Shown piece by piece: positions 1 through 45,489 of a stretch of 45,489 nucleotides of DNA (position 1 is its first letter; every line of letters starts with the position of its first letter). The notes beneath the pieces are model-generated. The model made no database searches. It saw only the letters and a program-made list of their open reading frames with translations, and had not been told where the DNA came from. Made by a program: the position numbers and the translations under genes. The stretch comes from an uncultured bacterium (GTDB lineage: Bacteria; Atribacterota; Atribacteria; Atribacterales; Caldatribacteriaceae). Location: positions 1-45,489 of the forward strand of contig CAKZPS010000024.1 of NCBI GenBank assembly GCA_937139415.1, given 5' to 3'.

Positions 1-271
1 AGTTCCGTGAGGAAAGAAGAACCGTGTTTACGAACAAAAATTGTTATCTACCCAATGACAATTTCACGGACATATAGCTTTTATCTAACACGGATTGTTC
101 TACAAAGACCGTTCAAGAAATTCCATGACTGATTTGGGCGACTTACCCCGTGCAAGAGGAGAATCCACAAGATTCTGCCCATTTCTCCCAAGACTTCTCT
201 CCACTCCATTCCCGATTTGCTACAATACCGGAGGGGAGGCGGTTTCTCTGGAAGGATTCGATTGGTATACC

Positions 272-802
272 ATGGTGTTTCTCCCTTTACTCATTTTTGC
301 TTCCCGGGTCGGTGACGTGAGTCTGGGAACCATGCGGATTATCCTCACCTCGCGGGGCAAGAGGAAGATTGCTCCTCTCCTCGGATTTGCCGAAGTGCTC
401 CTGTGGATTGTGGTGGTCAGTAGGCTGGTCACTCGGCTCCAGAGTCCTCTTGCCTTTTTAGGATACGCTGCCGGCTTTGCCTTGGGCAATTTCGTCGGCA
501 TGTACATCGAGGAATGGTTTGCCCTGGGGCACGTCATCGTAAGGGTAATCCTCCAAAAGGGTGGCGAAGAACTCTTCCATGCTCTCCAAAAGGCCAAATG
601 TGGGGTTACCGCCTTTGACGGGATGGGCAGTCGGGGACCGGTGAAACTCCTCTTCACCGTGGTTCGCCGGAGAAACCTCAAAGAGGTGATAAAAATCATC
701 CAAAACGTTTGCCCTCATGCCTTTTTCTCGGTAGAAGACGTACGCACCGCCCACGCGGGGATCTTCCCTTCGGTAATCCCTGGAGAACGGAAGGGAAAGT
801 AG
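272..802 (+). CDS. UPF0316/DUF2179-type membrane protein
   Basis: Small membrane protein of the UPF0316 family (DUF5698 plus DUF2179). Its cellular role is not established. An N-terminal hydrophobic part of about three membrane segments begins with the family-like stretch SRVGDVSLGTMRII (about residues 10-23). A soluble C-terminal DUF2179-like domain of about 80 residues follows, ending near EDVRTAHAGIFPS. The reading frame is open from 95, but residues before Met at 272 are Pro/Arg/Ser rich and do not look coding; from 272 the product is 176 residues, normal for the family. A GGAGGGGAGG at 230-239 would better suit an in-frame CTG at 248, so the exact start is uncertain. It lies 70 bases before glmS on the same strand. 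The preceding 271 bases show no gene and only a weak TACAAT at 221. Confidence 0.75.
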   Translation: MVFLPLLIFASRVGDVSLGTMRIILTSRGKRKIAPLLGFAEVLLWIVVVSRLVTRLQSPLAFLGYAAGFALGNFVGMYIEEWFALGHVIVRVILQKGGEELFHALQKAKCGVTAFDGMGSRGPVKLLFTVVRRRNLKEVIKIIQNVCPHAFFSVEDVRTAHAGIFPSVIPGERKGK

Positions 803-837
803 CAAGAAGTACGGTAGTCTCTCGGAGAAAACTCTCG

Positions 838-843
838 TATAAT
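838..843 (+). promoter_or_regulatory. Putative -10 box of glmS
   Basis: A perfect TATAAT lies 30 bases upstream of the glmS start, between the UPF0316 stop and the glmS ribosome site. No convincing -35 element is seen 16-18 bases upstream, so this is a weak call. No glmS ribozyme is seen in the short gap. Confidence 0.35.
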
Positions 844-872
844 GGAAAAAAGGATTCTGCGAGGAGGTAGCC

Positions 873-2684
873 ATGTGCGGCATTATCGGATATGTGGGAC
901 AAAGAGAGGCCATTCCCATTCTCTTACAGGGACTGAGGAAGCTTGAGTATCGGGGATATGATTCTGCCGGCATCGCCATCATCGAAGATGAAAAACTGCA
1001 CATCTTCCGCAAAAAAGGGAAGATTCAGGATTTACAGCAAGAAATAGGAGCAAAAACCTTCCATGCCCGCTACGGCATCGGTCACACCCGCTGGGCGACC
1101 CATGGGGTTCCCTCGGACTGCAATGCCCACCCCCACTGTGACTGTGGCGGGACCATTGCCTTGGTGCACAACGGAATCATTGAAAATTACCGGGCTCTCA
1201 AAGAGCGCCTGCTTGAGGAGGGACATCACTTTTCCTCCGACACCGATACCGAAGTGATTGCCCATCTCCTTGAAGGAGAGGGAGAACCCCTCTCCAGGTT
1301 GCTCAAGCTCGTTTCTCTCTTAGAGGGCTCTTTTGCCCTGTGTGTCCTCTTCCAAGAGGAACCAGGAGTTCTCTACGGCGTACGTCAATCGAGCCCTCTT
1401 CTCCTTGGGGTTGGGGAGAGAGAATACTTCTTGGCCTCCGATATCCCTGCTTTCCTCGAACATACCCGGAATGCCGTACTCTTAGACGATGGAGAAATTG
1501 TGCGTCTCAGCGAGACGGGTTTTACCGTTTTCGATTTCACGGGAAAAGAAAAGGAGAAAACCTCCTTCACCATTCCTTGGGACCCAGTCAGTGCGGAAAA
1601 AGGTGGTTTTAAGCACTTCATGCTCAAAGAAATTCACGAAGAGCCCCGGGTTTTCGAAGATACCCTGGCGGGGAGACTCCACCCCGAAGCGGGAGAAATC
1701 ATCCTCGACGATCTTTGCGTGCCCTTCTTCTCTTTTGAGCGAGTGGTTATGGTGGCCTGCGGAACCGCCTGCCACGCCGGAATGCTGGGGAAGATATACT
1801 TGGAGAAACTTGCCCGTCTCCCCGTCGGTGCGGAATACGCCTCCGAGTTTCGCTATCAAGACCCCTTCCTCGAGAAAACCCTGGTGATTGCCATCTCCCA
1901 ATCGGGTGAGACCGCCGATACCCTTAAGGCGGTTGAGCTGGCCAAAGAGCGTGGCGCCCGAGTGCTATCGATTTGTAACGTTCTCGGGGGTTCTCTGACC
2001 CGAATTTCGGATTGGGTTCTCTACACCCGGGCGGGGATCGAAATTAGCGTTGCCTCAACTAAAGCCTTCTTAGCCCAGGTTACTGTCCTCCTCCTCCTTG
2101 CCCTCTCCTGGGGGAAGAAGAGAGGAGTTCTCGCCTCAAAAGAGGTGGAAACCTTCATCGCGGAGCTTCTTGGGCTGCCCCGCAAAATGCACACTCTCCT
2201 TGAGAAAGGTGATACCCTCCACCACATCGCCCGGCAGTTCTACCTCCACCAGAACTTCTTCTACTTGGGGAGGGGAGTTTTCTATCCTTTGGCTCTCGAG
2301 GGAGCGCTGAAGCTCAAGGAAATTTCCTATGCCTACGCCGAAGGACTGAGTGGAGGGGAGATGAAACACGGGCCTATTGCTCTGGTGGGACCGGACCTCG
2401 TGAGCGTGGTTTTGGTGGGAGAAGGGGAGAGGCGGGTCAAAATGCTCGGTAACATCGAAGAGATTAAAGCCCGTCAAGGCAAGGTCATCGCCATTGCCGA
2501 AGAGGGTGACGAGGAAGTAAGCGAAAAAGCCGAGGTCACCGTTTTCATTCCTCAAACCCTGGAATTTTTGAGTCCGCTCCTTGCCATCATCCCCTTGCAA
2601 CTCTTCGCCTACTATATGGCCTTAGAGCGAGGGTGCGATGTTGACCAACCGAGAAATTTAGCGAAAAGCGTTACCGTAGAGTGA
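873..2684 (+). CDS. glmS: Glutamine-fructose-6-phosphate aminotransferase (isomerizing)
   Basis: Cytosolic enzyme making glucosamine-6-phosphate from fructose-6-phosphate and glutamine, the first step towards UDP-GlcNAc and peptidoglycan. The 603 residues match the usual length. The protein starts MCGIIGYVG, so Cys2 is the N-terminal amidotransferase nucleophile. TRWATHG (about residue 72) and HNGIIENY (about 98) are glutaminase-site motifs. The C-terminal half has two SIS sugar-isomerase domains with ACGTACHAG (about 295), SQSGETADT (about 342) and STKAF (about 395), and it ends with the family-typical DQPRNLAKSVTVE. GAGGAGGT sits just before the ATG. The gene appears intact and may be monocistronic, since the next gene is a damaged ClC channel about 160 bases downstream. 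Confidence 0.97.
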   Translation: MCGIIGYVGQREAIPILLQGLRKLEYRGYDSAGIAIIEDEKLHIFRKKGKIQDLQQEIGAKTFHARYGIGHTRWATHGVPSDCNAHPHCDCGGTIALVHNGIIENYRALKERLLEEGHHFSSDTDTEVIAHLLEGEGEPLSRLLKLVSLLEGSFALCVLFQEEPGVLYGVRQSSPLLLGVGEREYFLASDIPAFLEHTRNAVLLDDGEIVRLSETGFTVFDFTGKEKEKTSFTIPWDPVSAEKGGFKHFMLKEIHEEPRVFEDTLAGRLHPEAGEIILDDLCVPFFSFERVVMVACGTACHAGMLGKIYLEKLARLPVGAEYASEFRYQDPFLEKTLVIAISQSGETADTLKAVELAKERGARVLSICNVLGGSLTRISDWVLYTRAGIEISVASTKAFLAQVTVLLLLALSWGKKRGVLASKEVETFIAELLGLPRKMHTLLEKGDTLHHIARQFYLHQNFFYLGRGVFYPLALEGALKLKEISYAYAEGLSGGEMKHGPIALVGPDLVSVVLVGEGERRVKMLGNIEEIKARQGKVIAIAEEGDEEVSEKAEVTVFIPQTLEFLSPLLAIIPLQLFAYYMALERGCDVDQPRNLAKSVTVE

Positions 2685-2846
2685 AAAGATTGATCTTTAC
2701 CTTGCACTTACCGGTTTCAAAATCTGTTTCCCGGGTGAAAAAAGCGGTTCGCTTGAGAGAGATAAAGAAGGGATAAGTGGCAAACCCCCGAAAAGTGAGA
2801 GGAGAGTTTACGCAGGTTTACGGGGTTAGGAAGAGCAAGGGTTTTT

Positions 2847-3739
2847 CAATGGAGAGCGTTTAAGCTCTTGGGGGAAGAATACCGGTCAGCGAAGAGAAAG
2901 AAAAGCAAGAAATTTACGCTCGACTCAAGTGGCTTTCGTGCGAAGCAAAAATCGTGGTGGCATTTCTTATCGCCGGAATTGTGGGGTTATTCGTACCTAA
3001 AGTATTAGGTGGAGGACACGAACTCATAAGTTCCTTCGTGACCACCCCATTTTCGCTCCCGTTCCTCCTTTTCATTCTCCTCATCAAGTTTTCTTTCACT
3101 ATGGTCAGCTATGGTTCATCGGCAACGGGTGGAATATTCTTGCCCCTTTTAGCGATCGGGGCACTCATCGGCATCATTTACGGGAAAACCGTGCATCACT
3201 TGGCCGGTCTCAGCGAGGAGCATGTGGTCACTTTCCTTACCCTTGCCATGGCCGGATACTTTACCGCCATCGTGAAGGCACCCATCACCGGGTGTATCTT
3301 AATAACCGAAATCACCGGTTCCTTTGCCCATTTTCTCTCGATGGGCTTGGTTTGCCTCACGGCATACCTTGTCGTTGATATTCTGCATGGAAAGGCCATT
3401 TACGAGGCGCTACTCGAAAGGATTCTCCATAACCGAGTTTTCCAAAAGAGTGGGAGGAAAGATACTAAGGTCGTTGTTGAAGCTGCAGTTTGCATGGGCT
3501 CAAGGTTAGAAGGCAAGAAAATGAAGGAGATAGAGTGGCCTCTCCATTGTTTGGTGATGGGAATCAAAAGAGGGGAGACGGAAATCATCTCCCATGGAGA
3601 TACACAAATAGGAGCGGGAGATTACCTCATCGTACTCACTCGCGAAGACAACGCCGCCGCAGTAAGAGCATTCTTATCCCAAGCAGGAGAGAGCGTATAC
3701 CTCTTTCCGAAGAAAGAAGAGAGAACGAGCGAAGGCTGA
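2847..3739 (+). pseudogene. ClC-type chloride channel with TrkA-C domain, internally deleted
   Basis: The open part from GTG 2954 encodes the second half of a ClC channel: GLFVPKVLGGGHELI, SSATGGIFLPLLAIGALIG (the distal pore motif), GYFTAIVKAPITG, then a cytosolic TrkA-C-like domain of about 70 residues ending near 3730. Family members are about 500 residues or more, and the N-terminal half carrying the GREGP filter motif is absent. Immediately upstream, in another frame (2847-2882), QWRAFKLLGEE resembles the start of this family. In the downstream frame, IPVSEEKEKQEIYARLKWL (from about 2882) already belongs to the central cytoplasmic loop. I infer an internal deletion of roughly 200 codons plus a frame change near 2870-2885. 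The left limit is approximate. Confidence 0.7.
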
Positions 3740-3881
3740 GGTATATAACCGCTCTATAGAAACCCCAAAACTCCGCAAGTGTGCTCCGAGAAAAGATCAC
3801 AAGGCAAGGGAGATTGGAGCTCGCCGACCCAGAGGAATGAGGGAGGACACCCTTTCTTTTCCTTTTGGAACAGAATACTTG

Positions 3882-3911
3882 TTGACGGAGATGTGTAAAG
3901 AAGAGTATTAT
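3882..3911 (+). promoter_or_regulatory. Promoter of the arsR-type cluster
   Basis: TTGACG at 3882-3887 and TATTAT at 3906-3911 are separated by 18 bases, a good sigma-70-type promoter about 55 bases before the regulator start. The -10 box abuts the palindromic operator, so a bound repressor would block RNA polymerase. Confidence 0.65.
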
Positions 3912-3941
3912 TCTTATGTACTCATATGAGTATATAAGAAT
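3910..3941 (+). promoter_or_regulatory. Palindromic operator for the ArsR-type repressor
   Basis: A 32-base inverted repeat centred on CATATG at 3923-3928. The two 16-base halves are complementary at 15 positions. It lies between the -10 box and the regulator's start codon. ArsR/SmtB repressors typically bind AT-rich palindromes placed in this way, so autoregulation of the operon is a reasonable inference. Confidence 0.7.
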
Positions 3942-3965
3942 AAATTTGGGCGAGGGAAGAATTGC

Positions 3966-4307
3966 ATGCATGAGTTAACCGATTTTTTCAAGGTTTTGTC
4001 TGATGAAACACGTTTAAGGATACTCATTCTTCTCTATCATAGAAAACTCTGCGTATGTGAGATATGTGGAATAACCGGGGAGCCACAGCCCAAAGTATCG
4101 AAACATCTCGCTAAACTCAGGGATATGGGTCTTGTCAAAGATGAGAGGCAGGAACAATTCATATTCTACGATTTACACGTGGGTGAGCGAGTGCACAAAG
4201 AAATACTGGAGAGAATAGTGAGGAGTATCGACGATTATCCCCTGCTTAAAAGCGATATCGAAAGGTGTAAACACGCTGAAAAATATATTGAAGCGTGCAG
4301 AAAGTGA
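3966..4307 (+). CDS. ArsR/SmtB-family metalloregulatory repressor
   Basis: DNA-binding repressor of 113 residues with the winged-helix fold of the ArsR/SmtB family. MHELTDFFKVLSDETRLRIL is the classic N-terminal helix start. KLCVCEICGITG (about residues 27-38) holds the CxCxxC-like thiol motif used in ArsR proteins to bind As(III), Sb(III) or similar soft metals. The recognition helix lies in PQPKVSKHLAKLRDMGLV. More cysteines near the C-terminus (ERCKH, EACRK) could add metal ligands. Start: GAGGGAAG lies before ATG 3966. It is followed 15 bases later by an ArsP-like permease, then a thioredoxin, which fits arsenic or organoarsenic resistance. The binding ligand is inferred, not shown. Confidence 0.92.
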   Translation: MHELTDFFKVLSDETRLRILILLYHRKLCVCEICGITGEPQPKVSKHLAKLRDMGLVKDERQEQFIFYDLHVGERVHKEILERIVRSIDDYPLLKSDIERCKHAEKYIEACRK

Positions 4308-4322
4308 AAAGAAGAGTTCCGT

Positions 4323-5339
4323 ATGCACATTGTGGCTCTGATAGGCGGTCTATTCAATGACCACATGTTGAAAATGACGTGGCTCGCAGAACTGGTGAGA
4401 CTTCTCGTAGAAAAGGTATTCCACTTACCCGTGAGCGATCGGCTGGGTGGAGGCATCCACTTCTTCATTTACGATACCATAAAGATTTTTACCCTCTTAT
4501 CGTCCTTGATACTCATGGTATCCTACATCCGGAGTTATTTCCCACCAGAGAGGACCAAGCAAATTCTTAAGGGGATAAGAGGCATCCCAGGGAACATCCT
4601 GGGGGCGTTGCTCGGAACGGTAACGCCTTTTTGCAGTTGCTCCAGTATACCGATTTTCATAGGTTTTACTTCCGCCGGATTGCCCTCGGGGGTTACCTTT
4701 TCGTTTCTCATTTCCTCCCCTCTTGTCGATTTGGCTTCATTGCTCCTCTTAATCTCCTTCTTCGGCGCCAAAATCGCCATAGCCTATGTCACGGTGGGCT
4801 TGATTATCGCAGTGATCGGAGGAACTTTGATAGAGAAATTAGGACTCGAAAAATACGTCGAAGGATACGTGAGAGAAGCGGACAGTGTGGATCGCGAAGC
4901 CCCCGAGATGACCCGTAGCGAAAGACTCTCCTATGCGAAGGAACAAGTTAGGGATATTCTCGAGAGAGTGTGGCGCTATGTACTCCTCGGAGTCGGCATA
5001 GGGGCAATCATTCATAATTGAATCCCTCAGTCGACCATAGAAAATGTGGTGGGAGGCAAAAACCCATTAGCAGTATTGCTTGCTACCGCGGTGGGCATTC
5101 CAATGTATGCTGATATATTCGGTACCCTGCCTATAGCCGAAGCGTTATTCGCCAAAGGGGTAGGCATGGGGACGGTACTGTCATTGATGATGGCAGTAAC
5201 AGCCCTGTCGTTGCCTTCCATGATTATGCTCAGTAAGGTAGTCAAACCCAAACTCTTGGCTATTTTTGTATTCATAGTATCAGTGGGGATTATATTCATT
5301 GGATATTTATTCAATGCTTTCCCTTCCATTTTGCAATGA
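4323..5339 (+). pseudogene. ArsP/DUF318-family permease interrupted by in-frame TGA
   Basis: Integral membrane permease of the UPF0718/ArsP family, which exports organoarsenicals in characterised members. The hallmark TPFCSCSSIPIF is at about residues 100-111, followed by SAGLPSGVTFSFLISSPLVD, and about eight membrane segments are visible. A TGA at 5019-5021 ends the first part after GVGIGAIIHN. The same frame continues without further stops as IPQSTIENVVGGKNPLAVLL and GIPMYADIFGTLPIAEALFAKG through to 5339. Homologues, as I recall them, carry a conserved Trp at this spot, so a TGG-to-TGA change is the simplest reading. With TGA read as an amino acid the product would be 338 residues, a normal length. 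Either a point-nonsense pseudogene, a sequencing error, or readthrough. Confidence 0.85.
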
Positions 5340-5663
5340 AAACCATGCGACCCAGAGTATGGATAGAGGAGTTGAACTCGATGTCAAAAACTTTTATCCG
5401 GTCATTCACTATGAAAAGTGTTTGAGTGCGGAGCGTGTTTCAACAAGTGCCCACACGGGGTTTGCAAGAGAGAGGACAAAAGGCTGGTGGTAGTGTATCT
5501 CCAAGGTTGTATTGAGGGTTGCCGAGGAGGCCAAAATTTATGTCCTTGAGGTGCAATCGAGTACCTTGGCGATACAGGGGAAAGGAAGAATTGCCATTGC
5601 AGATGCTACAGCTCTGAATTTTGGATGAGACGATCCGTCCCGCACAGGCAAATATCTCCATAG
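5336..5663 (+). pseudogene. Decayed ferredoxin-like (4Fe-4S) gene
   Basis: Three frames must be joined to read this gene. ATG 5336 overlaps the permease stop as ATGA and starts MKTMRPRVWIEELNS. A second frame continues LDVKNFYPVIHYEKCL. From about 5428 a third frame reads ECGACFNKCPHGVCKRED, then GCIEGCRGG, NLCP, a TGA, and GAIEYLGDTGE. The cysteine spacing CxxCxxxC...CxxxC...CP is that of a small iron-sulphur protein often found beside ArsP-type permeases and redox-active thioredoxins. At least two frameshifts (near 5390 and 5427) and one nonsense codon (near 5550) are present, so it cannot be functional as given. It supports real decay of this operon rather than one base-call error. Confidence 0.7.
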
Positions 5664-5784
5664 CGATACTTCCATTATCGACGGACGAGACCTAAGGAAA
5701 GAGCATGATACCTGTGTAAGAGACACCGTGGAGTGATAGGGTTAGAGGTGTGCAAAACATCAATTGATAAGGAGTGATGCTTTC

Positions 5785-6012
5785 ATGGTCATTAAAGTTT
5801 TAGGTCCTGGATGTGCCAATTGTAAGAAATTAGAAGCTCATGTCAGAGAGGCGGTAAAGGAACTGGGAATTGAAGCTAAGATTGAAAAAGTGGATGATTT
5901 CAAGGAAATTATGGTCTATGGCGTCATGAAACTCCCTGCGCTTGTGGTGGATGAACAGGTAAAGGTGATGGGAAGAGTTCCCTCGCCAGAAGAGATCAAA
6001 AAATACTTGTGA
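5785..6012 (+). CDS. Small thioredoxin-like redox-active disulfide protein
   Basis: A 75-residue thioredoxin-fold protein of the 'redox-active disulfide protein 2' type (short, glutaredoxin-like). The N-terminal strand MVIKVLGPGCANCKKLE contains the active-site CxxC (Cys-Ala-Asn-Cys, residues 11 and 14). A cis-proline region KLPALVVDEQVKVMGRVPS is also present. The start at 5785 is chosen because AAGGAGTG precedes it by 7 bases and the fold begins there; the frame is open from 5764. It is the only undamaged gene after arsR in this cluster. Such proteins commonly sit with ArsP-like permeases and are thought to reduce a cytosolic thiol partner, but the partner is unknown. Confidence 0.88.
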   Translation: MVIKVLGPGCANCKKLEAHVREAVKELGIEAKIEKVDDFKEIMVYGVMKLPALVVDEQVKVMGRVPSPEEIKKYL

Positions 6013-6146
6013 AGCTCCAACCTGAAAACTTCTCTCTACACGGTGAATATATGGGCGGGGTGCTGAAAGAGAGAAATGTTTTACTTTCGCCGACCTTTCT
6101 TTTACTATACTGCTATAGGAATTTCTTAAACCACGGGGGGAAGAGT

Positions 6147-6941
6147 ATGGACTTAGGACTCACCGGAAAGGTAGCGGTCATTACCGGAGGGAGTATCGGT
6201 ATCGGGAAAGCAGTGGCGGAAGCTTTTGCCCAAGAAGGCGTGCATCTTGTCCTCTGTGCCCGTGACGGAGAGCGGGTGAAACAGGTGGCAGAAGCAATCG
6301 GGAGCACCTATTCGGTTCGGGCCACCGGTGTCCGCTGTGATGTCACGAAACCCCAAGACATCGCGGAACTGGTAAGAACGGTAGAGCAAAACTTCGGTGG
6401 AGCCGATATCCTCATCAATAACGCCGGTACAGGAAGCGCCGAGAAAATCATGGACGCACCGGATGAAAAGTGGCAATACTACTGGGATCTCCACGTCATG
6501 GCGGCGGTGCGGATATCGAGAGCCTTGGTTCCCTTCATGCAGAAAAGGGGCGGAGGGGTCATTCTCAACAATGCTTCTATCTGCGCCCGCCAGCCTCTTG
6601 ACTACGAACCGATCTATAACGTCACCAAAGCGGCCTTAGTTATGTTCTCCAAGTGCTTGGCGAACGAACTAATCCCTTACAATATCCGGGTGAACTGTAT
6701 CAACCCCGGTCTCATCCTCACTCCCGATTGGTACAAAACTGCCGGCATCTTGAGTAAAGACTTGGGGATCACTCCCGACGAGTACCTCAAACAGATCGCC
6801 GAAAAGAATACCCCCATCGGCCGCTTCGCTACTCCCCAAGAGCTGGCCCAATTCTTCGTCTTTTTGGCTTCGCCGCGAGCGAGCTACTGTGTGGGTTCCA
6901 CCTATTACGTGGACGGTGGATGGTTAAAGGTGGTCATCTGA
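6147..6941 (+). CDS. Short-chain dehydrogenase/reductase (SDR)
   Basis: Classical SDR oxidoreductase of 264 residues, NAD(P)-dependent, substrate unknown. The cofactor motif TGGSIGIG is at 13-20 and NNAG at 91-94. The catalytic residues are Ser144 (in NNASICARQ), Tyr157 and Lys161 (YNVTK). The C-terminus has the usual INPGLILTPDW and GSTYYVDGG motifs. Arg39 after the second strand could favour NADP. The frame is open from 6009, but only ATG 6147 starts at the fold and has a purine-rich site (GGGGGGAAGAG) before it. It lies 22 bases upstream of a URO-D-family gene with which it is probably co-transcribed, suggesting that they act on related compounds. Confidence 0.93.
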   Translation: MDLGLTGKVAVITGGSIGIGKAVAEAFAQEGVHLVLCARDGERVKQVAEAIGSTYSVRATGVRCDVTKPQDIAELVRTVEQNFGGADILINNAGTGSAEKIMDAPDEKWQYYWDLHVMAAVRISRALVPFMQKRGGGVILNNASICARQPLDYEPIYNVTKAALVMFSKCLANELIPYNIRVNCINPGLILTPDWYKTAGILSKDLGITPDEYLKQIAEKNTPIGRFATPQELAQFFVFLASPRASYCVGSTYYVDGGWLKVVI

Positions 6942-6963
6942 GAGTGAAGAAAGGAGAGGGAAA

Positions 6964-8154
6964 ATGTCTGCGGAGAGAGAACTTTACGAAAAACGCCTCA
7001 AGCGGTACCTCACCGCCATGCGTAACGAAAAACCGGATATGGTACCGATTCGCCCCTTTGTGGCCGAATTCACTGCCAAATACGCCGGTTTCACCTGTCA
7101 AGAGGTCACCCAAGACTATCGCAAAGCCTTCGCGGCGGTATTACGGTGCGTGGAAGACTTCGACTGGGATGCCGTGGTGGGAAACATGGTCTACGTATTT
7201 GCCGGAATCCCGCAAGCTTTGAATCTCTCTTACTATGCCTTTCCGGGGGTAGAACTCTCGCCTCAGGTGGGTTTTCAGTACCTGGAACCTCCTGAAGAAA
7301 AGGCTTTTATGCTCCCGGAAGAGTACGATCTCCTCATCAAGGATCCCACCGGTTACCTCTTCAACGTCTGGCTCCCTCGGGTTTCCCACGATATTGTCCC
7401 TCCTGGTGAGCCGGTCACCTTCCGGCACAATCTTGCCCTCCTCAAAGGGGGCATGGCTATGCTCGATTACTTCACCGCTTTGGGGGGACAAAACCAAGCC
7501 CTCAAGGAAAGAGGGGTTGTCCCGGCAATCTGCGGAATCTTGAAGGCGCCCCTTGATATCTTGGCTGATAAACTCCGCGGATATTACGGCTTAGCCCGTG
7601 ACCTCATGGAAAGGCCAGAGAAAGTACAAAAAGCGTGTGAGGCCCTGATGCCTCACCTCTTCAAAGTGGCTCTCCTCAGTGCCGACCCGGAGAAGCAACT
7701 CCCGGTGACCATGTGGATGCACCGCAGTTGCGTGCCGCTCATTTCCATGAACCATTTCCAAAATATTTACTGGCCCACTACGAAACCCATCTTAGAAGCC
7801 CTGTGGAAGGAAGGCCATCAGGTGCTCATGTACGCCGAGGGGAACTGGGATGCCCACCTTGAGACCTTCCGTGAACTCCCTGCGGGGAGTATCATTTACC
7901 ACGTCGACCGAGGAGATATTTTTAAGGCCCGCGGGCTTTTGAAAGACCGCTTCGCCTTGAGTGGAGGAATCCCCAATGACCTCCTCGCCTTTGGCACCCC
8001 TCAAGAGGTACGAGAGTATTGCAAGAAGGTGATCGAAGGGGTGGCACGTGAAGGAGGATACATCATGGATGCCGGCGCCATCATCCAAAACGATGCCCAA
8101 ATCGAAAACGTGCAGGCCATGACCGAAGCCACCCGTGAGTATGGACAATACTGA
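6964..8154 (+). CDS. Uroporphyrinogen decarboxylase (URO-D) superfamily protein, zinc ligands missing
   Basis: A 396-residue TIM-barrel protein of the URO-D superfamily, which includes HemE and the MtaA/CmuA corrinoid methyltransferases. It begins ELYEKRLKRYLTAMRNEKPD, a typical family start, and ends with the family-like GGYIMDAGAI. The methyltransferases keep a zinc site, HxC plus a later Cys. Here the aligned places read YAEGNWDAH and IMDAGA, so His and both Cys are replaced. The haem pathway is not represented nearby. I therefore call it a URO-D-like protein of unknown reaction, perhaps acting on the same substrate as the SDR just upstream. AAAGGAGAGGG precedes ATG 6964. The gene appears intact, and a small remnant follows 15 bases later. 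Confidence 0.85.
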   Translation: MSAERELYEKRLKRYLTAMRNEKPDMVPIRPFVAEFTAKYAGFTCQEVTQDYRKAFAAVLRCVEDFDWDAVVGNMVYVFAGIPQALNLSYYAFPGVELSPQVGFQYLEPPEEKAFMLPEEYDLLIKDPTGYLFNVWLPRVSHDIVPPGEPVTFRHNLALLKGGMAMLDYFTALGGQNQALKERGVVPAICGILKAPLDILADKLRGYYGLARDLMERPEKVQKACEALMPHLFKVALLSADPEKQLPVTMWMHRSCVPLISMNHFQNIYWPTTKPILEALWKEGHQVLMYAEGNWDAHLETFRELPAGSIIYHVDRGDIFKARGLLKDRFALSGGIPNDLLAFGTPQEVREYCKKVIEGVAREGGYIMDAGAIIQNDAQIENVQAMTEATREYGQY

Positions 8155-8169
8155 AAAAGGAGGGTCACC

Positions 8170-8334
8170 ATGGAGAGCCAAACCCGAAGAGCTCCCGGAG
8201 TGTGTATTCCCTGGGAAGGGAAAGAGCGAGAACTCCCCCCTTTGACCGGGGACCTGGAGTTAGTGCGGAAAATTTGGGAAGAGATTGACCTTTTCGCCTA
8301 CATTTTCATTTGGCATTGTCTCGTATCGTTTTGA
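8170..8334 (+). CDS. Small ORF, probable truncated third gene of the SDR/URO-D operon
   Basis: ATG 8170 is preceded by a strong ribosome site (AAAAGGAGGGTCACC) 15 bases after the URO-D stop, so a real gene starts here. Only 54 codons are open. The beginning, MESQTRRAPGVCIPWEGKER followed by ELPPLTGDLELVRKIW, looks like ordinary coding sequence; the last 11 or so residues (FIWHCLVSF) look random. Seven bases after the stop a 53-base palindrome begins. I infer that the original gene was cut off by a deletion or insertion ending at the palindrome. The function is not recognised. Confidence 0.5.
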   Translation: MESQTRRAPGVCIPWEGKERELPPLTGDLELVRKIWEEIDLFAYIFIWHCLVSF

Positions 8335-8341
8335 GAGGGTT

Positions 8342-8394
8342 TCTCGAGGTTTCGGCTCAAAGGAGTGTCACTCCTTTGAGCCGAAACCTCGAGA
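8342..8394. repeat. Near-perfect 53-bp palindrome between convergent genes
   Basis: Two 26-base arms (8342-8367 and 8369-8394) are exactly complementary around a single central T at 8368. The right arm touches the stop codon (TAA, 8395-8397 on the minus strand) of the thioredoxin-CcdA gene. It could form a very stable hairpin in transcripts from both sides and may act as a bidirectional terminator. No T-run follows on either strand, however, so it is not a standard intrinsic terminator. I saw no second copy in the window. Confidence 0.85.
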
Positions 8395-10047
8395 TTATGC
8401 CAAAACCCCTCGCAGGAGGAGTAGCGCCAGCACCACAAATAACCCTGCCAAAGCGATCTTGGAGACGAAAACGTTCTTCCGCCCAAAGCTTACCAAGGCT
8501 TTGGATTGACTGCCAAAGAATATCCCCAAGAAAACGATGAGGAGAGGAATGATGAAAAAGGCGTTATAGAAGAGGAGATACCCAAAAGCACGCAGACGAT
8601 ATTCTTCCACTTCTTTGGCAATGTACATAATGGTGGGAAGATACACCTGCCCCGTGCATCCTGCCTCGACAATGGAAATGACAAATCCGCTCAAAATGGC
8701 AGCGAGGAAGAAACTCTTATTGGTGAAACAGCACTTCAGGTACTGGTTGATTTTCACCCGCCATCCCTTGGGAAGACCTAAGGTCATCTCGGTCTCTCTT
8801 CCCTCCCGGCGGTAAAAGAGAGCGTCTTTGAGGCTGAGGGCGGCCAAGAGGAAGAGAATCCCGGCCATAACCCCGTACACCACTCGGGAAACTATCTGAT
8901 ACACGGCGAGGGTCCGCCAAATTTCAAAGATACCCACTCCGAGGAGGAAATAGGTCACAAAGACCGCTGCCGCATAGGTAACGCCGATTTCAAAAATCCG
9001 CCTGCGGGTATTCCCCAAGACGAGGAGGAGGTTCACCATGAACACGATGGTCGCAAAGGCACAAGGATTCAAACCATCTAAGAGCCCCGCACCGATGACT
9101 ACCCAGGGCGTGAATTTCCGAAAGCGCTCGGTGACGATCGCCTTCGCTCCCTTAGGAGAGACGACTACTTTTTTTTTATCCTCTTCGAGTTGGAGGGTTT
9201 TCTCGATGAGTTCCTCGAGCTTCTCGTTTACCGTGGCTTCATCCTCTGCCACGACGTACCCGGCCGGAGAGAAGATTTCCACCGAAGCGGTTTCGGTAAT
9301 TTTCCACTCTTCTTCCAAACGAATTAATTCCTCGTAGTGAGCGGTAATGGTGTAATCGAGGTACACCACCTTGATACGGTCTTTGTAGCGCTCGAAGACG
9401 GAAGGCGTGACCTCGTTTTTCAGCTTGCGGCAGGAAGGGCAACGGGAGGAATAGAAGAAGAGGAGAACCGGCTTCTCGGGCAGAGAAACGATCTCGCTAT
9501 AATTCTGCGGCAAGGTATCGCGTTCTATGAATTGAGTAGCGATGGAGAGAGAGGCAAACTTTTCTCGAAGAAGGGGCATATACGGCGAGGTTCCCACCAC
9601 AAAGAGAAAATCAGGATTCTGATCGCGAATTGCCTGTAGCAAATCTTCCCACGGGATGGACCGACTCTCATCGAGGAAATTGAAGAAGAGAACAGTATGG
9701 TAATTCTCCGTCCAAGTGAAAAAAGGGAGGTAAGGGGGTTCTTCCATCCCGTAGAAATCAGAGACTACCACCTCTCTTTTCCGCTTGTGGAGGAAGGGAG
9801 TATTTTGCTCGACATCGTTTTTCGCAGGGAGGAGAAGGTTTTCCCCTGAACTCAAATACTCTTCCCATTCCTCAAGAGAGAGACTATGTCCTCCCAAATC
9901 GACGCGCAAAAGAACCGCTTCAAAGGTCGGTAAAGCAGTGGGAGAACAGTTCCCGTATACCCCGATTTCTAAAGCAAAAAGAGGGAAACCACCAAAAAAG
10001 AGTATCCCCAACCCGATGAGAACACTGAGCGCGCGGCTTCGTTTCAT
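8395..10047 (-). CDS. Thioredoxin-CcdA fusion, DsbD-like membrane thiol-disulfide protein
   Basis: A 550-residue membrane protein combining an exported thioredoxin-like domain with a CcdA-type membrane core, as in DsbD/ScsB but with the domains in the opposite order. Signal or anchor: residues 1-25, KRSRALSVLIGLGILFFGG. A thioredoxin domain contains FFYSSRCPSCRKLK, with CxxC at about 202-205. The membrane part starts at about 320 with LDGLNPCAFATIVFMVNLL and later has VEAGCTGQVYLPTIMY. NPCAF and GCTGQ are the paired cysteine motifs that carry electrons across the membrane in CcdA proteins. There are about six membrane helices. The start at 10047 is chosen because AAGGAGGAAAC precedes it; the frame is open from 10083. 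Likely role: moving reducing power to extracytoplasmic thiols. Confidence 0.88.
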   Translation of the reverse strand: MKRSRALSVLIGLGILFFGGFPLFALEIGVYGNCSPTALPTFEAVLLRVDLGGHSLSLEEWEEYLSSGENLLLPAKNDVEQNTPFLHKRKREVVVSDFYGMEEPPYLPFFTWTENYHTVLFFNFLDESRSIPWEDLLQAIRDQNPDFLFVVGTSPYMPLLREKFASLSIATQFIERDTLPQNYSEIVSLPEKPVLLFFYSSRCPSCRKLKNEVTPSVFERYKDRIKVVYLDYTITAHYEELIRLEEEWKITETASVEIFSPAGYVVAEDEATVNEKLEELIEKTLQLEEDKKKVVVSPKGAKAIVTERFRKFTPWVVIGAGLLDGLNPCAFATIVFMVNLLLVLGNTRRRIFEIGVTYAAAVFVTYFLLGVGIFEIWRTLAVYQIVSRVVYGVMAGILFLLAALSLKDALFYRREGRETEMTLGLPKGWRVKINQYLKCCFTNKSFFLAAILSGFVISIVEAGCTGQVYLPTIMYIAKEVEEYRLRAFGYLLFYNAFFIIPLLIVFLGIFFGSQSKALVSFGRKNVFVSKIALAGLFVVLALLLLRGVLA

Positions 10048-10144
10048 GAGTTTCCTCCTTTCCTGGTATATGATATTATACAAAAGAGGAGGAGAGAAAA
10101 GAATACGAAACCTCCTTCATAGAGGAGAAAAGGAAGGGAGCAAC

Positions 10145-11071
10145 ATGGCGGACGTTTTAGTCACCGGAGGAGCGGGGTTCATCGGCTCGTGGGTGGTGGA
10201 CCGGTATGTGAAGGAAGGATTGAGCGTGGCAGTGGTCGATAACCTTTCCACCGGGAGCCCCGAAAACCTCAACCCCCAGGCAAAGTTCTACGAGGTAGAT
10301 ATTACCTCCTTCCGGGATTTAGAAGCGGTGTTTGCCCAAGAAAAACCGCACTACGTCAACCATCATGCCGCTCAGATCAATCTCCGTCGCTCGGTGGAGG
10401 ACCCTATTTTTGATGCCTCGGTGAACATCTTGGGAACCTTGCATCTCCTCGAACTGAGTGTTCGTTTCGGAGTGAAACGGTTCATTTTCGCTTCTACCGG
10501 AGGAGCGATCTACGGAGAGCCGGAAAAACTCCCCGTTGACGAAACCGCGGTCCCCGCGCCCCTCTCTCCATATGGGGTGGCGAAATACGCCGTGGAGACG
10601 TATCTTGCCTACTACGAAAAGGTGTGGAGTCTTGAGTACGTGGCCCTCCGCTACGGGAATGTCTACGGTCCGCGACAAAATCCCGAGGGAGAGGCGGGAG
10701 TAATCGCCATTTTCTCTTCTCGTCTCCTGCAAGGAAAGCCGTGCATCATCTTCGGTGACGGAAAGAAAACCCGCGACTACGTCTACGTGGAAGATATCGC
10801 CCAGGCGAATTTCCTTGCCCTCTCTTCCCCCGGGGGGGTGTACAATCTGGGAACCGGTCAAGAGACCAGTGTCTTAGAGCTCATTGAGCTCTTACAGAAA
10901 ATTGCCCAACAGGAAGCGCGCTTTGTCTTCGGTGAAGAGCGGAAAGGGGAAGTGAACCGTATCGCCCTCTCTTTCGCCAAAGCTCGCTCTACCCTTCCTT
11001 GGTCGCCAAAGGTGTCCCTGGAAGAAGGCATGAGCAAAACCATGGAATGGTTCAAAAATCGCCTCCTTTAG
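10145..11071 (+). CDS. NAD-dependent sugar-nucleotide epimerase/dehydratase (GalE-like)
   Basis: Extended SDR enzyme of 308 residues, close to UDP-glucose 4-epimerases. The NAD motif VTGGAGFIGSWVVD is at residues 5-18. NHHAAQINLRRSVEDP and FIFASTGGAIYG contain the substrate-binding and catalytic Ser/Thr region. SPYGVAKYAVE gives the catalytic YxxxK. LRYGNVYGPRQNPEGEAGV is the typical sugar-nucleotide-binding stretch, and FGDGKKTRDYVYVEDIA is conserved. The start at 10145 follows AAAGGAAGGGAG; the frame is open upstream to 9785 only as the shadow of the neighbour. It is transcribed divergently from the thioredoxin-CcdA gene, and its last 20 bases overlap the end of cblS on the other strand. 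The exact nucleotide sugar is not determined. Confidence 0.92.
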   Translation: MADVLVTGGAGFIGSWVVDRYVKEGLSVAVVDNLSTGSPENLNPQAKFYEVDITSFRDLEAVFAQEKPHYVNHHAAQINLRRSVEDPIFDASVNILGTLHLLELSVRFGVKRFIFASTGGAIYGEPEKLPVDETAVPAPLSPYGVAKYAVETYLAYYEKVWSLEYVALRYGNVYGPRQNPEGEAGVIAIFSSRLLQGKPCIIFGDGKKTRDYVYVEDIAQANFLALSSPGGVYNLGTGQETSVLELIELLQKIAQQEARFVFGEERKGEVNRIALSFAKARSTLPWSPKVSLEEGMSKTMEWFKNRLL

Positions 11072-11771
11072 CCGGAAAAAGCTCCCCTACTTTCCACACC
11101 GGTTTAGGAAGAGGAGGGAGTTTACCTCCGCAGGGAAAGAGGAATACCGTTGCCGGACCGCAACTTGCAAAGAGCGAAAAAGGGTGCGAAGGCAAGAGAA
11201 CGAGTTTGGCACAGAGCTCACAAGCTAAGGTCAGAGCTTCACAGAAAATACCCCGTGAGCCAACCGGAAGCACTACCGGCGAGAGAGCATCGCGCACGAA
11301 GAGGAGGTCCGGTAAGGTGGCAATACTCTCTTCGTTCTCGATCACCATTTCCCCACAAGAAGGTACTCCCAAGGCATAGAGGGTGGAGGGAAGAGGTGGA
11401 GGAGGGGGAGTGGGTTTCTTTTTTCCTATTACAGTGATCCCCAAGGCGGTTTGAGTGGTAGGAATATTCTTTTCACTCGACACAAGGAAAGGAAGTTCCT
11501 CCTTTCCGATGGTACGAAGCTCCCGGCGAATGGCTTCTTCGGCCTCCAAGAGGAAAGGGTAAGGTTCAACACTGAGGGTAAGAATGAGTAAAAGTGGGTC
11601 TGCGCCGCAACTCAACACCTCCGCCAATGCGACCCGTGCGGTAAATTGCGCACTCACCCCGAGGGGGACACGGACGCGGTCCCCCTCTTTGGGACCAATC
11701 GCCCCGAGCGAATCACAAGCCACCACAAGATCGCCGGGAAAAGCATGAGAAAGAATGAACACATCTCTCAT
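11052..11771 (-). CDS. cblS: CblS-like alpha-ribazole kinase (AIR-synthase/ThiL-like)
   Basis: A 239-residue protein with an AIR-synthase/ThiL-type ATP-binding fold: DLVVACDSLGAIGPKEGDRV (about residues 14-33), ARVALAEVLSCGADPLLLIL and TTQTALGITVIG. In Firmicutes, cblT-cblS pairs under B12 riboswitches take up alpha-ribazole, the nucleoside of the lower cobalamin ligand, and phosphorylate it. I assign the name from fold plus this gene context. ATG 11771 overlaps the cblT stop as ATGA, showing translational coupling. A proline run (KKKPTPPPPPLPS) occurs in the middle. The gene ends inside the 3' end of the epimerase on the opposite strand. Other small-molecule kinases of this fold remain possible. 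Confidence 0.72.
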   Translation of the reverse strand: MRDVFILSHAFPGDLVVACDSLGAIGPKEGDRVRVPLGVSAQFTARVALAEVLSCGADPLLLILTLSVEPYPFLLEAEEAIRRELRTIGKEELPFLVSSEKNIPTTQTALGITVIGKKKPTPPPPPLPSTLYALGVPSCGEMVIENEESIATLPDLLFVRDALSPVVLPVGSRGIFCEALTLACELCAKLVLLPSHPFSLFASCGPATVFLFPCGGKLPPLPKPVWKVGELFPAKGGDF

Positions 11772-12250
11772 CTCTTCAAGAGCACCCGGTGCACCAAAGA
11801 AGCGATCACCAAGTTCGCCGCCGAGGTTACAAGGAGAGAAACCACTATCCCGGTGAAAAACCCCCATCCGAAAAAGGGAACTAAGCTCAAAGGAGCAATA
11901 ACTCCGTTGAGTGCGGTGGTCACTCCTATTGCCAAAGGATATCCCCATCGCAAGAAAAGGAAACGGAAAGCCAGGGCAATGAGCGCCATCTCACCGGCAA
12001 TCACGAGGTGGAAGAGCACCCCCAAGGGGAAACCGACGTTGAGGGAGGTGAGCATGTGACCTAAGAAGGCGATGAGCGCCCCTTCTTGGTATCCCAGGCT
12101 CAGTGCGCCCACAAAACCGGGGAGAGAATCCAAGGCTACCGTTCCGGTAGGGCTGGGAATTTTGATGTACGACCCAACTACCGACAGAGCCACTAAAGAA
12201 GAAACCAAAGTGAGTTTAAAGAGAGGAAGAGAAAGAGTTTTTTGATTCAC
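11768..12250 (-). CDS. cblT: CblT-like ECF transporter substrate-binding (S) component
   Basis: Membrane S-component of 160 residues with five to six hydrophobic helices and the family-typical opening LTLVSSLVALSVVGSYIKIP, then GTVALDSLPGFVGALSLG and GHMLTSLNVGFPLGVLFHL. ECF S-components bind a vitamin or precursor and use a shared energising module, which is not in this window. The B12 riboswitch and terminator directly upstream, and the coupled cblS downstream, point to alpha-ribazole or another cobalamin precursor. GTG 12250 is chosen because AAAGGAGG lies 9 bases before it; the longer open frame runs backwards through the riboswitch and is not coding. Confidence 0.82.
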   Translation of the reverse strand: MNQKTLSLPLFKLTLVSSLVALSVVGSYIKIPSPTGTVALDSLPGFVGALSLGYQEGALIAFLGHMLTSLNVGFPLGVLFHLVIAGEMALIALAFRFLFLRWGYPLAIGVTTALNGVIAPLSLVPFFGWGFFTGIVVSLLVTSAANLVIASLVHRVLLKR

Positions 12251-12270
12251 CGCAAAAAACCTCCTTTCAA

Positions 12271-12307
12271 AATAAAAAGTCCTCAAAACATACGCTTTGA
12301 GGACTTT
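12271..12307 (-). terminator. Riboswitch-controlled intrinsic terminator before cblT
   Basis: On the minus strand two 12-base complementary arms (12296-12307 and 12276-12287) flank an 8-base loop, followed by a T-rich stretch ending at 12271. It lies between the B12 aptamer and the cblT ribosome site, so it is the likely expression platform: cobalamin binding would favour termination. Confidence 0.85.
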
Positions 12308-12322
12308 ACCATCATCCTCCAA

Positions 12323-12488
12323 GCTCTCTCTGTGGCAGGTCTTCTGGCTCGGGTTCATCGTTTGTGGAACCTTCCCGGCTTCCGCCAGTGGTTGACCCAC
12401 TCTCCCCCTCACAGCGGCGGGTCCGCGCCGGATTTGCACCGGACTTCCCTATTCTCTCCCAAGGAGCACCACAGAGAAAGAGAGGCTC
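12323..12488 (-). promoter_or_regulatory. Cobalamin (B12) riboswitch aptamer
   Basis: Read on the minus strand, the segment has the conserved B12-box features in order: GGGAAGTCCGGTGCAAATCC, CGGACCCGCCGCTGTGA, and near the 3' end GCCAGAAGACCTGCC. The 5' CTCTCT...CTGTGG and 3' CCACAGAGAGAG pair to form P1. The aptamer lies directly upstream of a terminator hairpin and the cblT-cblS pair. Ends are approximate. Confidence 0.93.
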
Positions 12489-12505
12489 TTCATCTTTTGG
12501 GGAAT

Positions 12506-12534
12506 ACTATACCAAAGCCTCCTCAAAAAAACAA
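12506..12534 (-). promoter_or_regulatory. Promoter of the riboswitch-cblTS transcript
   Basis: On the minus strand TTGTTT (12529-12534) and TATAGT (12506-12511) are spaced by 17 bases. Transcription would start about 12498, just before the aptamer. Confidence 0.65.
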
Positions 12535-12903
12535 CTCTCCTCCTCAAGAAAGTCTTTTCCCCTCTCTCTCCCTCAAATGAAGTCCACAAAAAGCCCCCAA
12601 GGAGAGTTCTTCTTTTTCTCTCTCGGCCTACTGAGAATTTGCCCGATTTCGCTTCCTCAGGTCAATTTGTAACGTTGGCGGATTTCTCTCGCCACTCTAT
12701 AATTTCTCAAAACACACTCTCTGTTCCACGATCGGCACCACCTCGGAGACTTCTTGAGAAGGCGGTCCCCTTCAGAAGACATTGTTTCTCGTCCTTTGCT
12801 CTTCTCTCCTGTCCACACTTTGGAGAGAGACGTCCTTCACTGTGACAAGAAGCCGAAGAGGAAAACACCGTAGAGTGCAAAAGTCCCTGGGGAAGGAAAG
12901 AAA
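12535..12903. other. Intergenic stretch without a recognisable gene
   Basis: About 370 bases between the cblTS promoter and the decayed importer. I see no coding sequence or RNA gene. On the plus strand TTGGCG (12675-12680) and TATAAT (12698-12703), 17 apart, may be a leftover promoter of the decayed importer operon. Confidence 0.5.
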
Positions 12904-13757
12904 ATGACGAGTACTAGGTTTTTCGTGGTGGCTGTGATGGATTTTCTCCCCCTTTCACTACCTCTCCTTCCTCCTATCCCTCTATCCTCGCCGGGATGTA
13001 CCATCACGGTGCGGGTGGGTGAACGCATCCAGGGTACTATTGACGGCGCTCCGGTGGGTGCACCCTCTGCCTCACCGAGGGAGAGTGGACCGATTACCGG
13101 GCCGAGCCCTAAAGACGCGCTCGTTGCTCCGTTGAAGAGAATCCACGATAGCGCATCGAGATCGTCACCGTAGACACTTACATCGGCGATGGTGATTACT
13201 TAAAAACCCAGTGAATACTCTTTCCCTCCCACTCTTATCGGCACGGATAATTTCCAAGGCGGTGTGGAAGTAGCACACCGTTGAGCAGAAATGATTGGAA
13301 AGAAAGGAAAGGTATTTGTTTCCACCACTAACCCCGATGCATCGAGCGTGGTAGAGAGAGTAGAGGGATTCAAGAAGGGGATATCGGAATATCCTGACAT
13401 CGAAATCGTAGGAATAGAGTACAATTTAGACATCCATGAGAAACCCAACAACAAACCGCTCTGCCTTACAAGCCCCATCCTGACATTGTGGGCATTTTTG
13501 GTACCAACCTCTACAGTGCGCAGGGTGCGTATCAAGCAGTGGTGAACGCCGAGATCACCGGAGCGGTGAAAATTGCTTCCTGGGATGCTACCGAAGACCT
13601 CATCAAAGCCTTACGAGAGGGGAAGGTAGATCTCGTTTTGGCGCAAAAACCCCATGAAATCGGAACCTTAGCCGTGGAAGCTGCCTATCAACACTTCGTG
13701 GAAGGGAATCATGTTGAGAGGGGGAATTCCCCCTCTCCTCACCGCATGAACACTCCA
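12904..13757 (+). pseudogene. Decayed periplasmic sugar-binding protein (RbsB-like)
   Basis: Pieces of one ABC binding protein are spread over several frames. ATG 12904 after AAGGAAAG opens a possible signal peptide. DALVAPLKRIHDS then shifts frame (near 13153) to IEIVTVDTYIGDGDYLK, followed by a stop. GTDNFQGGVEVAHR is followed by TGA (near 13282), then EMIGKKGKVFVSTTNPDASS and VVERVEGFKKGISEYPDIEI. After a shift near 13440-13490 come GIFGTNLYSAQGAYQAVVNA and AVKIASWDATEDLIKALREG. These are typical of type-I periplasmic sugar-binding proteins. At least three frameshifts and two stops rule out a functional product. It is followed at once by equally damaged permease and ATPase genes. Confidence 0.85.
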
Positions 13758-14827
13758 TGAGAGATATACGTCCGAGCCCAGGACAAAGAATTTTTATCCA
13801 AGTCGGCCGCAATTGGGTCACCCTTTTCCTCTTCGCTTTGGTAGTGTTATTCAGTTTCACCGGTAAAGGATTTTTCTTCCCTAAAACGCTCAATAATATC
13901 CTCCTCACTTCTTCTTCCGCGCTCCTCTTTGCTGCCGGAGAAATATTTGTGATCATCACCGGGGGATCGACCTCTCGGTGGGGTTTGTGCGGGGACTCGT
14001 CTCGGTGATTTCGGCAATTATCATGCGCGATTTATACGCACAAGGGTATGCCCCCTCTTTGTGCATCTTCTTGGGCATTGTGGTGGGACTCCTTCTCAGG
14101 CTCCTTCCCGGATGGATCAACGGGGTACTGGTCGCCAAATTTCGTGTCCCTCCCTTCATTGCCACCTTAGGAATGTACGGGCGCCAATGGATTTGCCCTT
14201 TGTTTCTCCAAGAGTTTTTCCCATTACCTTTTTACCTCCTGAGGTAGGACAAATCGGTAACGGCTTTTTCCTCTACTATTTTCCTGGGAAAGGACTGAGT
14301 TTCTTCACTTGACACCGGACATCGCCGAGGTGGAAATGCGCTATCTCCTTGGCATTTTTCCTTTCTCCATCGCCATCGTGGCCATCCTCCTCATCTTCCA
14401 TTTCCTCCTCTCCCGTACCCAGTTCGGACAACACATCCATGCTCTCGGAGGAAATATCGATGCTGCCCGCCGGGCAGGGGTTCCCGGAGATCGGGGCCTT
14501 ATCCGCGTGTACATGATTTCCTCTTTCTTTGCCGCCCTCTCGGGGATTATGTACACCCTCCGTTTCGTCACCGGCAGAGCCGATGCCGGTTCGGCACGGA
14601 TGCTCGATTCGGTGGTGGCGGTAGTGATCGGGGAGCCAGTCTCCATGGAGGTACAGGGAGCATCATCGATCCCATCATCGGAACCCTGGTTATTGGGGTC
14701 TTGGAAACCGGGATGGTCAACTCGGAACTGCCGACTCATAACAAATAGGTGTACGTGGGGATTATTTTTGATTCTCGCGGTATTGATCAACCAGTTCTTC
14801 CCGGAATTGGCGAAAAAGGGAGAATAG
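13757..14827 (+). pseudogene. Decayed ribose-type ABC permease
   Basis: ATG 13757 starts a RbsC-like permease: NWVTLFLFALVVLFSFTGKG, FPKTLNNILLTSSSALLFAAG, IFVIITGG. Near 13970, in a run of five G, the frame is lost; the family motif GGIDLSVG resumes in another frame as LSVGFVRGLVSVISAIIM. Later blocks (INGVLVAKFRVPPFIATLGM; HIHALGGNIDAARRAGVPG; MISSFFAALSGIMYTLRF) are in order but separated by shifts near 14190 and 14240, a stop near 14310, and further shifts near 14630-14730. The overall order and length (about 355 codons) match a complete permease. It is non-functional as written. Confidence 0.88.
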
Positions 14828-14830
14828 AGG

Positions 14831-15606
14831 ATGAACGATCGTAAACCACTCTTAGAAGTACGCGATATCGTGAAGCGGTTCGGGGGTTTAGTAGCTCTCA
14901 ACCGAGTGAGTATGGAGGTCTACCCCGGCGAAGTGGTGGGGCTCTTGGGAGATAACGGTGCAGGAAAATCAACCTTGATCAAAATCGTCTCCGGTGTGTA
15001 TCGCGCCGAGGAAAGGGAATTTTTTCGAGGGGAAGGAAGTGAAAATCAACAGCCCCATGGAGGCGCTCAAGTTGGGCATTGAAACCATTTACCAAGACCT
15101 GGCCTTGGCCGAAAACCTCAACGTGTACGCAAATATTTTCTTAGGACGAGAAAAACTGAGGAAAGCCTTGGCCTCATTCCGGTCTTAGACCACGACTATA
15201 TGCTGGAAGAATCGAAAAAGGTCCTCAACCGCTTAGGTATTGAAATCCCTTCCTTACGCAACAAAATCAAAAATTTCTCCGGAGGACAGAGGCAATCGGT
15301 GGCCATTTCTCGTTCCATCTACTGGAATGCCAAACTCCCCATCACGGACGAACCGACCGCCGCCTTAGGAGTGGCCGATCAGCGGAAAGTCCTTAATCTG
15401 GTTCGCACCTTGAGTGAACAGGGAGTCTATTATTATCATCAGCCACGAGCTCACGATGTGTTCCAAGTGGCCCACCGTTTGATGGTCTTGCGGTGGGGAG
15501 AAAAGGTAGGGGAACACTTGACCCACGAGACCAATCCCAATGAAATCGTGAGCCTCATGGTGGGTGCGGAACTGGTCCAAGGGGTGAGTCGCGAAAAGGA
15601 AGAAAA
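14831..15606 (+). pseudogene. Decayed ribose-type ABC transporter ATPase
   Basis: Begins [20 protein letters not shown] with Walker [10 protein letters not shown] at about residue 37. A frameshift near 15010 continues as [20 protein letters not shown] and [15 protein letters not shown] second near 15180 leads to [20 protein letters not shown], the signature FSGGQRQSVAISR and a Walker-B-like PITDEPTAALG. The stretch meant to read ISHELHDVF is also broken near 15440. The size, about 250 codons, is that of single-cassette ATPases of the intact paralogue at 41349-42104, not the double-cassette RbsA. The right end is approximate and lies just before a terminator hairpin. Confidence 0.87.
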
Positions 15607-15630
15607 CCTGGGCCGAGTGGCCCAGGTTTT
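15607..15630. terminator. Bidirectional intrinsic terminator
   Basis: An 8-base perfect stem (15607-15614 with 15619-15626) and a GAGT loop, flanked by A-rich sequence on the left and TTTT on the right, so it can work in both directions. It ends the decayed importer on the plus strand and the rubredoxin gene on the minus strand, whose stop codon overlaps it at 15630. Confidence 0.8.
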
Positions 15631-15788
15631 CACTCTTTCTCGAATTGGTCTTTTCCTGCTCCGCACACTGGACAGATCCAGTCGGGAGGCAGGGCTTCGA
15701 AAGGAGTACCCGGTTCTATCCCGGCGTCGGGGTCACCCTTTGCCGGGTCGTACACATACCCACAGACAAGACACACGTATCGGTCCAC
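15630..15788 (-). CDS. Rubredoxin
   Basis: A 52-residue cytosolic one-iron electron carrier. The two metal knuckles are [15 protein letters not shown] (Cys6, Cys9) and [14 protein letters not shown] (Cys39, Cys42), with the conserved [15 protein letters not shown] between them. The start is GTG 15788 with AGGAGGG 5 bases upstream. It stands between two hairpin terminators and follows the por operon on the same strand. Rubredoxins in anaerobes feed electrons to oxygen and peroxide detoxification enzymes or to other ferredoxin-linked reactions; the partner is not in the window. The gene is intact, in contrast to the ruined importer opposite it. Confidence 0.95.
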
Positions 15789-15829
15789 ACTATCCCTCCT
15801 TCTCGCAAAATTTCTCTAAAATACAAAAA

Positions 15830-15859
15830 CCCAGGGGAGGACTGAAATCCTCCCCTGGG
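15830..15859 (-). terminator. Intrinsic terminator of the por operon
   Basis: Two 12-base arms (15830-15841 and 15848-15859) are perfectly complementary around a 6-base loop. On the minus strand the hairpin is followed by TTTTTG, and it lies 11 bases after the porB stop. Confidence 0.88.
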
Positions 15860-15869
15860 AAAAACTACT

Positions 15870-16787
15870 TTACTCACACTTCTTGAGAAGCGATTCCCAC
15901 TCTCGATCCACGTAGGCTTGGATCGCTTCAATGAGGTGACGATTCTCGGGAGCGAAAAGGTGCTTAAACCTCCCTTGCACTCTCAGCCACTCTTCCACTG
16001 GCTTTTTCTCCTTCGGCTTATAGGTGAGACGATATTTCCCGTTTTCCACTTCATAGAGGGGCCAGATACAGCAATCGGCCGCGAGTTGCATAATCTTCAG
16101 GGTATCACCGGTGGCGTGGCGCCATCCTCGGTTACAGGAAGCAAGAACATTCAAGAACGAAGGCCCATCGGTATGGAAAGCCTTTTCGGCTTTGTTCACT
16201 AAATCACGCCAGTTCCACGGTGCCGATTGGGCAACGTAGGGGATACCATGGGCCACCACGATTTCGGTGAGGTTTTTACGCCACTGGAGTTTTCCGGGTT
16301 GAGCCTTGCCTTCAGGACTGGTCGTGGTCCAAGCCCCAAGAGGGGTGGCACTGGAACGCTGAATACCAGTGTTCATGTAAGCCTCATTGTTGTAACAAAC
16401 ATACAAGAAACGGTGCCCACGCTCGAGCGCCCCCGAGAGAGCCTGCAAACCGATATCATAGGTTCCCCCGTCTCCACCGAAAGCGACAAAATAGATATCC
16501 TCGGTGATTTCTCCTTTTCTCTTCTTCGCCTGATACATACTCTCTACCCCGGCAATGGTCGCGGCTACATTTTCAAAGGCGCTATGGATCCAAGGGATAT
16601 CCCAAGCAGTATAGGGGAAGATCGAGGTAGATACCTCAAGACACCCTGTGGCACTGGCGGCGATAACCGGTTTGTCAGCAGCCATGAGAATCAAACGTAC
16701 CGCGATCGGCGCTCCACAACCGGCACAAAGCCTGTGTCCGGGAGTGAGCATTTCTTTCCTTTTAGCTAATTCTTTCAAGCTGGGCAT
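15870..16787 (-). CDS. porB: Pyruvate:ferredoxin oxidoreductase, beta subunit
   Basis: Thiamine-diphosphate-binding subunit (305 residues) of the four-subunit enzyme that converts pyruvate and CoA to acetyl-CoA and CO2, reducing ferredoxin. GHRLCAGCGAPIAVRL (Cys21, Cys24), ATGCLEVS (Cys49) and a late ASCNRGW supply the four cysteines of the proximal 4Fe-4S cluster. FGGDGGTYDIGLQ followed by NNEAYMNTG is the ThDP/Mg motif. ATG 16787 is preceded by AAGGGAGGCG; the frame extends upstream only as a shadow of porA. It is the last gene of the porG-porD-porA-porB run and is followed by a strong terminator. Confidence 0.95.
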   Translation of the reverse strand: MPSLKELAKRKEMLTPGHRLCAGCGAPIAVRLILMAADKPVIAASATGCLEVSTSIFPYTAWDIPWIHSAFENVAATIAGVESMYQAKKRKGEITEDIYFVAFGGDGGTYDIGLQALSGALERGHRFLYVCYNNEAYMNTGIQRSSATPLGAWTTTSPEGKAQPGKLQWRKNLTEIVVAHGIPYVAQSAPWNWRDLVNKAEKAFHTDGPSFLNVLASCNRGWRHATGDTLKIMQLAADCCIWPLYEVENGKYRLTYKPKEKKPVEEWLRVQGRFKHLFAPENRHLIEAIQAYVDREWESLLKKCE

Positions 16788-16800
16788 GATTTCGCCTCCC

Positions 16801-18003
16801 TTATTCGCGTAAACCCAAATAGCCGATGTATTGGTCAACCTGACCCTTCTGTACGACGTCCTCAATCTGGAGCAAGGCTTTTTCAATATCTTCAACGTAA
16901 ATATCCCGTCCACCAAGACCGTAGAAAAAGTCGATGATGAAAGGACGGGCGGGAGCATCGCACAAGGCAGAACGAATTTCCGTGAACACCGGACCACCAA
17001 AACCACCAAACGAGACGGAGCGATCCAGTACTGCTACACCACGACGGGGCACCAAGGCTTTAATGATTTCTTCCTTGGGGAAGGGTCGGAAACAACGGAT
17101 TTTGAGCAGTCCCACCTTTTTTCCTTTCTCCCGCAAAAGGTTCACCGCCTCTTTGGCGGTACCACAGGTGGAACCAAGGGCAACCACTACATATTCGGCG
17201 TCTTCGAGCTTATAGGTTTCAAGAAGGTCGTACTTCCTCCCCGAAATCTTCCCAAACTCTTCTCCTACTCTGCGAATCACGGGGAAACAATTATCAATCG
17301 CCTCAATCTGGGAACGTTTGTGTTCAAAGTAGTAATCGAAGAGATCCAGTGGACCATAGGTCACCGGATGAGTTACGTCTAAGAGGGGGTACGCCGGTTT
17401 ATAGGCGCCTACAAACTCTTGAACCAAATCATCATCCAAAACTTTCACCTGCTCAACGGCATGGCTAATGATAAACCCATCCTGGGTGACCATGACCGGA
17501 AGCCGTACCTCTAAGTCCTCGGCAATTTTCACCGCCTGAATGATATTATCATAAGCTTCCTGGGCGTTTTCCGAGAAGAGCTGAATCCATCCTGCATCCC
17601 GTGCTCCCATAGTATCAGAGTGATCGCAGTGAATGTTGATGTTCCCCGAGAGAGCCCGATTCGTCACCATCATAACGATGGGCAAACGCATACTGGAAGC
17701 GATGTAGAGCATCTCCCACATGAGGGCTAAGCCATTCGCCGCGGTGGCAGTCATGACCCGTCCCCCTGCAGCCGCTGCCCCGATGCAAGCACTCATCGCA
17801 CTGTGTTCACTCTCTACCGTAACAAATTGGGTATTGACTAACCCTTCGCTGACATATTCGGCGAAACGTTCTACGCAATCGGTCTGGGGAGTGATGGGGT
17901 ATGCCGCAATGACATCAGGATTAATCTGTTTCATGGCGTAGGCTACCGCCGCATTGCCGTTGAGACCCATTACTTTGCCTGTGAGACCCATTACTTTGGC
18001 CAT
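16801..18003 (-). CDS. porA: Pyruvate:ferredoxin oxidoreductase, alpha subunit
   Basis: A 400-residue subunit with the family's domain I and II organisation: GNAAVAYAMKQINPDVIAAY (about residues 16-35), PITPQTDCVERF, TVESEHSAMSACIGAAAAGG and TATAANGLALMWEMLYIAS. The motif SGNINIHCDHSDTMGARDAG supports assignment to pyruvate or a related 2-oxoacid. The C-terminal part, VVALGSTCGTAKEAVNLLRE and LKIRCFRPFPKEEI, is typical of the alpha chain. An exact repeat of KVMGL occurs at the N-terminus (AKVMGLTGKVMGLNGN), reflecting a 21-base tandem duplication. The start at 18003 lies 6 bases after an AAGGAAGGA-type ribosome site. Confidence 0.95.
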   Translation of the reverse strand: MAKVMGLTGKVMGLNGNAAVAYAMKQINPDVIAAYPITPQTDCVERFAEYVSEGLVNTQFVTVESEHSAMSACIGAAAAGGRVMTATAANGLALMWEMLYIASSMRLPIVMMVTNRALSGNINIHCDHSDTMGARDAGWIQLFSENAQEAYDNIIQAVKIAEDLEVRLPVMVTQDGFIISHAVEQVKVLDDDLVQEFVGAYKPAYPLLDVTHPVTYGPLDLFDYYFEHKRSQIEAIDNCFPVIRRVGEEFGKISGRKYDLLETYKLEDAEYVVVALGSTCGTAKEAVNLLREKGKKVGLLKIRCFRPFPKEEIIKALVPRRGVAVLDRSVSFGGFGGPVFTEIRSALCDAPARPFIIDFFYGLGGRDIYVEDIEKALLQIEDVVQKGQVDQYIGYLGLRE

Positions 18004-18023
18004 GTTTTTTTCCTTCCTTTCCC

Positions 18024-18311
18024 TTACCGCTCTGGAATCATGTCAATTGCCTTGGCCGGGCAGGTACTCGCACAAATACCACAACCCTTACAATGGTCAT
18101 AGTCAAAACCCACCATGACCCCTTTGTCGGCATCGACGATGACCGAAGCATCCGGACAGTAGGCCCAACAGAAAAGGCAATTGATGCATTTTTCTTTGTT
18201 TACCTGAGGCCTTTCTGTTCTCCAATCACCGGTTTTATATTCCCGAGCATTGCCCGCTTCGGTGATAATACCACCAGGAGTGAGCTCTTTCCAACCCTTG
18301 AGTTTACTCAT
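18024..18311 (-). CDS. porD: Pyruvate:ferredoxin oxidoreductase, delta (ferredoxin) subunit
   Basis: A 95-residue two-[4Fe-4S] ferredoxin subunit. The first cluster motif is KCINCLFCWAYCP (Cys42, 45, 48, 52) and the second is HCKGCGICASTCPAKAI (Cys74, 77, 80, 84). The N-terminal part, GWKELTPGGIITEAGNAREY, is the usual non-ferredoxin lead of PorD. Its ATG overlaps the porG stop as ATGA, so translation is coupled. It passes electrons from PorB to free ferredoxin. Confidence 0.95.
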   Translation of the reverse strand: MSKLKGWKELTPGGIITEAGNAREYKTGDWRTERPQVNKEKCINCLFCWAYCPDASVIVDADKGVMVGFDYDHCKGCGICASTCPAKAIDMIPER

Positions 18312-18886
18312 CCGACTTGCGCCTCCTCGTGTGCTCTTTTGAGACAGGTCAAATTCTTTTCGATTACTTCCGGTCGCAGTTTCTCGCCAAATTGCGAGCG
18401 TACTGCCTCAAGTACCGTATCGATACGGACTTCCTGGAAAACCCGGCATAAGGTTCCCAGCATAGGTGTATTCACAACCACCCGTCCTAAAATCTCGCGA
18501 GAAATGGAGGAAGCATCCACCGTCACTACGGTGCCGGTGGTGAATCCCAACAGTTCACGGAGTTTTGCCGGAGGCTCAGGAAAATTGGCGACGATAATCC
18601 CGTCATTCCCTAACCCTTCCAAAACGTTTACCGCTCCAAAAAGGGTGGGATCGACCACCACCACAATTTCAGGATTGGTTACCCCGGAATGAATGTTAAT
18701 CGGAGTACTACTCACCCGATTGTACGCTTTGACCGGGGCTCCCATTCGTTCCGGACCATACTCAGGAAAAGCCTGGAAGTACTTTCCTTCCCTGAGCAGC
18801 GCCTCCGCCAAAATTCTTGACGCTGTCACTACACCTTGTCCACCACGACCGTGCCAGCGAATTTCTAATGGTTTTGTCAAGATCAA
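18308..18886 (-). CDS. porG: Pyruvate:ferredoxin oxidoreductase, gamma subunit
   Basis: A 192-residue gamma chain (domain III), CoA-binding side of the enzyme. It opens with the diagnostic IRWHGRGGQGVVTASRILAE (about residues 9-28), then FPEYGPERMGAPVKAYNRVS. The start is TTG 18886, with GAAGGAGG just upstream and overlapping the recR stop by 4 bases. This places POR synthesis directly behind the recombination gene recR in one transcript, an unusual partnership. An AUG start is absent, which may lower its initiation rate. Confidence 0.94.
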   Translation of the reverse strand: MILTKPLEIRWHGRGGQGVVTASRILAEALLREGKYFQAFPEYGPERMGAPVKAYNRVSSTPINIHSGVTNPEIVVVVDPTLFGAVNVLEGLGNDGIIVANFPEPPAKLRELLGFTTGTVVTVDASSISREILGRVVVNTPMLGTLCRVFQEVRIDTVLEAVRSQFGEKLRPEVIEKNLTCLKRAHEEAQVG

Positions 18887-19506
18887 AAGACCTCCTTCCT
18901 GGAACGAAAATCTACTTCTCTTCTTCCCTGAAGAGCCTGCGAGAGGGTAATCTCGTCAGCGAACTCTAAGTCTCCACCTGATGGTAATCCCCGAGCAAGG
19001 AGAGTTACTTTCACCGGAAAGTTCTGGAGCTTTTCGGCGATAAACAGTGCCGTTGCTTCACCGTCGATAGATGGATTAATAGCCAAAATCACCTCCCTTA
19101 CACCACCACGAGATACTCGCTCGAGTAATTCTTTCACTCTCAGGTCATCCGGTCCGATCCCAAGGAGTGGGGAGAGTACACCTTGCAGCACGTGATATAA
19201 ACCTCTGAAATGAGCTTTCTCCAAAGCAATCACATCTTGCGGCCTCTCCACAACACAAATGATTCCTTGATCTCTTGCCTTATCCTCACAAATTTGACAC
19301 CATTCTCCTTCACTATAAAACCCACAACGAGAACAAAAACGGATTTGTTTTATTCCCGCCAAGGCCAAAAGGAGCTCCTCTAAGTCTTCACCCTTCTCTT
19401 TAACGAGGTAGAAGGCCAAACGTTGAGCGGTTTTGGGGCCAATACCGGGCAAGCGGGAAAACGCTCCGATGAGACGCCTCAGTGATTCAGGATATACCTC
19501 CGACAA
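18883..19506 (-). CDS. recR: Recombination mediator protein RecR
   Basis: A 207-residue recombinational-repair protein that acts with RecF/RecO to load RecA at gaps. It opens LRRLIGAFSRLPGIGPKTAQ, the helix-hairpin-helix. The zinc finger is RFCSRCGFYSEGEWCQIC with four Cys at about 57-72. The Toprim domain has ICVVERPQDVIALE and EVILAINPSIDGEATA, and the C-terminus has VTLLARGLPSGGDLEFAD. The start is TTG 19506, with AAAGGTGG 8 bases before it. It follows ebfC by 15 bases in the widespread dnaX-ebfC-recR order. Confidence 0.96.
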   Translation of the reverse strand: MSEVYPESLRRLIGAFSRLPGIGPKTAQRLAFYLVKEKGEDLEELLLALAGIKQIRFCSRCGFYSEGEWCQICEDKARDQGIICVVERPQDVIALEKAHFRGLYHVLQGVLSPLLGIGPDDLRVKELLERVSRGGVREVILAINPSIDGEATALFIAEKLQNFPVKVTLLARGLPSGGDLEFADEITLSQALQGRREVDFRSRKEVF

Positions 19507-19521
19507 CGGTGAACCACCTTT

Positions 19522-19845
19522 CTAAAAGAGACCCGGCATGTTGAAGCCACCAGTAACTTTGGCCAGCTCTTCTTGAGCCATTTCCCGTGACCGATTCAAG
19601 ACTTCATTGACCGCAGCAAGCACGAGATCCTGGAGCATTTCCACATCTTGGTCTTCGAGGAGCTCAGGGTCGATGGTAATGGAAAGAAGCTCCTGTTGAC
19701 CATTACACACTACCCGTACCATCCCTCCACCACTCGACGCTTCTACGGTCTTCGCTTTCAATTCCTCCTGAATTTTAGCCATTTTCGCCTGCATCTTCTG
19801 TGCTTCCTTCATCAGATTTTTCCAGTTCTGCACTGTCCCACTCAC
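19522..19845 (-). CDS. ebfC: YbaB/EbfC nucleoid-associated protein
   Basis: A 107-residue DNA-binding protein of the YbaB/EbfC family, which forms dimers that bend or coat DNA. NLMKEAQKMQAKMAKIQEEL (about residues 10-29) is the family's N-terminal helix. VEASSGGGMVRVVCNGQQEL and ITIDPELLEDQDVEMLQDLV follow, with a Gly/Phe tail GGFNMPGLF. Even with the later Met (19812) as start, the reading frame overlaps the end of dnaX by 38 bases; with 19845 the overlap is 71 bases. It sits in the dnaX-ebfC-recR block. Confidence 0.93.
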   Translation of the reverse strand: MSGTVQNWKNLMKEAQKMQAKMAKIQEELKAKTVEASSGGGMVRVVCNGQQELLSITIDPELLEDQDVEMLQDLVLAAVNEVLNRSREMAQEELAKVTGGFNMPGLF

Positions 19846-21436
19846 CTCTTATCTCTTCGCTCACCGAGTAGTTTACCACTATTCCCGAAAAGAGGTCAGT
19901 CACTTCTACAAGGAGCGGTTTATTCTCTCTTCTCTCCTCCCGAGGGCGAGGAATGGATGGAGGAGATGATGACCCGGAAGGAGCAACCACCGATTCCTCG
20001 ATCATACCACATTCAATGTGACAGCGTGTTCCTAACATCCTGGACATGATTTCTTCCAATACCACCAAATTTTCTCTCCGCTCCACGCTCTCCTTGTGAA
20101 ACTGGCAGTGGGGAGAAAAGAGGAGTTTCAACTTAGAGGCATTCTCTCTTTGGACCTGGGCAGCTTGTAAAAAGGCATAGAGAGAAATCTTCGCCTTTTT
20201 GACCTCCTCTAAGACTTGCGACCAGAAATCCCTCTCCCCCTCTCCATTATCTCCCCCCCATGCCGTCTTTTGACCTTCCTCCCCTTGAGGAGGTCTGTCC
20301 ACCGTTTTCTCTTCGTGCGGTACGCTCAAAGAAGAGGATGGAGAAGGAGGAACGACCATAGTGGCAATTTTGAAGAGCCCTACCTCAAGGAGAATGCGAG
20401 GCTGTAGGGTGCGCCGCACCTTGAGCTCAAGACGATGGAGTTCCTCAAGAATCTCCCTAAAGAGCGACGGCTCTACCGAAGAAGCGGCGCGCTGCAAATT
20501 CCGTTTCCGTTCATGAGAAAGGTCACCGAGAGGAAGAGTATCGGTGAGCGAAGCGACGAAGAGATCGTGGAAATAGTGTAAAAGCCCGCGGAGGATATCC
20601 TCAGGAGCTAACCCTTTTTGTATCCACTCCTCAAGCCAAAGGAAGATACCTTTGTGATCCCCTTGGCGTATCATTTCCCAGAGGCGCTCCAAGTCTCCTT
20701 CGTCGATTTCCCGTAAGATGGAAGAAGCTAAACCGACGTCGATTTTCTTCTCTCCCCAAGCGAAGAGTTGTTCCAAAAACACCTCGGCATCCCGTAGCGA
20801 CCCCTCGGCCTTGCGGGCAATGAGGTGAAATACTTCTTCTTCGATCTCACACCCCTCCGCGAGAGCCATCTTGCGCAGTTGTGCGATGATATCATGAGTG
20901 GAAATCGGGTTGAACACGAACCGCGCACAGCGGGAGAGAATAGTTTCCGGAAGACGATGGACATCGGTGGTGGCCAAAATGAAGACCACATGTTGCGGAG
21001 GTTCTTCCAAGGTCTTCAAGAGGGCGTTAAACGCTTCGTGGGTGAGCATGTGTACTTCGTCCACGATATACACCTTAAAACGCGATTCAAGCGGGGCGTA
21101 CTTGGCTTTTTCCCGTAACTCGCGAATTTCATCGATGCCCCGATGGGAGGCGGCATCGATTTCCATCACATCCAGAGAGCTTCCTTGGCGGATACGGAAA
21201 CAACTCCCACACTGCCCACAGGGAGAAGGAGTAATTCCCTTATGACAATTCAAGGCCATGGCCAAAATTCGCGCGGTAGTGGTTTTACCGACTCCTCGTG
21301 GACCACAAAAGAGATACGCGTGGACAATCTTTTTTTCTCGCAAGGAGTTGGAGAGAATTTTGACCACTACTTCTTGTCCAACTACATCCTCAAAACGGGA
21401 TGGTCTCCACTTCCGGTATAATGAGAGGTACGACAA
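19775..21436 (-). CDS. dnaX: DNA polymerase III subunits gamma/tau
   Basis: Clamp-loader ATPase of about 553 residues. SLYRKWRPSRFEDVVGQ opens the protein. Walker A is FCGPRGVGKTTTARIL, a zinc module is CHKGITPSPCGQCGSC, Walker B is VYIVDEVHMLT, and the sensor region TLEEPPQHVVFILATTD is followed by LPETILSRCARF. The variable C-terminal part is acidic and proline/serine rich. I choose TTG 21436 as start (MSYLSLYRKWRP), because GAGGTGAA lies 5 bases upstream and most family members begin in this way; a GTG at 21445 is the alternative but lies inside that ribosome site. It starts 29 bases after the SRP RNA. Confidence 0.95.
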   Translation of the reverse strand: MSYLSLYRKWRPSRFEDVVGQEVVVKILSNSLREKKIVHAYLFCGPRGVGKTTTARILAMALNCHKGITPSPCGQCGSCFRIRQGSSLDVMEIDAASHRGIDEIRELREKAKYAPLESRFKVYIVDEVHMLTHEAFNALLKTLEEPPQHVVFILATTDVHRLPETILSRCARFVFNPISTHDIIAQLRKMALAEGCEIEEEVFHLIARKAEGSLRDAEVFLEQLFAWGEKKIDVGLASSILREIDEGDLERLWEMIRQGDHKGIFLWLEEWIQKGLAPEDILRGLLHYFHDLFVASLTDTLPLGDLSHERKRNLQRAASSVEPSLFREILEELHRLELKVRRTLQPRILLEVGLFKIATMVVPPSPSSSLSVPHEEKTVDRPPQGEEGQKTAWGGDNGEGERDFWSQVLEEVKKAKISLYAFLQAAQVQRENASKLKLLFSPHCQFHKESVERRENLVVLEEIMSRMLGTRCHIECGMIEESVVAPSGSSSPPSIPRPREERRENKPLLVEVTDLFSGIVVNYSVSEEIRGEWDSAELEKSDEGSTEDAGENG

Positions 21437-21464
21437 AAAATTCACCTCGAGTAATCATGAATCT

Positions 21465-21745
21465 GCCTCTAACCGTGCACCGGTGCTCGATAACTTTCTC
21501 CCAGCTGTATTAAAAGAGCAGAGCTCCGGTCAGGCACCCTCACGGCGCCCGAAGAGCCCCGCGTACCGTTGCTCCCTTCCGGGCCTGGCGGGGTTGGCAG
21601 GGATTCGTCGCGCAAGACCCAACCTTCAGCGCTCCCTCTTTTAACCACCACTGAGAGAAAAAACCTCACACCAGCTGTCAGCCCTGCTATAGCGGATTGC
21701 AGGTTCAGGGCACCGCTAACTCCCCGCCTCAGCACGATTAGAGGC
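21465..21745 (-). ncRNA. ffs: Signal recognition particle RNA, large bacterial type
   Basis: On the minus strand the apical SRP54-binding motif reads CAGGCCCGGAAGGGAGCAAC, and upstream lies the Alu-like part with GAGTTAGCGGTGCCCTG and TGCAATCCGCTATAGCAGG. The terminal segments 21732-21745 and 21465-21478 pair over 14 positions (with G-U pairs), giving about 281 nucleotides. This is the long form found in Firmicutes, Thermotogae and similar groups, not the short 4.5S RNA. It lies between tRNA-Ser and dnaX on the same strand. Confidence 0.95.
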
Positions 21746-21846
<101 letters not shown>

Positions 21847-21877
21847 GGATTTTTTCTCTTGAGACATTTCCAAGTAA

Positions 21878-21906
21878 ATTATAAGAAGGAGTGTTCGCTT
21901 TTACAA
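21878..21906 (-). promoter_or_regulatory. Promoter of tRNA-Ser and downstream block
   Basis: On the minus strand TTGTAA (21901-21906) and TATAAT (21878-21883) are 17 bases apart, placing the start about 25 bases before the tRNA. It may also serve the SRP RNA and dnaX. Confidence 0.75.
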
Positions 21907-21950
21907 GTTTACTTTGGAGAAACTCCCAAGGGGAGAAAAGCAAAATCCTC

Positions 21951-21978
21951 TTGATAAGCTCAAGAAACAGGTTAAAAT
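21951..21978 (+). promoter_or_regulatory. Promoter of rex
   Basis: TTGATA (21951-21956) and TAAAAT (21973-21978), 16 bases apart, lie 24 bases before the rex start. The promoter is divergent from the tRNA-Ser promoter. TTGATAAGCTCAAGAAACAG is AT-rich but I do not see a clear Rex palindrome. Confidence 0.6.
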
Positions 21979-22001
21979 ATTTTTCAAAAAGGGGGAAAGC
22001 C

Positions 22002-22667
22002 ATGAGAACCGTTCCTCCCAAAAGCGCGCAGAGGCTGATCCGTTGTTACTATCTCGCCCAAGAGGCTCAGGCCAACGGGGAGCTTTACCTCACCAGTCGT
22101 CATATTGCTTCCCTCCTCGGAGTGGATGAAACTCAGGTGCGAAAAGACATGGCCACCATTCACGTCGAAGGTGTTCCCAAAAGAGGGTATCCCATCGATC
22201 TCCTCATCGAGCGGTTGGAGCACCTCTTTGGCATTCACAAGGAGAGAATAGCCGTTCTTGTGGGGGTGGGAAACTTGGGGAAAGCCCTCATGAATTACCC
22301 TCGCTTCTTTCGCTATGGAGTTCGCATCGCCTGCGCTTTTGAAAGAGACCCGCAAAAATGTTTCACCTCTATAGGTGGGGTCACCATTTATCCGGTGGAA
22401 GTCATGAAAGAGATGGTCGCCGTAGTCAAAGCCGAAATCGGCATTTTAGCGATTCCCCCGCACGACGCGCAGGAAATTGCCACTCTGCTTCTTGAAGCAG
22501 GAGTGAAAGGGATTTGGAATTTTTCCCCGGTGCTTTTGCGTGTTCCTGCCGGCGTTGTCCTCCGCAATGAATGTTTAGAGACAGGCCTGGTCACGCTTCT
22601 TTACGATTTACAGAAGGAGGAGGTCACGTGCAACTTTTCCGTCGAGGCGATGTCTTCTCTCTCATAG
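22002..22667 (+). CDS. rex: Redox-sensing transcriptional repressor Rex
   Basis: A 221-residue repressor that reads the NADH/NAD+ ratio and controls fermentative and respiratory genes. The N-terminal winged helix includes LTSRHIASLLGVDETQVRKD (about residues 30-49), where DETQVRKD is the recognition helix. A Rossmann domain follows with VGVGNLGKALMNY (about 87-99) and the late LRNECLETGLVTLLYDL. Met at 22002 is the start (GGGGGAAAG upstream); the frame extends to 21891 without a plausible site. POR, rubredoxin and dehydratase genes elsewhere in this window are plausible targets, but no operator was recognised. It overlaps the next gene by 40 bases. Confidence 0.94.
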   Translation: MRTVPPKSAQRLIRCYYLAQEAQANGELYLTSRHIASLLGVDETQVRKDMATIHVEGVPKRGYPIDLLIERLEHLFGIHKERIAVLVGVGNLGKALMNYPRFFRYGVRIACAFERDPQKCFTSIGGVTIYPVEVMKEMVAVVKAEIGILAIPPHDAQEIATLLLEAGVKGIWNFSPVLLRVPAGVVLRNECLETGLVTLLYDLQKEEVTCNFSVEAMSSLS

Positions 22668-23014
22668 CTATCGGAGTGGTTTTGGGCATGCTCCTTGTAT
22701 TCAAATATTTTCCCTTTCCGGAGACCACTTCGTCCCTGTACCGTATCGTCATCGAGAGCGAGGAAGGAGAGAGGGAAATAGCCGTTACCCCCCAATCTCG
22801 CGAAAACCTGACGGTTCGTGGCCCCTTGGGAGAAACCACCATAGCCATCCAAGGGGGGAAAGTGTGGGTGGTATTCTCTCCCTGTCCGGACAAAACTTGC
22901 ATCAAGATGGGAAAGATTCCCGATAACGGTGGTTTCATTGCCTGCGTCCCTAATCGGGTGACCATCCGGGTGGTCAAAGAGGAGCCTAAAACCTCCCCAG
23001 TTCCCCGGCAATGA
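22628..23014 (+). CDS. NusG domain II-containing membrane-anchored protein
   Basis: A 128-residue protein with one N-terminal membrane helix (residues about 8-27, DVFSLIAIGVVLGMLLVFKY) and an extracytoplasmic NusG-II-like domain: EREIAVTPQSRENLTVRG, TTIAIQGGKVWVVFSPCPDK and ACVPNRVTIRV. The motif SPCPDKTCIKMGKIPDNGGF carries conserved cysteines. Such proteins are common in anaerobes, often near Rnf, FMN-binding or polyprenyl genes; their role is unclear. GTG 22628 is chosen because GGAGGAGG lies 4 bases before it. It is translated from within the last codons of rex (40-base overlap), which suggests coupling, and its 3' end overlaps the ROK gene on the opposite strand by 29 bases. Confidence 0.85.
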   Translation: MQLFRRGDVFSLIAIGVVLGMLLVFKYFPFPETTSSLYRIVIESEEGEREIAVTPQSRENLTVRGPLGETTIAIQGGKVWVVFSPCPDKTCIKMGKIPDNGGFIACVPNRVTIRVVKEEPKTSPVPRQ

Positions 23015-24209
23015 AGTGGTCTAAAACGATGGTGGCCGCACCAAGCAGGGTGACATCATCACCCCACTGTGAGTAATGAATGCGGGGATGCACGTATTCC
23101 CGGTAGAGCAAGCGCTCCTCTACCACTTGTTTCACCGACCTCTCGATGAACTCTTGAGCTAACGCTGCCTGTCCTCCGATGACAATCATCTCGGGATCGT
23201 AGAGGTTGATCAGATTGACCACTCCAATACCCATATACTGCCCCAAGAGCTGCAAGAGCTGCAAAGCGGTAGAGTCATTCTCTCGCGCCCCCTCTAAGAG
23301 GTGGTGAAACTCGAGTCTCCCTTCCTGCTCCAAAACTTCCTTCAAATATCCACTATTTCCGAACCAAGCAATCTCGCGTGCCTTTTCCACAAGGTTATAG
23401 GTACTACAGTATATTTCTAAACACCCATAATTTCCACACACACAACGAGGGCCGAAAATGTTGACGCTGGTGTGTCCCACTTCTCCTGACTTGCGATTGG
23501 CCCCCTGGTAGATTTTCCCCCCGATGAGTACTCCCGCTCCCACTTCATCGCCAACCATGAAATACACCATATTCTCGACTTCCTTGGCCTGTCCACTCCA
23601 GGTCTCATGGAGACAGGCTGCATCAGCGTCATTCATCATGAAGATGGGGAGGTCATATTCCCGGAGGTATTTACGCAAGTCAAGGGCGCGATAGCGCAAA
23701 AAGGTGGGATGGGCCAAAATGGTACACGCGTCACTGTCCACCGGACCGGGAACACTCACTCCAATCCCCAGAATGAGACCCAAGGATTGGGTGGCATATT
23801 CAAGAACGTGAATGAATTCCTTTTGTAACTCGAGCAGGGCGAGATCGGTATTCTCGAGGAGACTATATCGAGAATCCCGTCGAAAGAGGATATTCGGACC
23901 GAGATCGGTGAGAGCAACCGAAAACCCGCGACGGGTGAACCGAATGGCGATGATGTAGAAAGCCTGATCATTCATAGCGAGGAGGATGGGTTTGCGCCCT
24001 GCTTTGGTATCCGAAACCCCCATTTCCCGCAAGAGATTGGCGGCGAGGAGATCGTTGACAATGTTGGTGATGGTGGGTTGAGTGAGACCGGTGATCCGGG
24101 CGAGATCGATCCGCGAGAGCAAGCCCTTTTTCTTCAAAAGCCGCAAAACGAGCGAACGGTTTTTGACCTTGACATCATAGAGATTATCCCCAACCCATTG
24201 ATTCCCCAT
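22986..24209 (-). CDS. ROK-family transcriptional regulator (NagC/XylR type)
   Basis: A 407-residue sugar-responsive regulator. The N-terminal helix-turn-helix spans about residues 18-60: RSLVLRLLKKKGLLSRIDLA and LTQPTITNIVNDLL. The ROK domain follows with the AMNDQAFYI start, LGIGVSVPGPVDS, MMNDADAACLHE and the zinc-binding loop GPRCVCGNYGCLEIYC. GLTQPTITN fits the operator-reading helix. No sugar kinase catalytic DGT-type motif is seen at the start of the ROK domain, consistent with a regulator. The bound sugar and targets are unknown; the ABC importers in this window are possible targets. It is transcribed divergently from glmR. Confidence 0.9.
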   Translation of the reverse strand: MGNQWVGDNLYDVKVKNRSLVLRLLKKKGLLSRIDLARITGLTQPTITNIVNDLLAANLLREMGVSDTKAGRKPILLAMNDQAFYIIAIRFTRRGFSVALTDLGPNILFRRDSRYSLLENTDLALLELQKEFIHVLEYATQSLGLILGIGVSVPGPVDSDACTILAHPTFLRYRALDLRKYLREYDLPIFMMNDADAACLHETWSGQAKEVENMVYFMVGDEVGAGVLIGGKIYQGANRKSGEVGHTSVNIFGPRCVCGNYGCLEIYCSTYNLVEKAREIAWFGNSGYLKEVLEQEGRLEFHHLLEGARENDSTALQLLQLLGQYMGIGVVNLINLYDPEMIVIGGQAALAQEFIERSVKQVVEERLLYREYVHPRIHYSQWGDDVTLLGAATIVLDHFIAGELGRF

Positions 24210-24227
24210 GTCTTTACCTCCCCGAGT

Positions 24228-24256
24228 ATTATAACGGCTTATGGGCTGAAGAACAA
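24228..24256 (-). promoter_or_regulatory. Promoter of the ROK regulator gene
   Basis: On the minus strand TTGTTC (24251-24256) and TATAAT (24228-24233) are 17 bases apart, about 20 bases before the ATG at 24209. A ribosome site GGGGAGG lies between them and the start. Confidence 0.7.
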
Positions 24257-24333
24257 CGTTACCATACCGCGTGTCTTCCTCAAGACAAACTTGACTTTTC
24301 GAGGTAAAATAGAGAATAGTTTTGAGGTGTTCT

Positions 24334-25773
24334 ATGGATATACATGCCCAAACGAGGAAAAAACAATCTTGGCGCTGGCTTTACCCGGGAATGCGGGTAA
24401 AGCGATGGTTGTTTTTGGCCATTTTAGGGGTGCTGTGTATCTCCTTAGGAATGAGTCTCTTCCTCTCCAGTCCCTATTTTCGATTAATTTACCAGTCCTG
24501 GCGCCAGCTCGTTTTTGCAACCTTGAGAGGTTACTGGATGGCGGTTCTCTTTGGTATCCTTTGGCTTGCGGGAGGAGTTGCTCTGATCGTATACGGATTG
24601 CAGCAGATGAACCGCTCTATTTTCCGGGCAGTCACCTCGGTTTCGGAAACGGAAATCGTGGAAAAGGTTTTCCAGAAGAGGAGACTGGAACGTGGCCCTC
24701 ATATCGTGGCTATCGGAGGAGGCCATGGGCTCCATACCCTCCTCCATGGCATGAAGAACTACACCGCCAACATCACCGCCATCGTCACCGTTTTCGATGA
24801 CGGCGGAAGCTCGGGGCGACTCCGACGGGAAATGGGGGTCCTCCCTCCTGGGGACATTCGCAATTGTCTCATTGCCTTGGCCGACGTCGAACCGCTCATG
24901 CGCGACCTTTTTCAATACCGTTTCCCAGACAACGAGGAATTGAAAGGGCACAACGTGGGCAATCTCTTCATTACTGCTCTTACCCAAATCACCGGAGATT
25001 TCCAAAAAGCGATCTTAGAATCGAGCAAGGTCCTCGCGGTGCGAGGTCGAGTACTCCCCACCACCTTAGAAAACGTGCTCCTCAAGGCGGAATGCGAAGA
25101 CGGTTCCATCGTGAGTGGCGAATCGAACGTAGGGCAATGCAAAAAGCGGATCACCCGAATCTTTTTAGAACCGGCGAATGTCTCGAGCACTCCAGAAGTC
25201 ACCAAAGCACTGGAAGAAGCGGATCTCATTGTACTGGGACCGGGAAGTCTCTACACCAGTGTCCTCTGCAACTTAGCGGTAAAAGATGTGCGCGAGGCCA
25301 TCCTCCGTTCATCGGCACCGCTTGTCTTCGTGTGCAACATCACCACCCAGCCGGGGGAAACCGATGGATATACCTTCCTCGACCACGTAAAAGCCCTCTT
25401 CCATTTCCTCCCCCCGGAACGCATTAACTACATCTTGGTCAACGATGAAAGACCGCCTGCTTCCGCCCGAGAGGAAATGGCTCACGCCGATATTGAACCC
25501 ATCTTTATCGAGGAGGAGAGCTTCGCTTTCCCGGGGAAAATCCTTGAAGCACCGCTCCTCTCCCCCCAGTGCCCAACGCGCCACGACGCAGAAAAACTCG
25601 CCCAGGCGCTCGTAGAGATTCTCCTCGAAGAGAAGCCTTCTCTGAGCTTCTACTTTGCCCTCCAAGGGAAACAGGGCTTTAAGAGAGTGAAAATCGTCCG
25701 TCTGGTGAAGGGGTGGCGCAAGAAAAAAAACGGAGGCACCCCTCAACTGCTCAAAGAATCTGCTCGAAAGTGA
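24334..25773 (+). CDS. GlmR/YvcK-type gluconeogenesis factor with N-terminal membrane segments
   Basis: A 479-residue protein of the CofD/YvcK family, whose members control carbon flow between gluconeogenesis and cell-wall precursors; B. subtilis GlmR binds UDP-GlcNAc and stimulates GlmS. The catalytic-like fold starts at about residue 123 with HIVAIGGGHGLHTLLHGMKN. VTVFDDGGSSGRLRREMG, PGDIRNCLIALA and LKGHNVGNLFITALTQITGD are diagnostic. Two N-terminal membrane helices (about 25-47 and 65-90) precede it, an arrangement present in several phyla but absent from B. subtilis. ATG 24334 follows GAGGTG; a TTG at 24322 is an alternative. The 3' end overlaps nadB on the other strand by 31 bases. The presence of glmS in this window makes the functional link interesting. 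Confidence 0.88.
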   Translation: MDIHAQTRKKQSWRWLYPGMRVKRWLFLAILGVLCISLGMSLFLSSPYFRLIYQSWRQLVFATLRGYWMAVLFGILWLAGGVALIVYGLQQMNRSIFRAVTSVSETEIVEKVFQKRRLERGPHIVAIGGGHGLHTLLHGMKNYTANITAIVTVFDDGGSSGRLRREMGVLPPGDIRNCLIALADVEPLMRDLFQYRFPDNEELKGHNVGNLFITALTQITGDFQKAILESSKVLAVRGRVLPTTLENVLLKAECEDGSIVSGESNVGQCKKRITRIFLEPANVSSTPEVTKALEEADLIVLGPGSLYTSVLCNLAVKDVREAILRSSAPLVFVCNITTQPGETDGYTFLDHVKALFHFLPPERINYILVNDERPPASAREEMAHADIEPIFIEEESFAFPGKILEAPLLSPQCPTRHDAEKLAQALVEILLEEKPSLSFYFALQGKQGFKRVKIVRLVKGWRKKKNGGTPQLLKESARK

Positions 25774-27305
25774 GTACCGCAGGAGACCGGGTTACGGAGA
25801 GCGCTCTCGGTGACGAGTAACGCGCTTTCAATCATGTTCTCTAATTCTACCATCTCCGCCGAGACTCCGTATTTCTCCCGTAAAGCCACCGTCTCTTTCT
25901 TGAGCTGGAGGAAGATCTCGCGAGCATGGGCGAGTCCTTCATGACGGCGAATGAGACCACTGTACTTCCACATATTCATGCGCACCATCTCTTTCAAGCC
26001 CTCAAGAACACTGGGAGGAGGAGGGTTGCCCACTTTTTCTTCCCACGGTAAGACCAAAGGATAGGAAAAATCATCCCTCTCTCTCCAAAGAGTTTTCGCC
26101 ACCCGATAACCGAAAGTTAACCCTTCCAAGAGACTGGTCGAAGCCAAACGATTCGCTCCGTGTAATCCGGTACAGGCAACCTCCCCCACCGCATAGAGCC
26201 GGCGGATATTGGTCCACCCCCAGGTATCGGTGAGAATACCCCCACACAAAAAGTGCGCTCCAGGAACTACGGGAATCGGCTCTTTGGTGATGTCCAAATT
26301 ATAGCGCAGGAGCTCTTCATAAATCCCGGGGAAAACGGTGACGATTCTCTCCGGAGCAACACGACGGTAGAGGTCTAAGTAGACGCAGCGAGATTGGGTG
26401 TTCTCGAGGTGCTCGAAAATTGCCCGCGCCACCACATCTCGTGGTGCCAAGCTCCCTAAGGGATGATATCGATACATGAACGGTTTCCCCTGGCTATCCA
26501 CCAGCTCTCCGCCTTCCCCCCGAACCGCTTCCGAGACGAGAAAGGAATTGGACGGATGGGAGGAATAAAAGAGAGTAGGGTGAAATTGGACATATTCCAT
26601 GTTCACAAGATGAGCCATGGCCCGCGAAGCCATGGCAATTCCGTCTCCGGTGTTCCAGGGACCACCGCTCGCATATTCATAGATTTGGTTGAGCCCTCCG
26701 GTAGCCACAATCGTAGCGCGGGCAATCATGGGAATAACTTCTCGTTTCTTCTTATCCAAAACGTATGCTCCCAAACACTCCCGAGGCGCGTAACGAAAAC
26801 GGAATTCCTGAGCATGAAAAGAAGAGATGATCAAATCCAAGGCAAAGAATCCCGTTTTCACCTCGATGAGAGGATGATGAGCAATTCTCTGATTCAGGGC
26901 TTGTTGGATAACTCGACCGGTGTAATCTTTCACGTGCAGAATACGACGACGGGAATGGGCTCCTTCTCGAAAAAGGTCCCAACTTCCGTCCGGACGTCGA
27001 TCGAAGGGGATCCCTAAGAAATCGATGAAGAGGCGCTTCACCAACAAAGGTCCCACATAGGCCAAGAGGCGCGCGCTTCTCACCGAAGAAGAACCCGAGG
27101 AAGCACACATGATATCTTCAAAGAGGGCCTGCGGGATGTCATCAGCTCCCCGGAATACGATTCCCCCTTGAGCATAGGCGGTATTAGTCTCTAAAAGAGT
27201 GTCTCCTTTGGTAACCAGAGTAACCCGCTGCCCTCTCTCGGCGAGATGCAAAGCAGCCACGCTACCGGCGATCCCGTTTCCAATGACAAGGACGTCACAA
27301 TACAT
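25743..27305 (-). CDS. nadB: L-aspartate oxidase
   Basis: FAD enzyme (520 residues) oxidising L-aspartate to iminoaspartate for de novo NAD synthesis; in anaerobes fumarate is the likely electron acceptor. The FAD motif VLVIGNGIAGSVAALHLAE (about residues 5-23) is followed by TNTAYAQGGI. The active-site region is EYVQFHPTLFY, and GGILTDTWGWTNIRRLYAVGE with ANRLASTSLLEGLTFG (about 350-400) is diagnostic. The C-terminal helical domain has NMWKYSGLIR. The start is ATG 27305, overlapping the nadC end by 11 bases. nadA is not in the window. Confidence 0.95.
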   Translation of the reverse strand: MYCDVLVIGNGIAGSVAALHLAERGQRVTLVTKGDTLLETNTAYAQGGIVFRGADDIPQALFEDIMCASSGSSSVRSARLLAYVGPLLVKRLFIDFLGIPFDRRPDGSWDLFREGAHSRRRILHVKDYTGRVIQQALNQRIAHHPLIEVKTGFFALDLIISSFHAQEFRFRYAPRECLGAYVLDKKKREVIPMIARATIVATGGLNQIYEYASGGPWNTGDGIAMASRAMAHLVNMEYVQFHPTLFYSSHPSNSFLVSEAVRGEGGELVDSQGKPFMYRYHPLGSLAPRDVVARAIFEHLENTQSRCVYLDLYRRVAPERIVTVFPGIYEELLRYNLDITKEPIPVVPGAHFLCGGILTDTWGWTNIRRLYAVGEVACTGLHGANRLASTSLLEGLTFGYRVAKTLWRERDDFSYPLVLPWEEKVGNPPPPSVLEGLKEMVRMNMWKYSGLIRRHEGLAHAREIFLQLKKETVALREKYGVSAEMVELENMIESALLVTESALRNPVSCGTHFRADSLSS

Positions 27306-28161
27306 GCATATCCTCTATTTCTAAGCTCATGTCAATCCAAGGAGCGTGATGGGTGATGTAACCGGTAGAAATGATATCGACCCCTTGCTCGGCCAGTATG
27401 CGGACGTTGTGGGGTTCGACGTTCCCGGAAACCTCGATAATCGCCTTCCCTTTGGCCATTTTCACCGCCTGACGAAGATCTTCGAGAGGCATGTGATCCA
27501 AAAGAATCCCGTCCACCTTCTCTTCCAAAGCTTCTTTCACCTGGAGGAGAGTCGCACACTCGACGATGATTTTGGCCGTAAAGGGAACGCGTTGGCGAAT
27601 GGCTTGTACACAGGCTTTGATTGACCCCACCAAAGCCAGGTGATTATCTTTGAGGAGCACACAATCATAGAGACCCAGACGATGATTGATCCCTCCACCA
27701 CAGCGGACCGCATACTTTTCAAAGAACCGCAGTCCGGGAGTGGTTTTACGGGTATCGGCAATCTTCACTCCTAAATCTCCGACCAAATTCACCATTTCCC
27801 GGGTCTTCGTGGCCACCCCACAGAGACGCTGCAAGAGATTGAGAGCGGTGCGTTCCCCGGTGAGAATCGCTTTGGCTCTCCCTTGAAGACGTAAGAGCAC
27901 CTCTCCAGAGTGGAAGAGATGCCCGTCCGAAACCCCGATTTTCCCTTCCACTTGGGAATCAAGAAGGGTAAAGAGGCGTAACGCGAACCCCCCCCCGGCC
28001 ATGACTCCCTCTTTTTTTGCCACCACTTGTGCCTTAATTTTCTTTTCTCCCCATTCCCCTAATCCATAGGTAGTCAAATCGCCAAAGCCGACATCTTCGA
28101 GGAGAAAGTTTTCTAAGTATCGGTCAACATGGGGCGAGAGTCCCATGTCCACTTGAATCAC
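27295..28161 (-). CDS. nadC: Quinolinate phosphoribosyltransferase (decarboxylating)
   Basis: A 288-residue type II phosphoribosyltransferase converting quinolinate and PRPP to nicotinate mononucleotide. LLEDVGFGDLTTYGLG is the typical start. TGERTALNLLQRLCGVATKT and ADTRKTTPGLRFFEKYAVRCGGGINHRLGL hold the quinolinate-binding Arg/His/Lys residues (about 135-165). VLLKDNHLA is conserved, and EVSGNVEPHNVRILAEQGVD with ISTGYITH forms the distal barrel. The GTG start overlaps the upstream gene's stop (GTGA), so it is coupled to the LpxB-like gene and to nadB downstream. Confidence 0.96.
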   Translation of the reverse strand: MIQVDMGLSPHVDRYLENFLLEDVGFGDLTTYGLGEWGEKKIKAQVVAKKEGVMAGGGFALRLFTLLDSQVEGKIGVSDGHLFHSGEVLLRLQGRAKAILTGERTALNLLQRLCGVATKTREMVNLVGDLGVKIADTRKTTPGLRFFEKYAVRCGGGINHRLGLYDCVLLKDNHLALVGSIKACVQAIRQRVPFTAKIIVECATLLQVKEALEEKVDGILLDHMPLEDLRQAVKMAKGKAIIEVSGNVEPHNVRILAEQGVDIISTGYITHHAPWIDMSLEIEDMHVL

Positions 28162-29192
28162 ACTCCTTTCAGAGAAAACCTTTGGTCTTCCACTACTCCC
28201 CAGAGGAGAAAGACCACCATTCGCTGTATACCGCCTTTCTCTCCAAAGCGGTGCGAGAGACCCAGGTTGTACTCAAAGAGATAGGTGGGGTTGGCAAGCA
28301 ATAAGGCCACCTCCCGCGGGGAGGAAGAAATAAGGGGAATAACTTTCTTCCCTAACCCTGCCGCTTGGACAATTCTCACAAAATCAAAGCTCACGATGAA
28401 ATCCCCTTGCTTGAGGGCCTCGGCATAGAAAGGAGTAACATTCATATAAACCCGATTCTTACATAAATACCCTTCCACGATTTCCCCTTCCAAGCTCCGC
28501 CGCCAGCGCCACCCGTTCTTCTCTGCCTCCTCCTGCACGGTCTGAACGGCAATACCCTTGGGAATAACCAGAAGAAAATACCCAGCGTACCTCGCGTTGA
28601 TTTCTTCTGCTACCGCCAAAAGAAAACTCAAGTCTTCTCCCAGGGAGAGAAAGCGAGGGAAGAAGGAGAAAATCGATTTCCCCCCACAGGAGAAAGTGAA
28701 GTCGCCCGGAGTGAGTACGTCAACCAACACGTTTCCCGCAAAATATACCGGAAGGTTACGCCGGCGTAGTTTTTTCACCACTTCAGAATCGTTGGAAAAA
28801 ACCACTTGTGCGCAGTACCGCAAAAGGAGGAGAGGAAAGAGAGAAAGAGGAGTCTGCCATGCCCGGACCAGGTGGACGAAAATAGTCTTTTTCCCGGTGA
28901 GGAGGAAAAGGGGCAATAACCATAGAGGAGAATGGCTCACGAGGATACACTCTTCTCTCCATCTCCTCCGCCGCCACAAGGTTTTGAAGAGCGAGAGCCA
29001 AAAAGAGAGAAAGGAGAAGTGGGTCTCCCTCCATCGTATTTCGGGAAGCCCCTGTTTTCTCAATTCACCCGGCATATCCAAACTCAAAAGCGAAACCGTG
29101 CTCCGCGGCGAAAGACGCTTGAGCTCTCGATACAAAGCCAGGGTCACTTTCTTTTCCATCTCGCCACTTGCTATAATGAGATAACGAGACAA
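28158..29192 (-). CDS. Glycosyltransferase-like protein, resembling lipid-A-disaccharide synthase
   Basis: A 344-residue protein with a GT-B-like layout. The N-terminal half has MSRYLIIASGEMEKKVTLAL and ILVSHSPLWLLPLFLLTGKK, with a hydrophobic patch. The middle reads VVFSNDSEVVKKLRRRNLPV and YFAGNVLVDVL, echoing the YVGHPLVD-type motif of LpxB relatives. The C-terminal part, FDFVRIVQAAGLGKKVIPLI, resembles the acceptor-side glycine loop. No other lipid A genes are visible, so I do not give a gene name. Start TTG 29192 has a weak GGTGGTGA upstream. It heads the nadC-nadB transcript with a 4-base overlap; the reason for this pairing is unknown. Confidence 0.5.
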   Translation of the reverse strand: MSRYLIIASGEMEKKVTLALYRELKRLSPRSTVSLLSLDMPGELRKQGLPEIRWRETHFSFLSFWLSLFKTLWRRRRWREECILVSHSPLWLLPLFLLTGKKTIFVHLVRAWQTPLSLFPLLLLRYCAQVVFSNDSEVVKKLRRRNLPVYFAGNVLVDVLTPGDFTFSCGGKSIFSFFPRFLSLGEDLSFLLAVAEEINARYAGYFLLVIPKGIAVQTVQEEAEKNGWRWRRSLEGEIVEGYLCKNRVYMNVTPFYAEALKQGDFIVSFDFVRIVQAAGLGKKVIPLISSSPREVALLLANPTYLFEYNLGLSHRFGEKGGIQRMVVFLLWGVVEDQRFSLKGV

Positions 29193-29247
29193 GATTCACC
29201 ACCATGTACGGGGATAGGCATTGGGTCACTCAGAAACTTGCCAGTAT

Positions 29248-29253
29248 TATAAT
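29248..29253 (+). promoter_or_regulatory. Putative -10 box of the nitrilase-ssb operon
   Basis: TATAAT 27 bases before ATG 29280, with AAAGGAGG between them. There is no good -35. A second TGCTATAAT (extended -10) occurs at about 29168-29176, inside the 5' end of the opposite gene, and could also drive this operon. Confidence 0.4.
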
Positions 29254-29279
29254 ACAAGAAGTGTCAAAGGAGGTTGAGG

Positions 29280-30164
29280 ATGGAAAATTTGCTTCGGGTG
29301 GGAATGGTCCAACTCCGGGTAGAGAGAGAAAAACAAACCAATTTAGAAAAAACGGTCCACTTCGTGGCCAATGCCGCACATGGAGGAGCGGAGATGGTGG
29401 TGCTCCCGGAAATGTTCGTCTGTCCTTATGAGAGCGATGTTTTTCCTTGGTACGCCGAAAGCTTCACCTCCGGACCCACTCTCCGGCTCTTGGCTCACCT
29501 GGCTCGAGAACACCACCTCTACCTGGTGGGAGGGTCTCTCCCGGAGAAAACCCCTCACGCGCTCTACAATTCTTGTCCGGTTTTTGACCCCCAAGGAGAA
29601 CTTGTAGCCGTTCACCGCAAAATACATCTTTTCGACGTCTGTCTCCCCACTATGCGTTTTGAGGAGTCTCTCGTCTTCTCCCCCGGTTCTTCCTTCACTC
29701 TCTTCGATACTCCTTGGGGGAGAGTAGGAGCGATGATTTGTTACGATGTGCGTTTCCCTGAGCTCGCCCGTCTCTACGCTTTACACGGAGCGACCATCAT
29801 CGTCGCTCCGGCTGCCTTCAATCATGTCACCGGTCCATTGCACTGGGAGCTCACCTTCCGGGCCCGAGCATTGGACAACCAAGTGTTTATGGTTGGAGTA
29901 TCTCCCGCCCCCCATCCCCATAGTCAATACCGCGCCTACGGGCACAGTATGGTCACCAATCCTTGGGGTCAAATCGTGCAGGAAATGGGGGAAGAAGAAG
30001 GGGTGACGGTAGTCGAGCTCCACCTTGAGGAGATAAGGAGAGTGAGAGAAAATCTCCCTCTTCTCAAACACCGTCGGAATGACCTCTATGCGATTTTTCG
30101 CCGGCAAGACTTTCCCCTTTACCCGTCATGTGATACACTCATAGACGAACTTGAAAAAGAATGA
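29280..30164 (+). CDS. Carbon-nitrogen hydrolase (nitrilase superfamily, omega-amidase-like)
   Basis: Cytosolic hydrolase of 294 residues with the complete nitrilase triad: Glu44 in VVLPEMFVCPY, Lys114 in AVHRKIHLFDV and Cys154 in GAMICYDVRFPELARLYA. IHLFDVCLPTMRFEES and AFNHVTGPLHWELTFRARAL resemble omega-amidase/Nit2-type enzymes, which hydrolyse amides such as 2-oxoglutaramate. Substrate remains an inference. ATG 29280 with AAAGGAGG upstream; TTG 29274 is an alternative. It begins a plus-strand operon followed after 9 bases by ssb. Confidence 0.92.
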   Translation: MENLLRVGMVQLRVEREKQTNLEKTVHFVANAAHGGAEMVVLPEMFVCPYESDVFPWYAESFTSGPTLRLLAHLAREHHLYLVGGSLPEKTPHALYNSCPVFDPQGELVAVHRKIHLFDVCLPTMRFEESLVFSPGSSFTLFDTPWGRVGAMICYDVRFPELARLYALHGATIIVAPAAFNHVTGPLHWELTFRARALDNQVFMVGVSPAPHPHSQYRAYGHSMVTNPWGQIVQEMGEEEGVTVVELHLEEIRRVRENLPLLKHRRNDLYAIFRRQDFPLYPSCDTLIDELEKE

Positions 30165-30173
30165 GGGATAGTG

Positions 30174-30713
30174 ATGCGTCGAGACATTAATTACTTCTTT
30201 GGTATCGGGAATCTCACCCGGGATCCGGACCTGCGATACACCCCTCAAGGGACACCGGTCTGCCGTTTCAACATCGCCATGGGGCGCCGCTACCAAGGAA
30301 AAAACGGCGTCGTGGAAGAGGTGACCTACATCAATGTGACCGCATGGTCAAAATTGGGAGAAATTTGCAGTCGTTACCTGCGAAAAGGGAGTCGGGTAGC
30401 AGTTATTGGTGCGCTCCGCTCGAGCTCTTGGGAAGACAAAAACGGTGAACGACGCATCTCCTATGAAATTCGAGCCGAAAATATCCAATTCTTGAGTTCC
30501 CCACAGAGCCCCAAGGGAAACACCCAAGAAATGAACGAGTTTACCATACCCTCCGATTTCGAGGATGCCGAACTCTCTATCTCAAGAGACCTCGAATCGA
30601 TTCACCCTGAGAAAAACGAACCTTTCACCCATGAAGGAGGAGAACCATTAGGAGATTTGGAGGCTATCCCCTTTGAGGAAAACGAAGACAGTACTCACCA
30701 ATCCCCATTTTAA
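30174..30713 (+). CDS. ssb: Single-stranded DNA-binding protein with atypical tail
   Basis: SSB of 179 residues. The OB fold occupies about residues 1-110: NYFFGIGNLTRDPDLRYTPQ, VCRFNIAMGRRY, TYINVTAWSKLGEICSRYLR, GSRVAVIGALRSSSWEDKNG and YEIRAENIQFLSS. The acidic tail ends HQSPF rather than the usual DDDIPF, though Pro-Phe is kept. The tail contains an imperfect repeat: RDLESIHPEKNEPFTHE and GDLEAIPFEENEDSTHQ. GTG 30171 and ATG 30174 are both possible starts. The gene's end overlaps the amidase start by 41 bases. Confidence 0.94.
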   Translation: MRRDINYFFGIGNLTRDPDLRYTPQGTPVCRFNIAMGRRYQGKNGVVEEVTYINVTAWSKLGEICSRYLRKGSRVAVIGALRSSSWEDKNGERRISYEIRAENIQFLSSPQSPKGNTQEMNEFTIPSDFEDAELSISRDLESIHPEKNEPFTHEGGEPLGDLEAIPFEENEDSTHQSPF

Positions 30714-32295
30714 AGTTCTGTGCTTTTTTGTTTTTGTTTCCATCACCATATTGCTCTTTTCCATAGCTGGGGCGGAAGTACGCGTAGAATTCGACCATCA
30801 GTCTTTCGCTTCCCACGCAGAGACCAAAACCGTAAACGGCAAATTCTACGTGAATGCGGAAGAACTCTTCCAAGAATTAGGAGGCACTGCTTACTACACT
30901 CCTATTCTGAAAAAGATCAATCTCTACCTCCGAGGCAAAATTTGGATTCTCTCTTTGGATAAAAAAACCATGGTATCCGGAGAAACAGAACTACCGCTCC
31001 CGGAAAAAGAAGTACTCCTCGAAAGAAATGTTGCTTATCTCTCTTTTGCCTTGCTTGAGAGACTCTTCGGTATCACCGTGGCCGGAACTACTCCTTCCCC
31101 CGTTGCTTCTCCTTCCCCAACAGCATCGCTTCTCCCCCCAGGAACCAAAGCACCCTCCTCCACCACACTTTTGGGCATACGCTTTGCCTCCTACCCAGAG
31201 GAGGTGCGTACCCGGATTACCTTCGACTTCCGGGGGAATCTCCCTCCCTATTCGCAGAACATAGATCGTGCCACAAAGAAACTGGAGATCGTTTTTACCA
31301 ATTGCACCCCGGAAAATATCCCTGCGGTCCTTTTCGTCAACGACGGAAGAATCAATCGCATCGAAACCAAGGCCGAAACCAATCGGGTAGTGGTTTCGGT
31401 ATTCCTCAAAGAGGTACCGAAGGTGAATAGCGGCAAACTCCCCGAAGGAGAAAGACCCCGTATATACTTCGACGTGGTTTCACTGATCGAAGCAGCAACA
31501 AAACCAATCACTCCCTCACCAGTACCGCAAGAGACACCGAAAGAAACCATTGCTCCTGAAAAGAGCACCGCTCCTACTCCGACGGTGTTGAAGATGGACC
31601 GTCTCAATCCTCAAATCGTGGTTATTGACCCCGGACACGGCGGTCGAGACCCCGGATGCGTGCATAACGGCTATGCGGAAAAAGATATCGTTCTTAAAGT
31701 AGCCCTCCTCCTCAGGGACCTCTTGGAAAAGGAGGGATTCCAGGTCTTCTTAACCCGTTCCGATGATAGCTATCCTTCGCTCACCGATCGGTATAACTTG
31801 GTCAACGAGAAGCTTCCCCTCGTCTTGGTGAGCATTCATTGTAACGCCTCGCCCAACCCGGCGGCAACCGGAGTGGAAATTTTTGTGGGAAGCTCGAGAC
31901 CAAAAGGGGAAGGAGCTCAAGAGGTGGCCGATCGAGAGAACGAGCTCTTCTTGGCCGAAACAACGACAGAACAACAAGGGAAACTCGCCAATCTCCTCTC
32001 CTCTGCCTACTACCTCACCAGTCGAGAGGCGAGTTCTGACTTGGGGGTGACCATGTTACGGAAAATCACCGCCCTCACTGGGCAGAATAACCGAGGCCTC
32101 AAAGAGGCGCCCTTAGTGATCCTTCGTAACATCTACTCCCCGGCTTGTCTTGTGGAAATCGGCTTTTTGAGTAATGCCAAAGAGGCGAAAAATCTTGCCT
32201 CGGCAAAGTTCCAAGCTAAAATTGCCCAGGGAATGGCAGAAGCCATCAAAGCGTTTTCACAGAGTGAAAAAGCGCGTCAACTTTTGAAAGAGTGA
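30673..32295 (+). CDS. N-acetylmuramoyl-L-alanine amidase (Amidase_3 with AMIN domain)
   Basis: Exported 540-residue cell-wall hydrolase that cuts the amide between muramic acid and the stem peptide. The signal sequence is at about 12-33 (FKVLCFFVFVSITILLFSIA). A copper-amine-oxidase-N-like domain (about 45-130: VNAEELFQELGGTAYYTPIL) is followed by an AMIN domain (about 165-275: RITFDFRGNLPPYSQNID) and two Pro/Thr linkers. The catalytic Amidase_3 domain (about 315-530) holds the zinc ligands in VVIDPGHGGRDPG, SIHCNASPNPAATGVEIFV and the Glu of CLVEIGFLSN. The start is TTG 30673 (TTGGAGG 9 bases upstream), within the last 41 bases of ssb. It lies directly before a GerMN gene. Confidence 0.93.
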   Translation: MRKTKTVLTNPHFKVLCFFVFVSITILLFSIAGAEVRVEFDHQSFASHAETKTVNGKFYVNAEELFQELGGTAYYTPILKKINLYLRGKIWILSLDKKTMVSGETELPLPEKEVLLERNVAYLSFALLERLFGITVAGTTPSPVASPSPTASLLPPGTKAPSSTTLLGIRFASYPEEVRTRITFDFRGNLPPYSQNIDRATKKLEIVFTNCTPENIPAVLFVNDGRINRIETKAETNRVVVSVFLKEVPKVNSGKLPEGERPRIYFDVVSLIEAATKPITPSPVPQETPKETIAPEKSTAPTPTVLKMDRLNPQIVVIDPGHGGRDPGCVHNGYAEKDIVLKVALLLRDLLEKEGFQVFLTRSDDSYPSLTDRYNLVNEKLPLVLVSIHCNASPNPAATGVEIFVGSSRPKGEGAQEVADRENELFLAETTTEQQGKLANLLSSAYYLTSREASSDLGVTMLRKITALTGQNNRGLKEAPLVILRNIYSPACLVEIGFLSNAKEAKNLASAKFQAKIAQGMAEAIKAFSQSEKARQLLKE

Positions 32296-32300
32296 CCTAT

Positions 32301-32930
32301 ATGGAGAAAAGAGTACGGAGATACAAAAAGAAAAAACGGAATATTTGGCCGCCTCTCTCTTATGTTATCTTGGGAATAGCACTCTTCTTTGGTCTCGTCT
32401 ATGGAGGGGAGATGATCGTCCGCCTCATCACCCGACCACCTGCTACCCTCGTTCCTTCTCCCTCTGCCACTCCCCCCTTGGGTGAGGTACCCAAAGGAAC
32501 ACCCCCCTCAGAAACCATGGAAGTAACCCTCTACTTCGTTGACCCGGATTTTACCACCTTGGTAGGAGAAAAGAGAACTATTCCCAAAACGGGAAATTGG
32601 TTAGAAAGTGTGCTGCAAGAGCTCTTGCGCGGACCAAAGAACTCTGCGCTCTTCAATCCTATTCCTTCTGCAACTCGTTTGAATGCCGTTTTCCAAGAGA
32701 AGGATACGGTGTACGTAGACTTGAGCGAAGAGATGATGAAAAATCAATCCGGAGGAACTTCCCAAGAACTCCTCAGTGTCTACGCCATCGTAGATACTCT
32801 GACCGCCTTCCCTGAGGTGAAACGTGTTCAGATCCTCATTAACGGGAAAGAAGAGACTACCCTCTGCGGACACGTGGACGTTTCAAAACCTTTAGAAAGG
32901 GATGAAAAACTCATTGCCCAAATTCGATAG
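32301..32930 (+). CDS. GerMN-domain membrane protein
   Basis: A 209-residue protein. The N-terminus is very basic ([13 protein letters not shown]), then one membrane helix (about 17-40: [20 protein letters not shown]) and a Pro/Ser linker. The C-terminal GerMN domain (about 75-205) contains [40 protein letters not shown] and [13 protein letters not shown]. GerMN domains occur in spore-germination protein GerM and in lipoproteins of non-sporulating bacteria, thought to bind cell-wall components. Adjacency to the amidase supports a wall role. The start at 32301 is likely, with GAAAGAG upstream; GTG 32292 overlaps the amidase stop. It overlaps rph by 29 bases. Confidence 0.87.
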
Positions 32931-33708
32931 CTTTCAAGAACTGGGAAATTATCTCAAGAAAGGGATGGAAACGAGATCTGTGCGTAGCGATGGGAGAAAG
33001 GCCGATGAGTTGCGACCGATTACCATCCAGCGGAATTATCTCAAATATGCCGAAGGATCGGTGTTCATCGAAGCCGGCAATAACCGTATCGTGTGTTCGG
33101 CTTCGATCGAGGACAAAGTACCGCCCTTTCTGCGGAACAGTGGTCAGGGGTGGATCACCGCCGAATATGCCATGCTCCCCCGGGCGACGACCACAAGAAA
33201 TGTCCGTGATGTAGTCAAGGGACAAGTAGGAGGAAGAACCCATGAAATCCAACGCCTGATCGGGCGTTCCCTGCGGGCGGTCACCAATCTCGAGCGCCTG
33301 GGAGAGAAGAGTATTCTCATCGACTGCGATGTCATCCAAGCCGATGGAGGAACCCGAACCTTGGCCATTACCGGTTCTTTCATCGCCTTAGTTGATGCTC
33401 TGTGGAACTGTATCGACCGGGGCATTTTGATCCGGGGAGGATTGGTGAGAGATTTCTTAGGCGCGGTCAGCGTGGGGGTAGTGGGAGAACAGGTGTTCCT
33501 CGATCTCACCTTTGAAGAGGATTCCAACGCTCAAGTGGACATGAACATGGTCATGACCGGAAGCGGAAAATTCGTCGAGATTCAAGGGACGGCGGAGAAA
33601 GAACCTTTCGGAAGGGAAACCCTCCACGAACTCTTGGAAGTGGCCCAAAAGGGGATCCAAGAAATCATTCACCTCGAAAGGAAACTCCTCGACCGAGGTC
33701 TTCCGTGA
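32902..33708 (+). CDS. rph: Ribonuclease PH
   Basis: Phosphorolytic 3'-5' exoribonuclease that trims tRNA 3' ends. [20 protein letters not shown] is the diagnostic N-terminus. It is followed by VEFEGN-like [77 protein letters not shown] and [13 protein letters not shown]. The frame opens at 32902 (268 residues); the ATG at 32965 (247 residues) fits the family's usual length better. Both ATGs follow AAAGGG closely, so the start is undecided. It is linked to rdgB by a GTGA overlap; this rph-rdgB order is common. Confidence 0.95.
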
Positions 33709-34298
33709 AACCAAGGCTATACCTGGTCAGTCGTAATGCTGGAAAGCTCCGTGAAATCGAGCAAATCCTCGCCCCTTACGCCATCGAGGTAGAAAGTATT
33801 TATGACCGGTACCCCTTAGGAGAGATCGAGGAAAGCGGAGGGAGTTACGCCGAAAATGCACTCCTCAAGGCTCGCCGAGGATTTGCCGTTACCCGGCACC
33901 CATGTGTGGGAGAAGATTCGGGATTGGAAATCGACGCCTTAGGGGGTGCTCCGGGCATCTATTCGGCGCGGTTCGGTGGGGCACACCTTCCCTTTCCCGC
34001 TAAGATGGAGGAAATTCTCAAGCGCCTTGAACACGTTCCTTTGCGCGAGCGTTCTGCTCGTTTCCGCTGTGTGGTAGCCCTGGTGTGGGAGGGGGGCGAG
34101 AAACTCTTCGAAGGAGTGTGCGAGGGATTCATCGCCGAAACGCCCCAGGGTGAGGAAGGATTCGGTTACGACCCTATCTTCGTTTACCCTCCCTTCCAAA
34201 AAACCTTCGCCCAGCTCGGACCAGCGATAAAAAATCGTTACAGCCACCGCGCCCAGGCTTTCCGCCAATGCGCCAAATTCATCCGCGAGACCTTTTAA
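33705..34298 (+). CDS. rdgB: XTP/dITP diphosphatase (RdgB/HAM1)
   Basis: A 197-residue house-cleaning pyrophosphatase that removes deaminated purine nucleotides from the pool. It opens [20 protein letters not shown] (the SxNxxK motif). [24 protein letters not shown] is the central motif with the catalytic acidic residues (about 66-86). [20 protein letters not shown] and [10 protein letters not shown] complete it. GTG 33705 overlaps the rph stop. The end overlaps the macro-domain gene on the other strand by 4 bases. Confidence 0.96.
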
Positions 34299-34855
34299 GT
34301 TTCTATACCCCGTTCTTTGAGTACTTGGGTAAGGCTCTCTTCGTATACCGCCAAATCGGGTGAGGTGAAGAGCACCAAAACTACTTCTCGGAGAGATGTC
34401 CCAGGATGCTCACTGAGGAAATCGATAATCGTCCGCAAGGCTACGAGTGAAGCCTCTTTCAGGGGATACCCGTAAGCACCGGTGCTCAGAGAAGGAAAAG
34501 AAATGGAAGTAAGGCGGTGTTCCTCCGCTAACTGTAAGCTCGAGAGATAGGCACTCCGCAAGAGTTCCGCTTCTTTTTTCTTCCCTCCCTGGTATATTGG
34601 TCCTACCGCATGAATCACGTAACGCGCCTTCAAGTTTCCCCCTCTGGTGATCACCGCCTTTCCGGTAGGACAACCTCCGATTTTGCGACACTCTTCGGCG
34701 ATGGCCGGTCCTCCAGCTCGGTGAATAGCTCCGTCTACCCCTCCTCCTCCCGCTAAGCGAGAATTGGCGGCATTCACAATTGCCTCGGTCGCTTGCTCGG
34801 TAATATCACCCTGGATGAGGGAGAGCACACAAGACCCAATTTTCACCTGTTTCAT
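34295..34855 (-). CDS. Macro-domain protein (ADP-ribose/O-acetyl-ADP-ribose deacetylase type)
   Basis: A 186-residue single macro domain. LIQGDITEQATEAIVNAANS (about 13-32), RLAGGGGVDGAIHRAGG, ARYVIHAVGPIY and SISFPSLSTGAYGYP are the ADP-ribose-binding loops, all conserved. Family members hydrolyse O-acetyl-ADP-ribose or remove ADP-ribose from proteins or nucleic acids. ATG 34855 is chosen because GGTGGAGTGG precedes it and the domain starts immediately; the open frame to 35071 is not coding. It is convergent with rdgB and divergent from the acyl-CoA ligase gene. Confidence 0.94.
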   Translation of the reverse strand: MKQVKIGSCVLSLIQGDITEQATEAIVNAANSRLAGGGGVDGAIHRAGGPAIAEECRKIGGCPTGKAVITRGGNLKARYVIHAVGPIYQGGKKKEAELLRSAYLSSLQLAEEHRLTSISFPSLSTGAYGYPLKEASLVALRTIIDFLSEHPGTSLREVVLVLFTSPDLAVYEESLTQVLKERGIET

Positions 34856-34999
34856 GATCGCCACTCCACCATTTTTTTCTCTTATTGTATCGCGAAGGAA
34901 GGAAAATCGATCTCGCCGGAGAGCATTCACCATACCAAAATATCCCCTCAGGATACGCTTACCGTGCATTTGTGTTACAATGGAAGGGGAGGCGATACC

Positions 35000-36492
35000 A
35001 TGAAGGAAACTATCCCGGAAAGAATCAAGAACATAGCCCACGAATATTCCCACAAGACGGCTATATCCCAAGGCAATGTTTCTCTGACCTACGAAGAGCT
35101 GCTCAAGGAGATCGAAAAAGAAGCCCTACGCATGGAAAAGGCGGGATTGAAACCAGGAATGCGAGTCGTGACGGTATTTCCGAACAGTTTTTTTGCCCTC
35201 CGCTTCTTTTTAGCGTGCTTTTTCACCCAAGTGGTACCCTTGCCCTTATCAACTCGTTATCCTCAGGAATTGGTGCACAGAATCTTCCACCTTGCGGATG
35301 CGCAGATGCTCCTTGCCGACACCTCCCTTACCCCCATCGCCAATCTCCCTTGGGGGGTGATGGAGGAAAACGGTCTCATCCACTACCCTCCATCTCTCCT
35401 CCCTCCAAGTGAATCCTTCCCCCAGTTTGAAAGCCCGGTAGCGTGCCTTTTCAGCACCTCTGGTACCACCGGACTCCCCAAATTGGTCATGCTCACCCAT
35501 GGGAATCTCCTCTCCGACATTGACAGCTGCTTCGATTTGGTGGACATTTCTCCTCAGGATCGGATGCTCGGAGTCTTGCCCATGTTCCATGTGTTCGGTT
35601 TCTCCATTGCCTATCTCCCTCCTCTCGTCAAGGGCATGACTCTCACCATCGTCCCCTCGCTCTTCCCCTTCCAGCAATTCATCGAAGCACTCAAAAAAGA
35701 CCAATCTACCGTTTTCCTCGGGTTCCCGCCCTTTTCTCCATCCTCACCGGAGCACGGGCAAAGGCACACTTTGACCTCTCTCCCTTGCGTCTTCTCATCT
35801 GTGGAGGTGACGCATTGCCGGAGAGAGTTCGGGAGAATTTCGAACAAATTTTCGGATGTCGAATCATGGAAGGCTACGGCATCACCGAAGCCTCCCCGGT
35901 GGTTTCGGTGAATCCCTCCCCAGAGGTCCGAGTGCCCGGTTCAGCCGGTCCGGTTATTGAAGCTATCCACCTCCGAATTATCAACGAAAAGGGGGAAGAT
36001 GTTCCCTCAGGTGAAACCGGGGAAATCATTCTATCCGGCGATCCTATCTCCCCGGGATATTTCCGTAATCCGGAGGAAAACGCAAAAAGCTTTCAAGAAG
36101 GCTGGTTTTACACTGGAGACTTAGGCAAACTCGATGCTCAAGGAATTCTATACATCGAGGGGCGCAAAAAGGAGCTCATCATCGTTTCTGGATTTAACGT
36201 CCACCCTCAAGAAGTGGAAGAGGTGCTCCTCGAAATAGAGGGAATCGCCAAGGCGGCGGTGGTGGGAGAAAAGAGAGCCTTGCGAGGAGAAATGGTGAAA
36301 GCGTATGTAGTTCCCGAGGAGGGAGTCAACCTCGATCCAGGAGAAATAGCGAAGTTTTGCCGTAAAAAACTCCCTCCCCACAAAGTTCCCCGGCTTATCG
36401 AAATCGTAAACGACCTCCCGCAAACTCCCACGGGTAAAATCATGAAATATCTCCTCTCTTCCCAGGGGAGAGAAGTTGAGGTGGGAGAATGA
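35000..36492 (+). pseudogene. AMP-binding acyl-CoA synthetase, one frameshift
   Basis: Adenylate-forming ligase that would activate a carboxylic acid to its CoA thioester. In the first frame: SLTYEELLKEIEKEALRMEK, LFSTSGTTGLPKLVMLTHGN (the P-loop-like A3 motif) and GVLPMFHVFGFSIAYLPPL. Near GGG 35720-35722 the frame changes. The second continues FSILTGARAKAHFDLSPLRL, CGGDALPERVRENFEQIFG, EGYGITEASPVVSVNP (A5), GWFYTGDLGKLDAQGIL (A7) and ends PQTPTGKIMKYLL with the catalytic Lys. Restoring one G gives FLGVPALFSILTG and a product of about 497 residues. A single lesion in a G run suggests either a sequencing error or a very recent mutation. GGGGAGG precedes ATG 35000. Confidence 0.9.
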
Positions 36493-37169
36493 AACTTCTC
36501 CTCCTCTTGAGTCTCTTCTTTTTTACGAATATAGCCATACCCTCTCTCGAGCCCCGGGAGAGGGTGCTCACCCAAGCTATCGAAATTCTCGAGGAGCTCG
36601 AAGAAGCGCCTGATTCCTTCCTCTTCACCTCCCTCCTCAAAAAGGCAGAGGGGATTGCCATTTTTCCCGAAGTCAAGCGGGTGGGAGTGGTAGTCGGTGC
36701 CTCTTTTGGAGAGGGGTTCATGCTGCGAGAAGACGAAAACGGGCGCTTCTTTGGACCTGCTTTCTTGAAAATGGAGGGGCTCAGTATCGGACCACAACTC
36801 GGGGTACAGTCTCAAGGGTTAGTGCTTCTCCTCATGAACCGTGCCGGGATCGAGGCTTTCTATCAAGACGGAGTCACTCTGGGAGGAAATGTTTCTGTCA
36901 CCGCTGGACCAATAGGGAGGAGTTTCTCCGCAGGGATCGATACTGATTTCTCTTCTTCCATTTACTCCTATGCCATTAGTCGGGGTCTTTTCGTAGGATT
37001 ATCCTTAGAGGGTGTACACGTGAAGGCCGACCGCCGTGCCAATGAACGGTTTTTCGGCAAGAAACTCTCCCTGCAGGAAATTTTAACTTCCCACCCGGCG
37101 CAAGACGCATTAACCCAAAAACTGGTCCGTCTCATCAAAAAGCTGCAGGAAAAAGGAGAGGAGCTATGA
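36489..37169 (+). CDS. SYLF-domain (Ysc84-like) exported lipid-binding protein
   Basis: A 226-residue protein with a signal peptide (about 1-19, KLLLLLSLFFFTNIAIPS) and a SYLF/DUF500 domain: LLKKAEGIAIFPEVKRVGVV, GASFGEGFMLRED, GPAFLKMEGLSIGPQLGVQS and VSVTAGPIGRSFSAGID, ending SYAISRGLFVGLSLEG. SYLF proteins bind phosphoinositides in eukaryotes; bacterial ones are poorly understood. Its ATG overlaps the ligase stop (ATGA) and it is coupled in the same way to the next small protein. Its presence in an acyl-CoA operon may be incidental or point to membrane lipids. Confidence 0.88.
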   Translation: MKLLLLLSLFFFTNIAIPSLEPRERVLTQAIEILEELEEAPDSFLFTSLLKKAEGIAIFPEVKRVGVVVGASFGEGFMLREDENGRFFGPAFLKMEGLSIGPQLGVQSQGLVLLLMNRAGIEAFYQDGVTLGGNVSVTAGPIGRSFSAGIDTDFSSSIYSYAISRGLFVGLSLEGVHVKADRRANERFFGKKLSLQEILTSHPAQDALTQKLVRLIKKLQEKGEEL

Positions 37170-37366
37170 GAGTTATCGGCCTTATCGTCCTTTTTGTCCT
37201 TCTCGCTCTTCTTGTGTCTCTTTCCTTTCTTCCTTTGGTAGCGGTCTTTTTCATCGGTATGGGAGTGATTATGCTCTTCGTATTTCTGTTGAGGTTGGCC
37301 TTACTCTTTTTGCCTCTTTTTGCCAGTCTCTTTGTGATGATCGTGTTGTGGCGGTGGCTCTTTTAA
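37166..37366 (+). CDS. Small hydrophobic membrane protein
   Basis: A 66-residue protein, almost wholly hydrophobic, with two likely membrane helices (about 4-25 and 28-62). There is no recognised family. Its ATG overlaps the SYLF gene stop (ATGA), and AAAGGAGAGGAG precedes it, so it is very likely translated. It may assist the SYLF protein. Confidence 0.7.
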   Translation: MRVIGLIVLFVLLALLVSLSFLPLVAVFFIGMGVIMLFVFLLRLALLFLPLFASLFVMIVLWRWLF

Positions 37367-37368
37367 CC

Positions 37369-38370
37369 ATGCACGAGAATCAAGTAGGCTATTTCTGTCA
37401 TTACGTCCCTTGGGAACTTTTCGAAGCCTGTGGTCTCAGAGGAACACTCGTTACCCCTGCTCCACCTTTTCCCCGGGAGAGAGAGGCGTTCTTTCCCGTC
37501 CCTTTTTGCCCCTTCTCGAAGCTCATCGCAGAAGAAATTCACCGTGCTCCTTTCTCTCTTTACGTCCTCGGTTTTGCCTGCGATGCTTCTCGTCGAACCA
37601 AAGAAATTCTCGAATATCTCCACACCAAGAAAAACCTTCCGAAAACCATCCTTTCTCTGCCTATTCCCTTTCTTGGTTCCTCCTGGGGAATACAACGCTT
37701 GGCAGAAAACCTCCGTCAACTCTCGCTGCAGCTTGCCCTTCTTGCGGGTATTCACCCTTGGGAGGTAGAAACGAGACTGGGAGAAGTGATCCTCTCTTCC
37801 TATGAGGAACGGAAGGAAATAAGCACCCTCTTTTTCGCCGGACGCTTACCCACCCAAGCTCTCCTCACCCATAAAAGAGGGGAGAGCCTTCCTTCTCAAG
37901 AAGCTCGGCCCTCAGTACTCCTCATCGGTTCACACCTCTTCCTCTCCGAAGTGGTGCAGATCGCGGAAGAATGTGGTCTTTCCGTGATTGAAGAGAGCCC
38001 CCGGGGAACCGGACCCTGGCTCATCCTGCCCGAGCAGGATTTCGTTCCCTCCTCGGATCCCTTTTTGGATTTAGCCCGTCTCTACACCCTCCATAAGTTT
38101 CCCTGTCCCCGGGTGAATCAAAGACGCGCCCAAACCATTCACAAGATGGTCGATCATTTGTCTCTCACCGGGGTTATTTTCCTCTATCCGCAATTCTGCG
38201 ACGCCTTCCTCTACCAACTGGGACTCTTGCGTCGCTTCTTGGCCGTACCTCTCCTCCCCTTAGCCCATGACACCGAGCCCAACCTCGCCCAATGGACAAC
38301 GCGTATCGAAGCTTTCCGAGAGGTGGTCCGCTGTGCACCGTCCTCCCCAATGGCTCCTCAAAAGCTTTAG
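37369..38370 (+). CDS. 2-hydroxyacyl-CoA dehydratase D-component-like protein, first subunit
   Basis: A 333-residue member of the HgdB/BcrB-like family. VGYFCHYVPWELFEACGLRG (about 6-25) is the family's start with a cluster-ligand Cys. VPFCPFSKLIAEEI, LYVLGFACDASRRTKEILEY and LYPQFCDAFLYQL supply further Cys; in this family such residues bind a 4Fe-4S cluster that removes the 2-hydroxyl group or reduces aromatic rings. It pairs with the next gene and with the downstream activator. The start could be ATG 37369 (MHENQVGYFC) or GTG 37348. It overlaps the second subunit by 38 bases. Confidence 0.82.
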   Translation: MHENQVGYFCHYVPWELFEACGLRGTLVTPAPPFPREREAFFPVPFCPFSKLIAEEIHRAPFSLYVLGFACDASRRTKEILEYLHTKKNLPKTILSLPIPFLGSSWGIQRLAENLRQLSLQLALLAGIHPWEVETRLGEVILSSYEERKEISTLFFAGRLPTQALLTHKRGESLPSQEARPSVLLIGSHLFLSEVVQIAEECGLSVIEESPRGTGPWLILPEQDFVPSSDPFLDLARLYTLHKFPCPRVNQRRAQTIHKMVDHLSLTGVIFLYPQFCDAFLYQLGLLRRFLAVPLLPLAHDTEPNLAQWTTRIEAFREVVRCAPSSPMAPQKL

Positions 38371-39565
38371 CTTCCTCCTCAATCGCAAAATGCCTTTTCG
38401 CCTTCTCAAAGCCTACACCCGGTGGCTTGAATGGCGTAAACCTCCTACCGATTTAGCCCAATTCTCCTACCAAGTCACCCTGCGCTCTATCGCCAAGCTC
38501 TATGGAAGAGAAGGAAAGGTAGTGTGGGCGAGTCTCTTTTTTCCTTCCGAATTCATCTACGCTTTCCGTGGCCTTCCCTTCTACCCAGAAATCGCCGCCG
38601 GACTCTTCGCCGCCCTGGGTTTCGCGGAAATCCCCCTCCACCGGGCGGAAAAGGCGTGGTTTTCTCAGGATTTGTGTAGCTACCACCGCTTAGGGCTGGG
38701 AGCGAGTCTGTGGCGCTTTTTCCCCCGACCTTCCTTCCTCCTCGCCACCACGAGCATTTGTTGGGGGACGGTTTCTTTCTTTCAGGTGCTCGAAGAAATT
38801 TTTCGTGTTCCCTGCTACATCCTCGATGTTCCTGAGGAGTACTCTTCCGAAGCAATCCGTTACTTAGCTGCCCAGCTCGAAGACCTTGCCCACACCCTCA
38901 AGGAAAAAGAGGGAGTCACCTTCCAATGGGAAGAGGTTTTCCACCACGCGCAAAAAGCTCTCTCCATGGTGCAGGAAATCGAGTCTTTACGCAAGAGAAA
39001 GGACCTCCTCCTCCTTCCCCCGACCAAGAACTTGGACTACCTCCCTTACTACTACCAATTCATGGGTGATGAGGTTGCCGTTACCTTCTTTGAGCAATTG
39101 CGTGCTTTCCTTCTCTCTTCTACCCAAACCCTTCCGCACCGTTTGCTCTGGCTGCACCTCAAGCCTTTCTATCCTTCACCACTTCCTTCCCTCCTTGAAG
39201 AGTATGGACTTGGAGTTGTTTGCGAGGAATTCACCTCGCTCTTCCCCCACGAGCTCAATCCCCTTGAACCGTTTCTCTCTCTGGGGGAAAAAATTGCCTC
39301 CTTGAGTTTCCATTTCACCCATCCCAAAGCCCGCACCAAGCGAATTCTCCAGTGGTTCAAAGAGTATCAAGCAGAAGGCGCCATTCAATTCAACCAATGG
39401 GGATGTCGGCAGAGTCAGGGAATGAACGCTCTCCTCCGCCAATCCCTCCGTCGGGAGGGTTTTCCCATTCTCTTTCTCGACGGTGACCATCTTGACCGGC
39501 GACACAACACCCAGGAACAGTGGCGCACGCGCCTTGAGGCTTTTGCCGAAATACTGAGGGGGTGA
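38333..39565 (+). CDS. 2-hydroxyacyl-CoA dehydratase D-component-like protein, second subunit
   Basis: A 410-residue second member of the same family. KVVWASLFFPSEFIYAFRGL (about 60-79), PFYPEIAAGLFAALGF, DLCSYHRLGLGASLW, LLATTSICWGTVSFFQVLEE, and in the C-terminal half FNQWGCRQSQGMNALLRQSL and GFPILFLDGDHLDRRH. The last motif matches the family's C-terminal ending, while FFPSEFIYAFR lacks the usual Cys before Pro. GTG 38333 is chosen because GAGAGGTGG precedes it; ATG 38391 is an alternative. Unequal subunit sizes (333 and 410) resemble the alpha and beta chains of known dehydratases. Natural substrate unknown. Confidence 0.82.
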   Translation: MHRPPQWLLKSFSFLLNRKMPFRLLKAYTRWLEWRKPPTDLAQFSYQVTLRSIAKLYGREGKVVWASLFFPSEFIYAFRGLPFYPEIAAGLFAALGFAEIPLHRAEKAWFSQDLCSYHRLGLGASLWRFFPRPSFLLATTSICWGTVSFFQVLEEIFRVPCYILDVPEEYSSEAIRYLAAQLEDLAHTLKEKEGVTFQWEEVFHHAQKALSMVQEIESLRKRKDLLLLPPTKNLDYLPYYYQFMGDEVAVTFFEQLRAFLLSSTQTLPHRLLWLHLKPFYPSPLPSLLEEYGLGVVCEEFTSLFPHELNPLEPFLSLGEKIASLSFHFTHPKARTKRILQWFKEYQAEGAIQFNQWGCRQSQGMNALLRQSLRREGFPILFLDGDHLDRRHNTQEQWRTRLEAFAEILRG

Positions 39566-39570
39566 AAAAC

Positions 39571-40332
39571 GTGTACATTGCTGGGCTCGACATCGGTTCT
39601 CAATCGACCTGCGCGGTCATCTGGGGAAGCGGTCGGATATGGGCTTTTTCGGTGCTCCCGAGTGGGGTTAATCCCCAAAAAAGGGGTGAAGAAGCCCTCG
39701 CCGAAGCGCTCACGAAAAGCGGACTCACCCTGAAGGATTTGGACGCCATCATTGCTACTGGTTACGGACGCTACCAAGTAGAAGCGCACCGGCAGGTGAG
39801 TGAAATTTCCTGTCAAGCCAAAGGAGTGCATTTCTTCTTTCCTCAGGTCCGCACGGTTATTGACCTCGGGGGACAAGATAGTAAGGTCATTTTAGTCGAT
39901 CCCCGCACGGGGAGAGTCCTCGACTTCCTCATGAACGACAAGTGTGCCGCAGGAACCGGGCGTTTCTTAGAACTCATGGCGCGGGTCCTCGAAATCGAAT
40001 TAGAAGACTACGGGAAACTCATTACCCAAGGGAAGGAAGATTTGGTCCTGGCTAACACCTGTGCGGTTTTTGCTGAATCAGAAGTGGTCGGCCTCATCGC
40101 CCAAGGGAAAGAGAGGGCCGATATTGCTCGCGCGGTGTGTAAAGCAGTGGCCCAGAGAGTGGTGCAATTAGCCGAGCGAATGGGCTTGGCCGAGCCCATC
40201 GCTATCACCGGGGGAGTAGCGCGGAATCGAGGTGTTCTCCATTTCCTGGAACGGGAAATAGGAGCATCTCTCCTCGTCCCCGAAGAACCCCTCCTCACCG
40301 CCGCACTCGGCGCTTGTCTCCTTGAGGGTTAA
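39571..40332 (+). CDS. 2-hydroxyacyl-CoA dehydratase activator (BadF/BadG/BcrA/HgdC family ATPase)
   Basis: ATP-driven one-electron donor of about 253 residues of the ASKHA fold. GLDIGSQSTCAVIWG (about 5-19) is the phosphate-1 motif. VIDLGGQDSKVILVD follows, then MNDKCAAGTGRFLELMARVL with a cluster Cys at about 124, and ANTCAVFAESEVVGLIAQGK with the second Cys at about 163. These two Cys per monomer bridge one 4Fe-4S cluster at the dimer interface. ITGGVARNRGV is the adenosine motif. GTG 39571 is chosen because GAGGGGGTG lies about 6 bases before it; GTG 39562 overlaps the previous stop. It is convergent with the permease at 40329 and overlaps it by 4 bases. Confidence 0.93.
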   Translation: MYIAGLDIGSQSTCAVIWGSGRIWAFSVLPSGVNPQKRGEEALAEALTKSGLTLKDLDAIIATGYGRYQVEAHRQVSEISCQAKGVHFFFPQVRTVIDLGGQDSKVILVDPRTGRVLDFLMNDKCAAGTGRFLELMARVLEIELEDYGKLITQGKEDLVLANTCAVFAESEVVGLIAQGKERADIARAVCKAVAQRVVQLAERMGLAEPIAITGGVARNRGVLHFLEREIGASLLVPEEPLLTAALGACLLEG

Positions 40333-41330
40333 CGATGGGCTTCCATTTGTTTTTTCTCGATATACATGCTGGAAAGGACCGAAAAGAGCACCACCAAACC
40401 GAAGAAGACATAGGTCCAAAAGTAGGGAATACGTAAGACCACCAACCCATTCTCAATGACCGAGATAACTATGGCGCCCAAGAAAATGCCCATCATGCTC
40501 CCGATCCCACCCCGGAGAGAGGTCCCCCCTACTACGCTCGCTGCCACCGCTTTGAGTTCCCAACCCTCTCCGGTCCGTGAGGTGAAGCAGGCTAAACGAC
40601 CGATCTGAGCACACGCCACCACCCCACACAAAACTCCCACGATGATGAAACAAGCCGTTTTCACCCAATCGGTGTTGATTCCCATGGCTCGGGCAGCATC
40701 TCGATTGTCCCCGGTAGCATAAACCCAGTTTCCGAAGCGATGGTAGTGGAGGAGAATACCCAAGAGGATCGCAAATAGGGTGAACCACAGGAATTGGGCG
40801 GGCAAGAATCCCCCCGCCCTCCCGGTGAAGAGAGCAAGAAACCGAGAGGCGGCTTTCGTTCCCAAGGCAGAAACATCGCAAGCAGTCTGTTCTCCTCCTG
40901 AGAGAAGGAGAGTCAAACCTCGCCAAAACATCATGGTCCCCAAGGTAGTCACGAAGGAGGGGATTTGTCCTCTTACCGTGATGAGACCGTTGACCAATCC
41001 CAAGGCCCCTCCTACGAAAACCGTTACCACGGCAATGATGAAGGGGTTCACCTCAAGTTCAAAGAGTTTGAGGAACACGAAGGAACAGAAAACGAGAATC
41101 GAACCAATAGATAAATCGAACTCCCCGCAAATCATGAGCATCCCCACGCCCAGGGCGATAATGCTAAATTCCGCACCGAGGGAGAGCAACACCTTGAGGT
41201 TATCGGGGTCCACAAAACGGTGCTCAGGAGAGAAAAGCGAAAATAAAAGCAGAATGAGAACCAAAACGACAAGAACACTCGTCGCGCGAGATAGTAAAAA
41301 TCGTCTCCCCAGAGTGAGTTTCTTTTCCAT
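40329..41330 (-). CDS. Ribose-type ABC transporter permease (second copy)
   Basis: A 333-residue inner-membrane permease of the RbsC-like family with about nine hydrophobic segments. IIALGVGMLMICGEFDLSIG (about 55-74) is the conserved motif that reads GGIDLSVG in most members; here GGI is replaced by CGEF. IPSFVTTLGTMMFWRGL, YATGDNRDAARAMGINTDWV and VVGGTSLRGGIGSMMGIFLG follow. The last gene in the minus-strand importer operon, 18 bases after the ATPase. Two permease genes suggest a heterodimeric channel. One stretch is DNA-identical to the other permease gene. Confidence 0.93.
   Translation of the reverse strand: MEKKLTLGRRFLLSRATSVLVVLVLILLLFSLFSPEHRFVDPDNLKVLLSLGAEFSIIALGVGMLMICGEFDLSIGSILVFCSFVFLKLFELEVNPFIIAVVTVFVGGALGLVNGLITVRGQIPSFVTTLGTMMFWRGLTLLLSGGEQTACDVSALGTKAASRFLALFTGRAGGFLPAQFLWFTLFAILLGILLHYHRFGNWVYATGDNRDAARAMGINTDWVKTACFIIVGVLCGVVACAQIGRLACFTSRTGEGWELKAVAASVVGGTSLRGGIGSMMGIFLGAIVISVIENGLVVLRIPYFWTYVFFGLVVLFSVLSSMYIEKKQMEAHR
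40624..40789. repeat. 166-bp exact repeat, copy in second permease gene
   Basis: Identical over 166 bases to 42413-42578 (offset 1789), within the coding region of the second permease. It encodes LWFTLFAILLGILLHYHRFG and about 35 further residues up to IIVGVLCG. Sequence on either side is much less similar, pointing to recent gene conversion. Confidence 0.95.
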
Positions 41331-41348
41331 CTTCGGTTAAACTCCTTT

Positions 41349-42104
41349 CTACTCGGCTACAAAAGCACTCTTTAGAACCAAGTCAGAAAGCCCTTGGGGA
41401 GAAGTGTCTTCTTTCTTCACGTCAGCCATTTTCTTTCCCCGGGCCATAACCACAAAACGCTCGGCAATATCAAAGGCATGGTACAAATTGTGGGTGATGA
41501 AAATCACCGAGACCTTCTCCCTCTGCAGTTGACGAATGAACTCTAACACTTCTTCCACTTCCTTCACCGAGAGAGCTACCGTCGGCTCATCGAGAATCAC
41601 TAACTTAGCTTTGAAGTGGAGTGCCCGGGCAATTGCCACCCCCTGGCGCTCTCCTCCAGAAAGGGTGACTACTGGGACATCGGGAGAACGGAGCTTGAGA
41701 CCCAAGTTAGCCAAAGCCTGCATGCTCTCTTCATCCATCACTTTTTTGTCGATGAGTCCTAACCGACGGAGGGGCTCTCTCCCCATGAAAATATTGCGCG
41801 AAATACTCAAGTTAGGGGCTAAGGCTTGTTCTTGGTACACAGTCTCTATCCCCAAACCCCGGGCATCACGAGGAGAACGAATGCTCACCCTCTGCCCCTC
41901 AAAGTAGATTTCTCCTTGGTCGGCGTGATGATACCCGGAGAGAATCTTGATGAGCGTTGACTTCCCCGCTCCATTGTCTCCGATGAGCCCCACGGTTTCA
42001 CCTCGTCTCACTTCAAAATCGACCCCCCGCAGGGCGTACACCCGACCGAACCACTTGTGGATATTCACCATTCGGACTAAGAAATCATTATTCTCTCTCT
42101 CCAT
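41349..42104 (-). CDS. Ribose-type ABC transporter ATPase (single cassette)
   Basis: A 251-residue ATPase that powers import. Walker A is [19 protein letters not shown] (about 38-56); YQEQALAPNLSISRNIFMGR is the Q-loop region, LSGGERQGVAIARALHFKAK is the signature, VILDEPTVAL is Walker B and VIFITHNLYHAFD contains the switch His. It has only one nucleotide-binding cassette, so it must dimerise, unlike two-cassette RbsA. ATG 42104 follows AGAGAGGTTAG. It lies between the two permeases in the operon. Confidence 0.95.
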   Translation of the reverse strand: MERENNDFLVRMVNIHKWFGRVYALRGVDFEVRRGETVGLIGDNGAGKSTLIKILSGYHHADQGEIYFEGQRVSIRSPRDARGLGIETVYQEQALAPNLSISRNIFMGREPLRRLGLIDKKVMDEESMQALANLGLKLRSPDVPVVTLSGGERQGVAIARALHFKAKLVILDEPTVALSVKEVEEVLEFIRQLQREKVSVIFITHNLYHAFDIAERFVVMARGKKMADVKKEDTSPQGLSDLVLKSAFVAE

Positions 42105-42129
42105 ATTGCTAACCTCTCTCTCCCGAATT

Positions 42130-43098
42130 CTAACGAAACCTTCTCTCCACATAGGTATTGAGGAGGACGAAGAGAATGGTGGCCAATCCGATGAAGGCAC
42201 TAATCCCCATCACCGGAACCCGCAAGAGCACTAAACCATTATCGAGAATGGGAATGGTCAAAGCTCCCAGGACCACCCCTGACATACTCCCTATTTCGCC
42301 ACGGAGAGAAGTTCCTCCTACCACACACGCGGCGATAGCGCGAAGTTCAAAGTTAATCCCCTGAGTAGCGGCAAAAGAACCGATACGCACCGATTGCATA
42401 CAGGCAGAGAAACCACACAAAACTCCCACGATGATGAAACAAGCCGTTTTCACCCAATCGGTGTTGATTCCCATGGCTCGGGCAGCATCTCGATTGTCCC
42501 CGGTAGCATAAACCCAGTTTCCGAAGCGATGGTAGTGGAGGAGAATACCCAAGAGGATCGCAAATAGGGTGAACCACAAGGATTGCACCGGGAAAAACCC
42601 GAACACCGTTCCGGTGAGGACTTTCTCAAACAACGACCCACTGGGAATATACTGGCGAATCCCAAGAGGCATGAGCTTTGACCAGATATAGAGGACCCCC
42701 CGCCAAAACATGAGGGTTCCCAAGGTGGTGATAAAAGAGGGCATACGCGTTTTTACGGTCAAAAATCCGTTGAACCACCCCAAGGCCGCACCAACGAGGA
42801 GAGCGAAGAAGAGTCCCCAAGAAGGCGCAAGACCAGCGTAGAGGGTGCGGGCGAAAATATAGGCACAGAAGGGGAGCACCGAGGCAACGGAGAGGTCAAA
42901 CTCTCCACAGATCATGAGCATTCCAATTCCCAAAGTCACGATGCCCAAATCGGGGAACAGTTTCCCCAGGGCGGCAATGTTTCGCGAATGGACGAACACG
43001 TAACGCGGGCTTAAAAAGGCGAAAATGAGCACTAATCCCACAAAAACCAAAAAGGTACTCGCTGCCCTTCGGCGTAAAAACTGAATCAAACGCTCCAT
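42130..43098 (-). CDS. Ribose-type ABC transporter permease (first copy)
   Basis: A 322-residue permease. LGIVTLGIGMLMICGEFDLS (about 50-69) has the same altered CGEFDLS motif as its paralogue. MPSFITTLGTLMFWRGVLYI, YATGDNRDAARAMGINTDWV and VVGGTSLRGEIGSMSGVVLG are conserved. It begins 65 bases after the binding-protein gene, beyond a hairpin; GGAGGAGATAAC precedes ATG 43098. A 166-base segment is identical to the second permease gene while the flanks differ. Confidence 0.93.
   Translation of the reverse strand: MERLIQFLRRRAASTFLVFVGLVLIFAFLSPRYVFVHSRNIAALGKLFPDLGIVTLGIGMLMICGEFDLSVASVLPFCAYIFARTLYAGLAPSWGLFFALLVGAALGWFNGFLTVKTRMPSFITTLGTLMFWRGVLYIWSKLMPLGIRQYIPSGSLFEKVLTGTVFGFFPVQSLWFTLFAILLGILLHYHRFGNWVYATGDNRDAARAMGINTDWVKTACFIIVGVLCGFSACMQSVRIGSFAATQGINFELRAIAACVVGGTSLRGEIGSMSGVVLGALTIPILDNGLVLLRVPVMGISAFIGLATILFVLLNTYVERRFR
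42413..42578. repeat. 166-bp exact repeat, copy in first permease gene
   Basis: Exact partner of 40624-40789. Both copies lie in the same orientation and at the same point of paralogous genes, so unequal recombination between them would delete the ATPase gene and fuse the permeases. Confidence 0.95.
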
Positions 43099-43125
43099 GA
43101 AGTTATCTCCTCCATCTCTCCTCTT

Positions 43126-43153
43126 GGGGGAGTAACCTCGAGGTTACTCCCCC
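43126..43153 (-). promoter_or_regulatory. Intercistronic hairpin after the binding-protein gene
   Basis: A perfect 28-base palindrome (43126-43139 with 43140-43153) with CTCGAG at its centre, 9 bases after the binding-protein stop. It has no T-run. Such hairpins protect the upstream mRNA and let binding protein be made in excess over the permease; that role is inferred. Confidence 0.8.
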
Positions 43154-43162
43154 TACGCCTCT

Positions 43163-44155
43163 CTAACGAATGTGTAACGGTGAGAGCTTTTCGATGAGTG
43201 AGATCTTATCCGGAGAGTCGATCAAATACCCACCCGTGTCAATGTTGGGAGTGAAACCGTACTTATTGTAGAGATAGAGCACGTATACGGCAAAATATCC
43301 CTGCAAGTACTGTTGCTGGTCAATGGTGGCAGTGACATACCCCTCACGAATTCCATTGAGGGTATCGGCGGTGGTATCAAAGCCACCCGCGATAACCTCC
43401 CCGGGATTCCTCCCCGCCGCTTTCAGCGAAGCGGTGAGACGGTCGGTACAGATACCACCCAAACCGATGAGGAAAGTGGTTTCGGGGTGAGCCAAAAGGT
43501 AAGCGGTCTCGCGAGACTCTACCGTGGTCATCTCGAGACCACCGGCATCGATGATCTCGTAAGAGGTGATTCCATATTCTTGCATCGCCTCTAAGACACC
43601 ACTTGAGCGGATTTTTGCGTAGTTTGCTCCGGGCACTTCTGCAGCCATGGCTACATGGGCTTTGGAGAAATCAATTCCTTTTAATTTCGCTTCCTCGAAT
43701 AATCTCCTCGCCAAACGATAGGCCGCCGCCTTTTCGCTCTGTCCAATGTAGCACAACCGCTTATTCCCGTTGGCGCCCTCGGAATCATCGTTATTCATCC
43801 CGATCACGGGAATTCCCTGGGCCAGAGCCTCCTCAACCGGTTTATCCCAGGCGGTATCATCGTTGATGACCAGGGCAATACCTTGAGGCTTGAGAGCCAC
43901 GGCTTCTTGGAAACGCTTCTGTTGCAGGGCCAGGTCTCCACCGCAGAGATCAATATCTACTTTGCAACCCAGTTCCTTGGCCGCATCGGTAGCCCCTTTC
44001 TGCACTACTGCCCAGAAGGGATCATCTCCACCGTGGGTAACCAAGCGGAAGTACATCCCCTCTGCCGGCTTTGCCTCTTGAGCCATTGCCCAAGACAGAG
44101 AGAACACTAAAACCACCACTACCAATCCAATGAGATAACCTCGCTTCACTGACAT
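43163..44155 (-). CDS. Periplasmic sugar-type substrate-binding protein (Peripla_BP_4/RbsB-like)
   Basis: A 330-residue exported binding protein. The signal peptide is about 1-25 (GYLIGLVVVVLVFSLSWAMA followed by QEA). The ligand-binding fold has FRLVTHGGDDPFWAVVQKGA, ALQQKRFQEAVALKPQGIAL, GIPVIGMNNDDSEGANG and the hinge EVIAGGFDTTADTLNGIREG. ATIDQQQYLQGYFAVYVLYL is the usual C-terminal motif. The ligand is probably a sugar or polyol, but the neighbouring methyltransferase gene raises the chance of a methylated compound. AAAGGAGGGATG precedes the ATG. It is second in the operon, 34 bases after the URO-D gene. Confidence 0.93.
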   Translation of the reverse strand: MSVKRGYLIGLVVVVLVFSLSWAMAQEAKPAEGMYFRLVTHGGDDPFWAVVQKGATDAAKELGCKVDIDLCGGDLALQQKRFQEAVALKPQGIALVINDDTAWDKPVEEALAQGIPVIGMNNDDSEGANGNKRLCYIGQSEKAAAYRLARRLFEEAKLKGIDFSKAHVAMAAEVPGANYAKIRSSGVLEAMQEYGITSYEIIDAGGLEMTTVESRETAYLLAHPETTFLIGLGGICTDRLTASLKAAGRNPGEVIAGGFDTTADTLNGIREGYVTATIDQQQYLQGYFAVYVLYLYNKYGFTPNIDTGGYLIDSPDKISLIEKLSPLHIR

Positions 44156-44189
44156 CCCTCCTTTTCGGTGTTATTTCCGAACCGAATAC

Positions 44190-45342
44190 TCATAGAAAAC
44201 TCAATATCTGCTCACTCTCACCCCCTTTGCTTCTCCCATAGGAGAGGGCTTCTTCGTACATGGCGACGATATTCTCGGCAGGCACATCGGCTTGCAGGTT
44301 GTGCACCGCGCAGAGGACATACCCTCCACCCGGTGCCAAATCGTCAATCCGCCGCCGCACCTCCTCTCGCACTTCCTTCTCGCTCCCAAAGGGGAGCACC
44401 CGTTGGGTGTCGATCCCTCCCCAGAAGGAGAGTACCGCACCAAACTCTTTCTTGAGTCGGCGGGTATCCATCCCCTCGGCACTCACCTGCACGGGATTGA
44501 TAATCTCGACCCCAATGTCCACAAGATCAGACAAGAAGGGAGTAATGGCCCCACAGGAGTGGTAGAAGAGGAAAGCCCGCGTCTTTTTCTTGATCGCTTC
44601 ATAGAGCTTTTTCTGCCGGGGCTTCACGTACTTGCGGTAGAGTTCTAAGGAGAGAATCGGTCCCCGTTGGGTAGCCAAATCATCGCCGCAGAGCACCACA
44701 TCAACCCACTCTCCCACCCGGGAGAGGAGAGCATCGAATTGGGCGATCTGAAACTCAAGGAACATATCCATGATGCCACAAGCCAAAGGAGGGTTGAGTA
44801 CTAAATCCTCCATGAAGCGGGCAAACCCCCGGAGGTACCAAGCGAATTCAAAACAGGAAGCGATGAGATTAACGATCGCCGCATGACCGCGGCGGCGAAT
44901 GTCTTGGAGTTCTCTCCGTACCCCTTGGTAGTACTCTTGCGGAGGGAGGGGAGGGGGAGAGAAACGTCGTAAATCTTCCCGCGTCTCCACCGAAGCGAGG
45001 GGGTGTCTCACCATATCCGAGTAGAGTCCGGTAAATTGTCGCTCCACCCCCCCATGCATCTTGCCATACCCTTCCCGGGGCATCCTCGCTCCACACTTCT
45101 CTGGGAATTTCCTCATACACGTAGCGGATATCGATGTGAAAACGGTGGAGAATTTCTTCCTGAGGACGAACCAAATACTGTGAGCGATCCACCAAGCACT
45201 CTTCCGCCTCTACGCCTAAATACTGGCACAGACGACGATAGGCAAAGAGAGAGATGCCGGAGGCGATACTCCCCAAATCGAGAGGTACACGATCGGGTTC
45301 TTGATGCTTTAAAGCGCACAGTAACCGTTCTCGAGAAGTCAC
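44190..45342 (-). pseudogene. URO-D-family methyltransferase with apparent zinc ligands, one frameshift
   Basis: First gene of the importer operon. The N-terminal frame runs from GTG 45342: MTSRERLLCALKHQEPDRVP, YRRLCQYLGVEAEECLVDRS, ending at WQDAW. A run of seven C (45047-45053 on the plus strand) breaks the frame; with six the protein would continue VERQFTGLYSDMVRHPLASV in the second frame. That frame has LSLELYRKYVKPRQKKLYEA, FLFYHSCGAITPFLSDLVDI and GGYVLCAVHNLQADVPAEN. HSCG plus the late Cys fit the HxC...C zinc site of MtaA/CmuA-type corrinoid methyltransferases. Corrected length is about 383 residues. The single lesion in a homopolymer may be a sequencing error or a slipped-strand (phase) switch. 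Confidence 0.88.
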
Positions 45343-45366
45343 CGCTTCAATCCCATCCTCGTTATT

Positions 45367-45394
45367 AGTATAACACGAATCTCCCTCCCGTCAA
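45367..45394 (-). promoter_or_regulatory. Promoter of the methyltransferase-importer operon
   Basis: On the minus strand TTGACG (45389-45394) and TATACT (45367-45372) are 16 bases apart, about 25 bases before the GTG at 45342. The 95 bases to the window's right edge show no gene. Confidence 0.7.
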
Positions 45395-45489
45395 AGAACT
45401 CTCTCCAAGAAGGATAGTGTCAAGACACTGTTGGAGTTTCGAGAAAAAGAAGATCTCCGTCTTAGACAAGAACAAGTAATTCCCTATGA

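Follow-up and report, generated by a model that had tools for sequence, protein, structure and literature searches.

What does an enzyme of the UroD superfamily do at the head of an operon that encodes a sugar-type ABC importer? The question is raised by the stretch of DNA analyzed here (the window, 45,489 nucleotides; contig CAKZPS010000024.1 of assembly GCA_937139415.1, from an uncultured bacterium), which belongs to a 2.3 Mb draft genome (96% complete) related to Candidatus Caldatribacterium and to further members of the Atribacterota. The answer that we favor, with moderate confidence, is that the operon combines a dedicated importer with a UroD-type methyltransferase I, so that methyl groups of an imported methylated compound would be passed to the corrinoid protein of this genome and from there to folate.

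A five-gene operon with an interrupted first gene

On the minus strand, from 45342 to 40329, five genes follow each other head to tail with short gaps, namely, a UroD-superfamily (PF01208) methyltransferase gene with a GTG start (44190-45342), a gene for a Peripla_BP_4 substrate-binding protein (43163-44155), a BPD_transp_2 permease (42130-43098), an ABC ATPase of about 251 aa with a single nucleotide-binding domain (41349-42104) and a second BPD_transp_2 permease (40329-41330). Judging from the Pfam matches, the common strand and the short gaps, this is a single operon of a UroD-superfamily gene and an importer, and the gene order given in an earlier note on this DNA is thus borne out. The promoter to which the same note attributed the expression of these genes is present on the minus strand (45367-45394) as a sigma-70-like site, TTGACG-16-TATACT with an extended -10 element, which matches the consensus in 10 of 12 positions and is the best of four such sites in its region; given that shuffled sequence yields 3.1 sites with at least 9 of 12 matches by chance in a region of this kind, its role in driving the operon is only suggestive.

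The GTG at 45342 gives the N-terminus MTSRERL, in agreement with the N-termini of the orthologs (MTSAERL, MTSSERL). The gene is not, however, a single open frame: residues 1-98 are encoded in one frame and the remainder in another, with the break at a run of seven G residues (45047-45053, minus strand), and matches to the orthologs extend on both sides of it in the different frames (45046-45342 and 44193-45053). Taken at face value, this break would make the gene a pseudogene in this organism and reduce the operon to an importer. We consider this extremely improbable because both halves are conserved, no further stop or frame break occurs in the 383 codons of the composite protein, and breaks in homopolymers are typical sequencing errors. 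An AMP-dependent ligase gene (34793-36492) and an ABC importer gene (13960-15886) of the window also look split by frameshifts, which suggests that the window sequence is error-prone and that the break in the UroD gene, too, is probably a sequencing or assembly error. Protein searches were performed with the composite of the two frames, and intact orthologs served for the alignment (A1) and for structure modeling.

Conservation of the operon in Atribacterota

Of the 100 relatives that were searched, 13 have an ortholog of the enzyme, 60-66% identical to it. At 12 of these 13 other loci, the binding protein or the importer is present as well (in ten, importer genes follow, and in two, the contig ends past the binding protein); the exception is G014, a genome from a third family in which the enzyme stands alone. 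The operon-bearing relatives represent two families, f1 and f3, within the order, so that the survey of gene neighborhoods proposed in the earlier note shows the layout to be kept across both. In one genome (G009), the gene caller missed the frames of the enzyme and the binding protein; the enzyme is found by similarity search, and the ATPase and the second permease are present. In seven f3 genomes, a gene for an FGGY sugar kinase is located upstream of the enzyme gene on the same strand, complete in four and cut by a contig end in three.

Convergent with the importer operon, and behind it, the window carries on the plus strand an acyl-CoA-dehydratase activase gene and two HGD-D (double-cubane-like) genes (37348-40332). 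The same set is also convergent behind the operon in G017 and G015, of another family (loci L045 and L048), and is not found behind it at the Caldatribacterium-like locus of G002.

A UroD-superfamily protein with a predicted His-Cys-His metal site

The composite protein scores 77.4 bits against PF01208 (gathering cut-off 23.9), which places it within the superfamily. The AlphaFold model of an intact ortholog (pLDDT 86.6, pTM 0.88) agrees with the UroD TIM-barrel fold, with MtaA and HemE as its top Foldseek matches, the best PDB entries being those of MtaA (4ay8/4ay7, E 4e-14). Of these two identities, that of HemE, the uroporphyrinogen decarboxylase, is ruled out by the lack of any match to the hemE equivalog model TIGR01464 at E values up to 0.001. 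Against the MtaA/CmuA family model TIGR01463, the window protein scores 66.5 bits, well below the curated cut-off of 235.4. Taken together, the sequence matches and the modeled fold support the assignment of a putative methyltransferase of the UroD-superfamily type.

The earlier note had described a zinc signature consisting of an HSCG motif and a more distal cysteine. The first part of this signature holds: in an alignment of 71 homologs from many phyla, His261 of HSCG is present in all and Cys263 in 70 (His261-x-Cys263, 44553-44561, minus strand). The second does not, inasmuch as the cysteine of YVLC (composite residue 344) is a cysteine in only seven of the 71 sequences and N, A, T, S or G in the other 64. 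Three residues further, His347 (44301-44303, minus strand; VHNLQADVP) is invariant in all 71 and occupies the column in which His-Cys-Cys homologs, that is, a paralog from the same genome (OWN_L001) and several proteins from two Moorella genomes, carry their second cysteine, the position of the MtaA-type cysteine. In the predicted structure, the HSCG motif and His347 each come after a predicted strand. We predict, then, that the metal site consists of His261, Cys263 and His347, the invariant histidine taking the place of the second cysteine. For comparison, the metal motifs of UroD genes adjacent to corrinoid genes were examined in the two Moorella genomes and one Desulfosporosinus genome.

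The His-x-Cys motif of zinc-dependent corrinoid methyltransferases I is thus retained in the window enzyme; one UroD-superfamily methyltransferase requires no zinc at all (PMC13222342). In this superfamily, the His-Cys-Cys set marks the enzymes that act on S-methyl and Se-methyl groups, and in the O-methyl enzymes, one or both cysteines are replaced (Kountz and Balskus, PMC10418091). The predicted metal set therefore speaks against a thiol acceptor, one of the acceptors envisaged in the earlier note, and lends mild support to a substrate with an O- or N-methyl group. A role like that of MtaA, with the methyl group moved from a corrinoid protein to a thiol, might be suggested by the fact that MtaA is the nearest solved relative; we regard it as very unlikely in view of the replacement of the third-ligand cysteine by histidine in every homolog, the presence in the genome of OWN_L001 as a separate His-Cys-Cys paralog, the His-Cys-Cys nature of the S-methyl members (PMC10418091), and the lack of an obvious use for such an enzyme next to a sugar importer. 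The window enzyme shares with MtaA and MtbA (methylcobamide:coenzyme M methyltransferases; PDB 4ay7) the fold, the His-x-Cys metal motif and the link to corrinoid proteins, but is only about 18% identical to them, has histidine instead of cysteine as the third ligand, falls below the family cut-off and is encoded together with a sugar-type importer. We found no characterized member of the UroD superfamily with a His-Cys-His set.

The window contains a second UroD gene (6964-8154), which follows a short-chain dehydrogenase gene by 22 bases on the plus strand (6009-8154 for the pair). Its metal motif is Y-x-E, not His-x-Cys, and the protein is 39% identical to a UroD protein of Moorella sulfitireducens (L216) whose gene has corrinoid and methyltransferase II genes on its flanks; by virtue of this motif and these neighbors, the window protein may belong to the carboxylate-type O-demethylases.

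A single corrinoid protein encoded elsewhere in the genome

No gene for a corrinoid protein, a methyltransferase II or an activator was detected in this operon or in any of the orthologous operons of Atribacterota, so the presence of a corrinoid protein in the same cluster, which is usual though not universal for a methyltransferase I, does not hold for these operons. The earlier note had seen a gap here, and the corrinoid protein is, indeed, absent from the window; however, the genome encodes one. It is the only protein with the B12-binding cap (PF02607), and a search with it as the query finds no second copy. It contains the motif GDLHDIGKN and scores best on MtgC-type models (241.7 bits, under the cut-off of 370) and slightly below the cut-off (210 versus 215.3) on the general model of methyltransferase-associated corrinoid proteins. 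Its gene lies directly upstream of the gene for formate-tetrahydrofolate ligase, followed by those for an HdrA-like flavoprotein, an Fe-S protein, an MvhD-like protein and MetV (PF12225). On its other side are genes for serine hydroxymethyltransferase and a formate channel, and in the corresponding cluster of G017, MetF follows. About 16 kb beyond, the same contig carries the gene for the sole PF00809 protein of the genome, a methyltetrahydrofolate:corrinoid methyltransferase (NF005719, 317 bits; cut-off 259), and a different contig encodes one RACo-type activator with 2Fe-2S, middle and C-terminal domains. The genome thus holds the corrinoid protein, the methyltransferase II and the activator that a methyltransferase I would require; CdhC (acetyl-CoA synthase) and MtaB were not found in it, and it has one homolog of MttB.

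About 17 UroD genes are present in this genome, and in nearly all relatives within the order, one or two PF02607 proteins stand against 4 to 20 UroD matches. Because of this disparity in gene counts, many UroD enzymes probably share a single corrinoid protein. The hub protein and the methyltransferase II resemble the MtgC-type corrinoid protein and the AcsE-like methyltransferase, respectively, but differ from those systems in context, the corrinoid gene being located next to formate-tetrahydrofolate ligase and MetV/MvhD, in a genome that lacks acetyl-CoA synthase, and without an MttB neighbor. A cobalamin riboswitch does exist in the window, as implied by the earlier mention of nearby B12-controlled cblTS genes (12317-12488, minus strand; 116 bits); it precedes a weak match to an ECF transporter (11768-12439) and a gene at 11052-11948, at a distance of 32 kb from the operon.

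The importer and the class of its substrate

The binding protein (142 bits against Peripla_BP_4), the two permeases and the ATPase belong to the families of the CUT2 sugar importers of the ribose, allose and rhizopine type; unlike RbsA of CUT2 systems, with its fused pair, the ATPase has one nucleotide-binding domain, and no curated substrate model reaches its cut-off. Between the orthologous operons, the ATPase is 73-88% and the binding protein 68-86% identical, the latter exceeding the 60-66% of the enzyme, and the stretches THGGDDPFW, NDDTAWD, NNDD and GFDTT of the binding protein are unbroken; this higher conservation suggests that the ligand is probably the same in the different genomes. 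Solved structures related to the binding protein offered no clue to that ligand. Rhizopine is an O-methyl amino-inositol. The rhizopine-binding protein model NF052284 is the best NCBIfam match, but at 130.7 bits the score is far below the cut-off of 420 and is surpassed by those of two further binding proteins encoded in this genome, so we keep rhizopine as a mere hint.

From the importer family, the kinase neighbors and the non-thiol metal site, we infer an O-methylated sugar or cyclitol as the first choice of substrate and a methylated amine as the second. Under the latter option, the importer would bring in an amino-cyclitol or a betaine-like compound and the UroD enzyme would demethylate nitrogen. 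Such a substrate would fit the best model match of the binding protein, which is to rhizopine, an amino-inositol, and the glycine-betaine-type MtgC models on which the corrinoid protein scores best (241.7 bits), and the His-Cys-His set is not typed for any substrate. Nevertheless, quaternary amines are served by MttB-type enzymes, one of which the genome already has, and a CUT2 importer with adjacent FGGY kinases indicates sugars or polyols, so we consider demethylation of nitrogen unlikely, if deserving attention.

Homologs in other phyla and the spread of the importer linkage

Members of the subfamily are found in Planctomycetota, Verrucomicrobiota, Bacillota, Chloroflexota and other phyla. 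Among the 143 same-strand neighbors of 54 members from outside Atribacterota, the most common families are B12-binding (7), URO-D (6), B12-binding_2 (6), Peripla_BP_4 (5) and BPD_transp_2 (5). In Desulfosporosinus (L122), genes for a permease, an ATPase, a binding protein, the UroD protein, a corrinoid protein and an FGGY kinase form a row, and in a Chloroflexi MAG (L123), the row comprises an ATPase, a permease, a binding protein, the UroD protein, a short-chain dehydrogenase and a UroD/B12 fusion protein; at L156, the genes ahead of the enzyme code for a corrinoid protein and a pterin-binding methyltransferase. Altogether, corrinoid proteins are encoded in the same cluster in L100, L122, L141, L156 and L123.

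These neighbors bear on the broader alternative that the UroD-fold protein is an enzyme of another kind (a lyase, isomerase or decarboxylase) that acts on the imported sugar. The breadth of the superfamily, the absence of a methyl-carrier gene from the operon and the association of related UroD genes with several different importers are all compatible with such a function. The near invariance of His-x-Cys...His, the lack of a hemE model match, the prevalence of corrinoid proteins among the neighbors in other phyla and the fusion of a corrinoid domain to a related UroD protein in L123 argue to the contrary, and on balance this alternative appears improbable.

The layout, for which the earlier note knew of no characterized parallel, is not unique. 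In a quick tree of 88 proteins, in which several paralogs from the same genome form long branches, adjacency to this type of importer requires nine changes, at least five of them forced by well-supported branches. The pairing of UroD and importer genes thus probably arose more than once, with different importers.

On contigs C63, C68, C23 and C7 of the genome to which the window belongs (G000), at least five more UroD loci (L059, L062, L058, L063, L064) lie near BPD_transp_2 or BPD_transp_1 importer genes. A paralogous UroD gene, also with the His-Cys-His set, heads a TrkH/Rnf (electron-transport) operon in many Atribacterota including the genome of the window (L061, L052, L054, L055, L056, L127, L134, L146-L148); three genes of about 450 aa in that operon, considered as MtaB-type methyltransferases, proved to be TrkH and Rnf subunits by Pfam. 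We know of no reason for a methyltransferase in such an operon.

A proposed route of methyl transfer

Under the scenario that we favor, the CUT2 importer would take up a methylated molecule, with an O-methylated sugar or cyclitol as the probable substrate. The UroD enzyme, holding a metal ion by His261, Cys263 and His347, would bind the methylated heteroatom and hand its methyl group over to the cob(I)alamin of the single MtgC-like corrinoid protein, from which the methyltetrahydrofolate:corrinoid methyltransferase would carry it on to tetrahydrofolate. MetF/MetV with the Hdr/Mvh-like proteins and formate-tetrahydrofolate ligase could then use the methyl group for oxidation, formate production or biosynthesis, the RACo-type protein would restore oxidized cobalt, and the demethylated product would join sugar metabolism, conceivably via the FGGY kinase that adjoins the operon in one branch. 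Several observations weigh against this scenario: the operon contains no partner gene, in G014 the enzyme occurs with no importer, the score on the MtaA/CmuA model is low, the gene is frameshifted in the assembly, no characterized His-Cys-His member was found, the rhizopine hint is weak, and the MttB homolog could itself be the partner of the corrinoid protein.

A more general, tentative version, which we regard as a real possibility short of an even chance, is that Atribacterota harvest methyl groups in a hub-and-spoke fashion, with 10 to 17 substrate-specific UroD enzymes, several of which would have a His-Cys-His site and a sugar importer to themselves. These enzymes would strip methyl groups from O-methylated carbohydrates or cyclitols and pass them to one corrinoid protein that they share and whose gene adjoins the folate C1 genes, and the whole would amount to an anaerobic route for demethylating O-methyl sugars.

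Relation to known systems and implications

The fold, the partners and the general chemistry are already known from OdmB, VdmB, MtvB, MtoB, CdmB and MtaA (PMC13222342, PMC10418091). The first five of these, from acetogens and archaea, share with the window enzyme the superfamily and the expected role of a methyltransferase I working with a separate corrinoid protein, methyltransferase II and activator; they act on methoxylated aromatics or chloromethane, usually next to their own corrinoid gene, and are compared here through their published descriptions. In type 1 mlp clusters, several UroD methyltransferases likewise share one corrinoid protein and an activator, but those enzymes are of the His-Cys-Cys type, cluster with the corrinoid protein and are linked to methyl-selenium or methyl-sulfur compounds (PMC10418091), whereas the UroD genes described here encode His-Cys-His proteins, are scattered over the genome and are linked to sugar importers. 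In the open-licence literature on Atribacterota, an MtgB-type betaine enzyme has been noted in JS1, as has a methyl-folate:corrinoid methyltransferase; searches of that literature for UroD or corrinoid systems in this phylum found no description of these operons. Three features appear, provisionally, to be new: the conserved link to a sugar-type importer, a metal site of the His-Cys-His type and a single hub encoded next to folate genes.

O-methylated sugars occur in plant and algal polymers, and we found no anaerobic enzyme that removes their methyl groups in the open-licence literature. In this relative of Caldatribacterium, the association of a UroD enzyme with a sugar importer and of a lone corrinoid protein with folate genes suggests that methyl groups are harvested from imported methylated small molecules. 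If this is the case, the operon would offer a concrete enzyme, importer and corrinoid partner for anaerobic demethylation of O-methyl sugars, and would account for the retention of a corrinoid methyl carrier, together with its methyltransferase II and activator, in a genome that lacks acetyl-CoA synthase. A large branch of the UroD superfamily, represented in Planctomycetota, Verrucomicrobiota, Bacillota, Chloroflexota and other phyla, would also gain a candidate function.
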